A stretch of 64,000 nucleotides of DNA from Cytophagaceae bacterium (lineage in GTDB: Bacteria; Bacteroidota; Bacteroidia; Cytophagales; Flexibacteraceae). Numbering within the stretch: the first letter of the stretch is position 1; each line of letters starts with the position of its first letter. Where the stretch lies: positions 1-64,000 of the forward strand of contig JAIXYP010000045.1 in the NCBI GenBank assembly GCA_027490155.1, in the 5' to 3' direction. Shown here one piece after another: positions 1 through 64,000 of the stretch. The translations under genes were made by a program, and so were the position numbers. The notes beneath the pieces are model-generated. The model did not search any database. It was not told the origin of the DNA and worked only from the letters and a program-made list of their open reading frames with translations.

Positions 1-3000
1 ACTACAGCAGCCCTAGTCCAAGTGAATGTTGCTCCCGCGGTGGCAGAAGTTGGGCTATAGGTAAAGGCCGTGTTGCTACAAATAGCAGTTGGCGTTAGGG
101 TACTGCTTAGAGTTGGCCTTGGATTAACAACCACAGTAACACTTTGGGTATTGGAACAGCTGTTCGCTGTAGTCACGTAACTATAGACAACTGAAACTGG
201 AGCCGAAGTTGTGTTGATAAGTGTTTCGTTCGGGTTGCTGGTTTGCGCTACTGTTACAGCTGCATTGCTGATACCTGCGACTGCTGCACGGGTCCAGGTG
301 AATGTTGCTCCGGCAGTGCCAGAAGTTGGGCTATAGGTAAAGGCCGAGTTGCTACAGATTGTGGTTGGGGTGAGTGTTGAGCTGAGAGACGGCAATGGAT
401 TTACAACAACCACTATTGGGTCTGAAGTGGCACTGGTGCAACCATTTGAAACAGTACGTAACGTATAACTACCAGCACTATTCACAACAGTGCTTGCTGT
501 CGTTGCTCCGTTGGACCATAGATAATTATCCATGGTTTGAAGCTGAAAGACTTTTCGGATGAGGTTGTTTGCTGCATCTGCTACATACAAGTCACCAGTG
601 GCATCGATTGCCACGCCAGATGGAGGACTAATGGTAGCAGTTGACGTTGAGCCATTCGCATTACCATTAGATCCAGTGCCAGCTACCGTGGTCACAACTC
701 CAGTAGGGGTGATTTTACGAATGCGACGGTTGTTTGCGTCAGCTACAAAAACATTTCCACTGGCATCGACAGAGACGCTTTGAGGAGAATTGAACGAAGC
801 ACTTATACCAGTTCCATCAAGATAGCTTGCACTCCCCGAGCCTGCTAGTGTGGTCACAACTCCGGCAGAAGTAATTTTTCGGATGCGGTGGTTAGCCTGG
901 TCGGCCACATACACAGATCCACTAAGATCAACGGTTACGCCATAAGGATTCCTAAAAGAAGCACCCGTACCAGTTCCATCCAGATAATCGGCAATTCCAT
1001 TGCCCGCTAGCGTGGTTACAACACCAGCAGAAGTTACCTTACGGATGCGGTGATTACCAAGGTCAGCCACGTACACATTACCACTTGCGTCGACAGCTAC
1101 GCTTAGAGGAAAATTAAATCTTGCGCCTGTCCCTGTTCCATCAAGAAATCCGCTAGAAGAGCCTGCTAGTGTGGTAACCACGCCTGCAGGGGTGATTTTA
1201 CGAATAAGTTGACTAAAATAATCAGCCACATAAACATTGCCACTAGCATCGACTGCCACACCTGTAGGATTATTAAATGAGGCACCTGTTCCAGTGCCAT
1301 TGGTATTGCCAGGACTACCTGAGCCCGCTAGCGTGGTCACTACACCCGCTGAAGTAATTTTACGGATGCGGTGGTTGTTGCGGTCAGCCACGTACACATT
1401 TCCGTTTGCATCAATGGCTACACCGGTAGGCAAACTAAATGAAGCACTCGTTCCAGTACCATCCGTATATTGAGCAGCGCCCGAGCCGGCTAGCGTGCTG
1501 ATCATTGATGTGTATCCAAGCGTAACAGAGCTTCCAGAACATAAACTAGTGGAACTACCTGCGGTAATGACTGGCTTAATTGGCGAGGGGATGACTGTAA
1601 CAACCGTAGCTGCAGATGTAGTGCTTGTGCAACCACTGGCTATGGTATTAACTGTAAAACTACCCGAGGTAGAAACAATGATGCTTTGCGTGGTTGCTCC
1701 ATTTGACCACAAATAGGTAAAGCCAGCAGGGGCAGAAAGCGTAACCGAACCGCCAGAGCAGAATGTCGTGGAGCCACTTGCCGTAATAGTGGGAGTAGAA
1801 GGTGTAGTATTGGCAGTAACTACAGTTGGGTTTGATGTCGCACTACAACCATTAATTGTGGTTTGAAGTGTGTAACTGTCGGATGTAGAGACCGTGGTGC
1901 TTGATGTCGTAGCTCCGTTGGACCATAGATAAGAATCTATCGTTGGGGCTTGGGTAATTTTACGGATTCGATGGTTATTCTGGTCTGCCACATAAACATT
2001 ACCAGCAAGATCAACAGTTACTCCACTAGGAAAATTAAATGAAGAACTCGTAGCTGTACCATTGGTTGATCCTGTAGTCCCGATACCAGCAAGTGTCGTT
2101 ACCAAACCAGCTGGGGTAATTTTACGGATGCGGTGGTCAGAGTTGTCGGCTACGTACAGGTTGTCATTTGCATCCGTAGCCAAGCTAAATGGATTGCGGA
2201 ATGTTGCAGCTGTACCCGTACCATCTGCAGACCCATTGCTGCCAGATCCTGCAAATGTTGTTACGACACCAGCAGGGGTGATTTTACGAATGCGGCGGTT
2301 ATTCTGGTCTGCCACATAAATATTGCCACTGACATCCACTGCTACGCCTGAAGGAGCATTGAAGGAGGCAGCAGTGCCTGTGCCATCAGCATATCCAGCA
2401 GTACCTGAACCAGCCAAGGTGGTTACTATACCTCCAGATGTAATTTTACGAATGCGGTGGTTGAGTACATCTGCTACATACACATTGCCACTAACATCAA
2501 CTGCCAGACCTTGTGGAAAATTAAATCTAGCTGCTGTACCTGTTGCGTCAACATATCCAGAAATAGAACCTGCTAGTGTGGTAACCACGCCAGCAGGAGT
2601 AACTTTTCGGATTCGGTTGCTAATTTCGGATACATACAAATTTCCATTGGCATCTATGGCTATAGCTATTGGATTATCAAATGAAGCACCAGTGCCTGTG
2701 CCATTAACGGAAGCCTGGGTGCCAGATCCAGCTAGGGTTGTAACCACACCAGCTGGAGTAATTTTTCGGATGCGTTGGTTGAGATAATCAGCTACATATA
2801 CATTGCCATTGACATCAGTGGCTACACCATAAGGGTTTCTGAACGAAGCCCCCGAACCTGTACCATCAGCATAGGTATTAGTGCCCGAACCTGCGAGGGC
2901 GCTAGTTGTATTAATTGGAGGGGAATACGCTAGCGTGACTGAACCTCCCGAACAGAAGGTAGTAGGGCCGCTAGCTGTAACGCTTGGGGTTACAGGTGTT

Positions 3001-6000
3001 GGTTTAACGCTAACAACAACATTTTCGGTATTGGTGCAACCGTTGGAGGTTGTCGTGACAGCGTATGTAACGTTTACAGGGCTGCCCCATGTGTTGGTAA
3101 GTACCTCAGAAATGGAGGCGGAGGAACCTGAGCCAGCAACATTTGAGATATTAGCGACAGCAGCCCTTGTCCAGGAGAAGGTTGGGCTAGGGAAAGTGCT
3201 TGTGGCTGTGTAGGTGAATGTTGAGCCTGAGCAGATAGCAGCTGGGGCTAAGGATGAGCTTAGAACTGGAGTCGGCTTGATGCTAACAATGACGTTTTCA
3301 ATTTTGCTGCAACCGTTGATAGTTGTAGTAAACACATAGGTGACATTAATTGGGTTAGCCGTTGTGTTGGTGAGGACCTCTGAGATAGAGGCTGTGGCAC
3401 CTGATCCTGCTAGGTTAGAAATACCTATTACGGCAGCCCTAGACCAAGAAAAGGTTGAGCCAGCTATTGTACTTGTAGCTGTGTAGGTAAAGGTGCCTCC
3501 TGAGCATATAGCCGCTGGGGTTAAGGTTGAGCTTAGAGCAGGTGCTGGCTTGATGCTTACAACGACGTTTTCAGTCTTGCTACAACCATTTAACGTGGTT
3601 ATTACGAGGTATGTTACGTTTACTGGGCTAGCCGTTGTGTTGGTCAAGATCTCTGAAATTGAGGCAGTCGAGCCTGATCCGGCAAGGTTGGAGATGCCTA
3701 TAACAGCTGCTCTAGTCCATGAAAACGTTGAGCCAGCAAGGCTGCTTGTTATAGTATAGGAGAATGGACCTCCTGAGCAAATGGCAGCTGGCACAAGGGT
3801 TGAGCTAATAGCAGGTACTGGGTTAACAACAACCGTAACATTTTGGGTATTCGTACAGCCGTTAGCTGTCAGGGTATAGGCGTAGGTTACTGAAACAGGA
3901 GAAGTTGTCGTATTGGTGAGCGTTTCGTTCGGGTTTGAGGCTTGGGCCGTTGTGATCGCAGCATTGCTGATACCAGCAACTGCGGCACGGGTCCAAGTGA
4001 AGGTTGTACCAGCTACAGAAGAGGTTGGTACGTAGCTAAAAGCTGTACCATTACAAACTGCCGGCGGCGTTAGTGAACTACTGAGGGTGGGTTGTGGAAG
4101 GACTGTGGCCTGCACGCTAACCCCGTTATTGTTTTCATTATTATCATTGACGGAAGAGCTCCAGATCGCTCCATAAACGTCAACTGGACCTGTAGCTAAA
4201 TTCGTAGTTGCCGTGCCGTTAAGGACTAATGTTGCCGAAGCACCAGCACCCAGAGAAGGTATCGTCCAGATGCCACCAGCTTGGTTGTAGGTACCTGTAC
4301 TTGGTGTATTGCCTGTTAAGTTGATACCGATTGGCAAGCCAGCTTTGATATATATATTGCTGACCGCAATCGACGAAGGATTGATGATGGTATAGGTATA
4401 AGAGGCCGATCCTCCTTGGCAAATACTGGTTGACCCAGTTAGGCCAATTCCTAAGTTAACGTACTGACAAACCTCTGTGCCAAAAGTACTTGTGCGCTTG
4501 TTGCCTGCATCGGAGACTATTAAACGTCCATCGAGCAAGTAAGTGAGTCCTTGCGGATAGCTAAGTTGGGATGTTCCTGATCCAGTGGCATTGGTCGTAA
4601 AAGTGGACTGACCGATTACTAAGTCGGCATTGATCCCGTTAGTGCTTGGAATTGAGTTATAGACAATGACACGGGAATTGTTATAATCAGAGAAGGCGAG
4701 TGCACCGCTGCTTGAAACTGCAACGCAATTAGGTACTGTACAGCCAGATTGGGTTACTCCGGCTGTATTGGTGGTGAAGTTACCTTGCCCAATGACAACA
4801 GCTGCTGATGCACCATTTGTTGTAGGGATGGAATTATAGATTAGTAAACGGTTATTGTTACCATCTGTCACAATGAGTTTACCGTCCCTGCTCAGTGCCG
4901 CATCAAGCGGGAAGTTCATGGTAGCGGCTGTGGTTGAGGCTGTACCTGTGGTAAAATCTGGCTGCCCGATGACCAGATCAGCTGCGGCTCCGTTTGTGAT
5001 AGGAAGTCGGTTATAGATTAGTACCCTGCTATTGGCTCTATCTACAATAAACAATTGGCCATTGGGGCTAACAAAAGCACGGCGAGGTCCGTTTAACTTC
5101 GTTTGTGAGGTTCCGGCTGTTACAGTCAAAAAATCTGGCTGCCCAATGACAACATCTGGAGCTTGGCTGCCTGTGGTCGGGAGCGTGTTGTAAATGACTA
5201 CACGGTTGTTTGTTCCTTCGACCAAAATAAACTTATTGCCATCTGGGGTAAATGCAACACCATGCACTGTGACCCCTCTGCTTAGGGTGAGGTAAGGTGT
5301 TGTCGAATTGGCAGAACTGTAAAAATCCACATTGCCTGCATCGGAACTTATTACTTTTATGCCTTTAGAGCTTATCGTTATACCTCTGACAAAATCAGGT
5401 GAGGTTATGGTAGACGCATATGCCATGCCAGTAGAAATGGCAGGCGCTGTTGGTGTGGTGCTAAGGGTAACAACAATTGGCGTGCTAGCGGACGATGTAC
5501 AGTTTGTGACCGTGTTCCGAATGCGAAGTGAGTAGGTACCCGCTGCGCCGACAGTTAAGCTGCTAGCAGAGCTGTTATCCGACCAAAGGAAAGCCTCGTT
5601 GGTTCCGAGTGCATAGCTGGTGGAAAGGGATATGGTGTTACCGAAACAGACCGTTGTGGGTCCTGTGATGGATGGTGCGGCCAAATTGCCTACAGTAGTT
5701 GTGACCGAGGCAGTGTTATTGCTGTAGTCAGGATCGTTTATTGTGGCACTGGCAAGAGCTGCATAAAAGAGAATGCTGGATGGGGCAGTAGCGTTGGTAG
5801 TCGCATTAATTGTTAACGTAGCAGAGGCACCAGCGGCAAGGTTGGTGATTGTCCATGTGCTTCCTGCGCTGTTGTAAGTGCCTGTGCTTGGGGTGCTAGA
5901 CACAAAGGTGGCATAACGAGAAAGCCCAGCCGATACATAAATATTAGGTATACTAATGGTACCTGGGTTGGTAACCGTTACCGTATAGGATAGGTTGCCG

Positions 6001-9000
6001 TTTTGGCAGCTAGCTGCTGTGCCAGTTGCTGTAAGTGATAGGTTGGCTAATTGGCAAATTTCTTCACCATAAAAGTTCAATCGGCCATTAGTGTAATCTG
6101 AAACAACAAGGCGACCATCGAAGGTAAAATCAACAGATTGGGCAAGGTTAAGGCCGCTAGCTGTATTACTTGAATTTCCGTTAAAGGTTGTTGTTTGGCC
6201 AATTGTTCGTGGAAATGAGATGGAATTGGTTACTGGCACATCATTAAGAATGGCTGCGCGATGATTATTATTATCGGCGATTGCCACTAGGCCAGATGGA
6301 GAAGTGGCAACTTTGGTAGGACTTCTTAACTTAGATGCACTAGTACCAGCTGTTCCGTCAGTAAATGTGGTATTACCAATGACTATTGAGGCAGTTGGCC
6401 CATTACTTGTTGGCAATGTATTGTAAACCAAAACACGGTTGTTGCCGAAGTCAGCGATCAATAATTTACCATTTGGGGACTCGCAAACACTATATGGCGC
6501 ATTGAGACCTGTAGCAGTGGTGGCAGCGGTGGCAGTTGTGAACCCTGTTTGCCCAATAACGATATCTGCTGCGACTCCATTGGTGGTCGGGATCGCCTCC
6601 CAAACCATAACCCGGTTATTATTTGCATCAGCCACATAGACTCTTCCCTGCGGGCTGACATAAACACCCCTAGGGAATGTAAGCGTCGATTGAGTAGTAC
6701 CTGCTGTGGTAAAATCACCGGTTTGGCCTATATAAACATCCGGTACTTGAGAGCCTGTGGTGGGGATGGAATTGTAAACAACAACACGGTTATTGGTACC
6801 CTCGGCTAGCAAAAGTTTGTCGCCATCTGGGCTAAAGGCTATGCCTCTAACCTCCGAAGGTCTAGTTATGGTAAGATACGGGGTCGTGGCTAACGGAGAA
6901 TTATAAAGCAGTACTGCATTTGACCCTGTGGTGGCAATTGCCATTACTCCTTTGTTACTAATAGCTGATACCCTTGGTAAGGTTGCCGGTACAGATATCG
7001 AAAAAGCAGATCCTGTAATGAAACCAGGTGGCGAAACTGTATTATCAAGCGTGACCACGAACGGGGCGCTAAAAGCGGAAGTACAAGCAACAGCATTATT
7101 AACGACTCTAAGACCATAGGATCTAGCTTCGGTTACAACCCGTGTAGTCTCTGTACTACCATCGCCCCATATAAAGGTCTCGTTGGGACCAAGCGTATAT
7201 GAAGAGCTAAGCGTGACCGTGTTACCAGAACAAATAATGTTTGAACCGGTGATAGTAGGGGTAGGAACGTTGGTAACGGTAGAGGTAACAAAAGCAGCAT
7301 TGTTGGATTGATCTGGGTCGTCAACACCTGCGTAAATGATGTTGGCCTGGACATCATACGAACCAAAATAGTTGGCGCCAACACTTGCTACAAACGTAAG
7401 CGTGGCAGATGCACCAGCCGCCAAACTTGGGATGGACCAAACACCACCAGCTGTATTGTAGGTACCCGTACTCGGTGTGCTGCTAGTGAGTGTCAAGCCA
7501 ATATATGGAATAGCTGCGCCTATCCGCATGTTAGTAACAGCAGCAGTGCCAGGGTTGGTAACGGTTACGATATATGTCGCGGAACCTCTTTGGCAGGCAA
7601 TACTTGGGCCTGAAACAGAAACCGACAAGTTGGTTAAGGGGCAAACCCCTGCACCAAAAATGGTTGATTCTGAACTATTATACTCACCGACTACCAAACG
7701 GCCATCCATGTTCCAAGCCACGGAAATAGGTTGGCTGAGTGTTGAGTTTGGGTTCGTGGTGAAATTGGCCTGCCCCAAGACCACGTCCGCAGCTGGGTTG
7801 GATACAGTTGGAGTGGTGTTATAGATTAGTACACGGTTGTTAGAGAGGTCAGCAACAGCCAGACCATTAACTGGGTGAGCTGCGACAAAATACGGTAGGT
7901 TGAATTTGCTTGCAGAAAGCCCAGAGGCTTGAGTAGTAAAATTACTTTGGCCGATGACCAAATCTGCGGATACGCCATTGGTTGTAGGTATTGAATTGAA
8001 AATCAATACTCTATTCGAGCCGAGCTCGCTAATCATTAATTTACCATCGCTGGTAATTGAAACCCCATCAGGGCTCGAAAATCTATTTGCTTGAACGGCA
8101 GATGTAAATGAAGTAAAATCGGGCTGACCGACGACTACGTCAGCTGCGACACCATTTGTGGTAGGGATTGAATTAAAAATCAACACCCTGTTAGCGTTTC
8201 CCTCAGCAACAATCAGTCGACCGTCTTGCGAAACAATGGCGCGTCTTGGTGACGACATTTTACTAGCTGATACTGTGGATGTTGCAGTTCCCATAGTCAC
8301 AGTAGTTGCGTCTGGTTGTCCAACATAGACATCTGGCGCTTGGGAGGCAGATGTTGGTAAGGAATTGTAAATGACAACCCTGTTATTGGACGATTCTACC
8401 AAAATTAGTTTGTTGCCATCTGGCGAGAAGGCTACACCTCGCACAATAGTTCCCCGACTCAATGTGAAGTAGGGAGTTGTTTGGTCGATATTTCTGTAGA
8501 AAAAAACGTTGCCATTGGCTGCGCAAATTGCATAGATGCCCTTAGAGCTAATGGCAGATTGCCAGATATTGGTACCAGCTTGAGACAGGGCCGAGGCAGA
8601 GGCCATGTTGTTGGTGAAACTTGGTGTGCCGTTGGTTGGGCGGACGGTAACAACCACGTTTTCTGTGTTGGAACATCCTTTGGCAACAGTCGTTACCGCA
8701 TAAGTGACGTTGATGGGGGAAGATGTGCTATTTGTAAGTGTTTCTATAATAGCACCCGTACCGCTTCCTGTTGATGGGCTAATATTGGTAACGCCTGCCC
8801 GTGTCCAACTAAAGGTGGGGTCTGGGTTGGCCGAAGTTGGGGTATATGTAAACGAAGCGCCCGAACAAGTCTTATGCGTCAGCGGGCTAGAAAGGGTTGG
8901 TAATGTCAGTGTAAAGGACTGCTCGGCAGACCAAGCTCCGCCCTTAATACCAGCATCAATAGCCTGGACGGCAAAGTAGTAAGTGGTCCCTGTTGTTAGA

Positions 9001-11387
9001 CCAATAATGGGGAGGCCACCTGTCCTCCATTTGATAGGTCCAGTTTTGCCTAAACGGCGATAGCCAGATGTTGTATTGGCCATGGAACCCCAAATCTGGC
9101 TACCACCGGGGGTGGTACCGATTCGTAGATTATAGGACAACCCATTTTGGGCTGTCTCGGTATCGGTTGCCTTTGCCCAGTTGAGGTTTGTGGTGGTACA
9201 ACTGGTTTGGGTAGATGTAAGGCTAGTTGGTGCGGCAGCAGCGGCATTGCCGATGGTCGTATTATTGGTCAGTATGCCAAAATAGGCAGCTATCGAGTTG
9301 GTTACGCCACTAAATGCAAGGTCAAGGTCACCATCGGCATCAAAGTCTCCCCAAGCCAAATCTGCATAGGAAATGCCAAGGCTAGGTACCGTATAGAAAA
9401 GGGAGAATGCATCGCCACCGTTGTTTTTCCAGATTTCGAAGCGTCTACTATTGTTGGCTCGGTTGGTGCCAGAGAGTGCTACATCGAGGTCGCCATCGTT
9501 ATCAAAATCACCCCAAGTCGCTTCCCCGAATTCTGCTGCTGGGAAGGCGACATTAATGTTAGTGAAGGTGGAGTTGCCATTGTTTTTGTGGATTTGGATT
9601 GTTCCCTCGCCGGCTCCAGCCCCTGAAATCAAGATATCCAGATTGCCATCACCATCATAGTCGCCCCATTCAGCACCACCTCTGTAGATATTGACAATAC
9701 TTTGGGATAGGCTTGTAAAAGTGGCTCCACCGTCGTTACGCCAGATGCGCGTTATTTGATTAAATGAAGGGTTAAGACCAGTCTGAAGTATGTCAAGGTC
9801 TCCATCGTTATCAAAGTCGCCCCAGTCTAGCGAGGCTTGATTGGCGCCGGTGATGGATACCGGGACTAAGGTAAAATTACCTCCGCCATCATTCCGTCGT
9901 AGTTCAGTAATCCTGGTGGAAGAAGCTGTTAAGCCCGAATAGAGGCAATCTTGGTCACCGTCATTGTCATAATCGCCCCAAGCAACAGCACCATAGCTGA
10001 CTCCTGTAAAGTTTGTTTTGATCGAAAAGCTACCACTACCATTGTTTTCGAGTAGCCTGTTTACGTATTGGGATACGTTATACCCTGTAAAGTGTAGGTC
10101 TAGATCGCCGTCTTTGTCATAGTCAACCCAATTGACAGTTCCGACCGAAACTCCTAAGGACCCCGTGACTGTTACAGGAGTCCAGGTATCAACAGCCCCA
10201 GAGTTCCTCAAAAGTCTGAAGGTCACGTTGAACGAGGGATCTTCACCGACAGCCACAGGATCCAGATCACCATCATTGTCAAAATCACCCCAGGCTACGT
10301 CTCCATAACTGATTCCGTAGCTGGTACTTGTTGCAATAAATGCTGGACGGACTGTGACAGTAACAAGGCGTGCCGACTTAACCCCGGTTGTAGGATTGCG
10401 TGCCGTAACGTAATATACAACATCAACGTTGGACGTAGTGGTGTTGATAAGTGTTTCCGTAAACGAAGTGGAAACTGGTGTTGCACTGGTGACAGCAGCA
10501 TTTGAAATACCACTAACTGCTGCCCTTGACCATGTGAAAGTTGCTCCTGATGTGGCAGATGTTGGCGTGTAGGTAAATGGCTCTCCCGAGGTGGCCGTCG
10601 CAGTGGCTGGGCTAGTAACACCGGGAGCTATTGGACTGAAAGCAATTTCAAAGTTATCTAGCCCAACAACCTGAGATGTGGCGGCAGATGTTGCACCCGT
10701 GCAGACAATCTTGATATAAATGAAACCTCCAACGGCAATGTTTGGTGTGAAATAGGCAAGTCTTTGGACAGCAGGAGCTGGGTCGAATAATGTTGTACTA
10801 TTGGCATCTGCTGCAAAACTATAATCAGCGGCTGTGAGTGCATTGGGCTGCGAGTTGGCAGCTGTACCCCAAAAAACTGTCCAATTAGACGGGTCGGTTC
10901 CTGAACGAAACTTCTTTAAGTCAAAGACAATACAAGCCGAAGAGGCAACAGAACCTGTTGAATTAGCAAAGCCACCAACGAAGGAACTAGTGCCTACTCC
11001 AACTGTGCCAATTGCCCTGTCGGTTGCTGATGCAGTAACTCCAGAAGCCAAGTTATAGATCCCCGTCGAAGATGAGCCCGTCAAAGCCCCAGTACCGCTA
11101 GTACCAGCAGCAAAGACCACTGGTGTGGAGGTGCTTAGCCATGTTGGAGTTGCGGTGGCGTAGTAACGCCAGGGGTTAGGAATGTTGGCACTCGCTGAAC
11201 TGCCTAGCGCATTGAAATTAGAGGTAGCGACGAGATTGCTGCTAGTAATTCCCAGCAATTGACCAAAACTAGCTTGGGCAATCAGGAATGTGGTAAGTAA
11301 TACTACCCATTGGAAACTTGCTTTGAGGCAGGCAATTGCTACACTATTGGACTTAAAAAAAGGAATCCGTTGGGTATAGTTACTCAT
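1..11387 (-). CDS. Giant secreted multi-propeller repeat protein, 3' end beyond window
   Basis: A single frame stays open from ATG 11387 to the left edge (3795 codons); I checked frame at nine places spread over its length and all agree. The N-terminus has a hydrophobic segment at about residues 15-42. In order there follow a PKD-like module (about 262-345), seven FG-GAP-like units of about 50 residues with WGDFDNDGDLD cores (348-710), an FN3-like module (720-828), and three rounds of six-bladed propeller plus DUF11/CARDB-like plus Ig-like domain (about 923-2426). Then come four tandem PKD-like modules of about 90 residues (2431-2796) and two blocks of six NHL repeats (2828-3146 and 3296-3615) separated by Ig-like modules. 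The FG-GAP cores resemble calcium-binding loops. Such proteins in this phylum are usually T9SS-exported surface proteins or adhesins; the sorting domain would lie outside the window, so export route and function are inference. Confidence 0.9.
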   Translation of the reverse strand, partial: MSNYTQRIPFFKSNSVAIACLKASFQWVVLLTTFLIAQASFGQLLGITSSNLVATSNFNALGSSASANIPNPWRYYATATPTWLSTSTPVVFAAGTSGTGALTGSSSTGIYNLASGVTASATDRAIGTVGVGTSSFVGGFANSTGSVASSACIVFDLKKFRSGTDPSNWTVFWGTAANSQPNALTAADYSFAADANSTTLFDPAPAVQRLAYFTPNIAVGGFIYIKIVCTGATSAATSQVVGLDNFEIAFSPIAPGVTSPATATATSGEPFTYTPTSATSGATFTWSRAAVSGISNAAVTSATPVSTSFTETLINTTTSNVDVVYYVTARNPTTGVKSARLVTVTVRPAFIATSTSYGISYGDVAWGDFDNDGDLDPVAVGEDPSFNVTFRLLRNSGAVDTWTPVTVTGSLGVSVGTVNWVDYDKDGDLDLHFTGYNVSQYVNRLLENNGSGSFSIKTNFTGVSYGAVAWGDYDNDGDQDCLYSGLTASSTRITELRRNDGGGNFTLVPVSITGANQASLDWGDFDNDGDLDILQTGLNPSFNQITRIWRNDGGATFTSLSQSIVNIYRGGAEWGDYDGDGNLDILISGAGAGEGTIQIHKNNGNSTFTNINVAFPAAEFGEATWGDFDNDGDLDVALSGTNRANNSRRFEIWKNNGGDAFSLFYTVPSLGISYADLAWGDFDADGDLDLAFSGVTNSIAAYFGILTNNTTIGNAAAAAPTSLTSTQTSCTTTNLNWAKATDTETAQNGLSYNLRIGTTPGGSQIWGSMANTTSGYRRLGKTGPIKWRTGGLPIIGLTTGTTYYFAVQAIDAGIKGGAWSAEQSFTLTLPTLSSPLTHKTCSGASFTYTPTSANPDPTFSWTRAGVTNISPSTGSGTGAIIETLTNSTSSPINVTYAVTTVAKGCSNTENVVVTVRPTNGTPSFTNNMASASALSQAGTNIWQSAISSKGIYAICAANGNVFFYRNIDQTTPYFTLSRGTIVRGVAFSPDGNKLILVESSNNRVVIYNSLPTSASQAPDVYVGQPDATTVTMGTATSTVSASKMSSPRRAIVSQDGRLIVAEGNANRVLIFNSIPTTNGVAADVVVGQPDFTSFTSAVQANRFSSPDGVSITSDGKLMISELGSNRVLIFNSIPTTNGVSADLVIGQSNFTTQASGLSASKFNLPYFVAAHPVNGLAVADLSNNRVLIYNTTPTVSNPAADVVLGQANFTTNPNSTLSQPISVAWNMDGRLVVGEYNSSESTIFGAGVCPLTNLSVSVSGPSIACQRGSATYIVTVTNPGTAAVTNMRIGAAIPYIGLTLTSSTPSTGTYNTAGGVWSIPSLAAGASATLTFVASVGANYFGSYDVQANIIYAGVDDPDQSNNAAFVTSTVTNVPTPTITGSNIICSGNTVTLSSSYTLGPNETFIWGDGSTETTRVVTEARSYGLRVVNNAVACTSAFSAPFVVTLDNTVSPPGFITGSAFSISVPATLPRVSAISNKGVMAIATTGSNAVLLYNSPLATTPYLTITRPSEVRGIAFSPDGDKLLLAEGTNNRVVVYNSIPTTGSQVPDVYIGQTGDFTTAGTTQSTLTFPRGVYVSPQGRVYVADANNNRVMVWEAIPTTNGVAADIVIGQTGFTTATAATTATGLNAPYSVCESPNGKLLIADFGNNRVLVYNTLPTSNGPTASIVIGNTTFTDGTAGTSASKLRSPTKVATSPSGLVAIADNNNHRAAILNDVPVTNSISFPRTIGQTTTFNGNSSNTASGLNLAQSVDFTFDGRLVVSDYTNGRLNFYGEEICQLANLSLTATGTAASCQNGNLSYTVTVTNPGTISIPNIYVSAGLSRYATFVSSTPSTGTYNSAGSTWTITNLAAGASATLTINATTNATAPSSILFYAALASATINDPDYSNNTASVTTTVGNLAAPSITGPTTVCFGNTISLSTSYALGTNEAFLWSDNSSASSLTVGAAGTYSLRIRNTVTNCTSSASTPIVVTLSTTPTAPAISTGMAYASTITSPDFVRGITISSKGIKVISSDAGNVDFYSSANSTTPYLTLSRGVTVHGVAFTPDGNKFILVEGTNNRVVIYNTLPTTGSQAPDVVIGQPDFLTVTAGTSQTKLNGPRRAFVSPNGQLFIVDRANSRVLIYNRLPITNGAAADLVIGQPDFTTGTASTTAATMNFPLDAALSRDGKLIVTDGNNNRLLIYNSIPTTNGASAAVVIGQGNFTTNTAGVTQSGCTVPNCVAVSSSGALAFSDYNNSRVIVYNSIPSTNGINADLVIGQSTFTTNATGSGTSQLSYPQGLTYLLDGRLIVSDAGNKRTSTFGTEVCQYVNLGIGLTGSTSICQGGSASYTYTIINPSSIAVSNIYIKAGLPIGINLTGNTPSTGTYNQAGGIWTIPSLGAGASATLVLNGTATTNLATGPVDVYGAIWSSSVNDNNENNNGVSVQATVLPQPTLSSSLTPPAVCNGTAFSYVPTSSVAGTTFTWTRAAVAGISNAAITTAQASNPNETLTNTTTSPVSVTYAYTLTANGCTNTQNVTVVVNPVPAISSTLVPAAICSGGPFSYTITSSLAGSTFSWTRAAVIGISNLAGSGSTASISEILTNTTASPVNVTYLVITTLNGCSKTENVVVSIKPAPALSSTLTPAAICSGGTFTYTATSTIAGSTFSWSRAAVIGISNLAGSGATASISEVLTNTTANPINVTYVFTTTINGCSKIENVIVSIKPTPVLSSSLAPAAICSGSTFTYTATSTFPSPTFSWTRAAVANISNVAGSGSSASISEVLTNTWGSPVNVTYAVTTTSNGCTNTENVVVSVKPTPVTPSVTASGPTTFCSGGSVTLAYSPPINTTSALAGSGTNTYADGTGSGASFRNPYGVATDVNGNVYVADYLNQRIRKITPAGVVTTLAGSGTQASVNGTGTGASFDNPIAIAIDANGNLYVSEISNRIRKVTPAGVVTTLAGSISGYVDATGTAARFNFPQGLAVDVSGNVYVADVLNHRIRKITSGGIVTTLAGSGTAGYADGTGTAASFNAPSGVAVDVSGNIYVADQNNRRIRKITPAGVVTTFAGSGSNGSADGTGTAATFRNPFSLATDANDNLYVADNSDHRIRKITPAGLVTTLAGIGTTGSTNGTATSSSFNFPSGVTVDLAGNVYVADQNNHRIRKITQAPTIDSYLWSNGATTSSTTVSTSDSYTLQTTINGCSATSNPTVVTANTTPSTPTITASGSTTFCSGGSVTLSAPAGFTYLWSNGATTQSIIVSTSGSFTVNTIASGCTSTTSAATVVTVIPSPIKPVITAGSSTSLCSGSSVTLGYTSMISTLAGSGAAQYTDGTGTSASFSLPTGVAIDANGNVYVADRNNHRIRKITSAGVVTTLAGSGSPGNTNGTGTGASFNNPTGVAVDASGNVYVADYFSQLIRKITPAGVVTTLAGSSSGFLDGTGTGARFNFPLSVAVDASGNVYVADLGNHRIRKVTSAGVVTTLAGNGIADYLDGTGTGASFRNPYGVTVDLSGSVYVADQANHRIRKITSAGVVTTLAGSGSASYLDGTGISASFNSPQSVSVDASGNVFVADANNRRIRKITPTGVVTTVAGTGSNGNANGSTSTATISPPSGVAIDATGDLYVADAANNLIRKVFQLQTMDNYLWSNGATTASTVVNSAGSYTLRTVSNGCTSATSDPIVVVVNPLPSLSSTLTPTTICSNSAFTYSPTSGTAGATFTWTRAAVAGISNAAVTVAQTSNPNETLINTTSAPVSVVYSYVTTANSCSNTQSVTVVVNPRPTLSSTLTPTAICSNTAFTYSPTSATAGATFTWTRAAV

Positions 11388-11413
11388 AAGGAACTGATGT
11401 ATTCGATGTGGGG

Positions 11414-11421
11414 CAAACCTA
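11414..11421 (-). promoter_or_regulatory. Bacteroidota -7 box for the giant gene
   Basis: The minus strand reads TAGGTTTG, an exact match to TAnnTTTG, 27 nt before the ATG at 11387. This would give a leader of about 20 nt. No TTG is found at the expected -33 spacing, which would fit a promoter that relies on an activator. Confidence 0.5.
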
Positions 11422-11452
11422 GCCCAAATCACAAGTAATCAGCCTATGATAC

Positions 11453-11584
11453 ATATCACGAAATTCTCATGATCGTCATGTGATATACAAAACAGCATCA
11501 GGAGAGCAATACTGGATTAACATCTTAATTATTAGGAAGTTATGAGGTATCATATCACTGTATATCATATCTGACATATGATAT
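11453..11584. promoter_or_regulatory. Cluster of ATATCAY / RTGATAT motifs (candidate operator)
   Basis: Five copies of a 7-nt motif in alternating orientation occur at 11453-11459, 11480-11486, 11552-11558, 11562-11568 and 11578-11584, and a sixth lies at 11702-11708. The first two form an inverted repeat (ATATCAC, 20 nt, GTGATAT) centred about 60 nt upstream of the predicted start of transcription of the giant gene, a usual activator position. The last two form ATCATAT, 5 nt, ATATGAT. The binding protein is unknown. Confidence 0.35.
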
Positions 11585-12155
11585 TGAGGGGTATCTAGTC
11601 ATAGTGAAACAGTCTAAAGCACGCTAGGACCTCGAACTTTTGCCTTAGTCCATGGGGTACCATTTGAGGCCAATGCTGTCTATTGGTTCAGGCTTTAGTG
11701 TGTGATATGTGGCAAAAAAAAATGAGCTCATGCAGCCTCCAAATCAGGTGCTTTCTCGTTGTATTTGGCGTTCAAAACCAAGGTTCTGCTAAGCTCTAAT
11801 GGCGCTCGATCAGGTTGCCATTACGATCATTAAGCCTGAAGTGTCTAAAGACAAAGATGGGGTAGGTCTGTAGGTTTTGCCTCCTTAAACGACTTTTGTG
11901 GTAAACGATTTTATATCTAAAGTAATTGGCTTTGACCTTGTATAGCCTTTCGGCCTGTATTGTTCTTGAAGATTGAAGGTTGTTTCGTAGTGAGTGGGGG
12001 CTGGGAGAGTGCCTAGTGAAAAGGCGAACTCAAGTTTGAGAGGCAACACCAAGTGATTTTATTAGCCTCCATCACTGAAAAACAACTCCGTGATCTGCCC
12101 TGCAATCTGGATTACAATGGCCAGCTCTAACGTATACTACTTAATCTTGCATTAA
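11585..12155. other. Gene-free stretch between giant gene and recombinase remnant
   Basis: No convincing coding frame, RNA gene or terminator is seen. The minus strand is open for about 20-30 codons at around 11740-11810, but there is no recognisable similarity. Given the neighbouring recombinase fragment, this may be decayed mobile-element DNA; that is inference. Confidence 0.4.
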
Positions 12156-12548
12156 AGAGGCAACCTCGCTGCCCTTAAGAAGAAGCTGGAAGCCCTAGAA
12201 GAGCGCTACGTCATCGGTGATTTGGAGAAAGACCTCTACCTCCGATACAGCTCAAGATACAAGGATGAAATCAAAGAACTAGAGCAGGAAATCAACGGAA
12301 TGGTCGTCAACTTATCGAACCTCGATCAGTTGTTAGACAAAACCCTCTCAATAGCCTCAGAAATGCAGTTTTTATGGCAAAAAGTGGACTTCCGCACCCG
12401 CCAAATCCTCCAGAAAACCATCTTCCCCACAGGTATTACCTATGACAAGATTTTAGGCCATTATCGAACCCCAAAGGTCAATGTTATTTTTGAGCTAAGT
12501 CGCTCATTATCAGGATTTATTGTAAATAAAAAAAGCGGAACGCTTTCT
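12156..12548 (+). pseudogene. Remnant of a serine site-specific recombinase (C-terminal part)
   Basis: The frame is open from just after a stop at 12153. It reads like the coiled-coil and C-terminal region of large serine recombinases: KKKLEALEERYVIGDLEKD, then a helical stretch, then FLWQKVDFRTRQILQKTIFP, GITYDKILGHYRTPKVN. The catalytic resolvase domain and zinc ribbon are absent upstream, no proper start codon is present, and the frame runs on into the tmRNA terminator. It is therefore a 5'-truncated, dead fragment. It lies tail to tail with the tmRNA gene, a common integration neighbourhood, and suggests an element once sat here. Confidence 0.65.
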
Positions 12549-12571
12549 TCTGGTGAAGTGCGTTCCGCTTT
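12524..12571 (-). terminator. ssrA: Terminator of tmRNA
   Basis: A perfect 12-bp stem (12532-12543 with 12560-12571, AAAGCGGAACGC) with a 16-nt loop starts at the last A of the tmRNA CCA end. On the minus strand it is followed by a run of T residues. Confidence 0.85.
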
Positions 12572-12938
12572 GGTGGAGTCGGAGGGACTCGAACCCTCGT
12601 CCGAACCTGGATATGTGCGCGCTTTCTACATGCTTAGTCGTATTTGATTGTCGGCTTCTTGCTGGCTACAACCACCAAAACAAGTCACGTATCTGCTTTG
12701 GGTTTCGGACAGACCCCGCAGCAGGTCAATCCTAGTCTCGATTTGCGACACCCCGTGACCCAATCCAACAAGACATAGGATCGGCAGGATGATGGCACTA
12801 GCTAATCCTCCGGATTAGGCGGCCATGGCGTATGAAGATTCGCCAGTTGGGTTTTGGAAGATTTTTTGAAAGGAGACTCGACCAACTCCCTGCATGCTTA
12901 CACACCATCTCAGCAAGCCGTCAAAACCGGTCGACCCC
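12571..12938 (-). ncRNA. ssrA: tmRNA (SsrA)
   Basis: The 3' end shows the tRNA-like half: a T-arm with GGGTTCGAGTCCC, the acceptor strand CGACTCC and an encoded ACCA at 12571-12574. The 5' end starts GGGGTCG, which pairs with that acceptor strand, and is followed by GGTTTTGACGG as in other tmRNAs, giving 368 nt. The tag reading frame at 12844-12815 encodes GESSYAMAA followed by TAA. The product rescues ribosomes stalled on broken mRNAs and marks the released peptides for proteolysis. The final MAA is a slight change from the more usual LAA. Confidence 0.95.
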
Positions 12939-12994
12939 AAGTGATGGTAATTACATTGGACAAGAGCGCGTCTGCTTGCTTGTCCTTAGTGATA

Positions 12995-13002
12995 CAAAGA
13001 TA
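12995..13002 (-). promoter_or_regulatory. -7 box upstream of tmRNA
   Basis: The minus strand reads TATCTTTG, an exact TAnnTTTG match, 57 nt before the mature 5' end, so a short 5' precursor would be trimmed. No -33 TTG is apparent. Confidence 0.5.
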
Positions 13003-13040
13003 CGGACTTGTTGGGCTTAGTCGCTTATATATTATGGCCG

Positions 13041-13066
13041 ATTGCCGAACCTCTGATTTCGGCAAT
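13041..13066. terminator. Hairpin between MarR gene and tmRNA
   Basis: A perfect 9-bp stem (ATTGCCGAA with TTCGGCAAT) and 8-nt loop lie 27 nt after the MarR stop codon. There is no T-run on either side, so it may be a weak terminator or a protein-binding dyad upstream of the tmRNA promoter. Confidence 0.35.
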
Positions 13067-13092
13067 TCAAGCAACAAACCAATCAGGCTGAT

Positions 13093-13602
13093 TTAGTCTC
13101 CCTCGCCTTGCGCGGCAGCAATCAGGAGCCTGAGGTATTTCAGGAGTTTGTCTTCCTTTTTGCCGACAACCTCGAAGAACTGGGCGTCAGCTTCTGCTAC
13201 CACACTATTGGCTGCTTCAATGATGTCATGCCCCTCAGGCATAAGCCAAATGATGATGGCACGGGCATCCTGATCAGAAGCCTTTCGGGCCAACAGATGG
13301 CGGTCAGCAAGGGCCCGAATGACTTTGCTGGTCATCATCTTGTCAATGCCTAGGTGTGTCGCGATCTGGTTTTGGTTAACTGCTGTCTCGTCAGCTGTTG
13401 CGCCCATCTCTGCAAGGCCCGCCAATAAAAGGTACTGGACGTGGGTCAGATCCAAAGGGTCAAGTGTAACACGTATCATTCGCTGCCACCTGTTGGCTGC
13501 CTGCCAAAGCTGGAACCCGATCAGCTCAGAGGGGCTACCTTGTGCTGGTTTTGTTTTGCTGTTGCGGTCCTTCCCTATTTTGATCGGCTTGATCGGTTTC
13601 AT
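13093..13602 (-). CDS. MarR-family transcriptional regulator
   Basis: The 169-residue protein has the MarR layout: an N-terminal helix (FQLWQAANRWQRMIR), then a winged helix-turn-helix (LDLTHVQYLLLAGLAEM, NQNQIATHLGIDKMMTSKVI, RALADRHLLARKAS with the wing DQDARAIIIWL), and C-terminal dimerisation helices. The ATG at 13602 was chosen; an in-frame GTG at 13632 would add ten residues. It follows the BatA gene on the same strand after about 70 nt, so it may be co-transcribed. Such proteins are usually repressors released by small phenolic ligands or oxidation; target and ligand here cannot be told from sequence. Confidence 0.85.
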   Translation of the reverse strand: MKPIKPIKIGKDRNSKTKPAQGSPSELIGFQLWQAANRWQRMIRVTLDPLDLTHVQYLLLAGLAEMGATADETAVNQNQIATHLGIDKMMTSKVIRALADRHLLARKASDQDARAIIIWLMPEGHDIIEAANSVVAEADAQFFEVVGKKEDKLLKYLRLLIAAAQGEGD

Positions 13603-13671
13603 CGGTTGGTGTAGTTTATCCCGGATGCGCACGCAGCTGTTTTTGCTACCAAATAGCTTTGGAGCCCATAG

Positions 13672-14724
13672 TTAGTCTTCAAGGGCATTGCTCATGAAGG
13701 TGCTCTTGGTCAGGAGCCAAATTAGCATAAAAACGATGGCCCAAAGTAAATAGACTTGGTAAAAGTCGGCGACGAATTTGAAGCGATTCTCTTTGATCTC
13801 TGCTTTTTCGAGGGCGTTGATTTGTCGGAAGGTTTTCTCAAGATCACGCTCGTTACCAGCTCTGAAATACCGGCCCGTGCCGACTTCGGCTAGCTGACGG
13901 AGGGTACTTTCGTCCATGGTGTTCTCGACATATTGTTGGTTGCCAAAGGCATCTTGGCCCATCGGGACACGGCCATCACGCCCGACACCAATGGTGTAGA
14001 TCTTTATGCCGAAGGCTTTTGCGAGCTGGGCGGCGGTCTGGGGGTCGATGTTACCACCACTATTGGCCCCATCACTGATCAGGACGACTACTTTGCTTTT
14101 GGCTTTGCTTTCGCGCATGCGGTTGGTGGCGACACCAAGGGCCGTGCCAATTGCAGTATTTGGCGTCTGGATCATGTTAAAGTCAATGGACTTGAGGTAG
14201 TCAAAGACCATCTGGTAGTCCGTTGTGAGGGGGCAGAGCGAATAAGCTTCCCCTGCGAAGACGACAAGGCCAATACGGTCTTGGGTTCGCCCTTCAACAA
14301 AGGTCTTGGCAACTGCTTTGGCCGCCTCTAGCCGGTTAGGGGTGAAATCCTGAATCCGCATAGACTCTGAGATGTCTAGGACAATGCAGATGTCGATGCC
14401 CTCTGCGCTTTGCTCTGCAACTTCGTTGGTCTTTTGGGGACGAGCTAGGGCGATTATTAATAGGGTGATTACGACCCCTAGTAGCGCATCAGGTACAAAC
14501 CGCAAGTAGGCACTGATATTTGTCTGGAGTTTGACGCCAACAGTAGCCACTGCTATCCGCTGCCGATGCCTGTAGTACAGGCCCCATCGCGCCATAAAGA
14601 GCAAGGGAACTGTCAGGATAAAATACAGCAAAAATGGTCTGGCAAAAATAAAGTCAGACAAGGTGGAGGGTAGGAACCACGTCGGCGAAAGCCACTCTCT
14701 TATATCAAAAAGGTCTTTTCCCAT
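13672..14724 (-). CDS. batA: BatA-like von Willebrand factor A domain membrane protein
   Basis: The 350-residue protein has N-terminal membrane segments (about 31-48 and 77-95), a periplasmic VWA domain (about 108-300) and a C-terminal membrane segment (about 322-340). The metal-binding MIDAS motif is complete: DISES with D117, S119 and S121, plus TPNTAIGT and ISDGANSGG further on. This matches BatA of the Bacteroides aerotolerance (Bat) cluster. Its start overlaps the stop of the preceding gene (TAATG), so the two are translationally coupled. The usual MoxR ATPase, DUF58 protein, BatB and TPR protein are not adjacent, so this is a reduced or split Bat locus. Confidence 0.85.
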   Translation of the reverse strand: MGKDLFDIREWLSPTWFLPSTLSDFIFARPFLLYFILTVPLLFMARWGLYYRHRQRIAVATVGVKLQTNISAYLRFVPDALLGVVITLLIIALARPQKTNEVAEQSAEGIDICIVLDISESMRIQDFTPNRLEAAKAVAKTFVEGRTQDRIGLVVFAGEAYSLCPLTTDYQMVFDYLKSIDFNMIQTPNTAIGTALGVATNRMRESKAKSKVVVLISDGANSGGNIDPQTAAQLAKAFGIKIYTIGVGRDGRVPMGQDAFGNQQYVENTMDESTLRQLAEVGTGRYFRAGNERDLEKTFRQINALEKAEIKENRFKFVADFYQVYLLWAIVFMLIWLLTKSTFMSNALED

Positions 14725-15722
14725 TAGCGGCTGCCCTCCTTGATTTTTGCCTTACGGCGGTCATAAAAGTCAACCGAATACCGCCGTAGGACGGTAAAGA
14801 TGCGTTCTGAAATTTCGTCCTTCATACCCCCATAGACGGCCCTATCTATGCTCTGGAGAGCTTGAGATAAGTTCTCGTCAGGGAACAAAGTTGTGATCTC
14901 CTTGGTGGTATAGGTGCTGAAAGGTTGGTTGTCGACCCGCTCCATATATTGTTTCCAGAGATTGAGGGCCTGTTCCATGGTGTCGGTGCTGCGATTCTTA
15001 AGGGACTGTGATGCAAGCCTGTCGAACAAAGTCGTGAATATGGCATGTCGCCGATAGAGGACCAAGAGGCCAAACCCCTTCTGGATCGGGCGGCCCAAGA
15101 AGGCATTGACCAAAAACAGCAATACCGTCATGACACCGATGCCTAGGCCCCAATAGTTATAGTTGATCCAGAGGGGTAGGATTTCGGCTTGGGTATTGAC
15201 TTTTAGTGTCGGCTTGGTGGGCATCTCAGGTAGCAACCGATGGAGGTAAAGCGTATCGAGGTTGCTTTCGTAAACAACAGTATCCCCATTAGTATAGTCC
15301 GTTATGGATAGACGTAGGCGTTGCTCTGGGGACATGTTGAAGGTCTGGAGCGTATAGACCACACTATCAAAGGAGCCATTTTCGTCTGTGCGGGTGGCGT
15401 AGTAGGTTTTGTTCAGGAACTCGAATGGCGCATAATCGGCCAATGAGTCTGGGAAAATAAGGTCAAGATCTGGGTCATGCCGGACAGAAAGACTTAGGTA
15501 GATGGGTTCTCCGATCTTGGCATGGCGGTCTCTGAAGTGCAGAAAGGGCCTGCTGACCCTGACTCCACCTTGTTGGTTGTTGTTTTGGGCCGTTTTAGCC
15601 TTGTCGAGCTGGTCCTTAGACATACTCAGTGGGGTATCGGCAACAGATAGATGCCCAGTCAAGAGACAAAATGCCCCAATGCTGATCCTGAGAAAACCTG
15701 TTAGCAACGTATACAACCGCAT
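14724..15722 (-). CDS. BatD/DUF4381-like membrane protein of the Bat locus
   Basis: The ATG at 15722 gives 332 residues beginning with a clear signal peptide (MRLYTLLTGFLRISIGAFCL). An in-frame ATG at 15800 would put 26 polar residues ahead of it and is less likely. A beta-rich periplasmic part is followed by one membrane span (LGIGVMTVLLFLVNAFLG) and a cytoplasmic helical tail with LNLWKQYMERV...TTLFPDENLSQALQSIDRAVYGG, which resembles the tail of DUF4381/BatD-like proteins. Its position directly before BatA with a TAATG overlap supports a role as BatA partner. Family assignment rests on layout and context rather than on diagnostic residues. Confidence 0.65.
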   Translation of the reverse strand: MRLYTLLTGFLRISIGAFCLLTGHLSVADTPLSMSKDQLDKAKTAQNNNQQGGVRVSRPFLHFRDRHAKIGEPIYLSLSVRHDPDLDLIFPDSLADYAPFEFLNKTYYATRTDENGSFDSVVYTLQTFNMSPEQRLRLSITDYTNGDTVVYESNLDTLYLHRLLPEMPTKPTLKVNTQAEILPLWINYNYWGLGIGVMTVLLFLVNAFLGRPIQKGFGLLVLYRRHAIFTTLFDRLASQSLKNRSTDTMEQALNLWKQYMERVDNQPFSTYTTKEITTLFPDENLSQALQSIDRAVYGGMKDEISERIFTVLRRYSVDFYDRRKAKIKEGSR

Positions 15723-15800
15723 ATTTCTGTGGCGGAATTGGCCTAAGGGCAATCCTCCCAAGAATTGGTTTGGTCGATATGAAAAGGGCATAGGTATCAT

Positions 15801-16110
15801 CCTGATGGTAAAAATAGGCTTTTGAGACTAGTCTTGCATCATCCTGCCAAATTTGATGCTATGCTTTGGCGCAGGACATGACGATATTACCATATGCTGA
15901 CAAGATTTGTTAGCTTTCGGGCAGGCTAAGCTGGGTTATGATGATGCTAAACGGCTGGCTTCTAACGATCGGAATCCACCAGTACCTGACCTGTACTCTA
16001 TGGCTAACAATTTCGCTAAGTCCTTCTGAACCAGTGCATATGACCTATCCGAGCAATCAAGCCTTAAACCAGCCTTAAATCTCAACCTTCAATCTAGAAA
16101 TTACTCCACC
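15801..16110. other. Divergent intergenic region
   Basis: The region lies between the Bat-like pair (minus) and the Fe-S protein (plus). No exact TAnnTTTG box, RNA gene or long repeat was seen. Confidence 0.4.
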
Positions 16111-16341
16111 ATGCAAGAGACCCACAAATACACAAACGAAGACGGCACGATCGTCTGGAAACCAAAACAATGCGAACATACGGGCATTTGCTTCCGTGGT
16201 TTGCAATCCGTCTTTGACCCTCGGCGGAGGCCCTGGATTGTTGCTGATGGTGCCACGACAGCCGAGATTACCAAACAGATTGCGGCCTGCCCATCAGGTG
16301 CCATTTCTTGGCATCCGAAAGAGCAAGTTACCGCTGAATAG
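16111..16341 (+). CDS. Divergent 4Fe-4S mono-cluster protein (Fer4_19 family)
   Basis: This 76-residue protein has the pattern of the YjdI-like Fer4_19 family: WKPKQCEHTGICFRGL, then a spacer with VFDPRRRPWI, then IAACPSGAISW. The cysteines at about 21, 27 and 60 and the CPSGA motif are the expected cluster ligands. Family members often sit beside or are fused to a GNAT acetyltransferase; none is adjacent here. The electron partner and role are not known. It stands alone, followed by a strong hairpin. Confidence 0.85.
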   Translation: MQETHKYTNEDGTIVWKPKQCEHTGICFRGLQSVFDPRRRPWIVADGATTAEITKQIAACPSGAISWHPKEQVTAE

Positions 16342-16374
16342 GGTAAAGGAGCTTTGTTCCAATACCCCAGAAAC

Positions 16375-16410
16375 AACAATGCCTACCAGAGCAATCTGGT
16401 AGGCATTGTT
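16375..16410. terminator. Bidirectional terminator between Fe-S gene and rplI
   Basis: A perfect 16-bp stem (16375-16390 with 16395-16410) with a GCAA loop, between two converging genes. The flanking T-runs are short. Confidence 0.75.
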
Positions 16411-16446
16411 TGGGAATCTACTTTTGGGCTATTCAGCCTGTCGGAC

Positions 16447-16890
16447 TTAGTCAGCTACAACGCTGAAGGCAACAGTGTGCTGGACTGCTTTGTGTAGGTT
16501 GAGTGTAGCAGAGTAGTTTCCTAGCTCTTTAACATCACCTACCAAACCAATACGCTTGCGGTCCACCTCGAAACCAAGAGCCTTGAGGGCATCGCTGATC
16601 TGGAGGGTGGTGACAGCACCAAAGATTTTGCCGTTTTCGCCGGCTTTTGCTTTGATGACCAATACGGTCTCGCCGATGTTGTCAGCAAGTAATTGGGCGT
16701 CTAGTTTTAGTTTTTCGGCTTTGTGGGCAGCTTGACGCTGATTTTCGGCAACTACTTTCTTCGCACTTGGGGTGGCCAAAAGGGCCATACCTTGTGGGAT
16801 GAGGTAGTTACGACCATAGCCAGGGCGGACAGTTACGAGGTCATTTTTGTAACCCAGCCCTTTTACGTCTTCTTTCAGGATGATTTCCAT
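16447..16890 (-). CDS. rplI: 50S ribosomal protein L9
   Basis: The 147-residue protein has both L9 domains: the N-terminal rRNA-binding part with MEIILKEDVKGLGYKNDLV and VRPGYGRNYLIPQGMA, a long connecting helix rich in Lys, Ala and Glu, and the C-terminal domain with GKIFGAVTTLQISDAL. Length is normal for the family. It is the last gene of rpsF-rpsR-rplI and binds the L1-stalk side of 23S rRNA in the large subunit. Confidence 0.97.
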   Translation of the reverse strand: MEIILKEDVKGLGYKNDLVTVRPGYGRNYLIPQGMALLATPSAKKVVAENQRQAAHKAEKLKLDAQLLADNIGETVLVIKAKAGENGKIFGAVTTLQISDALKALGFEVDRKRIGLVGDVKELGNYSATLNLHKAVQHTVAFSVVAD

Positions 16891-16943
16891 CGTCTGTTTG
16901 TTGTGTTAGGATTGTGTGGAACACAGCGTAGGCCTGGGTTGGC

Positions 16944-17195
16944 TTACTTCATACCATCGGCTAGGTACGGCATCAAGGCGATATGGCGTGCGCGTTTTAC
17001 CGCTTGGGCCACCTTCTTCTGGAACTTGAGGCTGGTACCGGTGAGACGACGTGGCAAAAGTTTGCCTTGGTCGTTGACAAATTTAAGCAAGAAACCAGCG
17101 TCTTTGTAATCAATGTACTTGATTCCGCTTTTCTTGAACCTACAGTACTTCTTGCGTACTTCGGTTTTGTGCATTGGTTCGTTTACGAGTGACAT
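16944..17195 (-). CDS. rpsR: 30S ribosomal protein S18
   Basis: The 83-residue protein shows the S18 core KKYCRFKKSGIKYIDYKD and LLPRRLTGTSLKFQKKVAQA. The start at 17195 overlaps the rpsF stop (TAATG) and is preferred; a second ATG lies at 17174. S18 binds S6 on the platform of the small subunit, which explains its coupling to rpsF. Confidence 0.97.
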   Translation of the reverse strand: MSLVNEPMHKTEVRKKYCRFKKSGIKYIDYKDAGFLLKFVNDQGKLLPRRLTGTSLKFQKKVAQAVKRARHIALMPYLADGMK

Positions 17196-17563
17196 TAGGC
17201 AGCAACCTCGGCGGTTTCGGTTTTCTTGTTGAACTTACCAGAACGACGTTTCTCGTTGTAAGCAACTGCGTGCTTGTCAAGAGAAGTTGTCAAGAAGCGC
17301 ATAACACGCTCATCACGACGGAATTCAGTTTCCAGAACGTTGATGACAGGTGCTGCAGCGTTAAACTCAACGAATACGTAGTATCCTGTTGACTTGTGCT
17401 TAATTTCGTAGGCGAGCTTGCGCAGGCCCCATTCTTCCGTGTTCAGTACCTCCGCCTTTTGGTCGGCGAGTAACTGCAGGAACTTTGCGACGGCATCCTT
17501 TGTCTGTTGTTCAGACAAAATGGGAGTAAGGATGAATACCGTCTCGTAGTTGTTCAATGCCAT
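17195..17563 (-). CDS. rpsF: 30S ribosomal protein S6
   Basis: The 122-residue protein has the S6 signature [17 protein letters not shown] at the N-terminus, ending in a basic tail. The ATG at 17563 is the family's normal start; longer in-frame readings upstream reach into the promoter. It heads the rpsF-rpsR-rplI operon and lies about 40 nt after a strong Bacteroidota promoter. Confidence 0.97.
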
Positions 17564-17602
17564 GACTACTGTAGGGTGTGAGTAAAAATTGAAATAGGGC
17601 TG

Positions 17603-17632
17603 CAAAGGTACCAAAACTTTTGGGCAATCCAA
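17603..17632 (-). promoter_or_regulatory. Promoter of rpsF-rpsR-rplI
   Basis: On the minus strand TTG (17632-17630), 19 nt, TACCTTTG (17610-17603): a textbook Bacteroidota housekeeping promoter. It gives a leader of about 35 nt to the rpsF ATG. Confidence 0.85.
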
Positions 17633-17780
17633 CCCCAGATGACAAAGATAACACAGCAGGGCCTAAATAGCTGTTATTGAGGCAGTTTTATCTTGCTTGA
17701 GCAGCTTACTGCCGCTCTTCAAAGTTTCCATACTTAGCTAGGCAAGGACACTGTGAGAGTAATCAATGGGGTAGGGGGCC

Positions 17781-18746
17781 TTAGTCTAGCATAGTGGCTA
17801 GGTAGGCCTCCAGCTGGCTGAATGTACCGTTAAAGCCTTGTTCCATGCTGCCTTTACCGCCCTCAAAGGTGGCTAGCTCTTCGGCAGAGGCATTGTGGGC
17901 CTTCACATACAGGGCTAATGTTGTGGTTCCTTCGATGTCAGAGAAGAACGCCGTGCTGAGCATTTCGGCTGGCCAAGTAGGGCTCATAGGGTGGCGAGTT
18001 ATCCCACCTGCCTCATCCGAAAAGGACACGAAGTAGCTCAATAGCTCTGGTGAGATGATCTGCTGATAAACGAAGCGACCCCACATCTTATCCCCGTTCG
18101 GGATTGCGAGGCAATAGTGATAAAGTCCACCAGGGCGTAGATCAACCTCGGCGACTTCCATAGTCATGCCAGCAGGGCCCCACCATTTCAGCAGGTGCTC
18201 GGGTTTGGTGAAGCAATCAAAGACGAGCTGCCTTGGCGCCTTGATGGTCCGGGTCGTAACATGGAAATGGGCACCAAGCTCCTCTGCCACAAAAGCCTCT
18301 AGTTTGCTCGTGATGTTGTCAAAGGTCTCAGCGTTGCCGAACTCCCGCATTGTTTCGGCGATCTCAGCAGACTGAAACTGCATCCGGATCGTGATTTTGG
18401 TCATTTCCTTCCACTCCTCAAAGTTGACAGTCACATCAAAGGCTGAGGGATCATCTCCATTTCCTTCTGAATGATGGTAGGATAGGTGCTGTGGCGTCTC
18501 GATCTCCCGATACTGGATCAGGTTGGGATACACTGTACCATCCGGGCCGACCATGTCATAGTCCCAAGTGCCACCTTCGGTAATATTGATGGATCGTACG
18601 GTGGTAGTAAACCCATCTGGTCCCCACCATTTGATGACTGACTCTGGGTTGGTCCATGCATCAAAGACCAGACTGCGTGGGGCATTGATGACACGTGTGA
18701 AGCCAAGCTCATTGGCTGGTAATCCTTGGAGTTCGATAACTGACAT
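17781..18746 (-). CDS. Tandem SRPBCC (AHSA1-type) domain protein
   Basis: The ATG at 18746 gives 321 residues made of two AHSA1-like START-fold domains. Each begins with the family signature: TRVINAPRSLVFDAWTNPE and WWGPDGF in the first (about 10-150), and TRTIKAPRQLVFDCFTKPE and WWGPAGM in the second (about 160-320). These domains hold a hydrophobic pocket, but the ligand is not predictable. The gene follows an ArsR-type regulator on the same strand 59 nt away, the typical partnership in which both are expressed together. A longer reading upstream overlaps the regulator and is not credible. Confidence 0.9.
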   Translation of the reverse strand: MSVIELQGLPANELGFTRVINAPRSLVFDAWTNPESVIKWWGPDGFTTTVRSINITEGGTWDYDMVGPDGTVYPNLIQYREIETPQHLSYHHSEGNGDDPSAFDVTVNFEEWKEMTKITIRMQFQSAEIAETMREFGNAETFDNITSKLEAFVAEELGAHFHVTTRTIKAPRQLVFDCFTKPEHLLKWWGPAGMTMEVAEVDLRPGGLYHYCLAIPNGDKMWGRFVYQQIISPELLSYFVSFSDEAGGITRHPMSPTWPAEMLSTAFFSDIEGTTTLALYVKAHNASAEELATFEGGKGSMEQGFNGTFSQLEAYLATMLD

Positions 18747-18805
18747 AAGCTGAAAAGGTGGGTTGGAGAGTAAAACGTGATGGTTAGGTTGGTTGTCCAG
18801 TTGCA

Positions 18806-19144
18806 CTAGTTGCCCTTGGTCTGATTGGCTTGAAGCTCTTGCAAATAAGCGTCTAGCCGATCCAGTTGCTGGTCCCAAATGACTTTGTATTGGCTTAGCC
18901 AGTCCGCTACCTCTTTGAGGGGTTGGGGCTCTAGCTTGCAAGGGCGCCACTGTGCAGATCGGCTACGGGAAATCAGCCCAGAATGCTCTAGGACTTTAAG
19001 GTGTTTGCTGATGGCAGGTGGGCTTAGGTCAAAGGGAGCGATCAGGTCCTTGACCGTCGTTTCGCCCTGGGAGAGGCGTGCCAATATGGCTCGACGTGTA
19101 GGATCGGCCAAGGCTGCAAACGTGGCACTGAGTTGATCGGTCAT
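18806..19144 (-). CDS. ArsR-family winged-helix repressor
   Basis: This 112-residue protein has the classic start TFAALADPTRRAILARLS, the recognition helix LSPPAISKHLKVLEHSGLI and the wing RSRSAQWRPCKLEP. There is no metal-binding ELCVCDL-type motif, so it belongs to the metal-independent group that is commonly paired with SRPBCC proteins. It heads a two-gene unit with the tandem SRPBCC gene. A 32-bp symmetric element sits just upstream, which suggests autorepression. Confidence 0.9.
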   Translation of the reverse strand: MTDQLSATFAALADPTRRAILARLSQGETTVKDLIAPFDLSPPAISKHLKVLEHSGLISRSRSAQWRPCKLEPQPLKEVADWLSQYKVIWDQQLDRLDAYLQELQANQTKGN

Positions 19145-19151
19145 TGGTTAG

Positions 19152-19183
19152 TTTGCTGGTTGGTTAATTAACTTGTTGGCAAA
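19152..19183. promoter_or_regulatory. Symmetric operator candidate upstream of the ArsR gene
   Basis: A perfect 10-bp palindrome GTTAATTAAC (19163-19172) is flanked by TTTGC (19152-19156) and GCAAA (19179-19183). Both inverted repeats share the same centre (19167.5). The element lies 8 nt upstream of the ArsR start, in the position expected for an autoregulatory operator. Confidence 0.5.
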
Positions 19184-19247
19184 TTAAGTAGCTCCAACTC
19201 GGATCACCAAATAATGGGCGGATTTTTTTGGACGATGGCCTTCGTAG

Positions 19248-19255
19248 TAGCTTTG
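19248..19255 (+). promoter_or_regulatory. -7 box for the VOC gene
   Basis: TAGCTTTG matches TAnnTTTG, with TTG 17 nt upstream (19228-19230), slightly shorter than the usual spacing. It lies 42 nt before the ATG. Confidence 0.4.
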
Positions 19256-19296
19256 GTGGTTCAAAGCCAACTTTCTACTTTGATTAGCCTTAGCCC

Positions 19297-19683
19297 ATGC
19301 CACACTTTGCAATGATTGCCCTTTTGGTAGATGACTATGACAAGGCCATCGACTGGTATTGTACGAAATTGGGCTTCCGTCTACATGAAGACACGGACCG
19401 TGGTAATGGCAAGCGCTGGGTCATCATTGGGCCTAGGGGCCAGCAAGAGACTAAGTTGTTGCTTGCAAAAGCCACTACTGAGGAGCAAAGCTCAAGGGTT
19501 GGCAACCAGACAGGAGGTAGGGTGTTCTTGTTCCTCTATACTGATGACTTTTGGTCCGACTACAACAGGATGAAAGCGCAAGGAGTTCAATTCATCGACC
19601 AGCCAAGAGAGGAGGACTATGGCACTGTCATCGTGTTTGAGGACCTGTATGGCAACAAGTGGGACTTTATTGAGCCGAGGTAG
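19297..19683 (+). CDS. VOC (glyoxalase/bleomycin-resistance fold) family protein
   Basis: The 128-residue protein shows two beta-alpha-beta-beta-beta units: MIALLVDDYDKAIDWYCTKLGF near the N-terminus and a second half ending VFEDLYGNKWDFIEP, the usual VOC ending with a metal-ligand Glu-like position. This layout is common to glyoxalase I-like and extradiol-dioxygenase-like proteins, and the substrate cannot be inferred. It stands alone, divergent from the ArsR gene. Confidence 0.85.
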   Translation: MPHFAMIALLVDDYDKAIDWYCTKLGFRLHEDTDRGNGKRWVIIGPRGQQETKLLLAKATTEEQSSRVGNQTGGRVFLFLYTDDFWSDYNRMKAQGVQFIDQPREEDYGTVIVFEDLYGNKWDFIEPR

Positions 19684-19968
19684 GAGGGATATGTTTGGCA
19701 ATAGCCAGCAAAGGCAAACCAATATCGATTTTGTTGGCATCCCACAGGTGCTAACTACGTGGTTATTAGCTATATTGCACCAAAGATTCCATACTGCCGT
19801 CCAATCCGTCAAATCTGGCGATAAAGGTTAGCAGACTGGCAATATTGACGCTAAACTCTAATGTTGACCGTGAACGCACCTGACCACTGTTACGCTCCTT
19901 ATACAAATTCTGAATACCTAAAATTACAATTTGGCTCAGCCGCAAGTTCCCTTTCGGGTACTATTGCC

Positions 19969-20298
19969 ATGGCTGCTAGTTCTGCTGACCTAGGCCCAAA
20001 TGGTTCGGTCTATGTCCCTAGCCAAAGCCCCGACCATGACGAGGATGATCTGCTCCTGATCGAACAAGAAGAGCCCGCCAAGCTTATTGTCTTCAATGAC
20101 GACATCAATACGTTTGACCATGTGATCAACACCCTGATTGACATCTGTCAGCATACGGCAGAACAGGCTGAGCAGTGCACCCTACTCATCCATTATAAAG
20201 GCAAGTGCTGCGTTAAGCTAGGCACTTGGGACAAAATTGCGATGATGCGCAATGCCATCTGCGACCGTGGAATCCAGGCAGAAGTGGTTGTTGACTAG
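19969..20298 (+). CDS. clpS: ClpS-type adaptor of the ClpAP/ClpCP protease
   Basis: The ATG at 19969 gives 109 residues. After an acidic, disordered N-terminal tail, the ClpS core is clear: KLIVFNDDINTFDHVINTL, then helices containing ICQHTAEQAEQC and LLIHYKGKC, ending with MRNAICDRGIQAEVVV. The NDD..T.DHV segment forms the pocket that recognises N-end-rule residues. An in-frame start at 19861 would add 36 residues unlike the family. ClpS delivers substrates to the Clp unfoldase. No Clp gene is adjacent. Confidence 0.85.
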   Translation: MAASSADLGPNGSVYVPSQSPDHDEDDLLLIEQEEPAKLIVFNDDINTFDHVINTLIDICQHTAEQAEQCTLLIHYKGKCCVKLGTWDKIAMMRNAICDRGIQAEVVVD

Positions 20299-20438
20299 TT
20301 AGGCATAGCCTTCTGGGTTCCTCAATGTTCAGATAACCGATTTGTGTAAATTGGCCACAGTTAGTTGCCGATTTCGTAATAGTTGGCTTTGCCAGTTGGC
20401 AAACTGATGATTTTTTGGCTTATTGTCCTAGGCCCTTG

Positions 20439-21209
20439 GTGAAAGTTAATCCCACCACGGCCAAAGGATCAGCCATTCGACCATTTACCAAACTGAAACA
20501 AGATTATAGCCGCTACACTGATGAGGACCAGTCGGTCTGGCAGTTGCTGATGAGCAGGCAGATGGACAAATTACCCAGCATGGCATCTGCTGCTTATTTA
20601 GCTGGCATCGAGGCTGTTGGGATCAGCGTTGACCATATCCCCAACTTTGAAGAAACCAACGAGCGGCTCCTGAAGCTCACAGGGTGGCAGCTGGTAGCGG
20701 TGCCGGGCATCGTGGCTGATGACGTTTTCTTTGAACTCCTAAGTGAGCGCAAGTTCCCAGCAACGACATGGCTGCGCCCGATGTCAAGCCTTGACTACCT
20801 CGAAGAGCCTGATATGTTCCATGATGTGTTTGGGCATGCACCACTCCTGGCTGAGCCATCTTTTGCGGCATTCCTACATCTGATGTGGACCTATGCGCTT
20901 GACTATCTGCATAACCCCAAGGCGATCCATCTGCTATCTCGCCTCTATTGGTTCACTGTTGAGTTTGGCCTCATTCACGAAGGTGGTAGTCCCAAGATCT
21001 ATGGTGCGGGTATCTTGTCTTCTTCCTCAGAGTCACCTTACAGCTTGCGCCTATCTGAGACCAAACCCGATCACCACACCTTTGATGTTGATGAGGTCCT
21101 GATGACGCCATATCGCAAGGATGCCCTCCAGACGGAGTACTACATCGTCGGTAGTTATCAGGAGCTATACCATAGCCTTGATGGCCTTGAGCTAAAGGCT
21201 TATTTATAG
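20439..21209 (+). CDS. phhA: Phenylalanine 4-monooxygenase (aromatic amino acid hydroxylase)
   Basis: The protein has the pterin-dependent hydroxylase core. The non-haem iron ligands are the two histidines of MFHDVFGHAP and the glutamate of WFTVEFGLI, and the substrate-side motif QDYSRYTDEDQSVWQLL is present. It converts phenylalanine to tyrosine with tetrahydropterin and oxygen. No ATG fits the start: GTG 20439 is taken, with TTG 20415 as alternative. An ATG at 20407 would be in frame only if the run of six T residues after it had seven, so a homopolymer difference is possible. Length (about 257 residues) matches bacterial single-domain enzymes. Confidence 0.9.
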   Translation: MKVNPTTAKGSAIRPFTKLKQDYSRYTDEDQSVWQLLMSRQMDKLPSMASAAYLAGIEAVGISVDHIPNFEETNERLLKLTGWQLVAVPGIVADDVFFELLSERKFPATTWLRPMSSLDYLEEPDMFHDVFGHAPLLAEPSFAAFLHLMWTYALDYLHNPKAIHLLSRLYWFTVEFGLIHEGGSPKIYGAGILSSSSESPYSLRLSETKPDHHTFDVDEVLMTPYRKDALQTEYYIVGSYQELYHSLDGLELKAYL

Positions 21210-21280
21210 AGGGAAGGGACCCTCCAAGTAGGTCTGCTGCGCTGACCTTAGAGTAAGTCGACCAAGTTCCTTGTAAAAAC

Positions 21281-21319
21281 AAATCCCCACCCTAAGCATT
21301 GTGCGCAAGGTGGGGATTT
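21281..21319. terminator. Bidirectional terminator between phhA and nusA
   Basis: An 11-bp stem (AAATCCCCACC at 21281-21291 with GGTGGGGATTT at 21309-21319) and 17-nt loop, flanked by T-rich sequence, where phhA and nusA converge. Confidence 0.85.
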
Positions 21320-21348
21320 TGGTATTGAGCTGGATATAACCAGTTGAC

Positions 21349-22785
21349 CTATTTGTCCTTGTCTTCTTGGTCCTCAGTGGCTGGGGCCTCTGGAGTTTCT
21401 TCGGTAGACTCATCAGGGCTTTCGGCAGCGACTTCAGTGGATTCCTCGGCTGAATCACTTTCTGCCTCTTCGGCAGCTTCTTCACCTTCAGAGGTTTCTC
21501 CTGCTTCGGCAGCGGCGGCAGCAGCGGCTTCGGCTTCGTTGTTGTCAAACTCGCGTTTGAGGATGTCCATGATCTCGATGATCTGCTCTTCCTCCAGCTC
21601 GGTGCGGCGGATGAGGTCTTGTTTGGTCATGTTAAGGACAGCACGAGCAGTATCGAGGCCGATACGCTTGAGTTCGTCCAACATCCATTGGTCGATTTCG
21701 TCATCGAACTCCTCAAGTGCGATATCGTCCTCCATTTCGTAGCTTTCTTGCTCACGGAAGACGTCGATTTCCATACCAACCAACTTGCCAGCCAATTTGA
21801 TGTTTTGGCCACCTTTGCCGATCGCAAGCGAAACTTGGTCAGGCTTTAGATAAACACTGACGCGTTTGTCCTCATGGTTGATCTTGATGCTGCCGATCTT
21901 GGCTGGGCTCAGCGCACGGGCGATGAATAGCTCGGTATTGCTGGTGTAGTTGATGACGTCGATGTTCTCGTTCTCGAGCTCACGGACGATGGTATGGATA
22001 CGGGATCCTTTCATACCAACGCAAGCACCCACAGGGTCGATGCGGTCATCAAAGCTTTCGACAGCGACTTTGGCACGCTCGCCTGGTTCGCGGACGATCT
22101 TCTTGATGCCGATTAGGCCTTCTTCAATCTCTGGCACCTCTTGCTCGAACAAACGCTCGAGGAAAACAGGGCTGCTGCGGCTCAGGATAACCTTAGGGGT
22201 TCCATTGACCATCTCTACGCGGTGGATGACGGCACGTACCTTGTCACCTTTGCGGAAACGATCTTTAGGGATCTGCTCGTTGCGTGGCATGATTAGGTCC
22301 TTGCCATCATTGTCTGTAACAATGGTTTCGCGGCTGTTGATCATGACCACTTCGCCAGTGAAGAGCTCGTTGACACGGTCTTTATAGGCGTTGAAGTGTT
22401 TTTCTTTGTCGAGGTCCTTCACCTTCTGGATCAGGGTCTGACGCAGAGTCTGGACATCACGACGGCCAAAGGCAGCGAGTTTTACCTCTTCTGCCAGCTC
22501 TTCGTCCACCTCTAGGCTGCTATCGACCTTGAGGGCCTCGGTGAGGGGCACCATGTTATATTCCCAGATGTCTTCGCTGTCGTCATCCACAACGGTGCGG
22601 TAACGCCAGATCTCGAGGTCACCTTTATCGATGTTGATGATGACGTCAAAGTTCTCGTCCGTTTCGTACTGCTTACGGATGATGGACCTAAACACATCCT
22701 CTAAGATGCGCATGGTCGTGGGTCGGTCTATGTCACGCTGGCGCGCAAACTCCGAAAACGACTCAATCAGTTCCTTACTTTCCAT
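21349..22785 (-). CDS. nusA: Transcription termination/antitermination factor NusA
   Basis: The 478-residue protein has the NusA order: N-terminal polymerase-binding domain (1-about 125), S1 domain (about 135-205), then two KH domains with GERAKVAVESFDDRIDPVGACVG and VSLAIGKGGQNIKLAGKL. A short helical region follows, and then a strongly acidic Glu/Ala/Ser-rich tail of about 60 residues in place of the gamma-proteobacterial AR2 repeat. It modulates pausing, termination and antitermination. It follows rimP by 104 nt as usual, but the expected next gene infB is missing: a terminator follows directly. Confidence 0.97.
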   Translation of the reverse strand: MESKELIESFSEFARQRDIDRPTTMRILEDVFRSIIRKQYETDENFDVIINIDKGDLEIWRYRTVVDDDSEDIWEYNMVPLTEALKVDSSLEVDEELAEEVKLAAFGRRDVQTLRQTLIQKVKDLDKEKHFNAYKDRVNELFTGEVVMINSRETIVTDNDGKDLIMPRNEQIPKDRFRKGDKVRAVIHRVEMVNGTPKVILSRSSPVFLERLFEQEVPEIEEGLIGIKKIVREPGERAKVAVESFDDRIDPVGACVGMKGSRIHTIVRELENENIDVINYTSNTELFIARALSPAKIGSIKINHEDKRVSVYLKPDQVSLAIGKGGQNIKLAGKLVGMEIDVFREQESYEMEDDIALEEFDDEIDQWMLDELKRIGLDTARAVLNMTKQDLIRRTELEEEQIIEIMDILKREFDNNEAEAAAAAAAEAGETSEGEEAAEEAESDSAEESTEVAAESPDESTEETPEAPATEDQEDKDK

Positions 22786-22889
22786 GGTTGGTGGCGGGGT
22801 AACGGTGGTGTTTTGGGTGGGGTACTTTAGCTTGTGTGGTAGTATCGATCTGGGAACTTAGCGGACCCAAACCAGTTAATCTATTGGGT

Positions 22890-23381
22890 TTAGTCAGGCA
22901 TGTTGCCGAAGGTGACCTGCACCAAGGCCTTCTTGACCTGATCAAATGTAAAGTGGATGGGCTCGGTAGCTGGCTCACCTTTTTTGGGCTTTTTCTTGAC
23001 CTCTGGCATTAGGCTAAAGCCTTCTGGCGATGTGGTCAGGAGTTGGCCCTTGGTTGTGGCGCCGTCGTTACCGACGACTTTGATGACACGCCCAATGTTT
23101 TTGCGGTACATCCGTTCGCCTGTCAATGGGTAGTCTAGGCCAGGGCTGCTGACCTCAAGGATAAATGCCTCAGCGATCAGGTCCACTTCCTCTATCCAGG
23201 CCGAAAGTTGACGGCTGATTTTGGCGCAAGTCTCGATGTCTAGGCCATTGTCGGCATCCAGCAAGATGACCAAACGGCTCCTGCCAGCAACGGGCTTTAG
23301 TGATACCTCGACGATGAAATGTTCGGCATCAGGTAGAAAAAGCTCTAGGCGGTCGGTGATGATGGCTACTACGTCTGCCAT
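22890..23381 (-). CDS. rimP: Ribosome maturation factor RimP
   Basis: The 163-residue protein has the RimP N-terminal domain with VEVSLKPVAGRSRLVILLDADNGL, followed by CAKISRQLSAWIEE and the family hallmark EVSSPGLDYPLT, then the C-terminal SH3-like part with KNIGRVIKV. It assists 30S subunit assembly. It precedes nusA, the standard order. The Lys-rich insert KKKPKKGEP near residue 130 is typical of this phylum. Confidence 0.95.
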   Translation of the reverse strand: MADVVAIITDRLELFLPDAEHFIVEVSLKPVAGRSRLVILLDADNGLDIETCAKISRQLSAWIEEVDLIAEAFILEVSSPGLDYPLTGERMYRKNIGRVIKVVGNDGATTKGQLLTTSPEGFSLMPEVKKKPKKGEPATEPIHFTFDQVKKALVQVTFGNMPD

Positions 23382-23878
23382 ATGGCTTGGAGGTTATTAG
23401 GATGGTAAGCGGTGCAATAATTGAGCAATAATCCAATATTTGGTTTGGCCTTAGCCTAGTCAGGGTGGGCTAACAATCGGTAGCCTAGCCGGGCGACGCT
23501 ACAATAATTATTGCGGTGCGAATGCCAACTCGACTATCAACTTACCCGCCAACCCAAAAGTATGGTTATGAAAAAAGGCCCTGTGAGGGGCCTTCGTTTC
23601 GGATGTGCAATGATAGGCAAGACTTTTGGTATCTGCAAGTGTTTCGGTCCTGCTCTGGTGCTAAACGACCCTTTTTCAGTACTTTAGGGTTGTTTCGGGA
23701 GGATTCTGCCATCATTTGCTTGGTGCGAGGAGGCTGAGGCAACCACTCAAATTTCATGGCGAGGCACTAAAAAAAATGTCAATCGGGCCATCAAGGGGCA
23801 ATCAGAGGGGTGGGTATTGGTGTCGAGGGATCAAAAACAGTTAAACCTGAGATCAAAAACGGTTGTTACATAGGGGAT
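23382..23878. other. Gene-poor stretch with a possible short minus-strand transcript
   Basis: A minus-strand frame of 63 codons (23757-23566) begins MKFEWLPQPPRTKQ and ends at the stem of a Rho-independent terminator. It has no recognisable family and no promoter box was seen, so it may be a small peptide gene, a small RNA or chance. The plus strand only holds the leader of the following gene. Confidence 0.3.
23565..23594 (-). terminator. Rho-independent terminator on the minus strand
   Basis: The stem AAGGCCCC / AGGGCCTT with a 4-nt loop is followed by TTTT on the minus strand. No annotated minus-strand gene ends here, which implies an unrecognised short transcript upstream (about 23600-23800). 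Confidence 0.6.
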
Positions 23879-25342
23879 ATGACAGACGCTGATGTGATCG
23901 TGATCGGGGCCGGGATGGCTGGGCTAACTGCCGCCTGCAAACTGGCATTGGCGGGCCGCAAGGTCTTGGTGCTGGAGCAGAACTACCTACCCGGAGGCTG
24001 CACCAGTAGCTATTGGCGCAAGGGTTTCGTTTTTGAGGCGGGTGCCACAACAGTGGTAGGCCTAGACGAGGGGATGCCCTTGGCCAAGTTGCTCAAAGAC
24101 TGCCAGATAGAAGTACCCGCCCAGAAACTACCAATTGCGATGAAGGTCCACCGTACGGATGGCTTTGTCATGATCAGATGGACGGACCTAGATGATTGGA
24201 TCTCGGAGGCAGAGGCGTTTTTTGGTCCTGCAGGACAGGCCCCATTTTGGCGGGCCTGTAAATCGATTGCGGACTTTGTCTGGACGACGAGTTTGCAGCA
24301 GTTGCAGTTTCCGCCCCAGACTGTATCTGATCTATTGGCTTGTGTGCGTGGCCTGACTTGGGCACAAATCAAACACCTGCCATTTGCCTTTAAGACGACT
24401 GATCAGCTCCTGAAGCAATATGGGCTAGACCAGAACCCAGACTTTGTCAACTTCGTCAATGAGCAGCTGATGATCACAGCCCAAAACACTGCCGAGGAGG
24501 TCAACGCCCTGTTTGGTGCCACGGCCCTCTGCTACACGATGTTGGGTAACTATTATGTGCCCGGCGGTCTGCTTGAGCTAGTCACCCCGATGGTTAACTA
24601 TGTCGAGCGTAAACATGGTAAGGTCCTGATGCGGCACCCAGTGAAGGCAGTGACACAAACCACCGATGGCTGGCAGGTGTCAACGCCTAAACAGACCTTT
24701 ACGGCCAAGGAGGTGATCTTCGCCATTCCACTTAATAATGTGGTGGAATTGCTGCCTAGCTTGGCCAAACGGTATCGGTCTCAAACGATGGCCTCGCCGC
24801 AGTTGGCATCGGCATTCCAGATTGGGATAGGGTACCGTCCGAATCGGCCTATTGATAGTCTGCACCATCAGGTACATCTTAAGGAGTCGTTGGCGGCATT
24901 TGGCGTTGGGCATCCTGATCGGCCTGGGAGTATTTTTATCTCGTTTAGCCACCCTGATGATCGGTATCGTGCGGATGAGCCAGGGCTGGTGGTGGCTAAT
25001 GTCAGCACCCATGTCTTTGACCCAGAGCGGCATGCGGCACTCGACAAAGGGCCCTTGGTAGAGGCTATTTTGGCTCGGCTGGCGGCCGCTGACCTCATCA
25101 TGCCGGACAATATCGTTTACCTACATGCCAGCGACCCTGCCGACTGGGCTAAGTGGACAGGCCGCAAATGGGGATTTGTGGGAGGATATCCGCAGTTTAG
25201 CCGCATCAAACCATGGCAGATGGTGGGCCATCGCCTCCCGTTGAAGGGGGCCTACCTTTGTGGAGATACGACCTACCCGGGCCAAGGAATCCCCGGTGCT
25301 TGCCTAAGCGGGCTTATTGTGGCTGAGAAGATGTTGGGGTAG
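23879..25342 (+). CDS. FAD-dependent oxidoreductase of the CrtI/carotenoid isomerase group
   Basis: The ATG at 23879 gives 487 residues starting right at the dinucleotide-binding fold (DVIVIGAGMAGLTAACKLAL, then VLVLEQNYLPGGCTSSY). The flavin-binding C-terminal motif YLCGDTTYPGQGIPGACLSG closes the protein, as in phytoene desaturases and CrtH/CrtO-type enzymes. An upstream GTG (23810) would add 23 residues ahead of the fold and is unlikely. The substrate could be a carotenoid or another isoprenoid. No crt genes are adjacent, so the call stops at the superfamily. Confidence 0.85.
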   Translation: MTDADVIVIGAGMAGLTAACKLALAGRKVLVLEQNYLPGGCTSSYWRKGFVFEAGATTVVGLDEGMPLAKLLKDCQIEVPAQKLPIAMKVHRTDGFVMIRWTDLDDWISEAEAFFGPAGQAPFWRACKSIADFVWTTSLQQLQFPPQTVSDLLACVRGLTWAQIKHLPFAFKTTDQLLKQYGLDQNPDFVNFVNEQLMITAQNTAEEVNALFGATALCYTMLGNYYVPGGLLELVTPMVNYVERKHGKVLMRHPVKAVTQTTDGWQVSTPKQTFTAKEVIFAIPLNNVVELLPSLAKRYRSQTMASPQLASAFQIGIGYRPNRPIDSLHHQVHLKESLAAFGVGHPDRPGSIFISFSHPDDRYRADEPGLVVANVSTHVFDPERHAALDKGPLVEAILARLAAADLIMPDNIVYLHASDPADWAKWTGRKWGFVGGYPQFSRIKPWQMVGHRLPLKGAYLCGDTTYPGQGIPGACLSGLIVAEKMLG

Positions 25343-25498
25343 GGGAGCCTTATACATTACCCCCTTCATCCTCAACGGCTACCCAACCATTGACCTCACG
25401 CAGCTATTAGAAAAGGACTTGGTCCTCACTGCTGAATCAAATTAGGCAGATTGTATTTCTGTAACAATCAAACTGCCCAAAGTCATATCAATCCAACA

Positions 25499-25531
25499 AA
25501 AAAGCCTACCCCAACTCGGGATAGGCTTTTT
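25499..25531 (-). terminator. Terminator of the GH31 gene
   Basis: Arms AAAGCCTA (25501-25508) and TAGGCTTT (25522-25529), with inner CCC/GGG pairs, are followed by a T-run on the minus strand. It lies 27 nt after the alpha-glucosidase stop codon and could also serve the converging oxidoreductase gene. Confidence 0.8.
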
Positions 25532-25557
25532 GCTTGTATAAGACTTGTGTGTGGTGA

Positions 25558-28005
25558 TTACCACTGCACGGTCATCTCGCCGCTGCTGTTAGCAACAGTT
25601 TTGGTTTTGACTTTGCAGTATGGTGGGCGCACACCTGAGCCGATTGGGTCAAAGTTCGGCAGGCCATCAACAAAGCTGATCTCTTCGTTGGTAGTGCCGC
25701 TAGCTGAAGCAAAACCATGCAGGATAACCTTGAGGTGGTTAAACTTGCTGGCTGCAGAGCCTTCTACCTTGCCTAGTTTGAGGGTACGCTCAGCTGGGTT
25801 GAGGGTTAGGCTACGTTTGTAGTAAGCCCCTTTCTCGTGCTGATAGGTGGTGCCGTCATCTTCGTAGTGGACATAGGTGCTGCCTTTGGTGCCGTTATAG
25901 ACATGGACATAGAGGGTATCCTTAGGAGCTTGGCCAGTGTGCATCACTTGGCTTTGGGCTGTGACGATGCTCCCACCTTTGACAAAAACAGCTAACTTTT
26001 CGATTGGTGACTCAACCACCAATTCTTGTTTGCCAGCGAAGTAGGTATCGTTGTACATGTCATACCAGCCGCAATCTTCTGGCAGATAGACACGGGTGAA
26101 CTCTTTGTAGCTCTCAGTAGGGCAAACCATGATACTTGGCCCGAAGAAGTACTGGTTTTGGTAGCGTCCGTCATAGACGAGGCCATCATGGGTGTAGTCA
26201 ATGGCAAGGCTACGGCTGATCGGTAGGCCAGTTACAGTAGCGGTGTGGAAGCTGCTATATATATAAGGTAGTAGTTTGTAGCGCAGCTTGATGTAGTTGG
26301 TATTAATGGCCTCGATGCGCTCGCCAAAGCTCCATGGGTCAGCCTCTTTGGTATCGATGGCTGAGTGGATGCGGAAGAAAGGTGAGAAGGCACCAATCGA
26401 TACCCAACGGCCGAAAAGCTCTTTGCTTGGTCCACCCGTAAAGCCACCGACGTCCATACCTGTGAATGGCACACCTGTAAGGCCCATGCTGTTGAGCAAA
26501 CGCACGCCAGACATCATGTGGTCATCAGACGATACGTTGTCACCAGTCCAGACAGCTGAATAACGCTGTACGCCGCTGTAGCCAGCACGGGTCAGGATAA
26601 AGGGGCGTTTGCCCATCAGGTCCTTGGTACCCTCGAATGTGGCGCGGACCATCTGCATACCATATAGGTTGTGGCCTTTGCGGTGGGTTCCTTTTTGGCC
26701 CTCAAAATCAAACTCCACGTTGTCTGGGAAGCGTTGGCCCCACGTAGCAGGTTCGTTCATGTCGTTCCAGAATCCTTCGACACCGGTGTTGACAAGGTCT
26801 TTGAAATTGCTACCCCACCATTTACGACCCTTAGGCATCGTAAAGTCAGGGAAGTGGCACCAGCCTGGCCAAACTTGACCAGTGTAGTTGGTTCCATCAG
26901 GATACTTGAGAAATACATTTTCCTTGACACCATCATCGTATGCTTTGTAACCTGGCAGGGTCTTGATACCTGGGTCAATGATGACGACAGTCTTGAAGCC
27001 CATATCCTTGAGGTTGCTAACCATACCTTTAGGGTTCGGGAATCGTTTGCTATCCCAAGACCAGATTTTGTAGGCATCCATATAGTGGATGTCAAGCACG
27101 ACCGCATCAGCAGGGATACCCTTGTCACGGAACGTCTTGGCAACGGTCATGACCTCAGCCTCAGGATAGTAGCTGTAACGGCATTGTTGCAGACCCAAAG
27201 ACCATAGTGGTGGCATTTGCATGCGGCCGGTGAGCCAGGTATAGCTCTCGATGATCTTAGAAACCGACTTGTGGTAGATGACATAGTAGTTCATCTCGCC
27301 ATCCTCAGTCGTGAAGCTGCTGAAACGGTTGTTACTAGCCCCAAAGTTGAAGTGGGACTTGTAGCTGTTGTCCATAAACAAACCGTAGTTGAGGTTGCTA
27401 TGGATACCTATATAGAAGGGTAGGGATTGATAGATCGGGTCAGCACCAGATGGATAGCCGAAGTAGTCGGTGTTCCAGTTGGTGTAGCCTTCGCCACGGC
27501 GATTGAGCGGACCTGTTTTTTCGCCTAGGCCGATGAAGCGCTCACCCTCCTGCATTTTTTTGTAGGTCGTGGCTTGGTCGCCAATCCAGCTAGAGCCAAA
27601 GGCCGGCTCGTCTTGGTTGATGACCTGTCCGCCCCTTGTCAAGACCGAAATGCGCAGGGGTTTGCGGTTAAGCTCGACGACAAGGCTATCCGTTGTGATG
27701 CTGACTTTAGTGGCAGACTCATTGACAGTAAACTTGTCGGCCATTGGTTTGGCCACTACAGCGTAAGAGAGATCATCCCAGGTGTTGGTGCTACTCGTCC
27801 GGACCCGGATAACGTTAGCACTATAAACGATGACCCGCATGGTGCCATTCGGTGTCTTGAGGGTGAGTCCGTTGGCATCTTTGGTGATGCTGCTGACGTC
27901 ACCAAGGCTTTTGCTGAGCTTGTGGGCCTGGGCAAAAACGTGGTTGTTGGTTGGCCCAAAGGCTGTGCCGGCGAGCAGAAGGGCAGCGGCAATCCATTTT
28001 TTCAT
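25558..28005 (-). CDS. Secreted GH31 family alpha-glucosidase
   Basis: The 815-residue protein begins with a signal peptide (MKKWIAAALLLAGTAFG...) and has an N-terminal beta-sandwich, the (beta/alpha)8 catalytic barrel and C-terminal beta domains of GH31. The nucleophile Asp415 lies in FWNDMNEP, and the likely acid/base Asp489 in WTGDNVSSDDHM. The family includes alpha-glucosidase, alpha-xylosidase and related enzymes. The SusCD system divergent to it argues for starch-like or other alpha-linked oligosaccharides. It probably acts in the periplasm or at the cell surface. Confidence 0.93.
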   Translation of the reverse strand: MKKWIAAALLLAGTAFGPTNNHVFAQAHKLSKSLGDVSSITKDANGLTLKTPNGTMRVIVYSANVIRVRTSSTNTWDDLSYAVVAKPMADKFTVNESATKVSITTDSLVVELNRKPLRISVLTRGGQVINQDEPAFGSSWIGDQATTYKKMQEGERFIGLGEKTGPLNRRGEGYTNWNTDYFGYPSGADPIYQSLPFYIGIHSNLNYGLFMDNSYKSHFNFGASNNRFSSFTTEDGEMNYYVIYHKSVSKIIESYTWLTGRMQMPPLWSLGLQQCRYSYYPEAEVMTVAKTFRDKGIPADAVVLDIHYMDAYKIWSWDSKRFPNPKGMVSNLKDMGFKTVVIIDPGIKTLPGYKAYDDGVKENVFLKYPDGTNYTGQVWPGWCHFPDFTMPKGRKWWGSNFKDLVNTGVEGFWNDMNEPATWGQRFPDNVEFDFEGQKGTHRKGHNLYGMQMVRATFEGTKDLMGKRPFILTRAGYSGVQRYSAVWTGDNVSSDDHMMSGVRLLNSMGLTGVPFTGMDVGGFTGGPSKELFGRWVSIGAFSPFFRIHSAIDTKEADPWSFGERIEAINTNYIKLRYKLLPYIYSSFHTATVTGLPISRSLAIDYTHDGLVYDGRYQNQYFFGPSIMVCPTESYKEFTRVYLPEDCGWYDMYNDTYFAGKQELVVESPIEKLAVFVKGGSIVTAQSQVMHTGQAPKDTLYVHVYNGTKGSTYVHYEDDGTTYQHEKGAYYKRSLTLNPAERTLKLGKVEGSAASKFNHLKVILHGFASASGTTNEEISFVDGLPNFDPIGSGVRPPYCKVKTKTVANSSGEMTVQW

Positions 28006-28756
28006 CTGTTGGGGGTAGGTGTTTTTGGTTGGTTGGGTGTGAGATCAATTGGCCTAGGCCTGAGTGGATTCTAAAGGTAAAAGCGCAAGGAATGAAAATT
28101 TGGCTACGAAAAGATGAGTTTGGTGTAGAAAATTGCAACCAAATCCTGTATTTATTGCTACAATGTCAGCGTTATGGATGGTTCGTTACGGATGAGTGAA
28201 AAGTAAGGTTTCTGTTGGCATCCTACAGTAGCAAACTTGGTTGCTTTAAGCATTTAGCCTCTGAAAACGGGAGGGCCAGACGTCCAAAGCATGCATTAAG
28301 GATACCTTAAGTAAATGTTAAGACCATTGCTTAGGCAAAACGAGTTATCCACATAGGTAGGTGGTCAGATCCAGAATACAAATATGGTACAGAAACGACC
28401 GTCAGCTTCATAAATTTGCCAGTGAACTGTTGATTTTTTCCTTTCATGTGTATCTTGCGCTGTATTATCGTCCACCAACAAAGGGTCATGTAACTGATTT
28501 GGACTTGTTGGTCGGTGATGCCAGAGTTGGGTTCTGACGCTTGACCAGCTGCTGATTTGTTAAATATACACTAGATTAATCCACCCCTTTCTGCGCCTTC
28601 AAGCCTATGATGTACTAATCCAGATCGTCAAAAGGCCTCCATCAACGGTACGTTCTACTACCCGCTGGTGCGCTGAAGTTTCCTGCCCTTGAGTGCAGGA
28701 TTGGCTATACTTCAGACCCTAAAACAATTTATCGGTACCCGAATTATCCTAGTTCT
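28006..28756. other. Divergent control region between GH31 and susC genes
   Basis: This 750-nt region contains the start regions of both transcripts but no exact TAnnTTTG box: the nearest on the GH31 side is TACCTTTA at about 28070. No gene, RNA or long repeat was recognised. Its length leaves room for regulator binding sites, and no SusR or ECF/anti-sigma pair lies beside it. Confidence 0.4.
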
Positions 28757-31700
28757 ATGAACCAAATCAGTTGGCAGAGAGCCCTGGCTCTGTTGTCGTT
28801 ACTATTGTGCCTCTCAGTAGGCGCATTCGCTCAGGAAGAGCTGAAAATTAGAGGCCTCGTAAAAGGCGGAGACGATGGCGAACCACTTGTGGGTGCTGCA
28901 GTCCAGCTTGTAGGCGGCAAAGCGATCCCGACGAACGTGGAAGGCAAATTCGAACTCAGCGCCAAGATGGGCGATGTGATCGAAGTCTCGTTCTTGGGTT
29001 ATATCAAGGAGTCTATCACCATCACTGGCGACCAAGCCTTGGTTATCATCTTGGCACCTGCTAGTAAAGTAACCTCCGAAATCCTGGTCGTTGGCTACGG
29101 CACCACTAACCGAAAAGATGCCGTTGGCTCGATCGAGAAAGTTAGCAGCAAGGCCTTCGAGAACATTGCAATGCCCAGCTTTGACGCTGGTCTTCAAGGT
29201 CGGGCTGCAGGTGTGAGCATCACGCAACAGTCTGGTGTGCTTGGGTCAGCCGTTAAAGTCAACATCAGGGGCAACAATGCCATCACAGGCAACGGTAACC
29301 CACTGATCGTGATCGATGGTATGATCCTGTATAGCGGTTCGCTAGGTAACAATGACCTTAGCTCGCGTGACTCTCCAGTCAATGCATCTAACTACAACAC
29401 TCTAGCTAACCTAGACCCGAACGATATCGAAAGTGTTGACATCTTGAAGGATGCTAGTGCTACGGCTATCTATGGTGCGCGTGCTGCTGGTGGTGTCATG
29501 ATCATCACGACCAAGTCTGGCAAGTCAGGCAAGACAAAGTTTAACGCAGGATACTATGCTGGTTTTAACCAGACCACACGCAAACTGCCTATGCTGAATG
29601 GGCCAGAGTGGATGAGTCTTTATAATGAGGCTCGGGTTAATGATGGTTTGCAGCCATTGAGTGGCAACCAGACCTTCAACGTCAATGGCATCAACCTGAC
29701 CCCGAACACCATTGCCAACACCAATTGGCAAGACGAAATTTTCCGCCAAGGGATTGTACAGAACGCAACATTATCTGCATCTGGTGGCACTGATAAAAGC
29801 CGCTTCTTTATTGGTGGATCTTATCGTACTGACGAAGGTATGCTGCAAGGCAACAAGTTTGACCGCTTTAACGTCAGGGCCAACCTCAAGAACAATGCGA
29901 CAGATTGGCTAGAGATTGGTATCCAGGTTAACCCTGCATACACCAAAAACAGGATGGTTCCGACCAGCTTTAATGGTGGTATTGGTGCAGCACAGTCAAA
30001 CGCCTTGCCAATTTTCGGTACACGTAATGCTGATGGATCTTACTTCGGTACGCAAAGAGCGCAAGGTTACAATACAGGCAACAACCCACTAGCCGCACTT
30101 GAGAACGAATACCTGTCCAACACCTTTAATATGTTGGGCAACGTTTATGCTGAGATCAAATTTTTGCCTGAGTTGAAGTTCCGGACCAGCTACCAAATTA
30201 ACTATACCAGCCAAAGGGAAAGTTTCTACACTAGTGGGATCAACCGCTATGCCAACTTTAATGTCAATGGCCGTGATACAACTTTTGGCCTTGCAGACCT
30301 TAAGGAGCGTACTGTCAATGCCCTCAACTGGATGACGAGCAACTATTTCACCTACGAAAAGACTTTTGCATCGGTACATAACTTAAAAGCCGTTGCTGGT
30401 TTTGAGCTTAATGCCATCGACCAAGAAGATGTGGGTTGGTTCACGAACAACGGGGCTGCAGGATTTTCTAATCCTTATGCACGTCGTCTGAGCAGCAGCA
30501 TCGCATGGTCTCAATTTGCAACCGATCAGCAAAAGGGTACCTCACCAACCACAGGCTACAACTCTTTCTTCTTGCAGCGTTGGGATAGCTATTTTGGTCG
30601 TGTATCATACAACTATGACCGCAAGTACATCGCTGAGTTTAGCGTACGTACCGATGGTACCAGCAATTTTGGTCCTGATCGTCGTTACGGTTTCTTCTGG
30701 TCAGTTGGTGCTGGCTGGAACATGAGCGACGAAACATGGTTTTCCGCTGCATTGCCATTTGTCAACTTATCTAAAATCCGCGCCAGCTACGGTGCCGCTG
30801 GTGACCCTGGTGCCATTCCGTTTGGCTGGGAAGCTACTTATGGTATTTCGGGCGGATACCAAGGTGTTAATGGTCTGAGCCTTAACCGTCTTGCCAACCC
30901 GATCCTGCAGTGGGCTAACTCACGCAAGTTTGATGTGTCATTGGACTATGGATTGTTCAACAACCGAATCTCTGGTACTTTGACTTACTTCAATACCGTC
31001 AATACCGCTATTTTGGTTAACCGTGGTGTGCCATCAAGTGCTACAGGTTACATCCAGACCGTGTATCTGAACGACAAAAATGCTGAGGTAGTTAACCAAG
31101 GTGTCGAGTTCACGATCAACTCAATCAACGTTGATATGCCAAACTCTTTGCGTTGGAGCTCGAACTTGAACTTGACTTTCTTGCGCAACAAGGTGACCAA
31201 CACCAATGGCCTAGGCCCAGATGCCTTCGGTGATAGCCCAGGTGATACCCGTGTTATCCAAGGACAGCCACTGGGTATCAGCTTCTTGGCGCAGTCTGCC
31301 GGGGTTGACCCTCAGACTGGTAAGGAAATGATCTATGTTGTTGATGCCAATGGCAACCGGACCGGAGCTGTTGTTGAGGCGAATGCCACCACAGTCCCAG
31401 AAAACCGCGTAGCAATAGGAAATCCGCAACCAACTGTATATGGTGGCTTTACTAACGAGCTGAGCTTCAAAGGCTTTGACCTTAGTTTCTTGTTCAGCTT
31501 TAGCCTTGGCAACACTGTCTATGACGATGGTGGCAAACGCCAAATCGGTGGCTTCAGCACAACCTGGAACCAACGTCGTGAAGTGTTGGAGCGCTGGCAA
31601 AAACCTGGGGATGTAACCTCTGTCCCTCGTTTGACCTCTAATACCTCTGCTGGTAACTGGAACAATATTGACCGTTTCTTGTATGATGGCTCGTTTGTCC

Positions 31701-31945
31701 GCCTCAAGAACATCACTTTAGGTTATACCATCCCACGCGAATGGTCTTCCAAAATGAAACTTGCTAGCTGCCGTGTGTTCGTCGGAGGTACAAACCTTTT
31801 GACCTTCACAAGGTTCCCAGGGTTTGACCCTGAAGTGTCACGGTATCAGTTCAGCGCAACAGATGGCAATATTGCCGCTAGTGCGCCCTACCTCGCAACT
31901 CCACAGATGATGACTTTCATCGGTGGTTTCAACATCGGATTCTAA
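28757..31945 (+). CDS. susC: SusC/RagA-type TonB-dependent outer-membrane transporter
   Basis: The 1062-residue protein has a signal peptide (ALALLSLLLCLSVGAFAQ), a carboxypeptidase-regulatory-like beta-sandwich (about 30-105), the TonB box EILVVGYGT, a plug domain with GLQGRAAGVSITQQSG and IRGNNAITGNGNPLIVIDG, and a 22-strand barrel ending in the outer-membrane signature GGFNIGF. It would import oligosaccharides captured by the SusD partner that follows 33 nt later. The gene opens a four-gene unit divergent from a GH31 enzyme. Confidence 0.96.
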   Translation: MNQISWQRALALLSLLLCLSVGAFAQEELKIRGLVKGGDDGEPLVGAAVQLVGGKAIPTNVEGKFELSAKMGDVIEVSFLGYIKESITITGDQALVIILAPASKVTSEILVVGYGTTNRKDAVGSIEKVSSKAFENIAMPSFDAGLQGRAAGVSITQQSGVLGSAVKVNIRGNNAITGNGNPLIVIDGMILYSGSLGNNDLSSRDSPVNASNYNTLANLDPNDIESVDILKDASATAIYGARAAGGVMIITTKSGKSGKTKFNAGYYAGFNQTTRKLPMLNGPEWMSLYNEARVNDGLQPLSGNQTFNVNGINLTPNTIANTNWQDEIFRQGIVQNATLSASGGTDKSRFFIGGSYRTDEGMLQGNKFDRFNVRANLKNNATDWLEIGIQVNPAYTKNRMVPTSFNGGIGAAQSNALPIFGTRNADGSYFGTQRAQGYNTGNNPLAALENEYLSNTFNMLGNVYAEIKFLPELKFRTSYQINYTSQRESFYTSGINRYANFNVNGRDTTFGLADLKERTVNALNWMTSNYFTYEKTFASVHNLKAVAGFELNAIDQEDVGWFTNNGAAGFSNPYARRLSSSIAWSQFATDQQKGTSPTTGYNSFFLQRWDSYFGRVSYNYDRKYIAEFSVRTDGTSNFGPDRRYGFFWSVGAGWNMSDETWFSAALPFVNLSKIRASYGAAGDPGAIPFGWEATYGISGGYQGVNGLSLNRLANPILQWANSRKFDVSLDYGLFNNRISGTLTYFNTVNTAILVNRGVPSSATGYIQTVYLNDKNAEVVNQGVEFTINSINVDMPNSLRWSSNLNLTFLRNKVTNTNGLGPDAFGDSPGDTRVIQGQPLGISFLAQSAGVDPQTGKEMIYVVDANGNRTGAVVEANATTVPENRVAIGNPQPTVYGGFTNELSFKGFDLSFLFSFSLGNTVYDDGGKRQIGGFSTTWNQRREVLERWQKPGDVTSVPRLTSNTSAGNWNNIDRFLYDGSFVRLKNITLGYTIPREWSSKMKLASCRVFVGGTNLLTFTRFPGFDPEVSRYQFSATDGNIAASAPYLATPQMMTFIGGFNIGF

Positions 31946-31978
31946 TCAACCCCATCCACCAAAAAAACAGCTATCAAC

Positions 31979-33379
31979 ATGAAAAAGATTCTGATCAATG
32001 GGTTGGTTATGGCGTCCTTAGCTCTTGGCTCGTGCCAGCAGTTTCTGGATATCCGCCAACCAGACGTAACACCTTATGACAAGGCCCTTAATGACGTTAA
32101 CAACGTAGAGGCCTTGATGCGTACGACCTACAACGACCTCCAAGGATACAACAACTTTGTCCGGAGCAGTACCATGTTTGGGGACGAGGTTGATATCTCG
32201 CGCCAAAGCCAAGACCAGTTTGGGGCAGATTATATCACCCGCAACTTTGGTCGGTTCAACGGTATTGGGGAGGGTCTCTGGTCAGTTGGGTACTCTGGTA
32301 TCTTTAGGTCCAACCAAATTATCAAGGCGACCCTTGCTAACGAGTATACCACATCGGCCCCAATTAGGTCACGTCTTTTGGGCGAAGCCTACTTCATCCG
32401 TGGCTACATGCACTTTGAGCTATGCCGCCAGTTTGCCCTGCCCTACAGTGCTGGCAAAACTAACCCAGGTGTCGTAATCAGGACGGTGGCCCCAGCCTTT
32501 GCAGACGAAGTGCAAGTAGTACCTCGTGCAACGCTTGAAGCTACATATGGACAGGCTATTGCTGACATTAAAGCTTCGCTAGACCTTTTGCCTGAAACAC
32601 CGGCCAACGGACGCCTTGGCAAAGATGCTGCCCGTGCTGCTTTGGCCCGTATCTACTTCAACATGGTTGAGGACGGATCTTCTGCTAATTATCAGGAGGC
32701 TAAAACGTATTGTGACCAACTAGTGCAGTCGGGCAAATACAAAGTAACCTTGCCGATGAATACCTTCAGCTTTGATATTAGCCGTCGTGGTATCATCAAG
32801 GCCGATACTGGTATCATCTTTGAGCTTACCAACACCTTGAGCGATGATGCTGGTGGTAGCCTAGCTGGTGCCTTTTGGGGTAACACTGCTGACAACGTCT
32901 TCACACCTATCCTGACAGGTTCTGGTAGCCTTTTGTTAGCACTCCGCAATTTTGGTGGCCTGCGTTATGACACACTTGTGCTAAACCGCGATGGTGCCCG
33001 CCCCTACACCGCCAAATACGCTGGTGGTACAGGTATTCCGTTCAAGAACACTCCTGTTTTCCGTTATGCGGAGGTCTTGTTGACCCGTGCGGAGGCTAAC
33101 CTCCAAGCAGGAGGAGACGTCCCTACATCGTTGGCAGACCTTAACGCAGTGCAAGCAGCTGCACGCGCACCACTGACCACTACTACTGACCGTGATCAGT
33201 TGCTTGATGCAATCAGGCTTGAGCGCCGAGTAGAGTTACATCTAGAAGGAGATCGTTATCACGAGTTGCGCCGCTTGAAGTCAACAAATATCCGCGGGGC
33301 GAGTTATAATGATAGTAAGTCGTTCTTCCAGATTCCGAACTCCGAACAAAGGGCCAACCCGACCATTGTGCTCAACTAA
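31979..33379 (+). CDS. susD: SusD/RagB-type glycan-binding surface lipoprotein
   Basis: The 466-residue protein has a lipoprotein signal (MKKILINGLVMASLALGSC, lipidated Cys19) followed by FLDIRQPDVTPYD, as in SusD. The TPR-like helical scaffold shows GEAYFIRGYMHFELCRQFA, and the C-terminal part has RYAEVLLTRAEANLQAG and LDAIRLERRVELHLEGDRYHELRR, standard RagB/SusD features. It forms the lid on the SusC channel and binds glycan at the cell surface. Confidence 0.96.
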   Translation: MKKILINGLVMASLALGSCQQFLDIRQPDVTPYDKALNDVNNVEALMRTTYNDLQGYNNFVRSSTMFGDEVDISRQSQDQFGADYITRNFGRFNGIGEGLWSVGYSGIFRSNQIIKATLANEYTTSAPIRSRLLGEAYFIRGYMHFELCRQFALPYSAGKTNPGVVIRTVAPAFADEVQVVPRATLEATYGQAIADIKASLDLLPETPANGRLGKDAARAALARIYFNMVEDGSSANYQEAKTYCDQLVQSGKYKVTLPMNTFSFDISRRGIIKADTGIIFELTNTLSDDAGGSLAGAFWGNTADNVFTPILTGSGSLLLALRNFGGLRYDTLVLNRDGARPYTAKYAGGTGIPFKNTPVFRYAEVLLTRAEANLQAGGDVPTSLADLNAVQAAARAPLTTTTDRDQLLDAIRLERRVELHLEGDRYHELRRLKSTNIRGASYNDSKSFFQIPNSEQRANPTIVLN

Positions 33380-33440
33380 ACTGAACGGGTACAATTACCC
33401 ACAAATCAATCCACCAACCAGACTAACCACTAAATAGTCT

Positions 33441-33995
33441 ATGTTACATTCAATCATCAAGGGTATGGTGTTCGTGGCAGTGCTTGCCATGGCCATCAGC
33501 TGCCGACCAAAAACGGACTTTCCGGAGGCTGGCGGCGACTATAACACACCCGACGCAGTTAAGGGCAACTGGAAACTGCAAAGTGTTATCCAGATCGACG
33601 AAGGTGCTGTGTCCAAGAACTTCCCTGATAAGGCAAAGTTCCTTGACCTGACGCCCATGTTTGCTGGCACAACTAATGTTCGGCTTGCCATCAATGGTGA
33701 CTCTAGCTTTGTGTTGAGCAATCCTGACTCGTCTGCTGCTGTAATGCTACCTAGCGGAGCCAATATGCGCTGGCGCCTAGTTGACCCTACCAATTTGGCG
33801 GGTCAATTACCGATCAACCAAGCACGTTACCTCCAGATCTATCGTCGTGATAATGGCGTCGAGGTCGAAAGCTACAAAGTCAATTTTGGTGTGTCCTATC
33901 GTGTAGCTGCCAACAAACTAGCACTGCGCGTTTCGCGCAGGACATCTGATGGCACTCCGTACACCAGCTATGACTACAACTTCGTTCGTAACTAA
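33441..33995 (+). CDS. DUF5004-like lipoprotein of the SusCD locus
   Basis: The 184-residue protein has a lipoprotein signal (VFVAVLAMAISC, Cys21) and a lipocalin-like beta-rich body with GNWKLQSVIQIDE, the pattern of DUF5004 proteins found after SusD genes in this phylum. It sits 61 nt after susD in the same unit. A surface glycan-binding or accessory role is inferred from context only. Confidence 0.7.
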   Translation: MLHSIIKGMVFVAVLAMAISCRPKTDFPEAGGDYNTPDAVKGNWKLQSVIQIDEGAVSKNFPDKAKFLDLTPMFAGTTNVRLAINGDSSFVLSNPDSSAAVMLPSGANMRWRLVDPTNLAGQLPINQARYLQIYRRDNGVEVESYKVNFGVSYRVAANKLALRVSRRTSDGTPYTSYDYNFVRN

Positions 33996-34028
33996 TCACT
34001 AAACCATCAACCCCCCCCTTCAAGAACC

Positions 34029-34862
34029 ATGTTTAAGAAACTATTCGTGTGGGTGATCGCGATGGTGGCGACACTTGCCGTCCAGGCACAGTCGTTCACG
34101 GTGACACCTGCCAATGCAACAGCCGAAGATCAGATTACGATCACGATCGACGTAACTGGCTTCGCAACTTTTAATGGCGTTACGCCACTTTATCTATGGG
34201 CCTGGTCAAACCTTGGGGATGCCCCTAATGGTACCTGGAACAGTAGCAACGAGTCTGCTAAGATGACACAGGATCCGAACAACCCAAATATCTGGTCGTT
34301 CAAGATGATCCCGGCTCAGTACTATGGCAAACCAGCTGGTGGCTTTACCTTTATCGGCTTCCTGGTTAAGGGCAAGGATGGTACTGGCGACATCAAAACT
34401 GGTGATCAAACCAAACAGCTTGATCCGATTGCATTTAACGATGCTGCAGTCCGCCGTTTCCCGTCTAAGTTTACCGAGGACGACATCTTGACCGTGTTTT
34501 ACGATAAGACGCTCGACAACAATACGACGATGAAGAACACCAATGACATCAGTGTCTTCACCCAGGTGCAGGTAACAGATGCTAACGGTGTCGTGAGCAA
34601 CTGGACATATACTCCGTATGAGTGGCCCAACATTGCAACTGCAGGACCTGATAGCAAAGTTAAAATGGTACAGGTGTCTGACTCATTGTACCGTTGGACC
34701 ATCATCCCGAAGAAGTTTTTTGCTGGGCTGCAACCAGGCGAAACTATTAGCAAAATCAAGGTACACGTTCGTAGTACTGCCACCCCAGACTTCAGCGGTG
34801 CCAATGGTCCTGCTGCTAGCAAAGGTGACGAGATCTACTCTACCGAGCCTAAGCGTCCGTAA
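34029..34862 (+). CDS. Secreted accessory protein, possible SusE/F analogue
   Basis: The 277-residue protein starts with a signal peptide (MFKKLFVWVIAMVATLAVQAQ) without a lipobox Cys. It contains two similar beta-sandwich-like halves: one with LYLWAWSNLGDAPNGTW and WSFKMIPAQYYG, one with YTPYEWPN and YRWTIIPKKFF. Aromatic residues at these places resemble starch-binding modules of SusE/SusF and DUF4961-type proteins. As last gene of the SusCD unit, just ahead of a terminator, it may bind glycan; this is inference. The ending STEPKRP has no sorting-domain look. Confidence 0.6.
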   Translation: MFKKLFVWVIAMVATLAVQAQSFTVTPANATAEDQITITIDVTGFATFNGVTPLYLWAWSNLGDAPNGTWNSSNESAKMTQDPNNPNIWSFKMIPAQYYGKPAGGFTFIGFLVKGKDGTGDIKTGDQTKQLDPIAFNDAAVRRFPSKFTEDDILTVFYDKTLDNNTTMKNTNDISVFTQVQVTDANGVVSNWTYTPYEWPNIATAGPDSKVKMVQVSDSLYRWTIIPKKFFAGLQPGETISKIKVHVRSTATPDFSGANGPAASKGDEIYSTEPKRP

Positions 34863-34934
34863 TTTGAGCTTATCCTTAATGTGTTTTAGGCACTAACGAG
34901 GTAACCTTCGTGTTACAAACATAATCCCAACTCA

Positions 34935-34973
34935 AAATAGCCCCTCGAGCTTTTGCCCGAGGGGCTATTTGGT
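34935..34973 (+). terminator. Terminator of the SusCD unit
   Basis: A perfect 13-bp stem (34935-34947 with 34958-34970, AAATAGCCCCTCG) with a 10-nt loop and T-rich 3' side. Confidence 0.9.
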
Positions 34974-35250
34974 TTTGGGCGTATAGGCACGGTCCTTATT
35001 GAGGCCTCAAGAGGGTGTTTTTAGTTTGGATGACGGATTGGCGAAGGTGGTTTTCGGCAATATTTTCGGTATTTTGTGATGGAAATCGTCAGGGACTTCG
35101 TGCTATACTGAATGTGCCATGTCTATTTTGTCACCTGACAATTATCATGTCATAAAGCATGGCCTCTGGCATTCTTTGTGGTCTGATTCCAAGTTCTGAC
35201 CAGTCGTTAGTAGTTTCGATAGCATACCCAATAATCCGATCCTCAACCAG

Positions 35251-36501
35251 ATGAAAATCCTACATACAGCAGACTGGCACCTTGGTGCAAAACTTGGCAC
35301 TTATGACCGTCTGGAAGAGCAGACAGATGTCTTGGCTGAAATCGTCCGGATTGCAGACCAAGAACAGGTGGATCTGGTACTGATTGCTGGGGACTTGTTT
35401 GATACGTTCAACCCAGGTAGTGCAGCCGAGGATTTACTTTACCGTACGTTGGTATCCCTGACCAACCGAGGTCAACGGGCTGTAATAGCAATTGCTGGTA
35501 ATCATGACTCGCCAGAAAAGATTGTTACGACTGTCCACATGGCGCGTAGCCTTGGAATCTTGCTTGTTGGCGCTCCTAATGTTGTTCCGGACCAGATCAA
35601 TGTACCAGGCCACGTCCTTACCAAAAAGGTCGCAAATGGGTTTGTTGAGCTGGATTTTAAGGGGCTAAACCATCCCGTCCGGATCCTGACAACGCCTTAT
35701 GCCAATGACAAACGCATGATGACCTATTTAGGCCGTGAGGGAGATGAGAATCAAATAACCATTGAGGACATCCTACGAGACCATTGGGCAGGTTTGGCAG
35801 GCGACCATTGTGACCAGCATGGCGTCAACCTATTGGTGGCGCACCAGTTCATGACTCGCAGAGGTGGGCAGCAGTATGCCGAGCCTGAGGGCGAACGTAA
35901 AGTTCTGCATGTTGGGGGTACTTTGGGTCTTCATACGGATATCATCCCTGAGGGCATTCAGTATGTTGCCCTTGGGCATTTGCATAACAAGATCGAGGTC
36001 CAGACTAGCCCAATGCCTGTTGTTTATAGCAGTAGTCCGCTGGCTTATAGTTTTAGTGAGGCTAGCCAAACCAAATATGTATCGATCATTGACGTGGAGC
36101 CCAGTACGCCTGCCGATGTTCGGTTTGTGCCGCTAAGTGCAGGTAAACGCTTAATGCGCCAAACCTTCTTGTCAGCGGCTGAGGCTGTAGAGTGGCTGAC
36201 GGCAAACCAAGACTGCCTAGTGGAAGTCTCAATCAAAACCAAGGAAAGCCTAACTGCTGCTGAGGTCAGTTTGATCAAAAGAGCACACCCTGGTATCATT
36301 GGTCAGCCAATCCCGATTGCCGAAGATGAAGCTGATAGCAGCGACAACCACCTACGTCTAAACAGAATTTTGGCAGAAAGTGGGCTAGACATCAGTGCCC
36401 TCTTCCGTGACTATTACAAGTCAGTTAATCAGCAAGAGCCTAACCCAGAGCTCTTGGCCCTGTTTGACGAGCTTGTAGCCCAAGATGACGACCAAGCCTA
36501 G
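35251..36501 (+). CDS. sbcD: Exonuclease subunit SbcD
   Basis: The 416-residue protein has the calcineurin-like phosphoesterase motifs in order: HTADWHLGAKLG, AGDLFDTFNPG, AGNHDSPEK, VAHQFM and LGHLHNK, all metal ligands present. A C-terminal capping region follows. With SbcC it forms the Mre11/Rad50-type nuclease that opens hairpins and processes DNA ends. sbcC follows after 65 nt. No promoter box was recognised in the 280 nt after the preceding terminator. Confidence 0.96.
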   Translation: MKILHTADWHLGAKLGTYDRLEEQTDVLAEIVRIADQEQVDLVLIAGDLFDTFNPGSAAEDLLYRTLVSLTNRGQRAVIAIAGNHDSPEKIVTTVHMARSLGILLVGAPNVVPDQINVPGHVLTKKVANGFVELDFKGLNHPVRILTTPYANDKRMMTYLGREGDENQITIEDILRDHWAGLAGDHCDQHGVNLLVAHQFMTRRGGQQYAEPEGERKVLHVGGTLGLHTDIIPEGIQYVALGHLHNKIEVQTSPMPVVYSSSPLAYSFSEASQTKYVSIIDVEPSTPADVRFVPLSAGKRLMRQTFLSAAEAVEWLTANQDCLVEVSIKTKESLTAAEVSLIKRAHPGIIGQPIPIAEDEADSSDNHLRLNRILAESGLDISALFRDYYKSVNQQEPNPELLALFDELVAQDDDQA

Positions 36502-36566
36502 CTTTCGAAACAGACGCATTGCAACCATACTCATCCCACTAAAATCCGACCTTATATTACTAAGAT

Positions 36567-39500
36567 ATGCTACCTATTTCGCTCAGATTCAAAGGATTAC
36601 ATAGCTACAAACAAGCCGTTAGTATCGATTTTAGGACGCTAGTGGATGCCCAGCTTTTCGGTATTTTTGGTGCAACAGGTAGTGGCAAAAGCACCATCCT
36701 TGAGGCAATAACGCTGGCTCTATTCGGCGAAAGCGAAAGGCTAGGTTCAACCAATTTATCATCAATGGTGAACCTGTCGGCCACTGAGATGTGGATTGAA
36801 TTTGAGTTTTGCCAACAAGGGGCTGATTATCTATTCGAGCTGAAGTACACCCGTGCCAAAGGAGATCTTGATCGAGCAGCGACGGTCTATCATCATAAAG
36901 CAGCCAAGAAGGTAAACGGGCAATGGCTTCCACTTTCGGACAAGGGGCGTGAAGTCAAGACGCTTGCCACTGATATTCTGGGTATCACAGCCGATAATTT
37001 CAGGCGGACCACAATTATCCCCCAAGGTAAGTTTCAGGAGTTTCTGACGCTGAAGGGTGCTGAGCGGGGTTCGATGATGGAGAATCTTTTTAAGCTTGAG
37101 CGGTTTAACCTATCGGACAAGGTCAAGGCCCTGCGTGACAAAACAGACCAGGAATATCAGTTTGTGATTGGTCAGCTGGCTTCGATTGGTGAGGCTGATG
37201 CTACGGTAATCAAGGGGCTAGAGCAGGACTTGAGCACCCAGAAACAACAGTTGGCGACCCAACAAGCCGCTTTGCATGATCGTGGTACAACCTTAGCTCA
37301 ACAAGACAATCTCGAGCAGGTTGACCGTCGGCATAAGCAGACGCTATTGCAGTTTGAGCGGCTCACAGCCGAGCAAGCAAGTCGTGAGGCTGCCTTCCAA
37401 GAGGCAAGAAGGTATGCAAGGGCGGAGCAGGCTTTACGACCAATCCTGGATGACCTCCAACGGACGACATTGCACCAACACAAGTTGAGCCAAGATCGGG
37501 TCAATTTCGAGGCTGAGCTCAACCGCCTTGTGTTAGAAATCCAGACAAATGGGCAACAGCTAGCCGAAATATTACCGGCATACGAGTCTCGGGAGCAGCT
37601 AACTAAACAAGCTGAGGCCATCAAACAAGCGATCCAATGGCATCAGCTATCGGGTGCTGCGGCTATCGTCAGCAAGGAGATAACGAAGTATGAGGTTGCT
37701 ATTGCGGATTTAATCAACCAAAAAAAGACGCTAGAAAGTTCCCTTGTCGCCCAGCAGGCGGACGCTGTGAGGCTCCAAAAGGCAGCGGATGGAGCGGCAG
37801 ATTTGGTAGGCATTGGTGCTTGGTATCAGCGCGAAGATGACCTCAATAGGCAGATGACGGTCCTGCAAGCGGACTGGAATGCTATAGACCTAGAGGTAAG
37901 TGAAATCAACAAAGGAATCAAGGCGCTGAAAGTTAGTAGCCAGTTTGTAGTGGCGGGCATTGATCCTGCGGCCCCAAAATGGGAACAAGCCCATCAGCTG
38001 CTTAGCGAGCGGCTCGACGAACAAGATGCCTTGGTGCGCCAGTTGGCAGTCCAGCAGCAGCTTGCGGGCATGGCCCATACCCTTGAGGATGGCCAGCCCT
38101 GTCCTCTTTGTGGAGCCCTAGAACATCCCTTACCGTTGGCAGATAGTGACTTAGCGCAGGTTTACGAAGCTGCAAAAGCTGACCTCAACCTTGCCAAAAA
38201 GACGCTTCAGGCATTTGCCAGCCTCCAAACAGATTGGGAAAGGCGGCAGCATACCCTCGCAACCGCGGTAGCCAAATACAAACCGGTCAAAGAGCGTATT
38301 GCTGATATTCAGGCACAGAAAGATGCGCATCTTTCTGGTTTTGTTTGGCCGGGTTATCAAGCTGATGATCGTGCAGCTTTCAGTATTGCGCTGCACCAAC
38401 TTGAGAAAGATAAACAGGCGCTCGCCCAGCTTAAGCTGGACCAAACAAGCACGGAGACTAATATTGCTCAGCTGCAGGCCAGGATGGAACATGGCCAAGT
38501 GGTACTTTCTGCCAAGAAACAGGAAGGTGCAGGTCAGCAAGCACAGCTGAATCTGCTGAGGTCCCAGATTGATGGCCTCGGGATGCAGAACTGGGAAAAT
38601 GAGAAAATAGGATCATTGGATGCCAATGTGCAGCAGCTGACTGTCAAACGCCAAGACCTTGAGGCAAGCTACACCAAGCTAAACACCAAGGCCCAGCAGC
38701 TAGCCCTGCGTCAGAAAGCAACCGAAACAAGCCTGCAAGCTAACGGCAAACAAATGGCTGAGATCGGTACGGAGCTATCTAGGCTTCAGGTTCAGCTCAC
38801 CAAAAACCTCAATGCGCAAGGCTTTTCGTCACAGTCGGAGGCAGAGGCTTTGTTAGGTCAGTTCATCAACTACGAGCACATTGACGCTGACTATCACGCC
38901 TTCAAAGACCGACTGGCTGAGACCCAGGGCCAAATGCTAGAGCTAGAAAGGCAATTGCAAGGCGCGCCATATGATGCTGAACAGCATAGCCTTCTGAGGC
39001 TTGCGGTTGCTGAGCTCAAGCAGGAAACCGATCGGCTAATGGCTGAGGTGGCAACAATCCAGGAAAGGCTCACGACGGCCAAATCCGTACTTGCTCGTCG
39101 TGCCGTTCTGGAAAGCAAAGCGCAAAGCCTTGGTCTCCGCCAGGATAACATCAAGCGGCTTGATATGCTTTTTCGGGGACGTGGATTTGTTAACTATATC
39201 AGTGGTATCTTCTTGCGAGACGTGGTCTATGCGGCCAATCAACGTTTTAAGGTCCTTACCCGTAACCAGCTGTCGCTCGAGATCGACGACAAAACTGATT
39301 TTTATGTAAGGGACCATCTGAATTGTGGCAAACAACGCCCCGTCCGGACCCTAAGTGGTGGCCAGACCTTCCAAGCGGCTCTTTGCCTTGCCTTGGCGCT
39401 CAGCGAGCTGATTGCCAATGGTGAGAATCAGTTCTTCTTCTTGGACGAAGGGTTCGGCACCCAAGACCGCGACGCCCTCAATGATGTGGTTGCAACCCTA

Positions 39501-39629
39501 CATGACTTGCGCGATCAAGGCAAGGTAGTCGGTATCATCTCTCATATTGAGGAGCTGAAACAACTGCTTGACGTTAGCCTTGTTGTGATCAATGATCCTG
39601 AAAAAGGTAGCAATGTTAAGATCGTATAG
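36567..39629 (+). CDS. sbcC: Exonuclease subunit SbcC (Rad50-type ATPase)
   Basis: The 1020-residue protein has an N-terminal Walker A (GATGSGKSTI, about 36-45) and Q-loop region (TTIIPQGKFQEFL). Two long coiled coils flank a zinc hook CPLC at residues 512-515, and the C-terminal ATPase half carries the signature RTLSGGQTFQAALCLALALSE and Walker B FFLDEGFG. All motifs are intact. The partner sbcD lies directly upstream. Confidence 0.96.
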   Translation: MLPISLRFKGLHSYKQAVSIDFRTLVDAQLFGIFGATGSGKSTILEAITLALFGESERLGSTNLSSMVNLSATEMWIEFEFCQQGADYLFELKYTRAKGDLDRAATVYHHKAAKKVNGQWLPLSDKGREVKTLATDILGITADNFRRTTIIPQGKFQEFLTLKGAERGSMMENLFKLERFNLSDKVKALRDKTDQEYQFVIGQLASIGEADATVIKGLEQDLSTQKQQLATQQAALHDRGTTLAQQDNLEQVDRRHKQTLLQFERLTAEQASREAAFQEARRYARAEQALRPILDDLQRTTLHQHKLSQDRVNFEAELNRLVLEIQTNGQQLAEILPAYESREQLTKQAEAIKQAIQWHQLSGAAAIVSKEITKYEVAIADLINQKKTLESSLVAQQADAVRLQKAADGAADLVGIGAWYQREDDLNRQMTVLQADWNAIDLEVSEINKGIKALKVSSQFVVAGIDPAAPKWEQAHQLLSERLDEQDALVRQLAVQQQLAGMAHTLEDGQPCPLCGALEHPLPLADSDLAQVYEAAKADLNLAKKTLQAFASLQTDWERRQHTLATAVAKYKPVKERIADIQAQKDAHLSGFVWPGYQADDRAAFSIALHQLEKDKQALAQLKLDQTSTETNIAQLQARMEHGQVVLSAKKQEGAGQQAQLNLLRSQIDGLGMQNWENEKIGSLDANVQQLTVKRQDLEASYTKLNTKAQQLALRQKATETSLQANGKQMAEIGTELSRLQVQLTKNLNAQGFSSQSEAEALLGQFINYEHIDADYHAFKDRLAETQGQMLELERQLQGAPYDAEQHSLLRLAVAELKQETDRLMAEVATIQERLTTAKSVLARRAVLESKAQSLGLRQDNIKRLDMLFRGRGFVNYISGIFLRDVVYAANQRFKVLTRNQLSLEIDDKTDFYVRDHLNCGKQRPVRTLSGGQTFQAALCLALALSELIANGENQFFFLDEGFGTQDRDALNDVVATLHDLRDQGKVVGIISHIEELKQLLDVSLVVINDPEKGSNVKIV

Positions 39630-39807
39630 ATTTAGGTAAAGTTACTCAACTGGTCAAGATAAGTAAGGGGCCGCAAGGGATGCCTCAATAATATGATTAT
39701 ATTGAGGTCGAAAATCTACCTAAGGGTAATTTTTCGCCCCAGATAATCCTTGATTGCCAAGTCTTATTTCCAGTCCTATCAATCAGCCAAGCCTAACTAG
39801 TCTAACG

Positions 39808-42800
39808 ATGTCACTCCCACAGCTGCAAACCAAAGAAGAAGTATTGCGTAATTTTCGTCGTATAGTCTCGCACAAGCAATACAGTACGAAGGATAAGATG
39901 CGTGCACTTAGGACTTGGGCGGAGCTTTGGTTACGTGGAATGGCTGGTAGATCTATCGGCAAAGGGACTGTATTAGAATTTATCAATGAGACGAAGTACA
40001 AGGGTGTTATAAAGGCTGAACATGCGGATTATCTACATCAATTCAGGAAACTTGCGAATAATGTTTCCCATGAGAATGCCAATATTTCCTACACTTCTTA
40101 CCTTAGACATGTAGAGAACCTATCGAACATATTACAAGCCTATTATGGTCTTTCGGCAGATGAACTGCCAGACCCTACGATGGCAGAACGCGGGATCGAT
40201 AACTTTGGTTTTCAGCAGGCAGGTTCGGGTCCCGATATGGCGGATCTACTAGGCAAGGCCTCAGATGTTATCGTGCGCGAGCTTGATTATGTGAAGGCAT
40301 ATATCATCAGCACCACCTTGGTGGCTCGTCAGCTTCATGTGGAGACAAGCGAGCCAATTAATGGCAGTACACTCCACACGGCTATGATTCAGCCGGCTTT
40401 TTTGGAGCTCAACAAATGGTTGGCGCAAGGGATGAATGTTTGTTTAGTGGAGGTTGAATACCGAGACGGGCTGCTATGGCCTGAGTTTGTGGTGTACGAA
40501 CCAGACTATTTGATGGACGTAACCACAGTAGCCACTGCGTACGCAACAGGACATAAGCTACCGCCGCAAGTCCACCAGATCAAGCGATGGGAAGAGCCTC
40601 GTGGTGCTAACGGATATACGGTCTTGGGTCATTATGTCAATCAGTTGCTGGATAAAATGATTTCGGCAAAAGATGGTGACTTTGATCTCGAGGTCTTTAA
40701 ACAAGATGAATATTTCGGGTTACATGGGCTGGATTTGGCCTATCTGAGCCAAGTTCCTGCCACGATGATCAAGGAGCCTAGTGTGGCTGAAATATTTGCC
40801 GTGCTGGACAGTCATGCGGCCAGGATCAGACAAGTGATAGCTGACGGTTTTTTGTCGGACATTAATAATCCTGTGATTCGGGAATCGGAGCCTCAGATTT
40901 TGCGCAAAAATGCGATGCTGGAGCCTACGTTCGTTTCGCCCATATTTGGGGTGCAGGGTAGGCTAGATTTGTTGCACGATCGTACTGACCAAAAGGTACC
41001 CGAAGCGGACAGGATCAATATCTATGATGTGGTCGAGCTCAAATCAGGCAGTTCGAAGGGCTTCAATACACCAATGAAGCCAGATCATTATGCTCAGGCT
41101 GTCCTCTATCACCTTATGCTGAAATCTGCTTACGGCATCAGGCAGACAGAGGGAAATGTCAAGCTTTTGTACTCGAATGAGCCAATGTCGATCAGGAAAG
41201 TCTGGTTTGGCCAACGCGAAGGGGAACCTAACCAGCTTCATCAGGTTATTGCGACGCGTAATAACTTGGTCTGGCTAGAACTGGAGCTGGCAAAAGCGGT
41301 CACTAACGAACAAGTCCTCGAGCTACTTGACCTCAAGGCCCTGAAAAACCCAGCGCTCGGGCTATCAAGATTCGATCAGCCGAAGATCCTGGACTTCGTA
41401 AATCGGTTTGAATCTTGCTCGCCCTTGGTCCAGAACTATATCCTATCCTGGATTAGGTTTGTGTTGGCGGAGCGTGCTGTTGGCAAAATCGGTAGCCCGG
41501 ATGATGACCAACGTGGTGGTCTGGCTAACTTATGGCTCAAGGACAGGATCGAAAAAATTGCCCAGTCGGAGCTCTTGGAGCACTTGTCGATCCGCCAGGG
41601 AACGCTGATTGGCAATAAACTAGAGTTCAGCCGCGATCCTGCGAAGGAACGTGCTGCAGGCCTTGATGCAGGTGGGGCCCTGCGCACTGGATTGAGGAAA
41701 AATGATCGGGTGGTGTTGTACCCGATGCCGATCAGTACCGGGCGGCGGATGGACCCGATGAGTACGGTCCGGAACCAGATCGTAAAGGCTAACATAGATG
41801 ATATAGACGAGGAGATGGTCAGATTGAGCTTTAATCATCCCTTCTTGTCTGACAAGTACCTTAAGAGCTCAGATTATTGGGCCATCGAAAAAGACGTGGT
41901 GGACAATGCGCTCGACCATTGGATCAACACGCTTTGTCACCTGCCATCACTAGGCAATACGCGGCTGGGCCTTTTGTTGGGTGAGAAGTCTCCAGCCACC
42001 TATCAGGCAGACTCGTGGCCTCAAAACGGCCCCGATGGAGCCACACTCAGCGACGAACAACAACGGCTTTTACGCTCTGCCGTCGCTAGCCCAGACTATT
42101 ATCTGTTGATGGGCCCTCCGGGGACAGGCAAGACGCGCTTCATGCTCAAGAACTTGGCTTGGTATTATGGCCTTCATAAGCCTACCAACGTCCTGCTGAT
42201 GGCTTACACCAACCGCGCCGTGGACGAAATCTGTGAACAATTAGTCGAGCTCCGTAAACACTATGGCGCCGACCATTTCAGCTTTATCAGGGTAGGGCAT
42301 AACCTCGGCACAGGGCCGGAGTATAGGGAGTTTTTGCTTAGTAAACAGCTGGCTGGATGCCGTGGCGTCGAGGATGTCAAGGCCATCTTGGCTCGGACCA
42401 ATGTCTTTGTAGGCACGGCCAGTAGTCTATATAGCCAGATTTCCTTGTTTGGTTTGAAGCAGTTTGATGTCCTGATCGTCGATGAAGCTAGCCAGATATT
42501 GGAGCCCTTTTTGTTAGGTTTCCTAAATAAGATTCGGAAGTTTATTTTGATCGGTGATCATAAACAGTTGCCAGCTGTGGTAGTACAATCTCCAGAGAAA
42601 ACGAAGATACCTGCTTCTGGGGAACCGAATGCAAGTATGGAGTATGACCTGCATCAGATCGGGCTTACGGATATGCGCAATAGCTATTTTGAGCGGCTCT
42701 GGACAATGGCTGCTACCCAAAGCTGGGATCATGTGCGTGGGATGCTAACCAAACAGGGGCGTATGCACCAGGATATTGGCCAGTTCGTAAGTAGTCGGTT

Positions 42801-43515
42801 TTATGCTAATAAACTTACGATTGCAAAGTCCGAGCAAGAAGCACGACTTGAGCCTAGCTGGGATGTTCATGCTTTCAATCATGAACATGGCCAGACACCA
42901 GCGCCGCACTTACTAACGGACGAGCTATTATTGGCCTTGGCCACCAAACGATTGGTTTTTGTTAATGTGCCAACCCCTCAGGATGTGGTGTCTTACAGTA
43001 AAAGCAAGGAGGCCGAAGCCAATTTGGCAGCCCATTTGGTGGTACAGAAGGCCCTATCTATGTCTGAGAACAGGCAACACCCTGAGGCTTTTGATCCTGG
43101 GAAGGAGATCGGGGTTATCGCACCATTCCGGAACCAGGTGGCGATGATCGAACAAGAAATTGAGAATCTGGCAGGAGACTTATCTCTAAATCAGGACATG
43201 ATCAGCCAATTGAAGAATGTGACGGTGGATACCGTGGAGCGATTTCAGGGATCCCAGCGGAAGACAATCATCCTGTCCTTCACGATCGTTCATGATCGGC
43301 AATTTGCGGCACTCAGCAGCTTTGACCAGTCTGGTAAGGTGGATCGCAAACTGAACGTAGCACTTAGCCGGGCACAAGACCAACTCGTAATGCTAGGAGA
43401 TGCAGAAGTGCTAAGCAAAAATACCCTTTATGCTGATTTGCTGGAGCATATCAAACTTAACGGAGCCTGGGTTGACGGGACTAAGGCTATTCCTGTTTTG
43501 ACAAACAGTCTATAG
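39808..43515 (+). CDS. Dna2-like fusion: HEPN-like domain, PD-(D/E)XK nuclease, SF1 helicase
   Basis: The ATG at 39808 gives 1235 residues. Residues 1-120 are helical with HQFRKLANNVSHEN, reminiscent of HEPN/DUF4145 domains. A PD-(D/E)XK nuclease follows with Asp387 (QGRLDLL), Glu410 and Lys412 (VELKSG) and a QxxxY helix motif (Gln430, Tyr434), the Cas4/RecB/Dna2 type. Unlike Cas4 and Dna2, it lacks a cysteine set for an Fe-S cluster. The C-terminal half is an SF1 helicase: Walker A GPPGTGKT 769-776, MAYTNRAVDEI, VDEAS (Asp892-Glu893), GDHKQLPAV, VDTVERFQGSQ and LNVALSRAQ. It follows sbcC by 180 nt. A role in end processing or defence is inferred. Confidence 0.85.
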   Translation: MSLPQLQTKEEVLRNFRRIVSHKQYSTKDKMRALRTWAELWLRGMAGRSIGKGTVLEFINETKYKGVIKAEHADYLHQFRKLANNVSHENANISYTSYLRHVENLSNILQAYYGLSADELPDPTMAERGIDNFGFQQAGSGPDMADLLGKASDVIVRELDYVKAYIISTTLVARQLHVETSEPINGSTLHTAMIQPAFLELNKWLAQGMNVCLVEVEYRDGLLWPEFVVYEPDYLMDVTTVATAYATGHKLPPQVHQIKRWEEPRGANGYTVLGHYVNQLLDKMISAKDGDFDLEVFKQDEYFGLHGLDLAYLSQVPATMIKEPSVAEIFAVLDSHAARIRQVIADGFLSDINNPVIRESEPQILRKNAMLEPTFVSPIFGVQGRLDLLHDRTDQKVPEADRINIYDVVELKSGSSKGFNTPMKPDHYAQAVLYHLMLKSAYGIRQTEGNVKLLYSNEPMSIRKVWFGQREGEPNQLHQVIATRNNLVWLELELAKAVTNEQVLELLDLKALKNPALGLSRFDQPKILDFVNRFESCSPLVQNYILSWIRFVLAERAVGKIGSPDDDQRGGLANLWLKDRIEKIAQSELLEHLSIRQGTLIGNKLEFSRDPAKERAAGLDAGGALRTGLRKNDRVVLYPMPISTGRRMDPMSTVRNQIVKANIDDIDEEMVRLSFNHPFLSDKYLKSSDYWAIEKDVVDNALDHWINTLCHLPSLGNTRLGLLLGEKSPATYQADSWPQNGPDGATLSDEQQRLLRSAVASPDYYLLMGPPGTGKTRFMLKNLAWYYGLHKPTNVLLMAYTNRAVDEICEQLVELRKHYGADHFSFIRVGHNLGTGPEYREFLLSKQLAGCRGVEDVKAILARTNVFVGTASSLYSQISLFGLKQFDVLIVDEASQILEPFLLGFLNKIRKFILIGDHKQLPAVVVQSPEKTKIPASGEPNASMEYDLHQIGLTDMRNSYFERLWTMAATQSWDHVRGMLTKQGRMHQDIGQFVSSRFYANKLTIAKSEQEARLEPSWDVHAFNHEHGQTPAPHLLTDELLLALATKRLVFVNVPTPQDVVSYSKSKEAEANLAAHLVVQKALSMSENRQHPEAFDPGKEIGVIAPFRNQVAMIEQEIENLAGDLSLNQDMISQLKNVTVDTVERFQGSQRKTIILSFTIVHDRQFAALSSFDQSGKVDRKLNVALSRAQDQLVMLGDAEVLSKNTLYADLLEHIKLNGAWVDGTKAIPVLTNSL

Positions 43516-44406
43516 ATTGCGGAGGTCCCAGCCCCTGCCAAGCAGCGTCAGGACTTTGCGCCAGATGCTGGGTTTGGCATCCCATGCGTTTTGATTGGCT
43601 AATAGCGTAGGGAAGTCATAGCGAGCGTTGAGAGCTTGGATCAGGTCTTGAGCACTATGGTCAAGCTGAGCTGCAAGTTGTTGTATTGCTAGGTCGATCA
43701 GCTGAGGGCGCAGAGCTTTGAGTTTCCAGTAGTGTAGGACAGAGGCCGTGGTGTCAATCACTTGATGCTGGCCCAATACATAGCTGAAGGCCAGCTGCTC
43801 CATGGTATGCTTGGGCCAAGTATGGTAGAGTTGGTCTGTCAGATGCAGGACTTTGGGCAGCAATACTTGTGCATCAGCAGTCGTCATACCTAATACACCA
43901 GCATTATACATTTGGGTGTCTAGGCCAATGGATTGTGCCTGCCCATCGATTGCCCAGGTTTTGCCATGCATATATTGGCCAATCTTACGATTAAGCCGTA
44001 GGGGTGAGTCGCGCAGGCTACCCTCGTTTGTATGGGTGAGGCGAACCTTTGGGCCAACGACGCCGAACAACCTATTGATGTCAGTCATGACCAAGGTGTC
44101 AGAATCAAGGTAAATCAGTTTACCATCAAATCGAGTGGCAGCATCTGCTAGGATACATATTTTGACACGGTGGACAAACTTGTCAGGCCCCGCCCAGTCT
44201 GCCAGCATTGTCGGGTTAAGCAGGATGTACGGGGTACCACCCAACCAACGGTATTGCCGGAACCAATCAGGTTGGTCGGTATAGATGACAAGCTGGGGAG
44301 GATCAGTAGTTTGTGCCAGCACAGAAGCCGCCGAGAACAACACTTCGGTCAGGATGGCTTGGTTGCCGTAGGCCTGGTAGATGAGGTAGTTGTTTGGGCT
44401 GGGCAT
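43510..44406 (-). CDS. Glycosyltransferase family 8-like protein
   Basis: The 298-residue protein has the GT-A fold features of family 8: an N-terminal nucleotide-sugar region, the metal-binding DxD in KLIYLDSDTLVMTDI, and MYNAGVLGM downstream as in LgtC/glycogenin-like enzymes. Substrate and acceptor are unknown; cell-surface polysaccharide synthesis is the usual role. Its 3' end overlaps the end of the Dna2-like gene by 6 nt on the opposite strand. It starts 218 nt from a divergent GT9 gene, which suggests a shared envelope-sugar theme. Confidence 0.75.
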   Translation of the reverse strand: MPSPNNYLIYQAYGNQAILTEVLFSAASVLAQTTDPPQLVIYTDQPDWFRQYRWLGGTPYILLNPTMLADWAGPDKFVHRVKICILADAATRFDGKLIYLDSDTLVMTDINRLFGVVGPKVRLTHTNEGSLRDSPLRLNRKIGQYMHGKTWAIDGQAQSIGLDTQMYNAGVLGMTTADAQVLLPKVLHLTDQLYHTWPKHTMEQLAFSYVLGQHQVIDTTASVLHYWKLKALRPQLIDLAIQQLAAQLDHSAQDLIQALNARYDFPTLLANQNAWDAKPSIWRKVLTLLGRGWDLRNL

Positions 44407-44624
44407 TGAACAGGTGATAAGTCGATTATTTAGCCAAAACTAGCTATCTGTTTTGGGAATGGGGGTATTCATAAACGTGTTTTTTGCTTTGCAGGTCCAT
44501 CGAGGTAATTGGCGCGTCATTTGTTAGCTGCCATTGGTTCAGCAGGAGTGCCTACTCATCAATCCATCTTAGACCTTAACTTGCAGCACCAAGCTCACGT
44601 CAGATAAAGAGTTGCAAATACAAT

Positions 44625-45704
44625 ATGCCTAACCTTACCCCAAATGCTGAACTAGAAACGATGGTATCGGAGGCAATGCGATTGGTGTCATCTACCTATA
44701 CGTTGCCCAAAACACCCCACTTCTTAATCAGCCGGACGGATAACCTAGGGGACGTGATCTTGACCTTGCCCATGTGTGGCCTTATCAAGCAGATTTGGCC
44801 GGGGGCTCATATCGGTTTTGTGGGCAAACCTTATACCCAACCTATCCTAGAGGCTTGCCAATGGGTGGACCAGTTTTGGGATCGTGCGCAACTCGTGGAT
44901 GGGGATCAAGCATGGCAGGCTGCCCAATATGATGTTGCCATATTTGTATTTCCAGATCGGGAGGTTGCTAAGGCAGTAAAGCAGAAAGAGGTCAAGTACC
45001 GTGTAGGCACCAGCCATCGTTGGTGGCATTGGCTGACCTGCAACATCAGACCTAATGTCGGGCGCAAACAATCTGACCTACATGAGGCGCAATTGAATGT
45101 GGCTTTGTTAGGGCCGTTCTTTAGCCAGCCTGTTTTGCCTTCAACCAGTTCTTTGGGCCTGCTTTTTGGCCTTGCACCGGTTGCTGGGGCCTTGTTTTCA
45201 TTGCCAACTAAGTTGCCAGAACTACAATCTCGTTACGTGGTCCTGCATCCTAAGTCAGCAGGTAGCGCACGCGAGTGGCCCTTGACCGAATATGCTGCCT
45301 TGGCTCGTCGCTATGTCGCCAGTGGCTTGCAAGTGGTAGTTACAGGTACGGAAAAAGAAGGCACCAAAATGAGGTCTGAAGGGACGGATCTATTTGCCCA
45401 AACTGGGGTGCTGAATGCGACAGGGCGGCTGTCATTGGCTGAGCTTATTGCCTTACTTGCAAAAGCTGAACAAGTGGTGGCTTGCTCGACTGGGCCATTG
45501 CATATCGGGAGTGCTATGGGTGTACCAGTCGTTGGTATCTATCCACCGATTAGGCCGATGCACCCAGGTAGGTGGGCACCGATCGGGCCAAAGGCTAGGG
45601 TACTGGTGGCCGATAAATCTTGTGAAGATTGCCGAAAATCGCAAAATTGTGTTTGCATCCAGCAGATCAGGGTTCCGCAGGAGCTATTGCAACTCGGCCA
45701 ATAG
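44625..45704 (+). CDS. Glycosyltransferase family 9 (heptosyltransferase-like)
   Basis: The 359-residue protein shows the GT9/GT-B pattern: SRTDNLGDVILTLPMCGLIKQIWP at the N-terminal domain, then VVLHPKSAGSAREWPLTEYAAL, VVTGTEKEG, LAELIALLAKAEQVVACSTGPLHI and GVPVVGIYPP in the nucleotide-sugar-binding half. Such enzymes add heptose or similar sugars to lipopolysaccharide core. Cysteines cluster near the C-terminus (SCEDCRKSQNCVC), which is unusual for the family. The 3' end overlaps bioA by 21 nt on the opposite strand. Confidence 0.85.
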   Translation: MPNLTPNAELETMVSEAMRLVSSTYTLPKTPHFLISRTDNLGDVILTLPMCGLIKQIWPGAHIGFVGKPYTQPILEACQWVDQFWDRAQLVDGDQAWQAAQYDVAIFVFPDREVAKAVKQKEVKYRVGTSHRWWHWLTCNIRPNVGRKQSDLHEAQLNVALLGPFFSQPVLPSTSSLGLLFGLAPVAGALFSLPTKLPELQSRYVVLHPKSAGSAREWPLTEYAALARRYVASGLQVVVTGTEKEGTKMRSEGTDLFAQTGVLNATGRLSLAELIALLAKAEQVVACSTGPLHIGSAMGVPVVGIYPPIRPMHPGRWAPIGPKARVLVADKSCEDCRKSQNCVCIQQIRVPQELLQLGQ

Positions 45705-47012
45705 CTCTTTGATCACGGCATAGACACGCTGCAAACTGTCCTCGCTGATGCAGTAGGGCGGGATGATGTAGAGCACATTACCGAGGGGGCGCAACAAGAC
45801 ATTGCGATCGATACACCATTGGTAGAGGCGGTGGCGGGCTTCATTAAAATAACCAGTTTTGTCACTGGACTTCCACTCAAGGGCCAAGACGCAACCTAAG
45901 TGCCGCACATGGGCAATAGCGGGATGTGCCTGCAACGATTGCGTAAAACTGGCCAGACTAGCAGACAATTGCTGGCGTTGTGCGCTGCAATGATCGGCTT
46001 GCAGTAGGTCCAGGCTCGCTAGTGCGGCAGCACAGGAGATTGGGTTAGCTGTAAAGCTATGGCCATGAAAGAAGGTGGCCATGATATCCTCTTGCCTATA
46101 GGCCTGCTGGATATGGTCTTTGCAAGTGGTGACCCCCAATGGCAGAAATCCACCCGTAAGGCCCTTGCTGAGGCAGATTATATCTGGGCTAAGTTCGGGG
46201 GTGTTTTTGGTGAGGTGTTCGGAGGCGAAAAGTGGACCTGTGCGCCCAAAGCCCGTCATGATCTCATCCGCAATGGTGATGACTTGGTGTTGCTGGGCTA
46301 GCTCTAACAGTCTGGTCAACAAGGCTGCTTTGTAGAATCGCATGCCTGCGGAGCCCTGAACCAAAGGTTCGTAAATGAAGGCGGCTGGTTTGCTCTGGGC
46401 CAAGATCTTCTCCATCTGCTGGATGGTATGCTGGTCTGACCCGTCAAGCGGTGCCCAAATGTCGTCGGTAGGGGTGAGGTCAAGCTGCTGAACCTCGAAC
46501 AAAAGAGGGGCAAAGGGGGCATTGAACGGATTTCGGTCAGCCACCGACATGGCCCCAAAGGTATCCCCATGGTAGGCTCCCGAAAGGGCAATGATGCTGG
46601 TGCGCGGAGTGCCGAGGTTGTGCCAGTATTGCAGGGCCATCTTGAGCGCTACCTCGACGGCGGTGCTACCATTGTCACTATAAAAAACCTTGCTGTGGGC
46701 ACCCGGCAAGATGTCCAGTATACGCTGAGCCAAGGTAACGGCTGGCTGGTGGGTAAACCCCGCAAAAATCACATGTTCTAGGGTGCTTGCTTGCTTGCTG
46801 ATGGCCTCGGCTATGGCTGGGTGGCCATGGCCATGTAGATTAACCCACCAGCTACTCACGGCATCGATCAGGACCCTACCGCCCGCAAGGTGCAAAAACT
46901 CACGCTCTGCCTTGACGACTTCTAGCTCCGTGCTCGCTCCCATTAAGGGAGTGAAGGGGTGCCAAACCGGGTAGTTGGGCTGGAGGCGGAGGTCAGTATG
47001 CGTATTTGTCAT
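45684..47012 (-). CDS. bioA: Adenosylmethionine-8-amino-7-oxononanoate aminotransferase
   Basis: The 442-residue class-III aminotransferase has BioA-specific features: VWHPFTPL near the N-terminus, DAVSSWWVNLHGHGHP, FYSDNGSTAVEVALKMALQYW, ALSGAYHGDTFGAMSV, ITIADEIMTGFGRTG and the PLP lysine in CLSKGLTGG. It forms 7,8-diaminopelargonate in biotin synthesis. The ATG at 47012 fits the family start; a GTG at 47060 next to the upstream stop is possible. No other bio genes are adjacent in the window. Confidence 0.94.
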   Translation of the reverse strand: MTNTHTDLRLQPNYPVWHPFTPLMGASTELEVVKAEREFLHLAGGRVLIDAVSSWWVNLHGHGHPAIAEAISKQASTLEHVIFAGFTHQPAVTLAQRILDILPGAHSKVFYSDNGSTAVEVALKMALQYWHNLGTPRTSIIALSGAYHGDTFGAMSVADRNPFNAPFAPLLFEVQQLDLTPTDDIWAPLDGSDQHTIQQMEKILAQSKPAAFIYEPLVQGSAGMRFYKAALLTRLLELAQQHQVITIADEIMTGFGRTGPLFASEHLTKNTPELSPDIICLSKGLTGGFLPLGVTTCKDHIQQAYRQEDIMATFFHGHSFTANPISCAAALASLDLLQADHCSAQRQQLSASLASFTQSLQAHPAIAHVRHLGCVLALEWKSSDKTGYFNEARHRLYQWCIDRNVLLRPLGNVLYIIPPYCISEDSLQRVYAVIKELLAELQ

Positions 47013-47061
47013 TGGTGGAGCTAAATGGGAGGGTAGGTTAGTGCTGGTCGCCAATGACACA

Positions 47062-49467
47062 TTAAAAGGTTAGGACCTTCTGCTGGCCTGGCCCTAACTC
47101 CAAGATTTGGTAGGGGGCATTGTAATAGGTCGAGATCTTACCAGTCTGGATTTTCGGTAGGGCAGTCAGGAGGCGCAGTTTCATCTTGCTGCGGGTTGGG
47201 TTCCGGACGGTGACTTGCCACTTTTTGCCTTTGGTAGCAGTTGTGGCCAAGGTGTTGTCAAAGGCCCACAGTTGGCGTTTGGCAGGGTCGATCAGGAGGC
47301 CGGGTAGCTCGGTATAGCTTAGGGCTAGGCTGGCTTCGGCCCAAGTGGTTTGGTAGGTGATCTCGCCGATGCCCTCGAGCCAATCGGTCATGCTGACACG
47401 TTCGCACATGAAGCCGTCCTGCACTTTTTCGATTGGTTTGTCAGGATGGCCTAGGTATTGCGGCATGCCATGGGCGATATCTTGCAGCAGGTCAGCATAA
47501 CGTGGGTCACCCGTTGCAAGGGTGAGTTTGAGCAAGGCCTGCCCACTGAAGGTGCAGATGCCGGGAGCGCCATGTTTGTTCTGGGTGTTGGCCAGCACTG
47601 CCCCAACGCTCTTGATGCCGGTACGGCCAAACAAGGATTTAGGTGGAAAGCTGTAGTTATAAGAACAGACCCAAGTCGCAAACTGTGCAGCAGCCTCCTT
47701 GGCCCAGTCGAGGTATTGGGCCTTGCCAGTCAGCTCATAGAGCGTCATGTAGCTTTCGATTAGGGCATAAGCAGACTCGGAGTCAGGGTTTTGGAGGGCA
47801 TCTCCAGGTCCGCCAGTTGTGAGGCCTGTTTTGGTGCTGGTGCGATAGAGTAAGGCGGCTCCAGCCTCCGCTACTGATAGATAGGTGGTATCCTTATAGA
47901 ATACAGAGGCAAGTGCCAAAGCAGCTGGTACGATAGCTGAACTGGTGGAGCCCCCAACCGTGACCTCCCCAGTGTTGGAGTCTACAAACTGGCCCCATTG
48001 CCCGTTTTTGCGCCATGTCTTGACAAAGGCATCAGCCACCCCACGGGTGCCTGCCACCCAGCTTGGCTTGAGGGGTTTGTTCCTGTCTTGCATGACTTGC
48101 AGGTGGCGCAGTACAAAGTAGAGCCCATCCCCTCCTTTGCGGACCAAGTGCCAGTTTTTGGATGTTGGTTTGCGCATGTCGCCCCCATGCCAGATGTTGC
48201 CTTTTTCGCCACTGTCGTAGAAATAGCCGCTTGGGCTAATGCCGTTCGGGAATAACCAGTCTAGGTTCTTGATCACCCGCTGAACTGAGCTATCTGCCCC
48301 AGCATAGAGGAGAGGTAGGGTAAGGATCATGCCACCCGTCCAGCCGATCTGCCAATCCATCAAGAAGCTTTCGCGTTTGCCGATGGCGTAATAGCCAAAT
48401 TGTGGCACCCAGTTTAGGCTGTTATACTTCCGCTCTTGCACGGTGAAGGCAGCCGACATGGGCAATACCGTAGGCTGCTCTTGTGCAGGGTAGAGGGCCT
48501 TGCGGACGGACCAATAGTTGTCAAATAGGGTGTTAAGGGATGGGGCAGTTGCTACCACCAACCGAGCACGAATATGGACGGTATCCCCTTGGCTGAAGTC
48601 ATGGCCTCGGTCATCACTCGGGAAGCGGCTGTCGGTGATGCGGTATTTATAGAGCTCGCGCACCACTGGGCTGGAGATGCCTAATAGTCCTTGTTTGCGG
48701 TCTCGGCTTTCCTCGACCTCCATACCATAGTCGCCCAGGTGGTTGCCTTGGTAGGTCATCAGCCAATAGTTTTGGCTGCGGTTAGGGCTATGCACCCCGA
48801 TAACGGGTACGGACATACTGCCACTTCGATCATGCAGGCGGCTGGGGCCATTGCCGATGTCTAGCCTTGGTACGTCGCTGATGATGGCGGGTTTGTCAGG
48901 GCCGATGTCCTTTGGGTCCAGCAACTTGGGCGAGTAAGCGATGCGCCGCCAGTTGAATCGATTCCCGTTATAAGCAGCCCCTGGCATCAGGACATAATTG
49001 TCGGCTGACCAAGTGCCATCAATGACTTCGAGCGTGATATTGGTTTGTTTGCTGCTACCCTTGATCAGGACAGCAGATAGATCTAGGTCTGTGGCTGATA
49101 CTTGGCTAGGTAACTGCTGGGCGACTGGCCGCTCGTTAAGCATCAAGCGCCAAGTAGCTCCGTTTAGTTCTAGGACAGCATCGTGGTCGTCAGGCAGGAA
49201 GACTGTTTTGCTAGCAACTACCCTATTGTAATGGCCATAGTCATATTGCCGCACCGTGGCTTTGATGACCAGCCCAGCCCGATCTGCCTGATTATTAATG
49301 GATAGCGTGTTGGCCGGATAGGGTATTTGGGTGGCCATTCCCTTGACTTGGCCGCTGCCCACGGATGACCCTAGTGTAATATCGGGAACCAAAGTAGCCC
49401 AGAGGGTAACAAAAAGGATCAATCGGATCGGGATCAGCACGTAGGGCATGGTTATTTTTTTTGCCAT
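47062..49467 (-). CDS. Secreted six-hairpin-like protein, possible glycosidase
   Basis: I could not place this in a named family. The ATG at 49467 gives 801 residues with a signal peptide (MAKKITMPYVLIPIRLILFVTLW); an in-frame ATG at 49539 lies upstream. A beta-rich N-terminal half is followed by an alpha-helical half (about 370-700) with repeated helices such as MILTLPLLYAGADSSVQRVI, VAGTRGVADAFVKTW and DSESAYALIESYMTLYELTGK, in the style of (alpha/alpha)6 barrel glycosidases. A small beta domain closes it. The tail ends two bases before a possible bioA start, so the two genes may be co-transcribed. Catalytic residues cannot be named. Confidence 0.6.
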   Translation of the reverse strand: MAKKITMPYVLIPIRLILFVTLWATLVPDITLGSSVGSGQVKGMATQIPYPANTLSINNQADRAGLVIKATVRQYDYGHYNRVVASKTVFLPDDHDAVLELNGATWRLMLNERPVAQQLPSQVSATDLDLSAVLIKGSSKQTNITLEVIDGTWSADNYVLMPGAAYNGNRFNWRRIAYSPKLLDPKDIGPDKPAIISDVPRLDIGNGPSRLHDRSGSMSVPVIGVHSPNRSQNYWLMTYQGNHLGDYGMEVEESRDRKQGLLGISSPVVRELYKYRITDSRFPSDDRGHDFSQGDTVHIRARLVVATAPSLNTLFDNYWSVRKALYPAQEQPTVLPMSAAFTVQERKYNSLNWVPQFGYYAIGKRESFLMDWQIGWTGGMILTLPLLYAGADSSVQRVIKNLDWLFPNGISPSGYFYDSGEKGNIWHGGDMRKPTSKNWHLVRKGGDGLYFVLRHLQVMQDRNKPLKPSWVAGTRGVADAFVKTWRKNGQWGQFVDSNTGEVTVGGSTSSAIVPAALALASVFYKDTTYLSVAEAGAALLYRTSTKTGLTTGGPGDALQNPDSESAYALIESYMTLYELTGKAQYLDWAKEAAAQFATWVCSYNYSFPPKSLFGRTGIKSVGAVLANTQNKHGAPGICTFSGQALLKLTLATGDPRYADLLQDIAHGMPQYLGHPDKPIEKVQDGFMCERVSMTDWLEGIGEITYQTTWAEASLALSYTELPGLLIDPAKRQLWAFDNTLATTATKGKKWQVTVRNPTRSKMKLRLLTALPKIQTGKISTYYNAPYQILELGPGQQKVLTF

Positions 49468-49920
49468 TTTTTGGTCCAGAAGGTGTCTAAAGCGCATGTC
49501 TTGGGTATGGAAAGGGTCCAAAAGACGAGATGGGAGCATCTGGACAGCAAGTTGCTACAAAAATGCAGGACAGCCGCACGTATGTAATATCTGGTAGGTA
49601 ATTCGTTTTAGGGCTGTGTGACAATGCATCACCTTTGTATTGCCTACCTGAAGCAATCGGGGCCTAGCAAAGCAAGTGTACTTTTTTGCCGCTGCTATGG
49701 ACCTAGTCGTCGAACATAAACCGTTATTAACGCTCATGAACCATGCAGACGAGAACACTCAAAGGCTATTCACCGTACTCACAAGTACGTATCCGGATGG
49801 CCGTGTTGACCAGTCTTTATGTGTTGGGTGCCTTAGTGGTACTCTTCGGCTAGGAAGGATTGCGACAGATTAGGTATCGGGCTATAAGGGGCTAAGGGGT
49901 TAGCCTGCCTGACAAAAATC
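49468..49920. other. Stretch without a recognised gene
   Basis: Short open frames exist on both strands, but none has family features. The plus-strand sequence CACCTTTG at about 49631 is one mismatch from a -7 box and leads toward the terminator at 49921, so a short plus-strand transcript is possible but unsupported. Confidence 0.3.
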
Positions 49921-49956
49921 AAAGCCCTTGGCGTGGGAACCAAGGGCTTTTTTTTG
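49921..49956 (+). terminator. Strong terminator hairpin
   Basis: AAAGCCCTTGG (49921-49931) pairs with CCAAGGGCTTT (49940-49950) and is followed by a run of T on the plus strand. It has no obvious plus-strand gene before it; on the minus strand it follows the small frame at 49994-50176. Confidence 0.8.
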
Positions 49957-49993
49957 TGGTTTTTTTACAAGAATTGGGCTATTGATCAGTAGA

Positions 49994-50176
49994 TTATGCG
50001 TCGCTGTTGGCCCAATTGACAAGGGCATCGTGATGCTTTTGGGCTACTTTTTCAAAATCACTTTTTGATAGAGTAATCGGTTCAACCTCGCTGTAATAGT
50101 CCTTAAGCCTTAGTGACTCATAGGGACCACTTCCGTTGTTTGAGGTGAAGTAGGCCTTATTGTCATTGAAATTCAT
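49994..50176 (-). CDS. Small uncharacterised protein or gene remnant
   Basis: From ATG 50176 the frame encodes 60 residues (MNFNDNKAYFTSNNGSGPYE...LVNWANSDA); it stays open upstream to a GTG at 50263 that overlaps the neighbouring terminator. The composition looks protein-like, with an amphipathic C-terminal helix (KSDFEKVAQKHHDALVNW). No family is recognised and no promoter is seen. It may be the 3' remainder of a larger gene. Confidence 0.3.
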   Translation of the reverse strand: MNFNDNKAYFTSNNGSGPYESLRLKDYYSEVEPITLSKSDFEKVAQKHHDALVNWANSDA

Positions 50177-50254
50177 GTCGCCATAGCCCGAGTTGCTCCT
50201 ATCTGTTAATAGGGCTAGGTTGTAGATTGAATTTAATATAATTTCTACAACAAA

Positions 50255-50288
50255 AACTGCCACAACCCCTTCCGAGACTGTGGCAGTT
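50255..50288 (-). terminator. Terminator of the 50317 gene
   Basis: A perfect 10-bp stem (AACTGCCACA 50255-50264 with TGTGGCAGTT 50279-50288) with TTTTTG following on the minus strand, 29 nt after the stop codon. Confidence 0.85.
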
Positions 50289-50316
50289 ATCTAATCAATA
50301 GTAATGTTATTTATTA

Positions 50317-51153
50317 CTACCGCAATGCAATCTTACGGATGGCACGGTGGCCACCTTGTTGTAGGTGTAGCCAATAGATACCACGTGGTAAGTTGTCAAG
50401 GTCAAGTGTGGCTTCATTGCCTTTGACCTGATGTGTTTGGTGGGTGTGTCCCAATACGTCAAGAACGCTAAGGGTGGCAGCTTCGTTACCAACTGGGGTA
50501 AACTCCACGGCTACTTTGCTGGCTTGTTGTTTCCAGATCGGGACGATGGTTTTAAGGCCAGCCCCGATACCTACTGATAAGGTGCCTTCTATCCTGAGGT
50601 CATCGATGCGGTAGGTGCCACTCGCGACCAATGTGGTGCAAGTGAACTTAAGCGCAAGGCTGCTGGTACGGTTAAAGGCTTGTGGTAGGTCAAAAGAGGT
50701 AACGTCTCCCCAGTTGCTGTCAGCTGGGCGGTCCACAAAAGTGAGCGGTGTCCAGGGCCCAGCGGTGCCTGTCGCGGAAGCTGCAACTTCGATGAGTTGG
50801 GTGGTGACAAAATTACGGGTCCGTCTAGCTGCCCATCCGACTTGAATGTCGGTAAAGTTGCTAGCATCTACTGGGCGTGTGATGACTGAATAGGTACCGG
50901 CTGCTGGTGTACTAGTATCGCCAGCAACAAAATTGCGGATGATCAGGTGTGAATTGCCGCTATAAGGGGCAGGTGCGTTGTTGGTGTTGCTACTATCAAC
51001 TCCCCAACCAGGTGTGCTGCCGACCCAACCACTTGGTAGGGTACGTTGGTTGCCGAACGTTTCGAAATAGATGTCGCTCTGCGCCTGCGCACCCATTGAG
51101 AGAGCCACAAAGCTAAGGCTTAAAGCGATTTTATGTAGTAGGGGTAATCTCAT
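50317..51153 (-). CDS. Secreted protein with T9SS type A sorting domain
   Basis: The 278-residue protein has a signal peptide (LHKIALSLSFVALSMGAQAQ), a beta-sandwich body beginning YFETFGNQRTLPSGWVGS with WGDVTSFDL and YRIDDLRIEG as in carbohydrate-binding or choice-of-anchor domains, and a C-terminal sorting domain of about 75 residues (VEFTPVGNEAATLSVLDVLG, LDLDNLPRGIYWLHLQ, ending IRKIALR). The type IX system would export it across the outer membrane. Its ligand is unknown. Confidence 0.85.
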   Translation of the reverse strand: MRLPLLHKIALSLSFVALSMGAQAQSDIYFETFGNQRTLPSGWVGSTPGWGVDSSNTNNAPAPYSGNSHLIIRNFVAGDTSTPAAGTYSVITRPVDASNFTDIQVGWAARRTRNFVTTQLIEVAASATGTAGPWTPLTFVDRPADSNWGDVTSFDLPQAFNRTSSLALKFTCTTLVASGTYRIDDLRIEGTLSVGIGAGLKTIVPIWKQQASKVAVEFTPVGNEAATLSVLDVLGHTHQTHQVKGNEATLDLDNLPRGIYWLHLQQGGHRAIRKIALR

Positions 51154-51430
51154 CTGCAGTGAAGGATGTTTAGGATAGGCGAAATAGGGGCGAAGGGAAA
51201 AATGTTCCCTTCCAGATGTTGCGGATTCCTAGCTATCGGTCATCAAGCAATCTGGATTTAGCCACCCAAAAATAAGTGATACGTTTTTGTATGCGCATCT
51301 ATTACCAAATATTAGCGTTGTGTTAACATAGGTAACAATTAGGAAATATCAAATCTGGGACCAAAACGGCTCGAGGTGGTTGATGCAATCCACAAGAGTC
51401 CAAAGCGAGATGAAGCAAGTTAGGATCTAT

Positions 51431-51438
51431 TACCTTTG
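51431..51438 (+). promoter_or_regulatory. -7 box for the DsbA-like gene
   Basis: TACCTTTG is an exact TAnnTTTG match 36 nt before the ATG at 51474; no TTG at the usual -33 spacing. Confidence 0.55.
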
Positions 51439-51473
51439 CATAGGTTAGGCCTAATTGGCCAGCCAATACCACT

Positions 51474-52169
51474 ATGACGACGACAACAACAAATGCAGGT
51501 TCTGCCTCTGTGACCAACACAGGAACCACCCTACCAACCTTATATTACGTCTATGATGCCCTGTGTGGCTGGTGCTTCGGCATGAGCCCGGGCATTGTGT
51601 CTTTGCGAGACAGTTGGCAAGGTCGGCTCAACGTCGAGGTGCTGAGCGGCAGCATGGTGCTAGGGGCCAGGATCGGCCCGGCAACGGACATGGCCAAATA
51701 TATTCGTGGAGCTCATAAGCGGGTAGAGGAGATGGCTGGAGTCAAGTTTGGCACGGCATTTCTGGATGGCACACTATCCAATCCTGATGCAATCTTCAAC
51801 AGCATTAAACCATCTCAGGCCCTGACAGCGGCCAAACAAATACGACAGGATGTTGCTGTCTCGATGGCGCATACTATCCAGCAGGCCATCTATGTCGAGG
51901 GGCAATTGCCAGATGTTTGGGCTACCTATGAGGTCATTGCTACCAAACTAGGCCTGAATGATGATGGGCAGTTCTTGGCTTTGGCCCAGTCCGATGCCAT
52001 CGTGAAGGCCACCCAAGCTGAATTTGGACAGGTGCAGGCATGGGGCGTAACAGGTTTTCCGACCCTAGTGCTGGACTTTGAGGATAGGCTCTATTTGCTG
52101 AGCCAGGGGTTTTCGCCTGCCAAAAGCGTTTCAGAGCGCATTGAGCGGGTACTGAGTGGGCAGGTATGA
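51474..52169 (+). CDS. DsbA-family thioredoxin-fold protein
   Basis: The 231-residue protein has the CxxC active site CGWC at residues 31-34 after LYYVYDAL, a long helical insertion and the cis-proline region VTGFPTLVLDF, as in DsbA/FrnE-type oxidoreductases. No signal peptide is visible: a Thr-rich tail precedes the fold. A cytoplasmic disulfide or glutathione-related function is likely. The partner is unknown. Confidence 0.85.
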   Translation: MTTTTTNAGSASVTNTGTTLPTLYYVYDALCGWCFGMSPGIVSLRDSWQGRLNVEVLSGSMVLGARIGPATDMAKYIRGAHKRVEEMAGVKFGTAFLDGTLSNPDAIFNSIKPSQALTAAKQIRQDVAVSMAHTIQQAIYVEGQLPDVWATYEVIATKLGLNDDGQFLALAQSDAIVKATQAEFGQVQAWGVTGFPTLVLDFEDRLYLLSQGFSPAKSVSERIERVLSGQV

Positions 52170-52446
52170 TGTGATTATCAGGACCTAAGTGCTGATTGAG
52201 AGGCGGATTATTGGTTTCATCGACGTATGTTGGCGTCCTAAAGGTAGCATGTGGCTTTGTTTGGGCTTCCCTATGGCGAAGCCTGCCAAAACGACCTATA
52301 TTGCACTACTGGTCTGACTAGCATATCTAGGGCATGGTGTTTGACAAAGACGCCGCAGGTGCTAGAGTTGCGATGCCTTGTGCAGAGTACACTCCGCTAC
52401 CAAGACATCCATTCCCTTTCCCTCACGACATAAACTTAACTTCCTT

Positions 52447-52779
52447 ATGGCAGCCCGCCCAGAAGACAACAACCCACCACAAGGCCAACAACTAGACATC
52501 GAACTAAGCGAAGATGTCGCCGAAGGTATTTACTGCAACCTAGCCATGATTGGCCACAGCAATACCGAGTTCGTGATCGACTTCATCAGGCTGATGCCAG
52601 GTGTACCTAAGGCCAAAGTCAAATCCCGAATCGTGATTACACCAGAGCATGCCATGCGTTTGCTGGGTGCCCTCCGCGAGAATCTAGAGCGTTACGAAGA
52701 GTCCTTTGGCGACATCAAACAGCAACAAGAAGGCCTTACGTTACCGTTCGGCTTCGGTGGCCAGATAGGCCAAGCTTAG
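52447..52779 (+). CDS. DUF3467 family protein
   Basis: The ATG at 52447 gives 110 residues matching DUF3467: LDIELSEDVAEGIYCNLAMIGHSNTEFVIDF, then MPGVPKAKVKSRIVITPEHAMRLLGAL and a short helical end. The function of the family is unknown. It is widespread as a single gene in Bacteroidota. A longer upstream reading has no similarity and is rejected. The gene is followed by a terminator. Confidence 0.9.
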   Translation: MAARPEDNNPPQGQQLDIELSEDVAEGIYCNLAMIGHSNTEFVIDFIRLMPGVPKAKVKSRIVITPEHAMRLLGALRENLERYEESFGDIKQQQEGLTLPFGFGGQIGQA

Positions 52780-52851
52780 GCCATTGAGCCCATTGGGTAC
52801 TTGCCTTCCCACTAGTTTTGGTGGCCATTTTTGCCAGAGCCACATAACAAC

Positions 52852-52885
52852 AGCCTGCTAATAAATGTTTTAGCGGGCTTTTGTT
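52852..52885 (+). terminator. Terminator after the DUF3467 gene
   Basis: A 10-bp stem (AGCCTGCTAA 52852-52861 with TTAGCGGGCT 52870-52879, one T-G pair) followed by TTTGTTT. Confidence 0.8.
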
Positions 52886-53044
52886 TGTTATTTCGCTGAA
52901 GGCTCGTAATTTTGGCATGTTCTAAGGTCATAAATGACACTTGACTACGGTCAGGGAGTTAGTTGTGGCATCAGGATTTTGGTTTGACAGCAATGTCTCA
53001 TCCGATATTTTTAGTTTGTTTCATAGTGGTTTATTTATGTTGCA

Positions 53045-53071
53045 AAAGCCGGATACTTTGTCCGGTTTTTT
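53045..53071. terminator. Small terminator-like hairpin
   Basis: CCGGA (53049-53053) pairs with TCCGG (53061-53065), flanked by AAAAG and TTTTTT. It could end the outer-membrane protein gene on the minus strand or a short plus-strand transcript. Confidence 0.5.
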
Positions 53072-53154
53072 GTTTTTGGGGCCTTTAGATTAGGTCGTTT
53101 TATCTCCTATCTATCTTGATATTAGGTGTTTAGAAAGTGGGTCTTGTCACTAAC

Positions 53155-53847
53155 CTACTTGAACAATAGGTACATGGCGCTGAACTGGAGGCTGTTGTTG
53201 AACATGCCAGTATATCCATAAAGGGGATTGTTGACTAAGCTCAGGTTGGAGGCATCCTCTACAGTGTTGAAGGGTAGCATGCTGTATGTCCAGCGGATAC
53301 CAACGCCGAAACCATCAAACACAACATATTGAGCACCTAGGGATACACAGAGGTCATAGCTTTTGAACTCAGAACGGCGGTTTTCGGGGCCCAAGTTGGT
53401 TCCGTTATCGACGGAGGCCGATAGCAACACGTTGGGGCTGATGCCGCCCTGTAGGGTGAGGTCTTCGCGCAGGTTGTAGTTGAGCATGATCGGGAGCTCG
53501 ACATAATTGAGCCTGATTTCTTGGATGACACCGAAGCGCAGCTGCTCTTGTTCGCTGCTTCGGCTACCTTTCATCGAGAATAATAGTTGCGGCTCGATGC
53601 CCCATTCCTCACTAAGCGGAAAGGCGGCTCCGATCCCACCAAAGAACCCTGGTTGGTTGAAGCCCACAAGTTTGTCGCCCTCTATTTGGTTGGCAGATAT
53701 GCCTGCAATAACCTTGCCCACAAAGCGCTGTGCAGATGCCGGATTGCTCCAGAAAGAAGCTAGGCAGCAAAGAGCAAGTGTACAGACTAGTAGTTGCAAC
53801 CGATGCTTCGTTTTAGATGCTGCAGGTTTATGCTGTCTTGTTGTCAT
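53155..53847 (-). CDS. Outer-membrane beta-barrel protein (PorT-like family)
   Basis: The 230-residue protein has a signal peptide (LLVCTLALCCLASFWSNPASAQ) and alternating strands typical of OMP_b-brl_2/PorT-like barrels: KVIAGISANQIEGD, GFFGGIGAAFPLSEEWGIEPQLLFSMKG, LNYVELPIMLNYNL and LQGGISPNVLLSAS, ending in a C-terminal aromatic strand (FSAMYLLFK). The specific role is unknown; members are often called porin family proteins. It stands alone between intergenic regions. Confidence 0.85.
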   Translation of the reverse strand: MTTRQHKPAASKTKHRLQLLVCTLALCCLASFWSNPASAQRFVGKVIAGISANQIEGDKLVGFNQPGFFGGIGAAFPLSEEWGIEPQLLFSMKGSRSSEQEQLRFGVIQEIRLNYVELPIMLNYNLREDLTLQGGISPNVLLSASVDNGTNLGPENRRSEFKSYDLCVSLGAQYVVFDGFGVGIRWTYSMLPFNTVEDASNLSLVNNPLYGYTGMFNNSLQFSAMYLLFK

Positions 53848-54317
53848 GTTGAGAAAATTGTTTTTAGTGGATGCGCTTGCCCTTAGAAGCTACAAGCTAG
53901 TTTAGGTTGGTCTGTGGCCGTAGTTGGTTTACTAGTCCTGACAGGGCCTTAAGCCCGATCTATGTCGGTTGATAGTCGGGCAGGTGAGTTAGCGCTGATA
54001 AACCTCAGTATTTACAAAACAATAGCAAAGCAGAAGCCATATGTTGCTCGTTGCCATGGTCTGGATGGCAAATTACGAAATTGTGGCACTCATGTTGTGG
54101 CTTTGCTTGTAGCTATTACAACCACACACCACCAAAAGTAGCCTTATGGTGCCACTGGCCTACCGTTAGTCAGTTTTCGTTGTTAGGCTAGTTTCTACTA
54201 GGATGTATCTTTGTATCAAGAACGGAAAAATTAGGGCCATAAACCATCAATTTGGTGAAGGAGGCCTGAGTTCCTGACCGTTTTTGCACTCACCGTTATC
54301 AGCGTTTTTGCGCCATC
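53848..54317. other. Intergenic region with the lemA promoter
   Basis: Apart from the -7 box at 54206-54213, no coding or RNA feature is recognised in these 470 nt. Confidence 0.4.
54206..54213 (+). promoter_or_regulatory. -7 box for lemA
   Basis: TATCTTTG is an exact TAnnTTTG match; the nearest TTG (54180-54182) is 23 nt upstream, longer than usual. The leader to the ATG at 54318 would be about 98 nt. Confidence 0.5.
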
Positions 54318-54956
54318 ATGACAACTCAACTCTCCAGTAAAAAGTCCGTATTTAGCCTTGGCCGTCTCCTGACCTGGACCATGGCAATTTTTGTATCTCT
54401 GTCCCTAAGCTCTTGCGGCTATAACGGGATGGTTGCCAAACAAGAGGCTGCAGACAAGTCTTGGTCTGATGTTCAGAACCAGTACAAACGTCGGTCGGAC
54501 CTGATTGGTAACATGGTTGCAACTGTTAAGGGCGAGGCCAACTTCGAGCAGCAAACGCTAACGGCTGTTATCGAGGCCCGTGCCAACGCTACCCGTATGA
54601 CAGTCGATGCCAAAGACTTGACGCCCGAAAAACTCCAGCAGTTTCAAGGTGCGCAGTCTGGCCTTAGTGCTGCACTAGGCCGGCTTTTGGTCGTTTCCGA
54701 AAACTACCCGAATCTCAAGGCCAACCAAGCTTTTCAGGATCTACGTGCTGAGCTTGTAGGTACCGAAAACAGGATTGCCGTAGCCCGCCGGACCTTCAAC
54801 GAGGCAGTGCAGGACTACAACACTACGATCAGGCAGTTTCCGAACAACATGACCGCCGGCTGGTTTGACTTCAACAAGAAGGCCTATTTCGAGACCGAAC
54901 CAGCAGCTGCTGATGCTCCTAACGTGGACCAGATGCTGAATGGTGATAAAAAGTAG
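54318..54956 (+). CDS. lemA: LemA family lipoprotein
   Basis: The 212-residue protein has a lipoprotein signal ending LSLSSC (Cys33) and the LemA core: NGMVAKQEAADKSWSDVQNQYKRRSDLIGNMV, LTAVIEARANAT and NRIAVARRTFNEAVQDYN, then FPNNMTAGWFDF. The long helical domain is conserved but its activity is unknown. Its neighbours, two TPM-domain genes, are the usual partners of LemA in many bacteria, which suggests a shared envelope process. Confidence 0.93.
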   Translation: MTTQLSSKKSVFSLGRLLTWTMAIFVSLSLSSCGYNGMVAKQEAADKSWSDVQNQYKRRSDLIGNMVATVKGEANFEQQTLTAVIEARANATRMTVDAKDLTPEKLQQFQGAQSGLSAALGRLLVVSENYPNLKANQAFQDLRAELVGTENRIAVARRTFNEAVQDYNTTIRQFPNNMTAGWFDFNKKAYFETEPAAADAPNVDQMLNGDKK

Positions 54957-55069
54957 GTTGGTTGGGCCAATGGCATTGATTACGTGCCATTCTTAGGCCA
55001 AACGGTCATCAAAATATCACAGGCATAATGCCAAATAGTTGGCCATAAACCGCTATTATTGACCTGATC

Positions 55070-55100
55070 TTGAGGGCCTGAAAAGACCTCCTTACTTTTG
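55070..55100 (+). promoter_or_regulatory. Promoter of the TPM-domain genes
   Basis: TTG (55070-55072), 20 nt, TACTTTTG (55093-55100), with a leader of about 20 nt to the ATG at 55127. Confidence 0.65.
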
Positions 55101-55126
55101 ATCTCCCAAACCTTAATAGGAAAGTC

Positions 55127-55573
55127 ATGACGACGGTATCGCCCCAAAACTACTTCAGCGAAGCACAGCAAGCGGCTATCATGGCAGCAATTGCGGAGGC
55201 AGAAAAAGAAACGAGCGGAGAGATCCGGCTACATGTCGAGAACAAGTGCGAAGGCCATGTGCTAGACCGTGCTGCTCATTTGTTTGCCGAACTCGAGATG
55301 CATAAAACCAAACTCCGGAATGGGGTACTTTTCTATCTGGCAATTGCGGACCATCGCTTTGCAGTCATAGGCGATGCGGGGATCAATGCGGCGGTGCCAG
55401 CCAACTTTTGGGACGACATCAAGATCAAAATGCAGGGTAAGTTCCGGAGCGGAAATTTCATTGATGGGCTCACCGAAGGCATCCTGATGGCGGGTAACCA
55501 ACTTAAGGAGCGGTTCCCGTTTTCAGATGCTGATGAAAACGAACTGCCAGATCGGATTTCGTTTGGTGTCTAG
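55127..55573 (+). CDS. Soluble TPM-domain protein
   Basis: The 148-residue protein is a TPM domain (TLP18.3/Psb32/MOLO-1): YFSEAQQAAIMAAIAEAEKETSGEIRLHVE, RNGVLFYLAIADHRFAVIGDAGI and a C-terminal helix with FIDGLTEGI. There is no signal peptide or membrane span, so it is probably cytoplasmic. It lies between lemA and a second, membrane-anchored TPM protein. Confidence 0.88.
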   Translation: MTTVSPQNYFSEAQQAAIMAAIAEAEKETSGEIRLHVENKCEGHVLDRAAHLFAELEMHKTKLRNGVLFYLAIADHRFAVIGDAGINAAVPANFWDDIKIKMQGKFRSGNFIDGLTEGILMAGNQLKERFPFSDADENELPDRISFGV

Positions 55574-55680
55574 TAGTAATCATCGCACACATACCGCCAC
55601 AGTGTCTCAGATCTGCCTGAGACCACCTGAGACAATATCTAATCTACACTATTTTTCCTTTGTCGCCCGGCAACCTGCTC

Positions 55681-56589
55681 ATGGGATACCAGAATCGTGC
55701 CCGGACCACCTTTGGCGGGCATCCTAACCTAAGCCACTTGGCACACCTATCAGGCCTCTTTCGGTATCTTTTGCTTCGGCTGACGCTTATGACAGGGGTT
55801 GTGTTAGCGGTTGGCCTAGGCTGTCCGTCAGCATGGGCCCAAACGGACAAAGGAATTCCTGATGCGCCACAACCCCAACGGTTGGTCAACGATATGGCTG
55901 GGCTGTTGTCACCAGATGAAGTAGCCACCCTAGAGCAAAAACTAGTTACTTTCTTCGACAGCACAAGCAACCAAGTATCGGTAGTCACTGTCCAGACCCT
56001 TGGTGACTATGAGGTAGCAGACTTTGCACAACGCCTTGGCCAGAAGTGGGGCATTGGCCGCAAGGACCGCAATAATGGTGTCCTGATTCTGATCTCGGTT
56101 GATGAGCGTAAGATGACCATCCAGACAGGATTTGGGCTCGAGGCAGTGCTCCCAGATCATATATGTGCGAGAATCATAAGGGGAGTCTTGTCGCCTGCCT
56201 TCAAACGTAAGGCCTACTATCAAGGTCTCGATGAGGCAACCAGCGAGATTATGGCCCGTGCCAGAGGCGAGTATAACGAACCAACCCCACGTAAGTCAAA
56301 ACGTGGTGGCAAGGGCATCTGGACGATTTTGATAATCTTTTTGGGAGTCTTGGTCTATATCATCTACCGGGCGTCGAAAGGTGGTGGTGGCCGCGGTGGC
56401 AATGGTAGCTTTGACGACTTTAGCCGAGGCATGGGGCCGTTCTTGCTCGGTACTGCCCTCGGAAGCCTAGGTGGTGGACGTCGTGGTGGCGGCGGCTTTG
56501 GTGGTTTTGGCGGTGGAAGTGGCGGCGGCGGTTTCGGCGGCTTTGGCGGTGGTAGTTTTGGTGGCGGTGGTGCTAGTGGTGACTGGTAA
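55681..56589 (+). CDS. Membrane-anchored TPM-domain protein with glycine-rich tail
   Basis: The ATG at 55681 gives 302 residues; a TTG at 55660 and an ATG deeper in the hydrophobic segment (TLMTGVVLAVGLG) are alternatives. A signal segment ends at AWAQ. The TPM domain follows (VNDMAGLLSPDEVATLEQKL, VVTVQTLGDYEVADFAQRLGQKWGIG, RNNGVLILISVDERKMTIQTGFGLEAVLPD), then a basic stretch, one membrane span (WTILIIFLGVLVYIIY) and a tail dominated by Gly with Phe and Ser. This is the YgcG/LemA-partner type. Function is unknown. Confidence 0.88.
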   Translation: MGYQNRARTTFGGHPNLSHLAHLSGLFRYLLLRLTLMTGVVLAVGLGCPSAWAQTDKGIPDAPQPQRLVNDMAGLLSPDEVATLEQKLVTFFDSTSNQVSVVTVQTLGDYEVADFAQRLGQKWGIGRKDRNNGVLILISVDERKMTIQTGFGLEAVLPDHICARIIRGVLSPAFKRKAYYQGLDEATSEIMARARGEYNEPTPRKSKRGGKGIWTILIIFLGVLVYIIYRASKGGGGRGGNGSFDDFSRGMGPFLLGTALGSLGGGRRGGGGFGGFGGGSGGGGFGGFGGGSFGGGGASGDW

Positions 56590-56594
56590 GTCCG

Positions 56595-56602
56595 TATCTT
56601 TG
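56595..56602 (+). promoter_or_regulatory. -7 box for the LpoA-like gene
   Basis: TATCTTTG is an exact TAnnTTTG match directly after the preceding stop codon; it supports the ATG at 56725 or the earlier one at 56647 region with a leader of at least 40 nt. Confidence 0.5.
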
Positions 56603-56724
56603 AGTCAATTTATGGTCCTTTTTGGCTAAGTCTGAATCCTGTGTATATGTCTAGTTGTTGTCCATCTCGAGTTCGTCATTTCCATGCCAATGACAGATCT
56701 GCCAATAGGCTCAACTTCAGACCA

Positions 56725-58455
56725 ATGACCCAACTGATTATTTCTGGTAGCACTAGGTCCATTTTTCGGCTATTTTTAACCATTGTCGGATTCAGTTTAT
56801 TGGTTTCCCAAGTAACAGCGCATCCATCAAAGGACAAAGTTCAAACCCTAACGGTACGATCTAGTCAGCCTAAAGAGAATCCGTTAGAGACGCTCTACGT
56901 CGAGGCCCAAGCTGGCCATTGGCCTTTTGTGGAAGGATTGGCTAAGGGCATTGCGGCCCCGATTGGCAAACAGAATAATTATAGCCCGTATGCCGAGTGG
57001 TACCTAGGCTTGGCGCATCACCATAGGGCACAGCCAGAAGATGCCTATATGTGGTTCTGGCAGGCTTATCAGAACGCTAAGGATAAGGAAAATAAAGCCG
57101 AGCTTAGCCTTTGGTGTGCACAGTCTGCCCTAAGTTCTGGGATGTATGCCAAGGCCTATGCCTATCAGGCAGGAAACACAAATGCAGAGCTTAGCAAATG
57201 GGCTAGTACTGTACGTGCTGATCTGGTCCGGATCGCCACGATAGATACACTTCTCGGTATCAGGTCCCTGTACCCAGACGATCGTGTTTTTGCCAAGATG
57301 GTTGTCAAACGCTTGCTCTTGCCCCGTAACAAAGCGCTGTATGACCAGCAAGCCCAGCAGCTCATCAGCCAATACCAATTCTCTGACCTTGGTGATGCCC
57401 CTGCCGAAGCTGGCGAAATCCAGGTAGTGGTTTTATTGCCTTTAGGGATCAATAAAAATGACGTTCGGCAGACCCCTCGGCCTAATCAGCCATGGCTTGA
57501 TTTGTACGAAGGGCTTGCCCTTGCTAACTGTCATCTTGCAGATAGTGGTGTGAAACTTAATCTGCACATTTATGATGTTAAAAAGGCGTTTGGTTGGCAG
57601 GACTATTTGCTGACAATGAATGAGTTTGAAGGGGCAGATCTGATCATTGGCCCAGTCATCAAACAAGGGAGTGCCGAGATGGCCGTCTATGCCCAGCAGC
57701 ATAAAATACTGATGCTGAATCCGATCACCAACAAGGTGCATTGGTCTAAGGATAATCCCTATGCTTGGCTATCCGAGCCTGATGCCAACCAAGTCGGGAC
57801 ACTACTTGCGGCCCAGGCTGCCCAGATATTGCCTACAAAAAAGGTGGCCATTATTTACGGTCCAACACTAGAGGACTCGACAATGGCAGCGGGCTATAAG
57901 GAAGTGATGGAAGGTATCGGCGCTAAGATTGTGTTGAACCACAAGGTTGGTAAAAATTCGGCTGCCAATCTGCCTAAGTTTCTGCTACAGAGTAAGATCG
58001 ACTCCACTGGTCACATTTTTGCTCCCAATGACGAAGAGATCGTAAAAGTTCAGCTGCCTAGCTCCATGTCCATCCTCAAGATTAAGGCACCTGTCCTGAC
58101 TTATGGTGAGTGGCTCAATGCGCCCAATGCCAACCTCCAGATGTACGAAAGGCTAAAGTACTATATGGTAGAGCCACACCTATTGTCCTCTATCAACCCT
58201 GCTGTAACTGCCTTCAACAGGGCCTACGCCAAAAAGACCTATATCTGGCCCAGTACTATCGCTGGGCAAGGATACGAGGCCCTGATGTACTTCGGGCTCA
58301 ATACTGGGCTTAGGACTATCGCACCTACGGACTTTAGTAGCATGTCCCAAACTGGCGTTTTAGGTGGATGTTTCAACTATAGCAAGGGCAACGCCAATAG
58401 CTGTATCCCTATCTATCGCATAAAGGATCTAGTCCTGGAACGAGTTGATCGATAG
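56725..58455 (+). CDS. LpoA-like protein: TPR-type helices plus periplasmic-binding fold
   Basis: The ATG at 56725 gives 576 residues with a signal peptide (SIFRLFLTIVGFSLLVSQVTA); the frame is open back to 56641. A helical, TPR-like part (about 50-230) is followed by a type I periplasmic-binding fold: IQVVVLLPLGIN, DLYEGLALANCHLADSGVKLNLHIYD, ADLIIGPVIKQGSAEMAVYAQQHKILMLNPITN and KKVAIIYGP. This resembles LpoA and the related Bacteroidota substrate-binding-like proteins, which are thought to act in peptidoglycan synthesis rather than transport. No ABC transporter genes are near. A LysM domain often fused in this phylum is absent. Confidence 0.75.
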   Translation: MTQLIISGSTRSIFRLFLTIVGFSLLVSQVTAHPSKDKVQTLTVRSSQPKENPLETLYVEAQAGHWPFVEGLAKGIAAPIGKQNNYSPYAEWYLGLAHHHRAQPEDAYMWFWQAYQNAKDKENKAELSLWCAQSALSSGMYAKAYAYQAGNTNAELSKWASTVRADLVRIATIDTLLGIRSLYPDDRVFAKMVVKRLLLPRNKALYDQQAQQLISQYQFSDLGDAPAEAGEIQVVVLLPLGINKNDVRQTPRPNQPWLDLYEGLALANCHLADSGVKLNLHIYDVKKAFGWQDYLLTMNEFEGADLIIGPVIKQGSAEMAVYAQQHKILMLNPITNKVHWSKDNPYAWLSEPDANQVGTLLAAQAAQILPTKKVAIIYGPTLEDSTMAAGYKEVMEGIGAKIVLNHKVGKNSAANLPKFLLQSKIDSTGHIFAPNDEEIVKVQLPSSMSILKIKAPVLTYGEWLNAPNANLQMYERLKYYMVEPHLLSSINPAVTAFNRAYAKKTYIWPSTIAGQGYEALMYFGLNTGLRTIAPTDFSSMSQTGVLGGCFNYSKGNANSCIPIYRIKDLVLERVDR

Positions 58456-58510
58456 GATTAAACAGAGCCTGCCTTTAATACAATTGACAATACCGGATTG
58501 GGTAAACGCA

Positions 58511-59875
58511 CTAACTTTTCTTGAGTGCCGCAGCGTAAACCTCAAGGCAGCGTTTGCGTGCTTCCTCGTGGATGACGATGGGACGTGGATAGCGAAAAGG
58601 ATCCTGAAACTCGGGTACCCAGCGGCGGATGTAGCGCAGGTCTTTGTCGAACTTTTCAGTCTGGAGCGTGGGGTTGAAGACGCGGAAGTATGGTGCAGCA
58701 TCACAACCACTGCCAGCCGCCCACTGCCAGCCGCCATTGTTAGATCCTAGGTCAAAGTCCAGTAGTTTTTTGGCAAAGTAGGCCTCACCCCAGCGCCAGT
58801 CGATCAGCAGGTGTTTACACAAGAAACTGGCGACGATCATCCTGACGCGATTGTGCATAAAGCCGGTAGTGTTGAGCTCGCGCATGCCAGCATCGACAAT
58901 GGGATAGCCCGTTTGTCCTTCGGTCCAGGCCCTGAATTCCGCCTCGTTATTGCGCCACTTGATCAGGTCATAATCGGCTTTAAAGGCCTTGCCCTCGCCC
59001 ACCCGAGGGAAGTGGTGCAGGATGTTGAAATAGAAATCACGCCAAGCGAGCTCGTTAAGGAACGTATCACTATTGGCTTGAGCCAACTTAGCCAACTGAC
59101 GGATGCTGATGGTGCCAAAGCGGAGGTGTACTCCTAGCCGTGAGGTAGCGGGTAAGGAGGGGAAATTGCGTTTATCGGCGTAGGCTTGCAATAACTCGGT
59201 ATGCACCGTTGGTGGTGGTAGTTCGATTGTAGTGCAGGCAAAACCCATTGATGCTAGGGTTGGGAGCGGCAATGGGTCTTGTTGATGCAGTAGCCCAAAA
59301 TACTTTTCTGTCGGGTACGGCTTGAGCATGTAGGGCGTCAACTTATCGCGCCATTTGCGGCTGTATGGGGTGAAGACGGTGTAGGGCGTACCAGTGTTGC
59401 TCAATACTTCGTTTTGCTCGAGCAGAGTTTGGTCCTTGTAGCTGAACCATGCTGCGTTACGGCTAGCCCAGTTTTCCTCTTGTGTGGCGTCCCGTTGTAA
59501 AGAATAGGGCTCATAGTCTCGGTTGACGAATACTGCCTTAACATCATACCGCCGGTGCCAGTGGTTTTGGGCGTCTTCCACAGTGCCGTAAAAGACATCT
59601 AGCGTTGCTCCTTGGCCCAACAGTTGGGCCTGAATGGCTGTTAAGGCATTATGGATGAAGGTTACTCGCGCATCGGTTTTGTCGTCCAGCAGGTCAAGGA
59701 TTGCCCTATCAAACACAAAGGCTAACTGTACTTTTAGGCTATGTTGCTTTGCATATCGTTGGGCATAATACAGCGCTGCTTGGTCGGTTAGCCGCAGGTC
59801 CCGGCGGAGCCAGACAATTACAACTTGGGCCTTAGATAGTGTAGCGGTAGCAGGATGAGGGGACGTGGTGGTCAT
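58511..59875 (-). CDS. phrB: Deoxyribodipyrimidine photolyase (cryptochrome/photolyase family)
   Basis: The 454-residue protein has the N-terminal Rossmann-like antenna domain (VIVWLRRDLRLTDQAAL) and the FAD-binding helical domain with SRLGVHLRFGTIS, ELAWRDFYFNILHHFP, WRNNEAEFRAWTEGQTGYPIVDAGMRELNTTGFMHNR and the ending DLGSNNGGWQWAAGSGCDAAPYFRVFNP, as in class I CPD photolyases. It repairs UV-induced pyrimidine dimers using light. A cryptochrome role cannot be excluded from sequence alone. Confidence 0.92.
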   Translation of the reverse strand: MTTTSPHPATATLSKAQVVIVWLRRDLRLTDQAALYYAQRYAKQHSLKVQLAFVFDRAILDLLDDKTDARVTFIHNALTAIQAQLLGQGATLDVFYGTVEDAQNHWHRRYDVKAVFVNRDYEPYSLQRDATQEENWASRNAAWFSYKDQTLLEQNEVLSNTGTPYTVFTPYSRKWRDKLTPYMLKPYPTEKYFGLLHQQDPLPLPTLASMGFACTTIELPPPTVHTELLQAYADKRNFPSLPATSRLGVHLRFGTISIRQLAKLAQANSDTFLNELAWRDFYFNILHHFPRVGEGKAFKADYDLIKWRNNEAEFRAWTEGQTGYPIVDAGMRELNTTGFMHNRVRMIVASFLCKHLLIDWRWGEAYFAKKLLDFDLGSNNGGWQWAAGSGCDAAPYFRVFNPTLQTEKFDKDLRYIRRWVPEFQDPFRYPRPIVIHEEARKRCLEVYAAALKKS

Positions 59876-60072
59876 GATTTGGGTAACAAGGCCTTGGGGC
59901 GGATTGTTTGCCTAGTCACTGGGCTTAGCAAGCTTGTATGGCTATCAGCTCAGGATAGTATTTGGCCTGTAACTAGGCTCCTTGACCGATGATTTGACCT
60001 TATCTTGCGCATGGTTGTCCTATTGGACTCCTTTACTCCCCATTCAATCCACCAAGACCCCTACCTATATAT

Positions 60073-60873
60073 ATGTACCAACAACTAACCTACGTCCTGC
60101 ACCCAGAGATCACTGGTTTGCTGACGATCACACTCAACCGACCAGAGTCCTACAATGCCATTAACCAACAGATCAGCCAAGAGCTGATTGATGCCTTAAA
60201 ACAAGCTGCCAAGGATCCAGCTGTTCGGGTGGTTGTCCTTACAGGGGCTGGCAAGGCCTTTTGCAGTGGTCAGGATCTGAAGGAGGTGCGCGAAAATACT
60301 GCTTCAGGGGCCAAACGCTCTTTGGCTGATAGCCTGCACTCGCGGTATAACCCCATCATCCGGGCCATGCGTTCGATGCCTAAGCCCATCATCGGGCAAA
60401 TCAATGGGGTAGCTGCTGGGGCTGGGGCTAGCTTAGCCTTGGCATGTGATATGATCATTGCAGCAGACCACGCCACCTTTATCGAGATCTTTATCAACAT
60501 TGGTCTGGTGCCCGACAGTGGTAGCTCCTACTTCTTGCCTAGGATCATCGGTCAGGCGCGTGCGTTTGAGCTTTGTACTTTGGGGTCGAAGGTATCTGCA
60601 GCGGAGGCCTTGACAATGGGGCTGATCAACCGATGTGTTCCAGCAGACAAATTAGAGGAAACCACCCTAGCTATGGCTACCCAATATGCACAGTCCCCAA
60701 CGATGGCAATAGGGCTCATCAAGCGGATGCTTAATAAGGCAGCCACCAATGACCTCGATCAGCAGCTGGACTATGAGGCGTATTGCCAAGAGATTGCTGG
60801 CCGAAGTGAGGACTATGCGGAAGGTGTTGCATCCTTCATCGAGAAGCGCAAACCTGTTTTCAAAGGAAAATAG
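60073..60873 (+). CDS. Enoyl-CoA hydratase/isomerase family protein (PaaG-like)
   Basis: The 266-residue crotonase-fold protein has the CoA-binding and oxyanion-hole segments LTGAGKAFCSGQDLKEV and GQINGVAAGAGASLALACD, and IFINIGLVPDSGSSYFLPRIIG with Asp in place of the hydratase Glu, the arrangement of PaaG-type epoxyphenylacetyl-CoA isomerases. No other phenylacetate genes are adjacent, so the substrate is uncertain. It is followed by a terminator. Confidence 0.85.
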   Translation: MYQQLTYVLHPEITGLLTITLNRPESYNAINQQISQELIDALKQAAKDPAVRVVVLTGAGKAFCSGQDLKEVRENTASGAKRSLADSLHSRYNPIIRAMRSMPKPIIGQINGVAAGAGASLALACDMIIAADHATFIEIFINIGLVPDSGSSYFLPRIIGQARAFELCTLGSKVSAAEALTMGLINRCVPADKLEETTLAMATQYAQSPTMAIGLIKRMLNKAATNDLDQQLDYEAYCQEIAGRSEDYAEGVASFIEKRKPVFKGK

Positions 60874-60905
60874 GCCACAAAAGCTCAGATAACTGACAAT
60901 GTAAG

Positions 60906-60934
60906 ATCCTGACCAGTAATGGTCAGGATTTTTT
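60906..60934 (+). terminator. Terminator after the PaaG-like gene
   Basis: A 9-bp stem ATCCTGACC / GGTCAGGAT (60906-60914 with 60921-60929), 6-nt loop, followed by TTTTT. Confidence 0.88.
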
Positions 60935-61511
60935 ATGCCTTAGTGGGTCAAGGTGTAAACCAGATTCAGGATACGAGGAGCAAGTTCTGACTAAAATCGG
61001 ATGTTAGTTTGATGTAAGTTTTAGTTAAAAAAGTTAAGTTATGTGGTTTAATGTCTAGGTTTATGGCTCTATAGCCACACGCTATAGGTGAACATAATCT
61101 GGCCTTATCTAAGCAATTGTGTTAATAATTTATCGTAAGTATCTGATATTAAGTTGATTGAATTTTAATATATGTTTTGCCTCCTCAAGCGCGAATTCCA
61201 GCCAATAAATACCTTAAAATACGTAAAAAGAAAATTTTACCGCCTAAAATGTGGATATACGAGATATAATGTCTCCATAATGGCGGTTTATGTGTATAAA
61301 ATTTGGCAAATACCGCTATTTGACTCACTTTGTGAATGCTGAAAAACTTGCCTGTGTAATATTTTTGCTAAAATAATTGCAGAATAAATTCTTTGCCTCA
61401 TCTTTGTGTCGTCAAACGGCCACAACAACCCCAGGTTAAATGACATCACATTAAGGAGAGACCCCTCAGACTCTTGATGTAAGTATTTCCCACAAATCTT
61501 AGTACAAGTAC
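60935..61511. other. AT-rich intergenic region with a promoter
   Basis: About 580 nt, clearly richer in A and T than the coding flanks. The only recognised element is the promoter at 61377-61406. Confidence 0.4.
61377..61406 (+). promoter_or_regulatory. Promoter of the 61512 gene
   Basis: TTG (61377-61379), exactly 19 nt, CATCTTTG (61399-61406), one mismatch from TAnnTTTG. The leader to the ATG would be about 100 nt. Confidence 0.6.
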
Positions 61512-62975
61512 ATGAATACCTTCACACTTCGCATTTTCTTTACAGTTCTCTTCTCGTTGCTCGGGTCGCTTGCCTTTGGCGCTGCGACTTATGCCGAGAA
61601 CTTCACGGCCTATGCCAACCGGGACGAGTCTTTCAAGTTCGGATATCTATACCAGCAAGCGGTTATTGTTTCTACAGGTGGCATCACAGGCAAGACCGTT
61701 CGTGTTGGTCCACTCTCAAATCCTGCTAGCCCTGCCATTTTCCAGACTGGCTGGATCAAACTGACTGGCAACAATACCATCTCGTTCGATCACAAGGTCA
61801 ATGGTATGTCTTCAAGCCCAATCCTGAATGTTACCTTGGTTGACATCAATAGTGCAGTATCAACCTTGACAGGTGGTACAATTGCCTACACCAATGCTAA
61901 CGTAAGGAATACCACCTTGAGCCTTGGAACTAGCCGCATTGGTTGGTACAAAATCAGGTTTGCCTTCTCTGGCACCGGAGGAAGTACCATCGCGTTACTA
62001 GACAACATTACAAGCAATATCAATGCTGCCTCGGTGACCAGCAGCAGTACCAAGCTGGCTGACCTTGGCATTACCACCTCATTGGACAAAGCCACCTATA
62101 CAGTAGGTCAGACAGCTATCATGACCATCAATGTGGTTAGTGCTGGCCCAGACGTTGCCGAGTCAGCCAAGATGGCGCTAAACGTGCCATCTGGAATGAC
62201 CGTGGAAAATGTCGCTTTCAATAACGTTTCTGGCTCGTATGATGCCCTCAATAAGGTCATCACTTTCAACAACATCAATAACGGGGTCTCTGGTACAGTG
62301 ACCGTATCTGCGAAAGCTGTAACAGCCGGAAACTTCAACTTCGGTGCAGCTACCTCTGGTTTCCCCTTTATGACGGATCAGACGGACGCTAACAATAGCA
62401 GTAATAATTCCACAAAGATCGAAAATGTCGTTTTGCCGGTAGAGTTTGCCCATTTCAGCGCAACCAATGCCAAAGAAGGTGTAAACCTGACCTGGAAAAC
62501 GGCCATGGAAAAAAATGCTGCCCAGTTCAACGTTATGTTCAGTAAGGATGGCAAGTCGTTTAGCCTTGTTGGTACGGTACCTGCCGTCGGCAACTCGACC
62601 ACATTGCAGGTTTATAGCTTTATCCATGCAGAGAAGATCAGTGCCGAAGGTTACTACCAGATCGTTGAGGTTGACTTTGACGGTAGCAAAACATATAGCC
62701 CAAAGATTGTGGTGACCCCAAGTGCAGCCTTTACCACTAGTAATGTGTTAGTTACTGCCTATCCGAACCCAACGCAGGCTGTAATTAACTTGACGATCGA
62801 GGGGGAACAACTTTCTGGTAGCCTTATGTTGTACAGCTCTAGCGGAGTGGCTCAGACAGTAACCTTTGACGATCTAGGCATTAAAAACTACCGGGCCGAC
62901 CTAAGTCACCTGCCAACTGGTGCTTATTATCTGGTGGTACCTGGTTCTAGGGCCGTTAAGGTTATCAAAAATTAA
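61512..62975 (+). CDS. Secreted DUF11-like protein with T9SS type A sorting domain
   Basis: The 487-residue protein has a signal peptide (IFFTVLFSLLGSLAFGAA), a beta-rich N-terminal region, a DUF11/CARDB-like module (about 178-300, with TYTVGQTAIMTINVVSAGPDVAES), a segment LPVEFAHFSATNAKEGVNLTWKTAMEKNAAQFNV common before sorting domains in this phylum, and the T9SS domain (TAYPNPTQAVINLTIEG, LSHLPTGAYYLVV, ending KVIKN). It would be exported and anchored at the cell surface. Binding partner unknown. Confidence 0.87.
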   Translation: MNTFTLRIFFTVLFSLLGSLAFGAATYAENFTAYANRDESFKFGYLYQQAVIVSTGGITGKTVRVGPLSNPASPAIFQTGWIKLTGNNTISFDHKVNGMSSSPILNVTLVDINSAVSTLTGGTIAYTNANVRNTTLSLGTSRIGWYKIRFAFSGTGGSTIALLDNITSNINAASVTSSSTKLADLGITTSLDKATYTVGQTAIMTINVVSAGPDVAESAKMALNVPSGMTVENVAFNNVSGSYDALNKVITFNNINNGVSGTVTVSAKAVTAGNFNFGAATSGFPFMTDQTDANNSSNNSTKIENVVLPVEFAHFSATNAKEGVNLTWKTAMEKNAAQFNVMFSKDGKSFSLVGTVPAVGNSTTLQVYSFIHAEKISAEGYYQIVEVDFDGSKTYSPKIVVTPSAAFTTSNVLVTAYPNPTQAVINLTIEGEQLSGSLMLYSSSGVAQTVTFDDLGIKNYRADLSHLPTGAYYLVVPGSRAVKVIKN

Positions 62976-63122
62976 AAAAAATTCAAACGGAGAGCATTTT
63001 ATTTAACAAACTGAAGGCTACCCTAACAAAGATACTGATTCGCCCAAGCATGGGCGCTCGATAAGTGGAGTAAGGACAGATTGGGTATAAGAAATAGGTA
63101 TATTTTTTTCGATGAATCTGAC
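62976..63122. other. Short gene-free stretch
   Basis: No feature seen between the T9SS cargo gene and the small-RNA promoter; no clear terminator follows 62975 apart from an A/T run. Confidence 0.3.
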
Positions 63123-63151
63123 TTGCCTTTTGCGTTTTTCGTTTACCTTTG
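63123..63151 (+). promoter_or_regulatory. Promoter of the candidate small RNA
   Basis: TTG (63123-63125), 18 nt, TACCTTTG (63144-63151): an exact -7 box with near-ideal spacing and no coding gene downstream on this strand. Confidence 0.65.
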
Positions 63152-63157
63152 TAGCCT

Positions 63158-63275
63158 GACATCAGTCAAAAGACATTGGCAAAAGCAGCATAAACGCGCT
63201 GCCTAGCTGCAAGACCAATAGATTGGGTTTTAGAAATCGGCAGGCTATCTTTTTTGAGGATGGCTTGCTTTTTTG
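63158..63275 (+). ncRNA. Candidate small RNA of about 120 nt
   Basis: A promoter of the phylum type ends at 63151, and a Rho-independent terminator lies at 63240-63275 (10-bp stem with two G-T pairs, 9-nt loop, then TTTTTT). Between them there is no usable start codon on the plus strand. A GCAGC / GCTGC hairpin occurs at 63185-63202. No match to SRP RNA, 6S RNA, RNase P or tRNA features was seen. The minus strand is open for about 65 codons here but has no ATG and no recognised family. The extent is estimated from the promoter and terminator. Confidence 0.5.
63240..63275 (+). terminator. Terminator of the candidate small RNA
   Basis: GCAGGCTATC (63240-63249) pairs with GATGGCTTGC (63259-63268), followed by TTTTTT at 63269-63274. 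Confidence 0.7.
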
Positions 63276-63676
63276 CTTTTAGGCGTTTGCCGAAATTAAC
63301 TTGCTTGGAAAGTTCGTCAATCAATGGCTCGAGAAGGGCATTAATTTGCTTCTCAGGGTCGATTTTGGGCGGTCAAGGTGGCAAATGGGTACAAATGACC
63401 GAAATAACCATAAATGACCACGATTGTTTGAGTTAGCACCAACCGCTTCATTTATCAGGGCCCTAGTTGGCTAGAAATTAAGGCAGACTGTATCATAATC
63501 ACTACTTAGCTGCGTATTACCCCTGATGTCGGTAGCTTGTTGCAAAGAGGCTTATCGGTAAGCCAATCAACTTGTGGCTTAGGGCTATCCTTGACAGGTT
63601 GTACAAAGTGATAATTCTAGTGCTTTATTTGCCATTTTGCTATCAAATTAAACCAGTCCATATAAGTCAGAAGTGA
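63276..63676. other. Gene-free stretch before scpB
   Basis: About 400 nt with no supported gene on either strand. The left 90 nt continue the unexplained minus-strand open frame mentioned for the small RNA. Confidence 0.35.
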
Positions 63677-64000
63677 CTAAGCTTCTTCTTTCGGTCCGAG
63701 CTCCGCATCCTCAGCAATAAAGTCCTTGGGTTGGGGCAGCTCAGTCATGTCCTTGATGCCGAAGTAGTCCATAAATTTTTTGCCGCTGCCATACAACATG
63801 GGCCTGCCTGGTCCGTCGCTTTTGCCACGGATTGCAATCAACTCACGCTCAAGTAATCGTTGGATGGCATAGTCGCTATTGACACCGCGAATGGCTTCGA
63901 TTTGTGATTTGGTGATCGGCTGTTTGTAGGCGATAATGCTAAGGGTCTCGAGAGCGGAAGTGCTCAGGCGTTTTTTGCTTTTGTGTTTTAGTAAGATGGA
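63677..64000 (-). CDS. scpB: SMC-Scp complex subunit ScpB, 5' end beyond window
   Basis: The last 107 residues are present and in frame to the window edge. They show the ScpB winged-helix pattern: STSALETLSIIAYKQPITKS, IEAIRGVNSDYAIQRLLERE, LIAIRGKSDGPGRPMLYGS and FMDYFGIKDMTELPQ, then an acidic tail. ScpB joins ScpA and SMC in the condensin complex that organises and separates chromosomes. Confidence 0.95.
   Translation of the reverse strand, partial: SILLKHKSKKRLSTSALETLSIIAYKQPITKSQIEAIRGVNSDYAIQRLLERELIAIRGKSDGPGRPMLYGSGKKFMDYFGIKDMTELPQPKDFIAEDAELGPKEEA

Follow-up and report, generated by a model that had tools for sequence, protein, structure and literature searches.

The window, i.e., the whole stretch of 64,000 nucleotides analyzed here, begins with a gene that runs off the end of its contig (window base 1 is base 1 of contig C36 of its own genome, G000). 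The locus raises two questions: what kind of protein combines so many propellers with Ig-like units, and how did such a gene come to lie next to a tmRNA gene?

Reading frame, domain composition and C-terminus

On the minus strand, positions 3 to 11432 form a stop-free frame that is cut by the contig edge and counts 3810 codons when opened at a GTG and 3795 when opened at the ATG at 11387 (Table 1), which confirms the single frame of at least 3795 codons given in a preliminary description of this DNA. The congener G001, the sole other genome of the genus searched, contains a collinear frame of 3807 amino acids up to the edge of its contig, with 87.3% identity over 3795 aligned residues, so that the window frame is not an artefact of a single assembly; MutL is 96.3% identical between the two genomes. 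The N-terminal region that follows the putative signal peptide had no relative in viral contigs. Pfam analysis of the window frame recognized NHL (PF01436, E-value 3.7e-119, 14 stretches), DUF11 (three stretches), PKD_5 (seven stretches) and FG-GAP_3 (six stretches), and E-values that low exclude chance for the domain calls.

Table 1. Features of the giant gene and of the adjacent junction (window coordinates).
Feature	Position	Strand	Basis or remark
Giant gene: first 3795 codons; contig edge removes the 3' end	3..11387	-	
Putative signal peptide, residues 1-43	11259..11387	-	judged by eye from translation
N-terminal region (residues 45-262), unmatched in Pfam	10602..11255	-	C6 has a paralog, G007 a weaker match
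FG-GAP block, seven units, about residues 363-740	9168..10301	-	Pfam and motif count
Module M1: NHL-related propeller, DUF11, Ig-like unit	7017..8615	-	
Module M2: NHL-related propeller, DUF11, Ig-like unit	5436..7016	-	
Module M3: NHL-related propeller, DUF11	4098..5435	-	
PKD_5 array, four units; part is an imperfect 273-base tandem repeat	2991..4097	-	
Nested block N1: six-bladed NHL propeller between N-half and C-half of an Ig-like unit	1797..2990	-	
Intact Ig-like unit, same family, between N1 and N2	1578..1796	-	
Nested block N2, arranged like N1	393..1577	-	
Second PKD_5 array, start only, edge-cut; most likely continues on C18 (L029)	3..392	-	
tmRNA gene, with the element's left junction at its 3' CCA	12571..12938	-	Rfam RF00023, 118.3 bits
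Inverted repeat and T run right after tmRNA, common to other junctions of the element type	12528..12570	-	alignment
Remnant of large serine recombinase C-terminus	12162..12569	+	about 135 codons, pointing at tmRNA

Most elements of the preliminary description were retained, some of them in corrected form. The many PKD and Ig-like modules were recovered by Pfam (PKD_5) and by profile (Ig-like units), and the seven FG-GAP-like units correspond to six D.D.DGD motifs found by regular expression and a degenerate seventh found on reading; to judge from these motifs, the block probably forms one seven-bladed propeller additional to the five already named. As regards these five, described as six-bladed, each contains six repeats or units; the first NHL block is six-bladed in a structural model, and for the three M blocks six blades are suggested by their sequence units. 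The three propellers assigned to another type are present as parts of composite modules, in which a propeller is joined to DUF11 and, in two of the three, to an Ig-like unit. The two kinds do occupy separate blocks as had been stated, but they are not unrelated: the M propellers, with six units each on reading, score as NHL too (the first with an E-value of 3.5e-13), which makes both kinds branches of one superfamily. Repeated duplication, also proposed earlier, is supported by the module identities with the qualification that it is old. The M modules are 45-50% identical among themselves and 85-87% identical to their positional orthologs in G001, and N1 and N2 are 63-65% identical mutually versus 89-91% to theirs; since modules are closer to positional orthologs than to each other, duplication predates the species split, and by this sequence comparison the M and N blocks are not recently homogenised.

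Several contig edges of G000 interrupt related giant genes, and the C-terminus of the present one is most likely carried by contig C18, which ends with an 876-aa frame open at its 5' side and containing PKD_5 (four stretches) and Por_Secre_tail. Among the contig edges compared, the C18 units were closest to the last units of the gene, with array DNA identity of 79.6% over 363 bases. Pairing of C36 with C17 (66%) or with C30 (70% over 157 bases) was rejected; C30 joins C6 via a 119-base overlap. Moreover, the last 422 aa of C18 are 91% identical to contig C282 of G001 and at most 66% identical to every other copy. In G001, the gene start on C30 comes after mutL and tRNA-Arg, and C282 runs into tRNA-Leu and pdhB. 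Because mutL, tRNA-Arg, tRNA-Leu and pdhB are contiguous on C41 of G000, with no giant gene between them, C30 and C282 of G001 represent the two ends of one insert, and orthology with these two contigs places C36 and C18 together. The assignment is thus supported by orthology and synteny; C36 and C18 have no end sequence in common and are not physically joined. The protein would comprise at least about 4670 residues (3795 and 876, plus the gap between the contigs). The test for a T9SS C-terminal domain proposed in the preliminary description gave the sorting domain PF18962 on the C18 fragment (39.8 bits, cut-off 27), which is the tail of this gene only if the assignment of C36 to C18 holds. 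Giant genes of this kind are cut at contig ends of draft assemblies, whereby T9SS tails are missing from annotation.

In the same genome, contig C12 (L031, 1-4223) is open in one frame over its whole length, and its two ends share 119 bases. An exact tandem repeat with a period of about 4.1 kb has thus been collapsed here, and the true length of another giant gene (perhaps C67-C44) may far exceed the assembled one.

NHL propellers nested in Ig-like units

N1 and N2 both open with the initial third of an Ig-like unit, continue with a block of six NHL repeats and close with the remainder of the unit. An HMM of 72 positions, built from 90 intact Ig-like units and run on 1009 distinct frames of 259 loci, splits around each insert near position 21/22, which was seen at 15 places in six genes of G000. 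Twenty of the 22 split rows were accepted: 15 from the own genome (window, two; C26, six; C40, three in two genes; C10 and C19, two each), two from G001, one from L124 and two from L195; the rows of L175 and L231, with 5-9 bits and without a propeller, were discarded. Throughout the accepted cases, the first half stops at positions 20-30 of the profile, the second runs from positions 19-26 to 69-72, and the inserts between the halves measure 288-343 aa. L124 is a 755-aa protein of a MAG labelled Cytophagaceae bacterium H1_MAG_00022 and has one nested NHL case, and L195, of a MAG labelled Ferruginibacter sp., carries Kelch propellers at the same Ig site in two copies.

NHL blocks with at least four motifs were nested in 12/12 cases within the fetched own-genome stretches, which is not a genome-wide rate since these stretches were picked partly by similarity to the giant gene, and in 3/70 cases elsewhere. 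A junction probe of 98 residues was searched against 395 genomes of the class: both of its parts were spanned in all 12 scored own-genome rows, and the other matches listed covered the blade or the Ig part alone, save three weak rows (G284, G437 and G535). Fetched stretches led to rejection of G284 and G535, where a T9SS tail or the end of the protein, and no Ig half, comes after the propeller; inspection of the G437 row flagged nothing. With a Kelch query against 345 genomes of the class, the matches listed covered the propeller only and none covered both Ig halves, and the evidence for nested Kelch propellers therefore comes from a single locus, where there are two copies.

The block-wise structure prediction suggested in the preliminary description was run for N1. 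A first model, based on nine alignment rows, gave a confident ring, with the Ig halves and the intact unit mostly below a pLDDT of 50. The second AlphaFold2 model, based on 56 rows of which 38 were intact units placed across the insert by MAFFT, showed a nested fold (mean pLDDT 96.9, pTM 0.92, Ig halves 87-96) with a six-bladed ring; strong as it is, this model is not independent proof, given that the alignment itself favours nesting. The ring matches solved NHL propellers, and six-bladed closure of the NHL repeats is thereby confirmed by Pfam, model and structure comparison. None of the PDB matches listed covered the ring together with the two Ig halves in nested order. Taken together, profile and model strongly indicate that the two NHL propellers are inserted in a loop between two strands of an Ig-like unit, which would close round the insert. 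A propeller nested in an Ig-like repeat was not found described in the literature covered, which included few subscription papers.

Two further loci were noted. L037 on C26 of G000 (2431-17862) is a complete frame of 5144 aa in which NHL blocks are nested in Ig-like units six times and which ends in a T9SS tail, and at L109 (G103:C14, 1446-6500, minus strand) NHL blocks seemingly lie, by eye, in another Ig loop (after WLKDGTTVSSSPYS), twice.

A junction at the tmRNA gene

One class of integrative elements with large serine recombinases inserts at the 3' ends of tRNA genes. The giant gene begins 1.2 kb past the 3' end of the tmRNA gene, a gene that ARAGORN missed on the same window and Rfam found. 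The inverted repeat after the tmRNA was not reported by a consensus scan because its loop exceeds what the scan permits. At the window site, the C-terminal remnant was found in place of Resolvase and Recombinase domains; by itself it had no Pfam match at the curated cut-off and no match in plasmids, and a genome search detected relatives in 6/79 genomes. Intact relatives occur elsewhere, namely in G058 and G028; they contain Resolvase and Recombinase domains, and their frames end inside a tRNA.

In the alignment, the left ends of five junctions are alike from the CCA on. The left end seen at the tmRNA recurs in G001 behind tRNA-Arg (ahead of the ortholog), tRNA-Glu and tRNA-Ser, and on C5 behind tRNA-Glu. 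Another, short form of the left end follows tRNA-Met on C67 and tRNA-Ser on C40. On C18, the insert has the right end CTCCAACTCCACCA as compared to CTCCGACTCCACCA at the tmRNA end. As putative direct repeats, the two ends agree in 13 of 14 bases at tmRNA/C18 and in just CTACCA at tRNA-Arg/C282; the right ends of C17, C126 and C30 lack the clear shared end of C18, C282 and C44. An occupied tRNA end with an empty counterpart in a relative was found at tRNA-Arg, occupied in G001 and empty on C41 of G000, and the tmRNA site had no match in G001 and was thus not seen empty. Four related giant gene starts (C36, C5, C67 and C6) had been selected independently of the remnant; three of them come after a tRNA or tmRNA that is accompanied by sequence of this kind, and a start at the end of C40, located via the remnant, is the fourth behind a tRNA. 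No tRNA was found upstream in the stretches scanned for the giant genes on C6, C26, C19, C10, C40 (two), C31, C64 and C28. On L057 (G001:C126), after position 1859 and past the stop of the C17-type gene, a left-end-like CTACCA with an inverted repeat was observed, possibly reflecting tandem insertions.

The position behind tmRNA here versus tRNA-Arg in the sister species, the recombinase remnant and the matching junctions make the gene look like cargo of an integrative element, and judged by these sequences it has apparently been mobile, its sites in the two species being different tRNA-type genes. The differing neighbourhoods of the orthologs might also stem from old duplicates with differential loss, or from rearrangement, with no movement of an element. 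We regard this as rather unlikely: it would fit a genus with only two genomes available, a recombinase broken at the sites seen and a tmRNA site not seen empty, but the breakpoints fall at CCA ends of tRNA and tmRNA genes, left end and recombinase remnant are shared at tmRNA, tRNA-Glu, tRNA-Arg and tRNA-Ser, and the tRNA-Arg site is empty in G000. That the frame is an assembly chimera or contains collapsed repeats, as contig ends within repeats in both species and the self-overlapping C12 might suggest, is highly improbable in view of the collinear, 87.3% identical frame in the independent assembly of G001. For the cargo reading, we propose a past site-specific integration at the CCA end of tRNA or tmRNA genes, with the giant gene as main cargo and the recombinase now broken. 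As in known elements with large serine recombinases, the junction lies at a tRNA CCA end and the recombinase frame of the intact relatives overlaps the tRNA; unlike in these, the recombinase is broken, the sole recognised cargo is one giant gene, and tmRNA also serves as a site. An element of this type was not found described, again with few subscription papers covered. The locus offers a test case for gain or exchange of giant adhesins, with two species, an occupied and an empty site and exact junctions.

Predicted function and comparison with known systems

We consider it probable that the gene encodes a T9SS-exported fibrillar surface adhesin with nested propellers as candidate binding domains, being cargo or remnant cargo of a tRNA/tmRNA serine-recombinase element. 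Stalk repeats typical of such adhesins are present as PKD_5 and DUF11 (Pfam) and Ig-like units (profile). The long surface adhesin or binding rod envisaged in the preliminary description gains from the T9SS sorting domain on the assigned C-terminus, adhesion itself being predicted; the combination, called unusual there, is so only in part, as Por_Secre_tail scored 150 matches in G000, a good number of them in frames longer than 2000 aa. From these matches we infer that the T9SS machinery is present in the genome. The C-terminal tail, along with the signal-like N-terminus judged by eye, suggests that the protein would be exported via Sec and then T9SS and attached to the surface, where the Ig, PKD and DUF11 units may form a rod from which the nested propellers would stick out sideways as candidate binding heads for glycans or proteins. 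Since entry and exit of a nested propeller lie side by side, the rod would be unbroken, and such nesting shows concretely how a surface rod could bear large binding domains and still run on uninterrupted. Only tentatively, and with somewhat more doubt than confidence, do we propose in combination that one loop of the Ig-like surface repeat common in Bacteroidota is a general propeller socket (for NHL in the genus and one family member, for Kelch in the Ferruginibacter MAG), with the Ig fold closed around 288-343 residues in each case, and that giant genes of the genus containing such rods move as near single-gene cargo of serine-recombinase elements directed at tRNA and tmRNA genes.

Three other views of the protein have to be weighed. 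If the Ig halves were not one domain, the propeller would be merely flanked by two degenerate partial units, which agrees with the low confidence of the first model at the halves; it is nevertheless quite improbable, the halves being complementary in 20/20 accepted cases with inserts of 288-343 aa, the second model reaching a pTM of 0.92 and an intact copy adjoining. A secreted enzyme or enzyme scaffold with lactonase- or lyase-like propellers, rather than an adhesin, is suggested by weaker SGL and Vgb_lyase matches in Pfam and appears unlikely, because these are generic propeller cross-matches far exceeded by NHL and no separate catalytic domain is among the Pfam matches of the window frame and the C18 fragment. 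Hardly any probability is given to a teneurin-like protein or polymorphic toxin: TEN_NHL matched with an E-value of 6.4e-64 and the first Foldseek match was the teneurin-like protein 9ifo, but the Pfam matches of window frame and C18 fragment include neither a YD/RHS shell nor a toxin domain, and the assigned C-terminus is a T9SS tail.

The adhesin reading can be compared with known systems. SprB-type giant surface proteins of the T9SS are of a comparable size class and use the same secretion route; the likeness to the giant gene concerns these two traits. With the bacterial teneurin-like protein (PDB 9ifo) and teneurins, the propeller shares the six-bladed NHL fold (Z 41.3, 348 aligned, rmsd 2.9). 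The NHL propeller of the teneurin fold comes after an FN-plug domain (PMC13018210), whereas here it lies within an Ig-like unit and no YD-shell was found. Bacteroidetes fibrillar adhesin-like proteins with Por_Secre_tail are described as long and multidomain with stalk domains (PMC8286594); the giant gene resembles them in stalk domains and T9SS tail, and differs in having propellers as its candidate binding domains, of which two are inserted into stalk units. The main text of that source uses none of the terms propeller, NHL, nested and FG-GAP. A Bacteroidota fibrillar adhesin with a T9SS tail is therefore a known kind, and nesting and mobility are the new parts. Additionally, a genome search pointed to two small proteins with T9SS tails elsewhere in the window (50317-51153, minus strand, and 61512-62975, plus strand), the second of which has DUF11.
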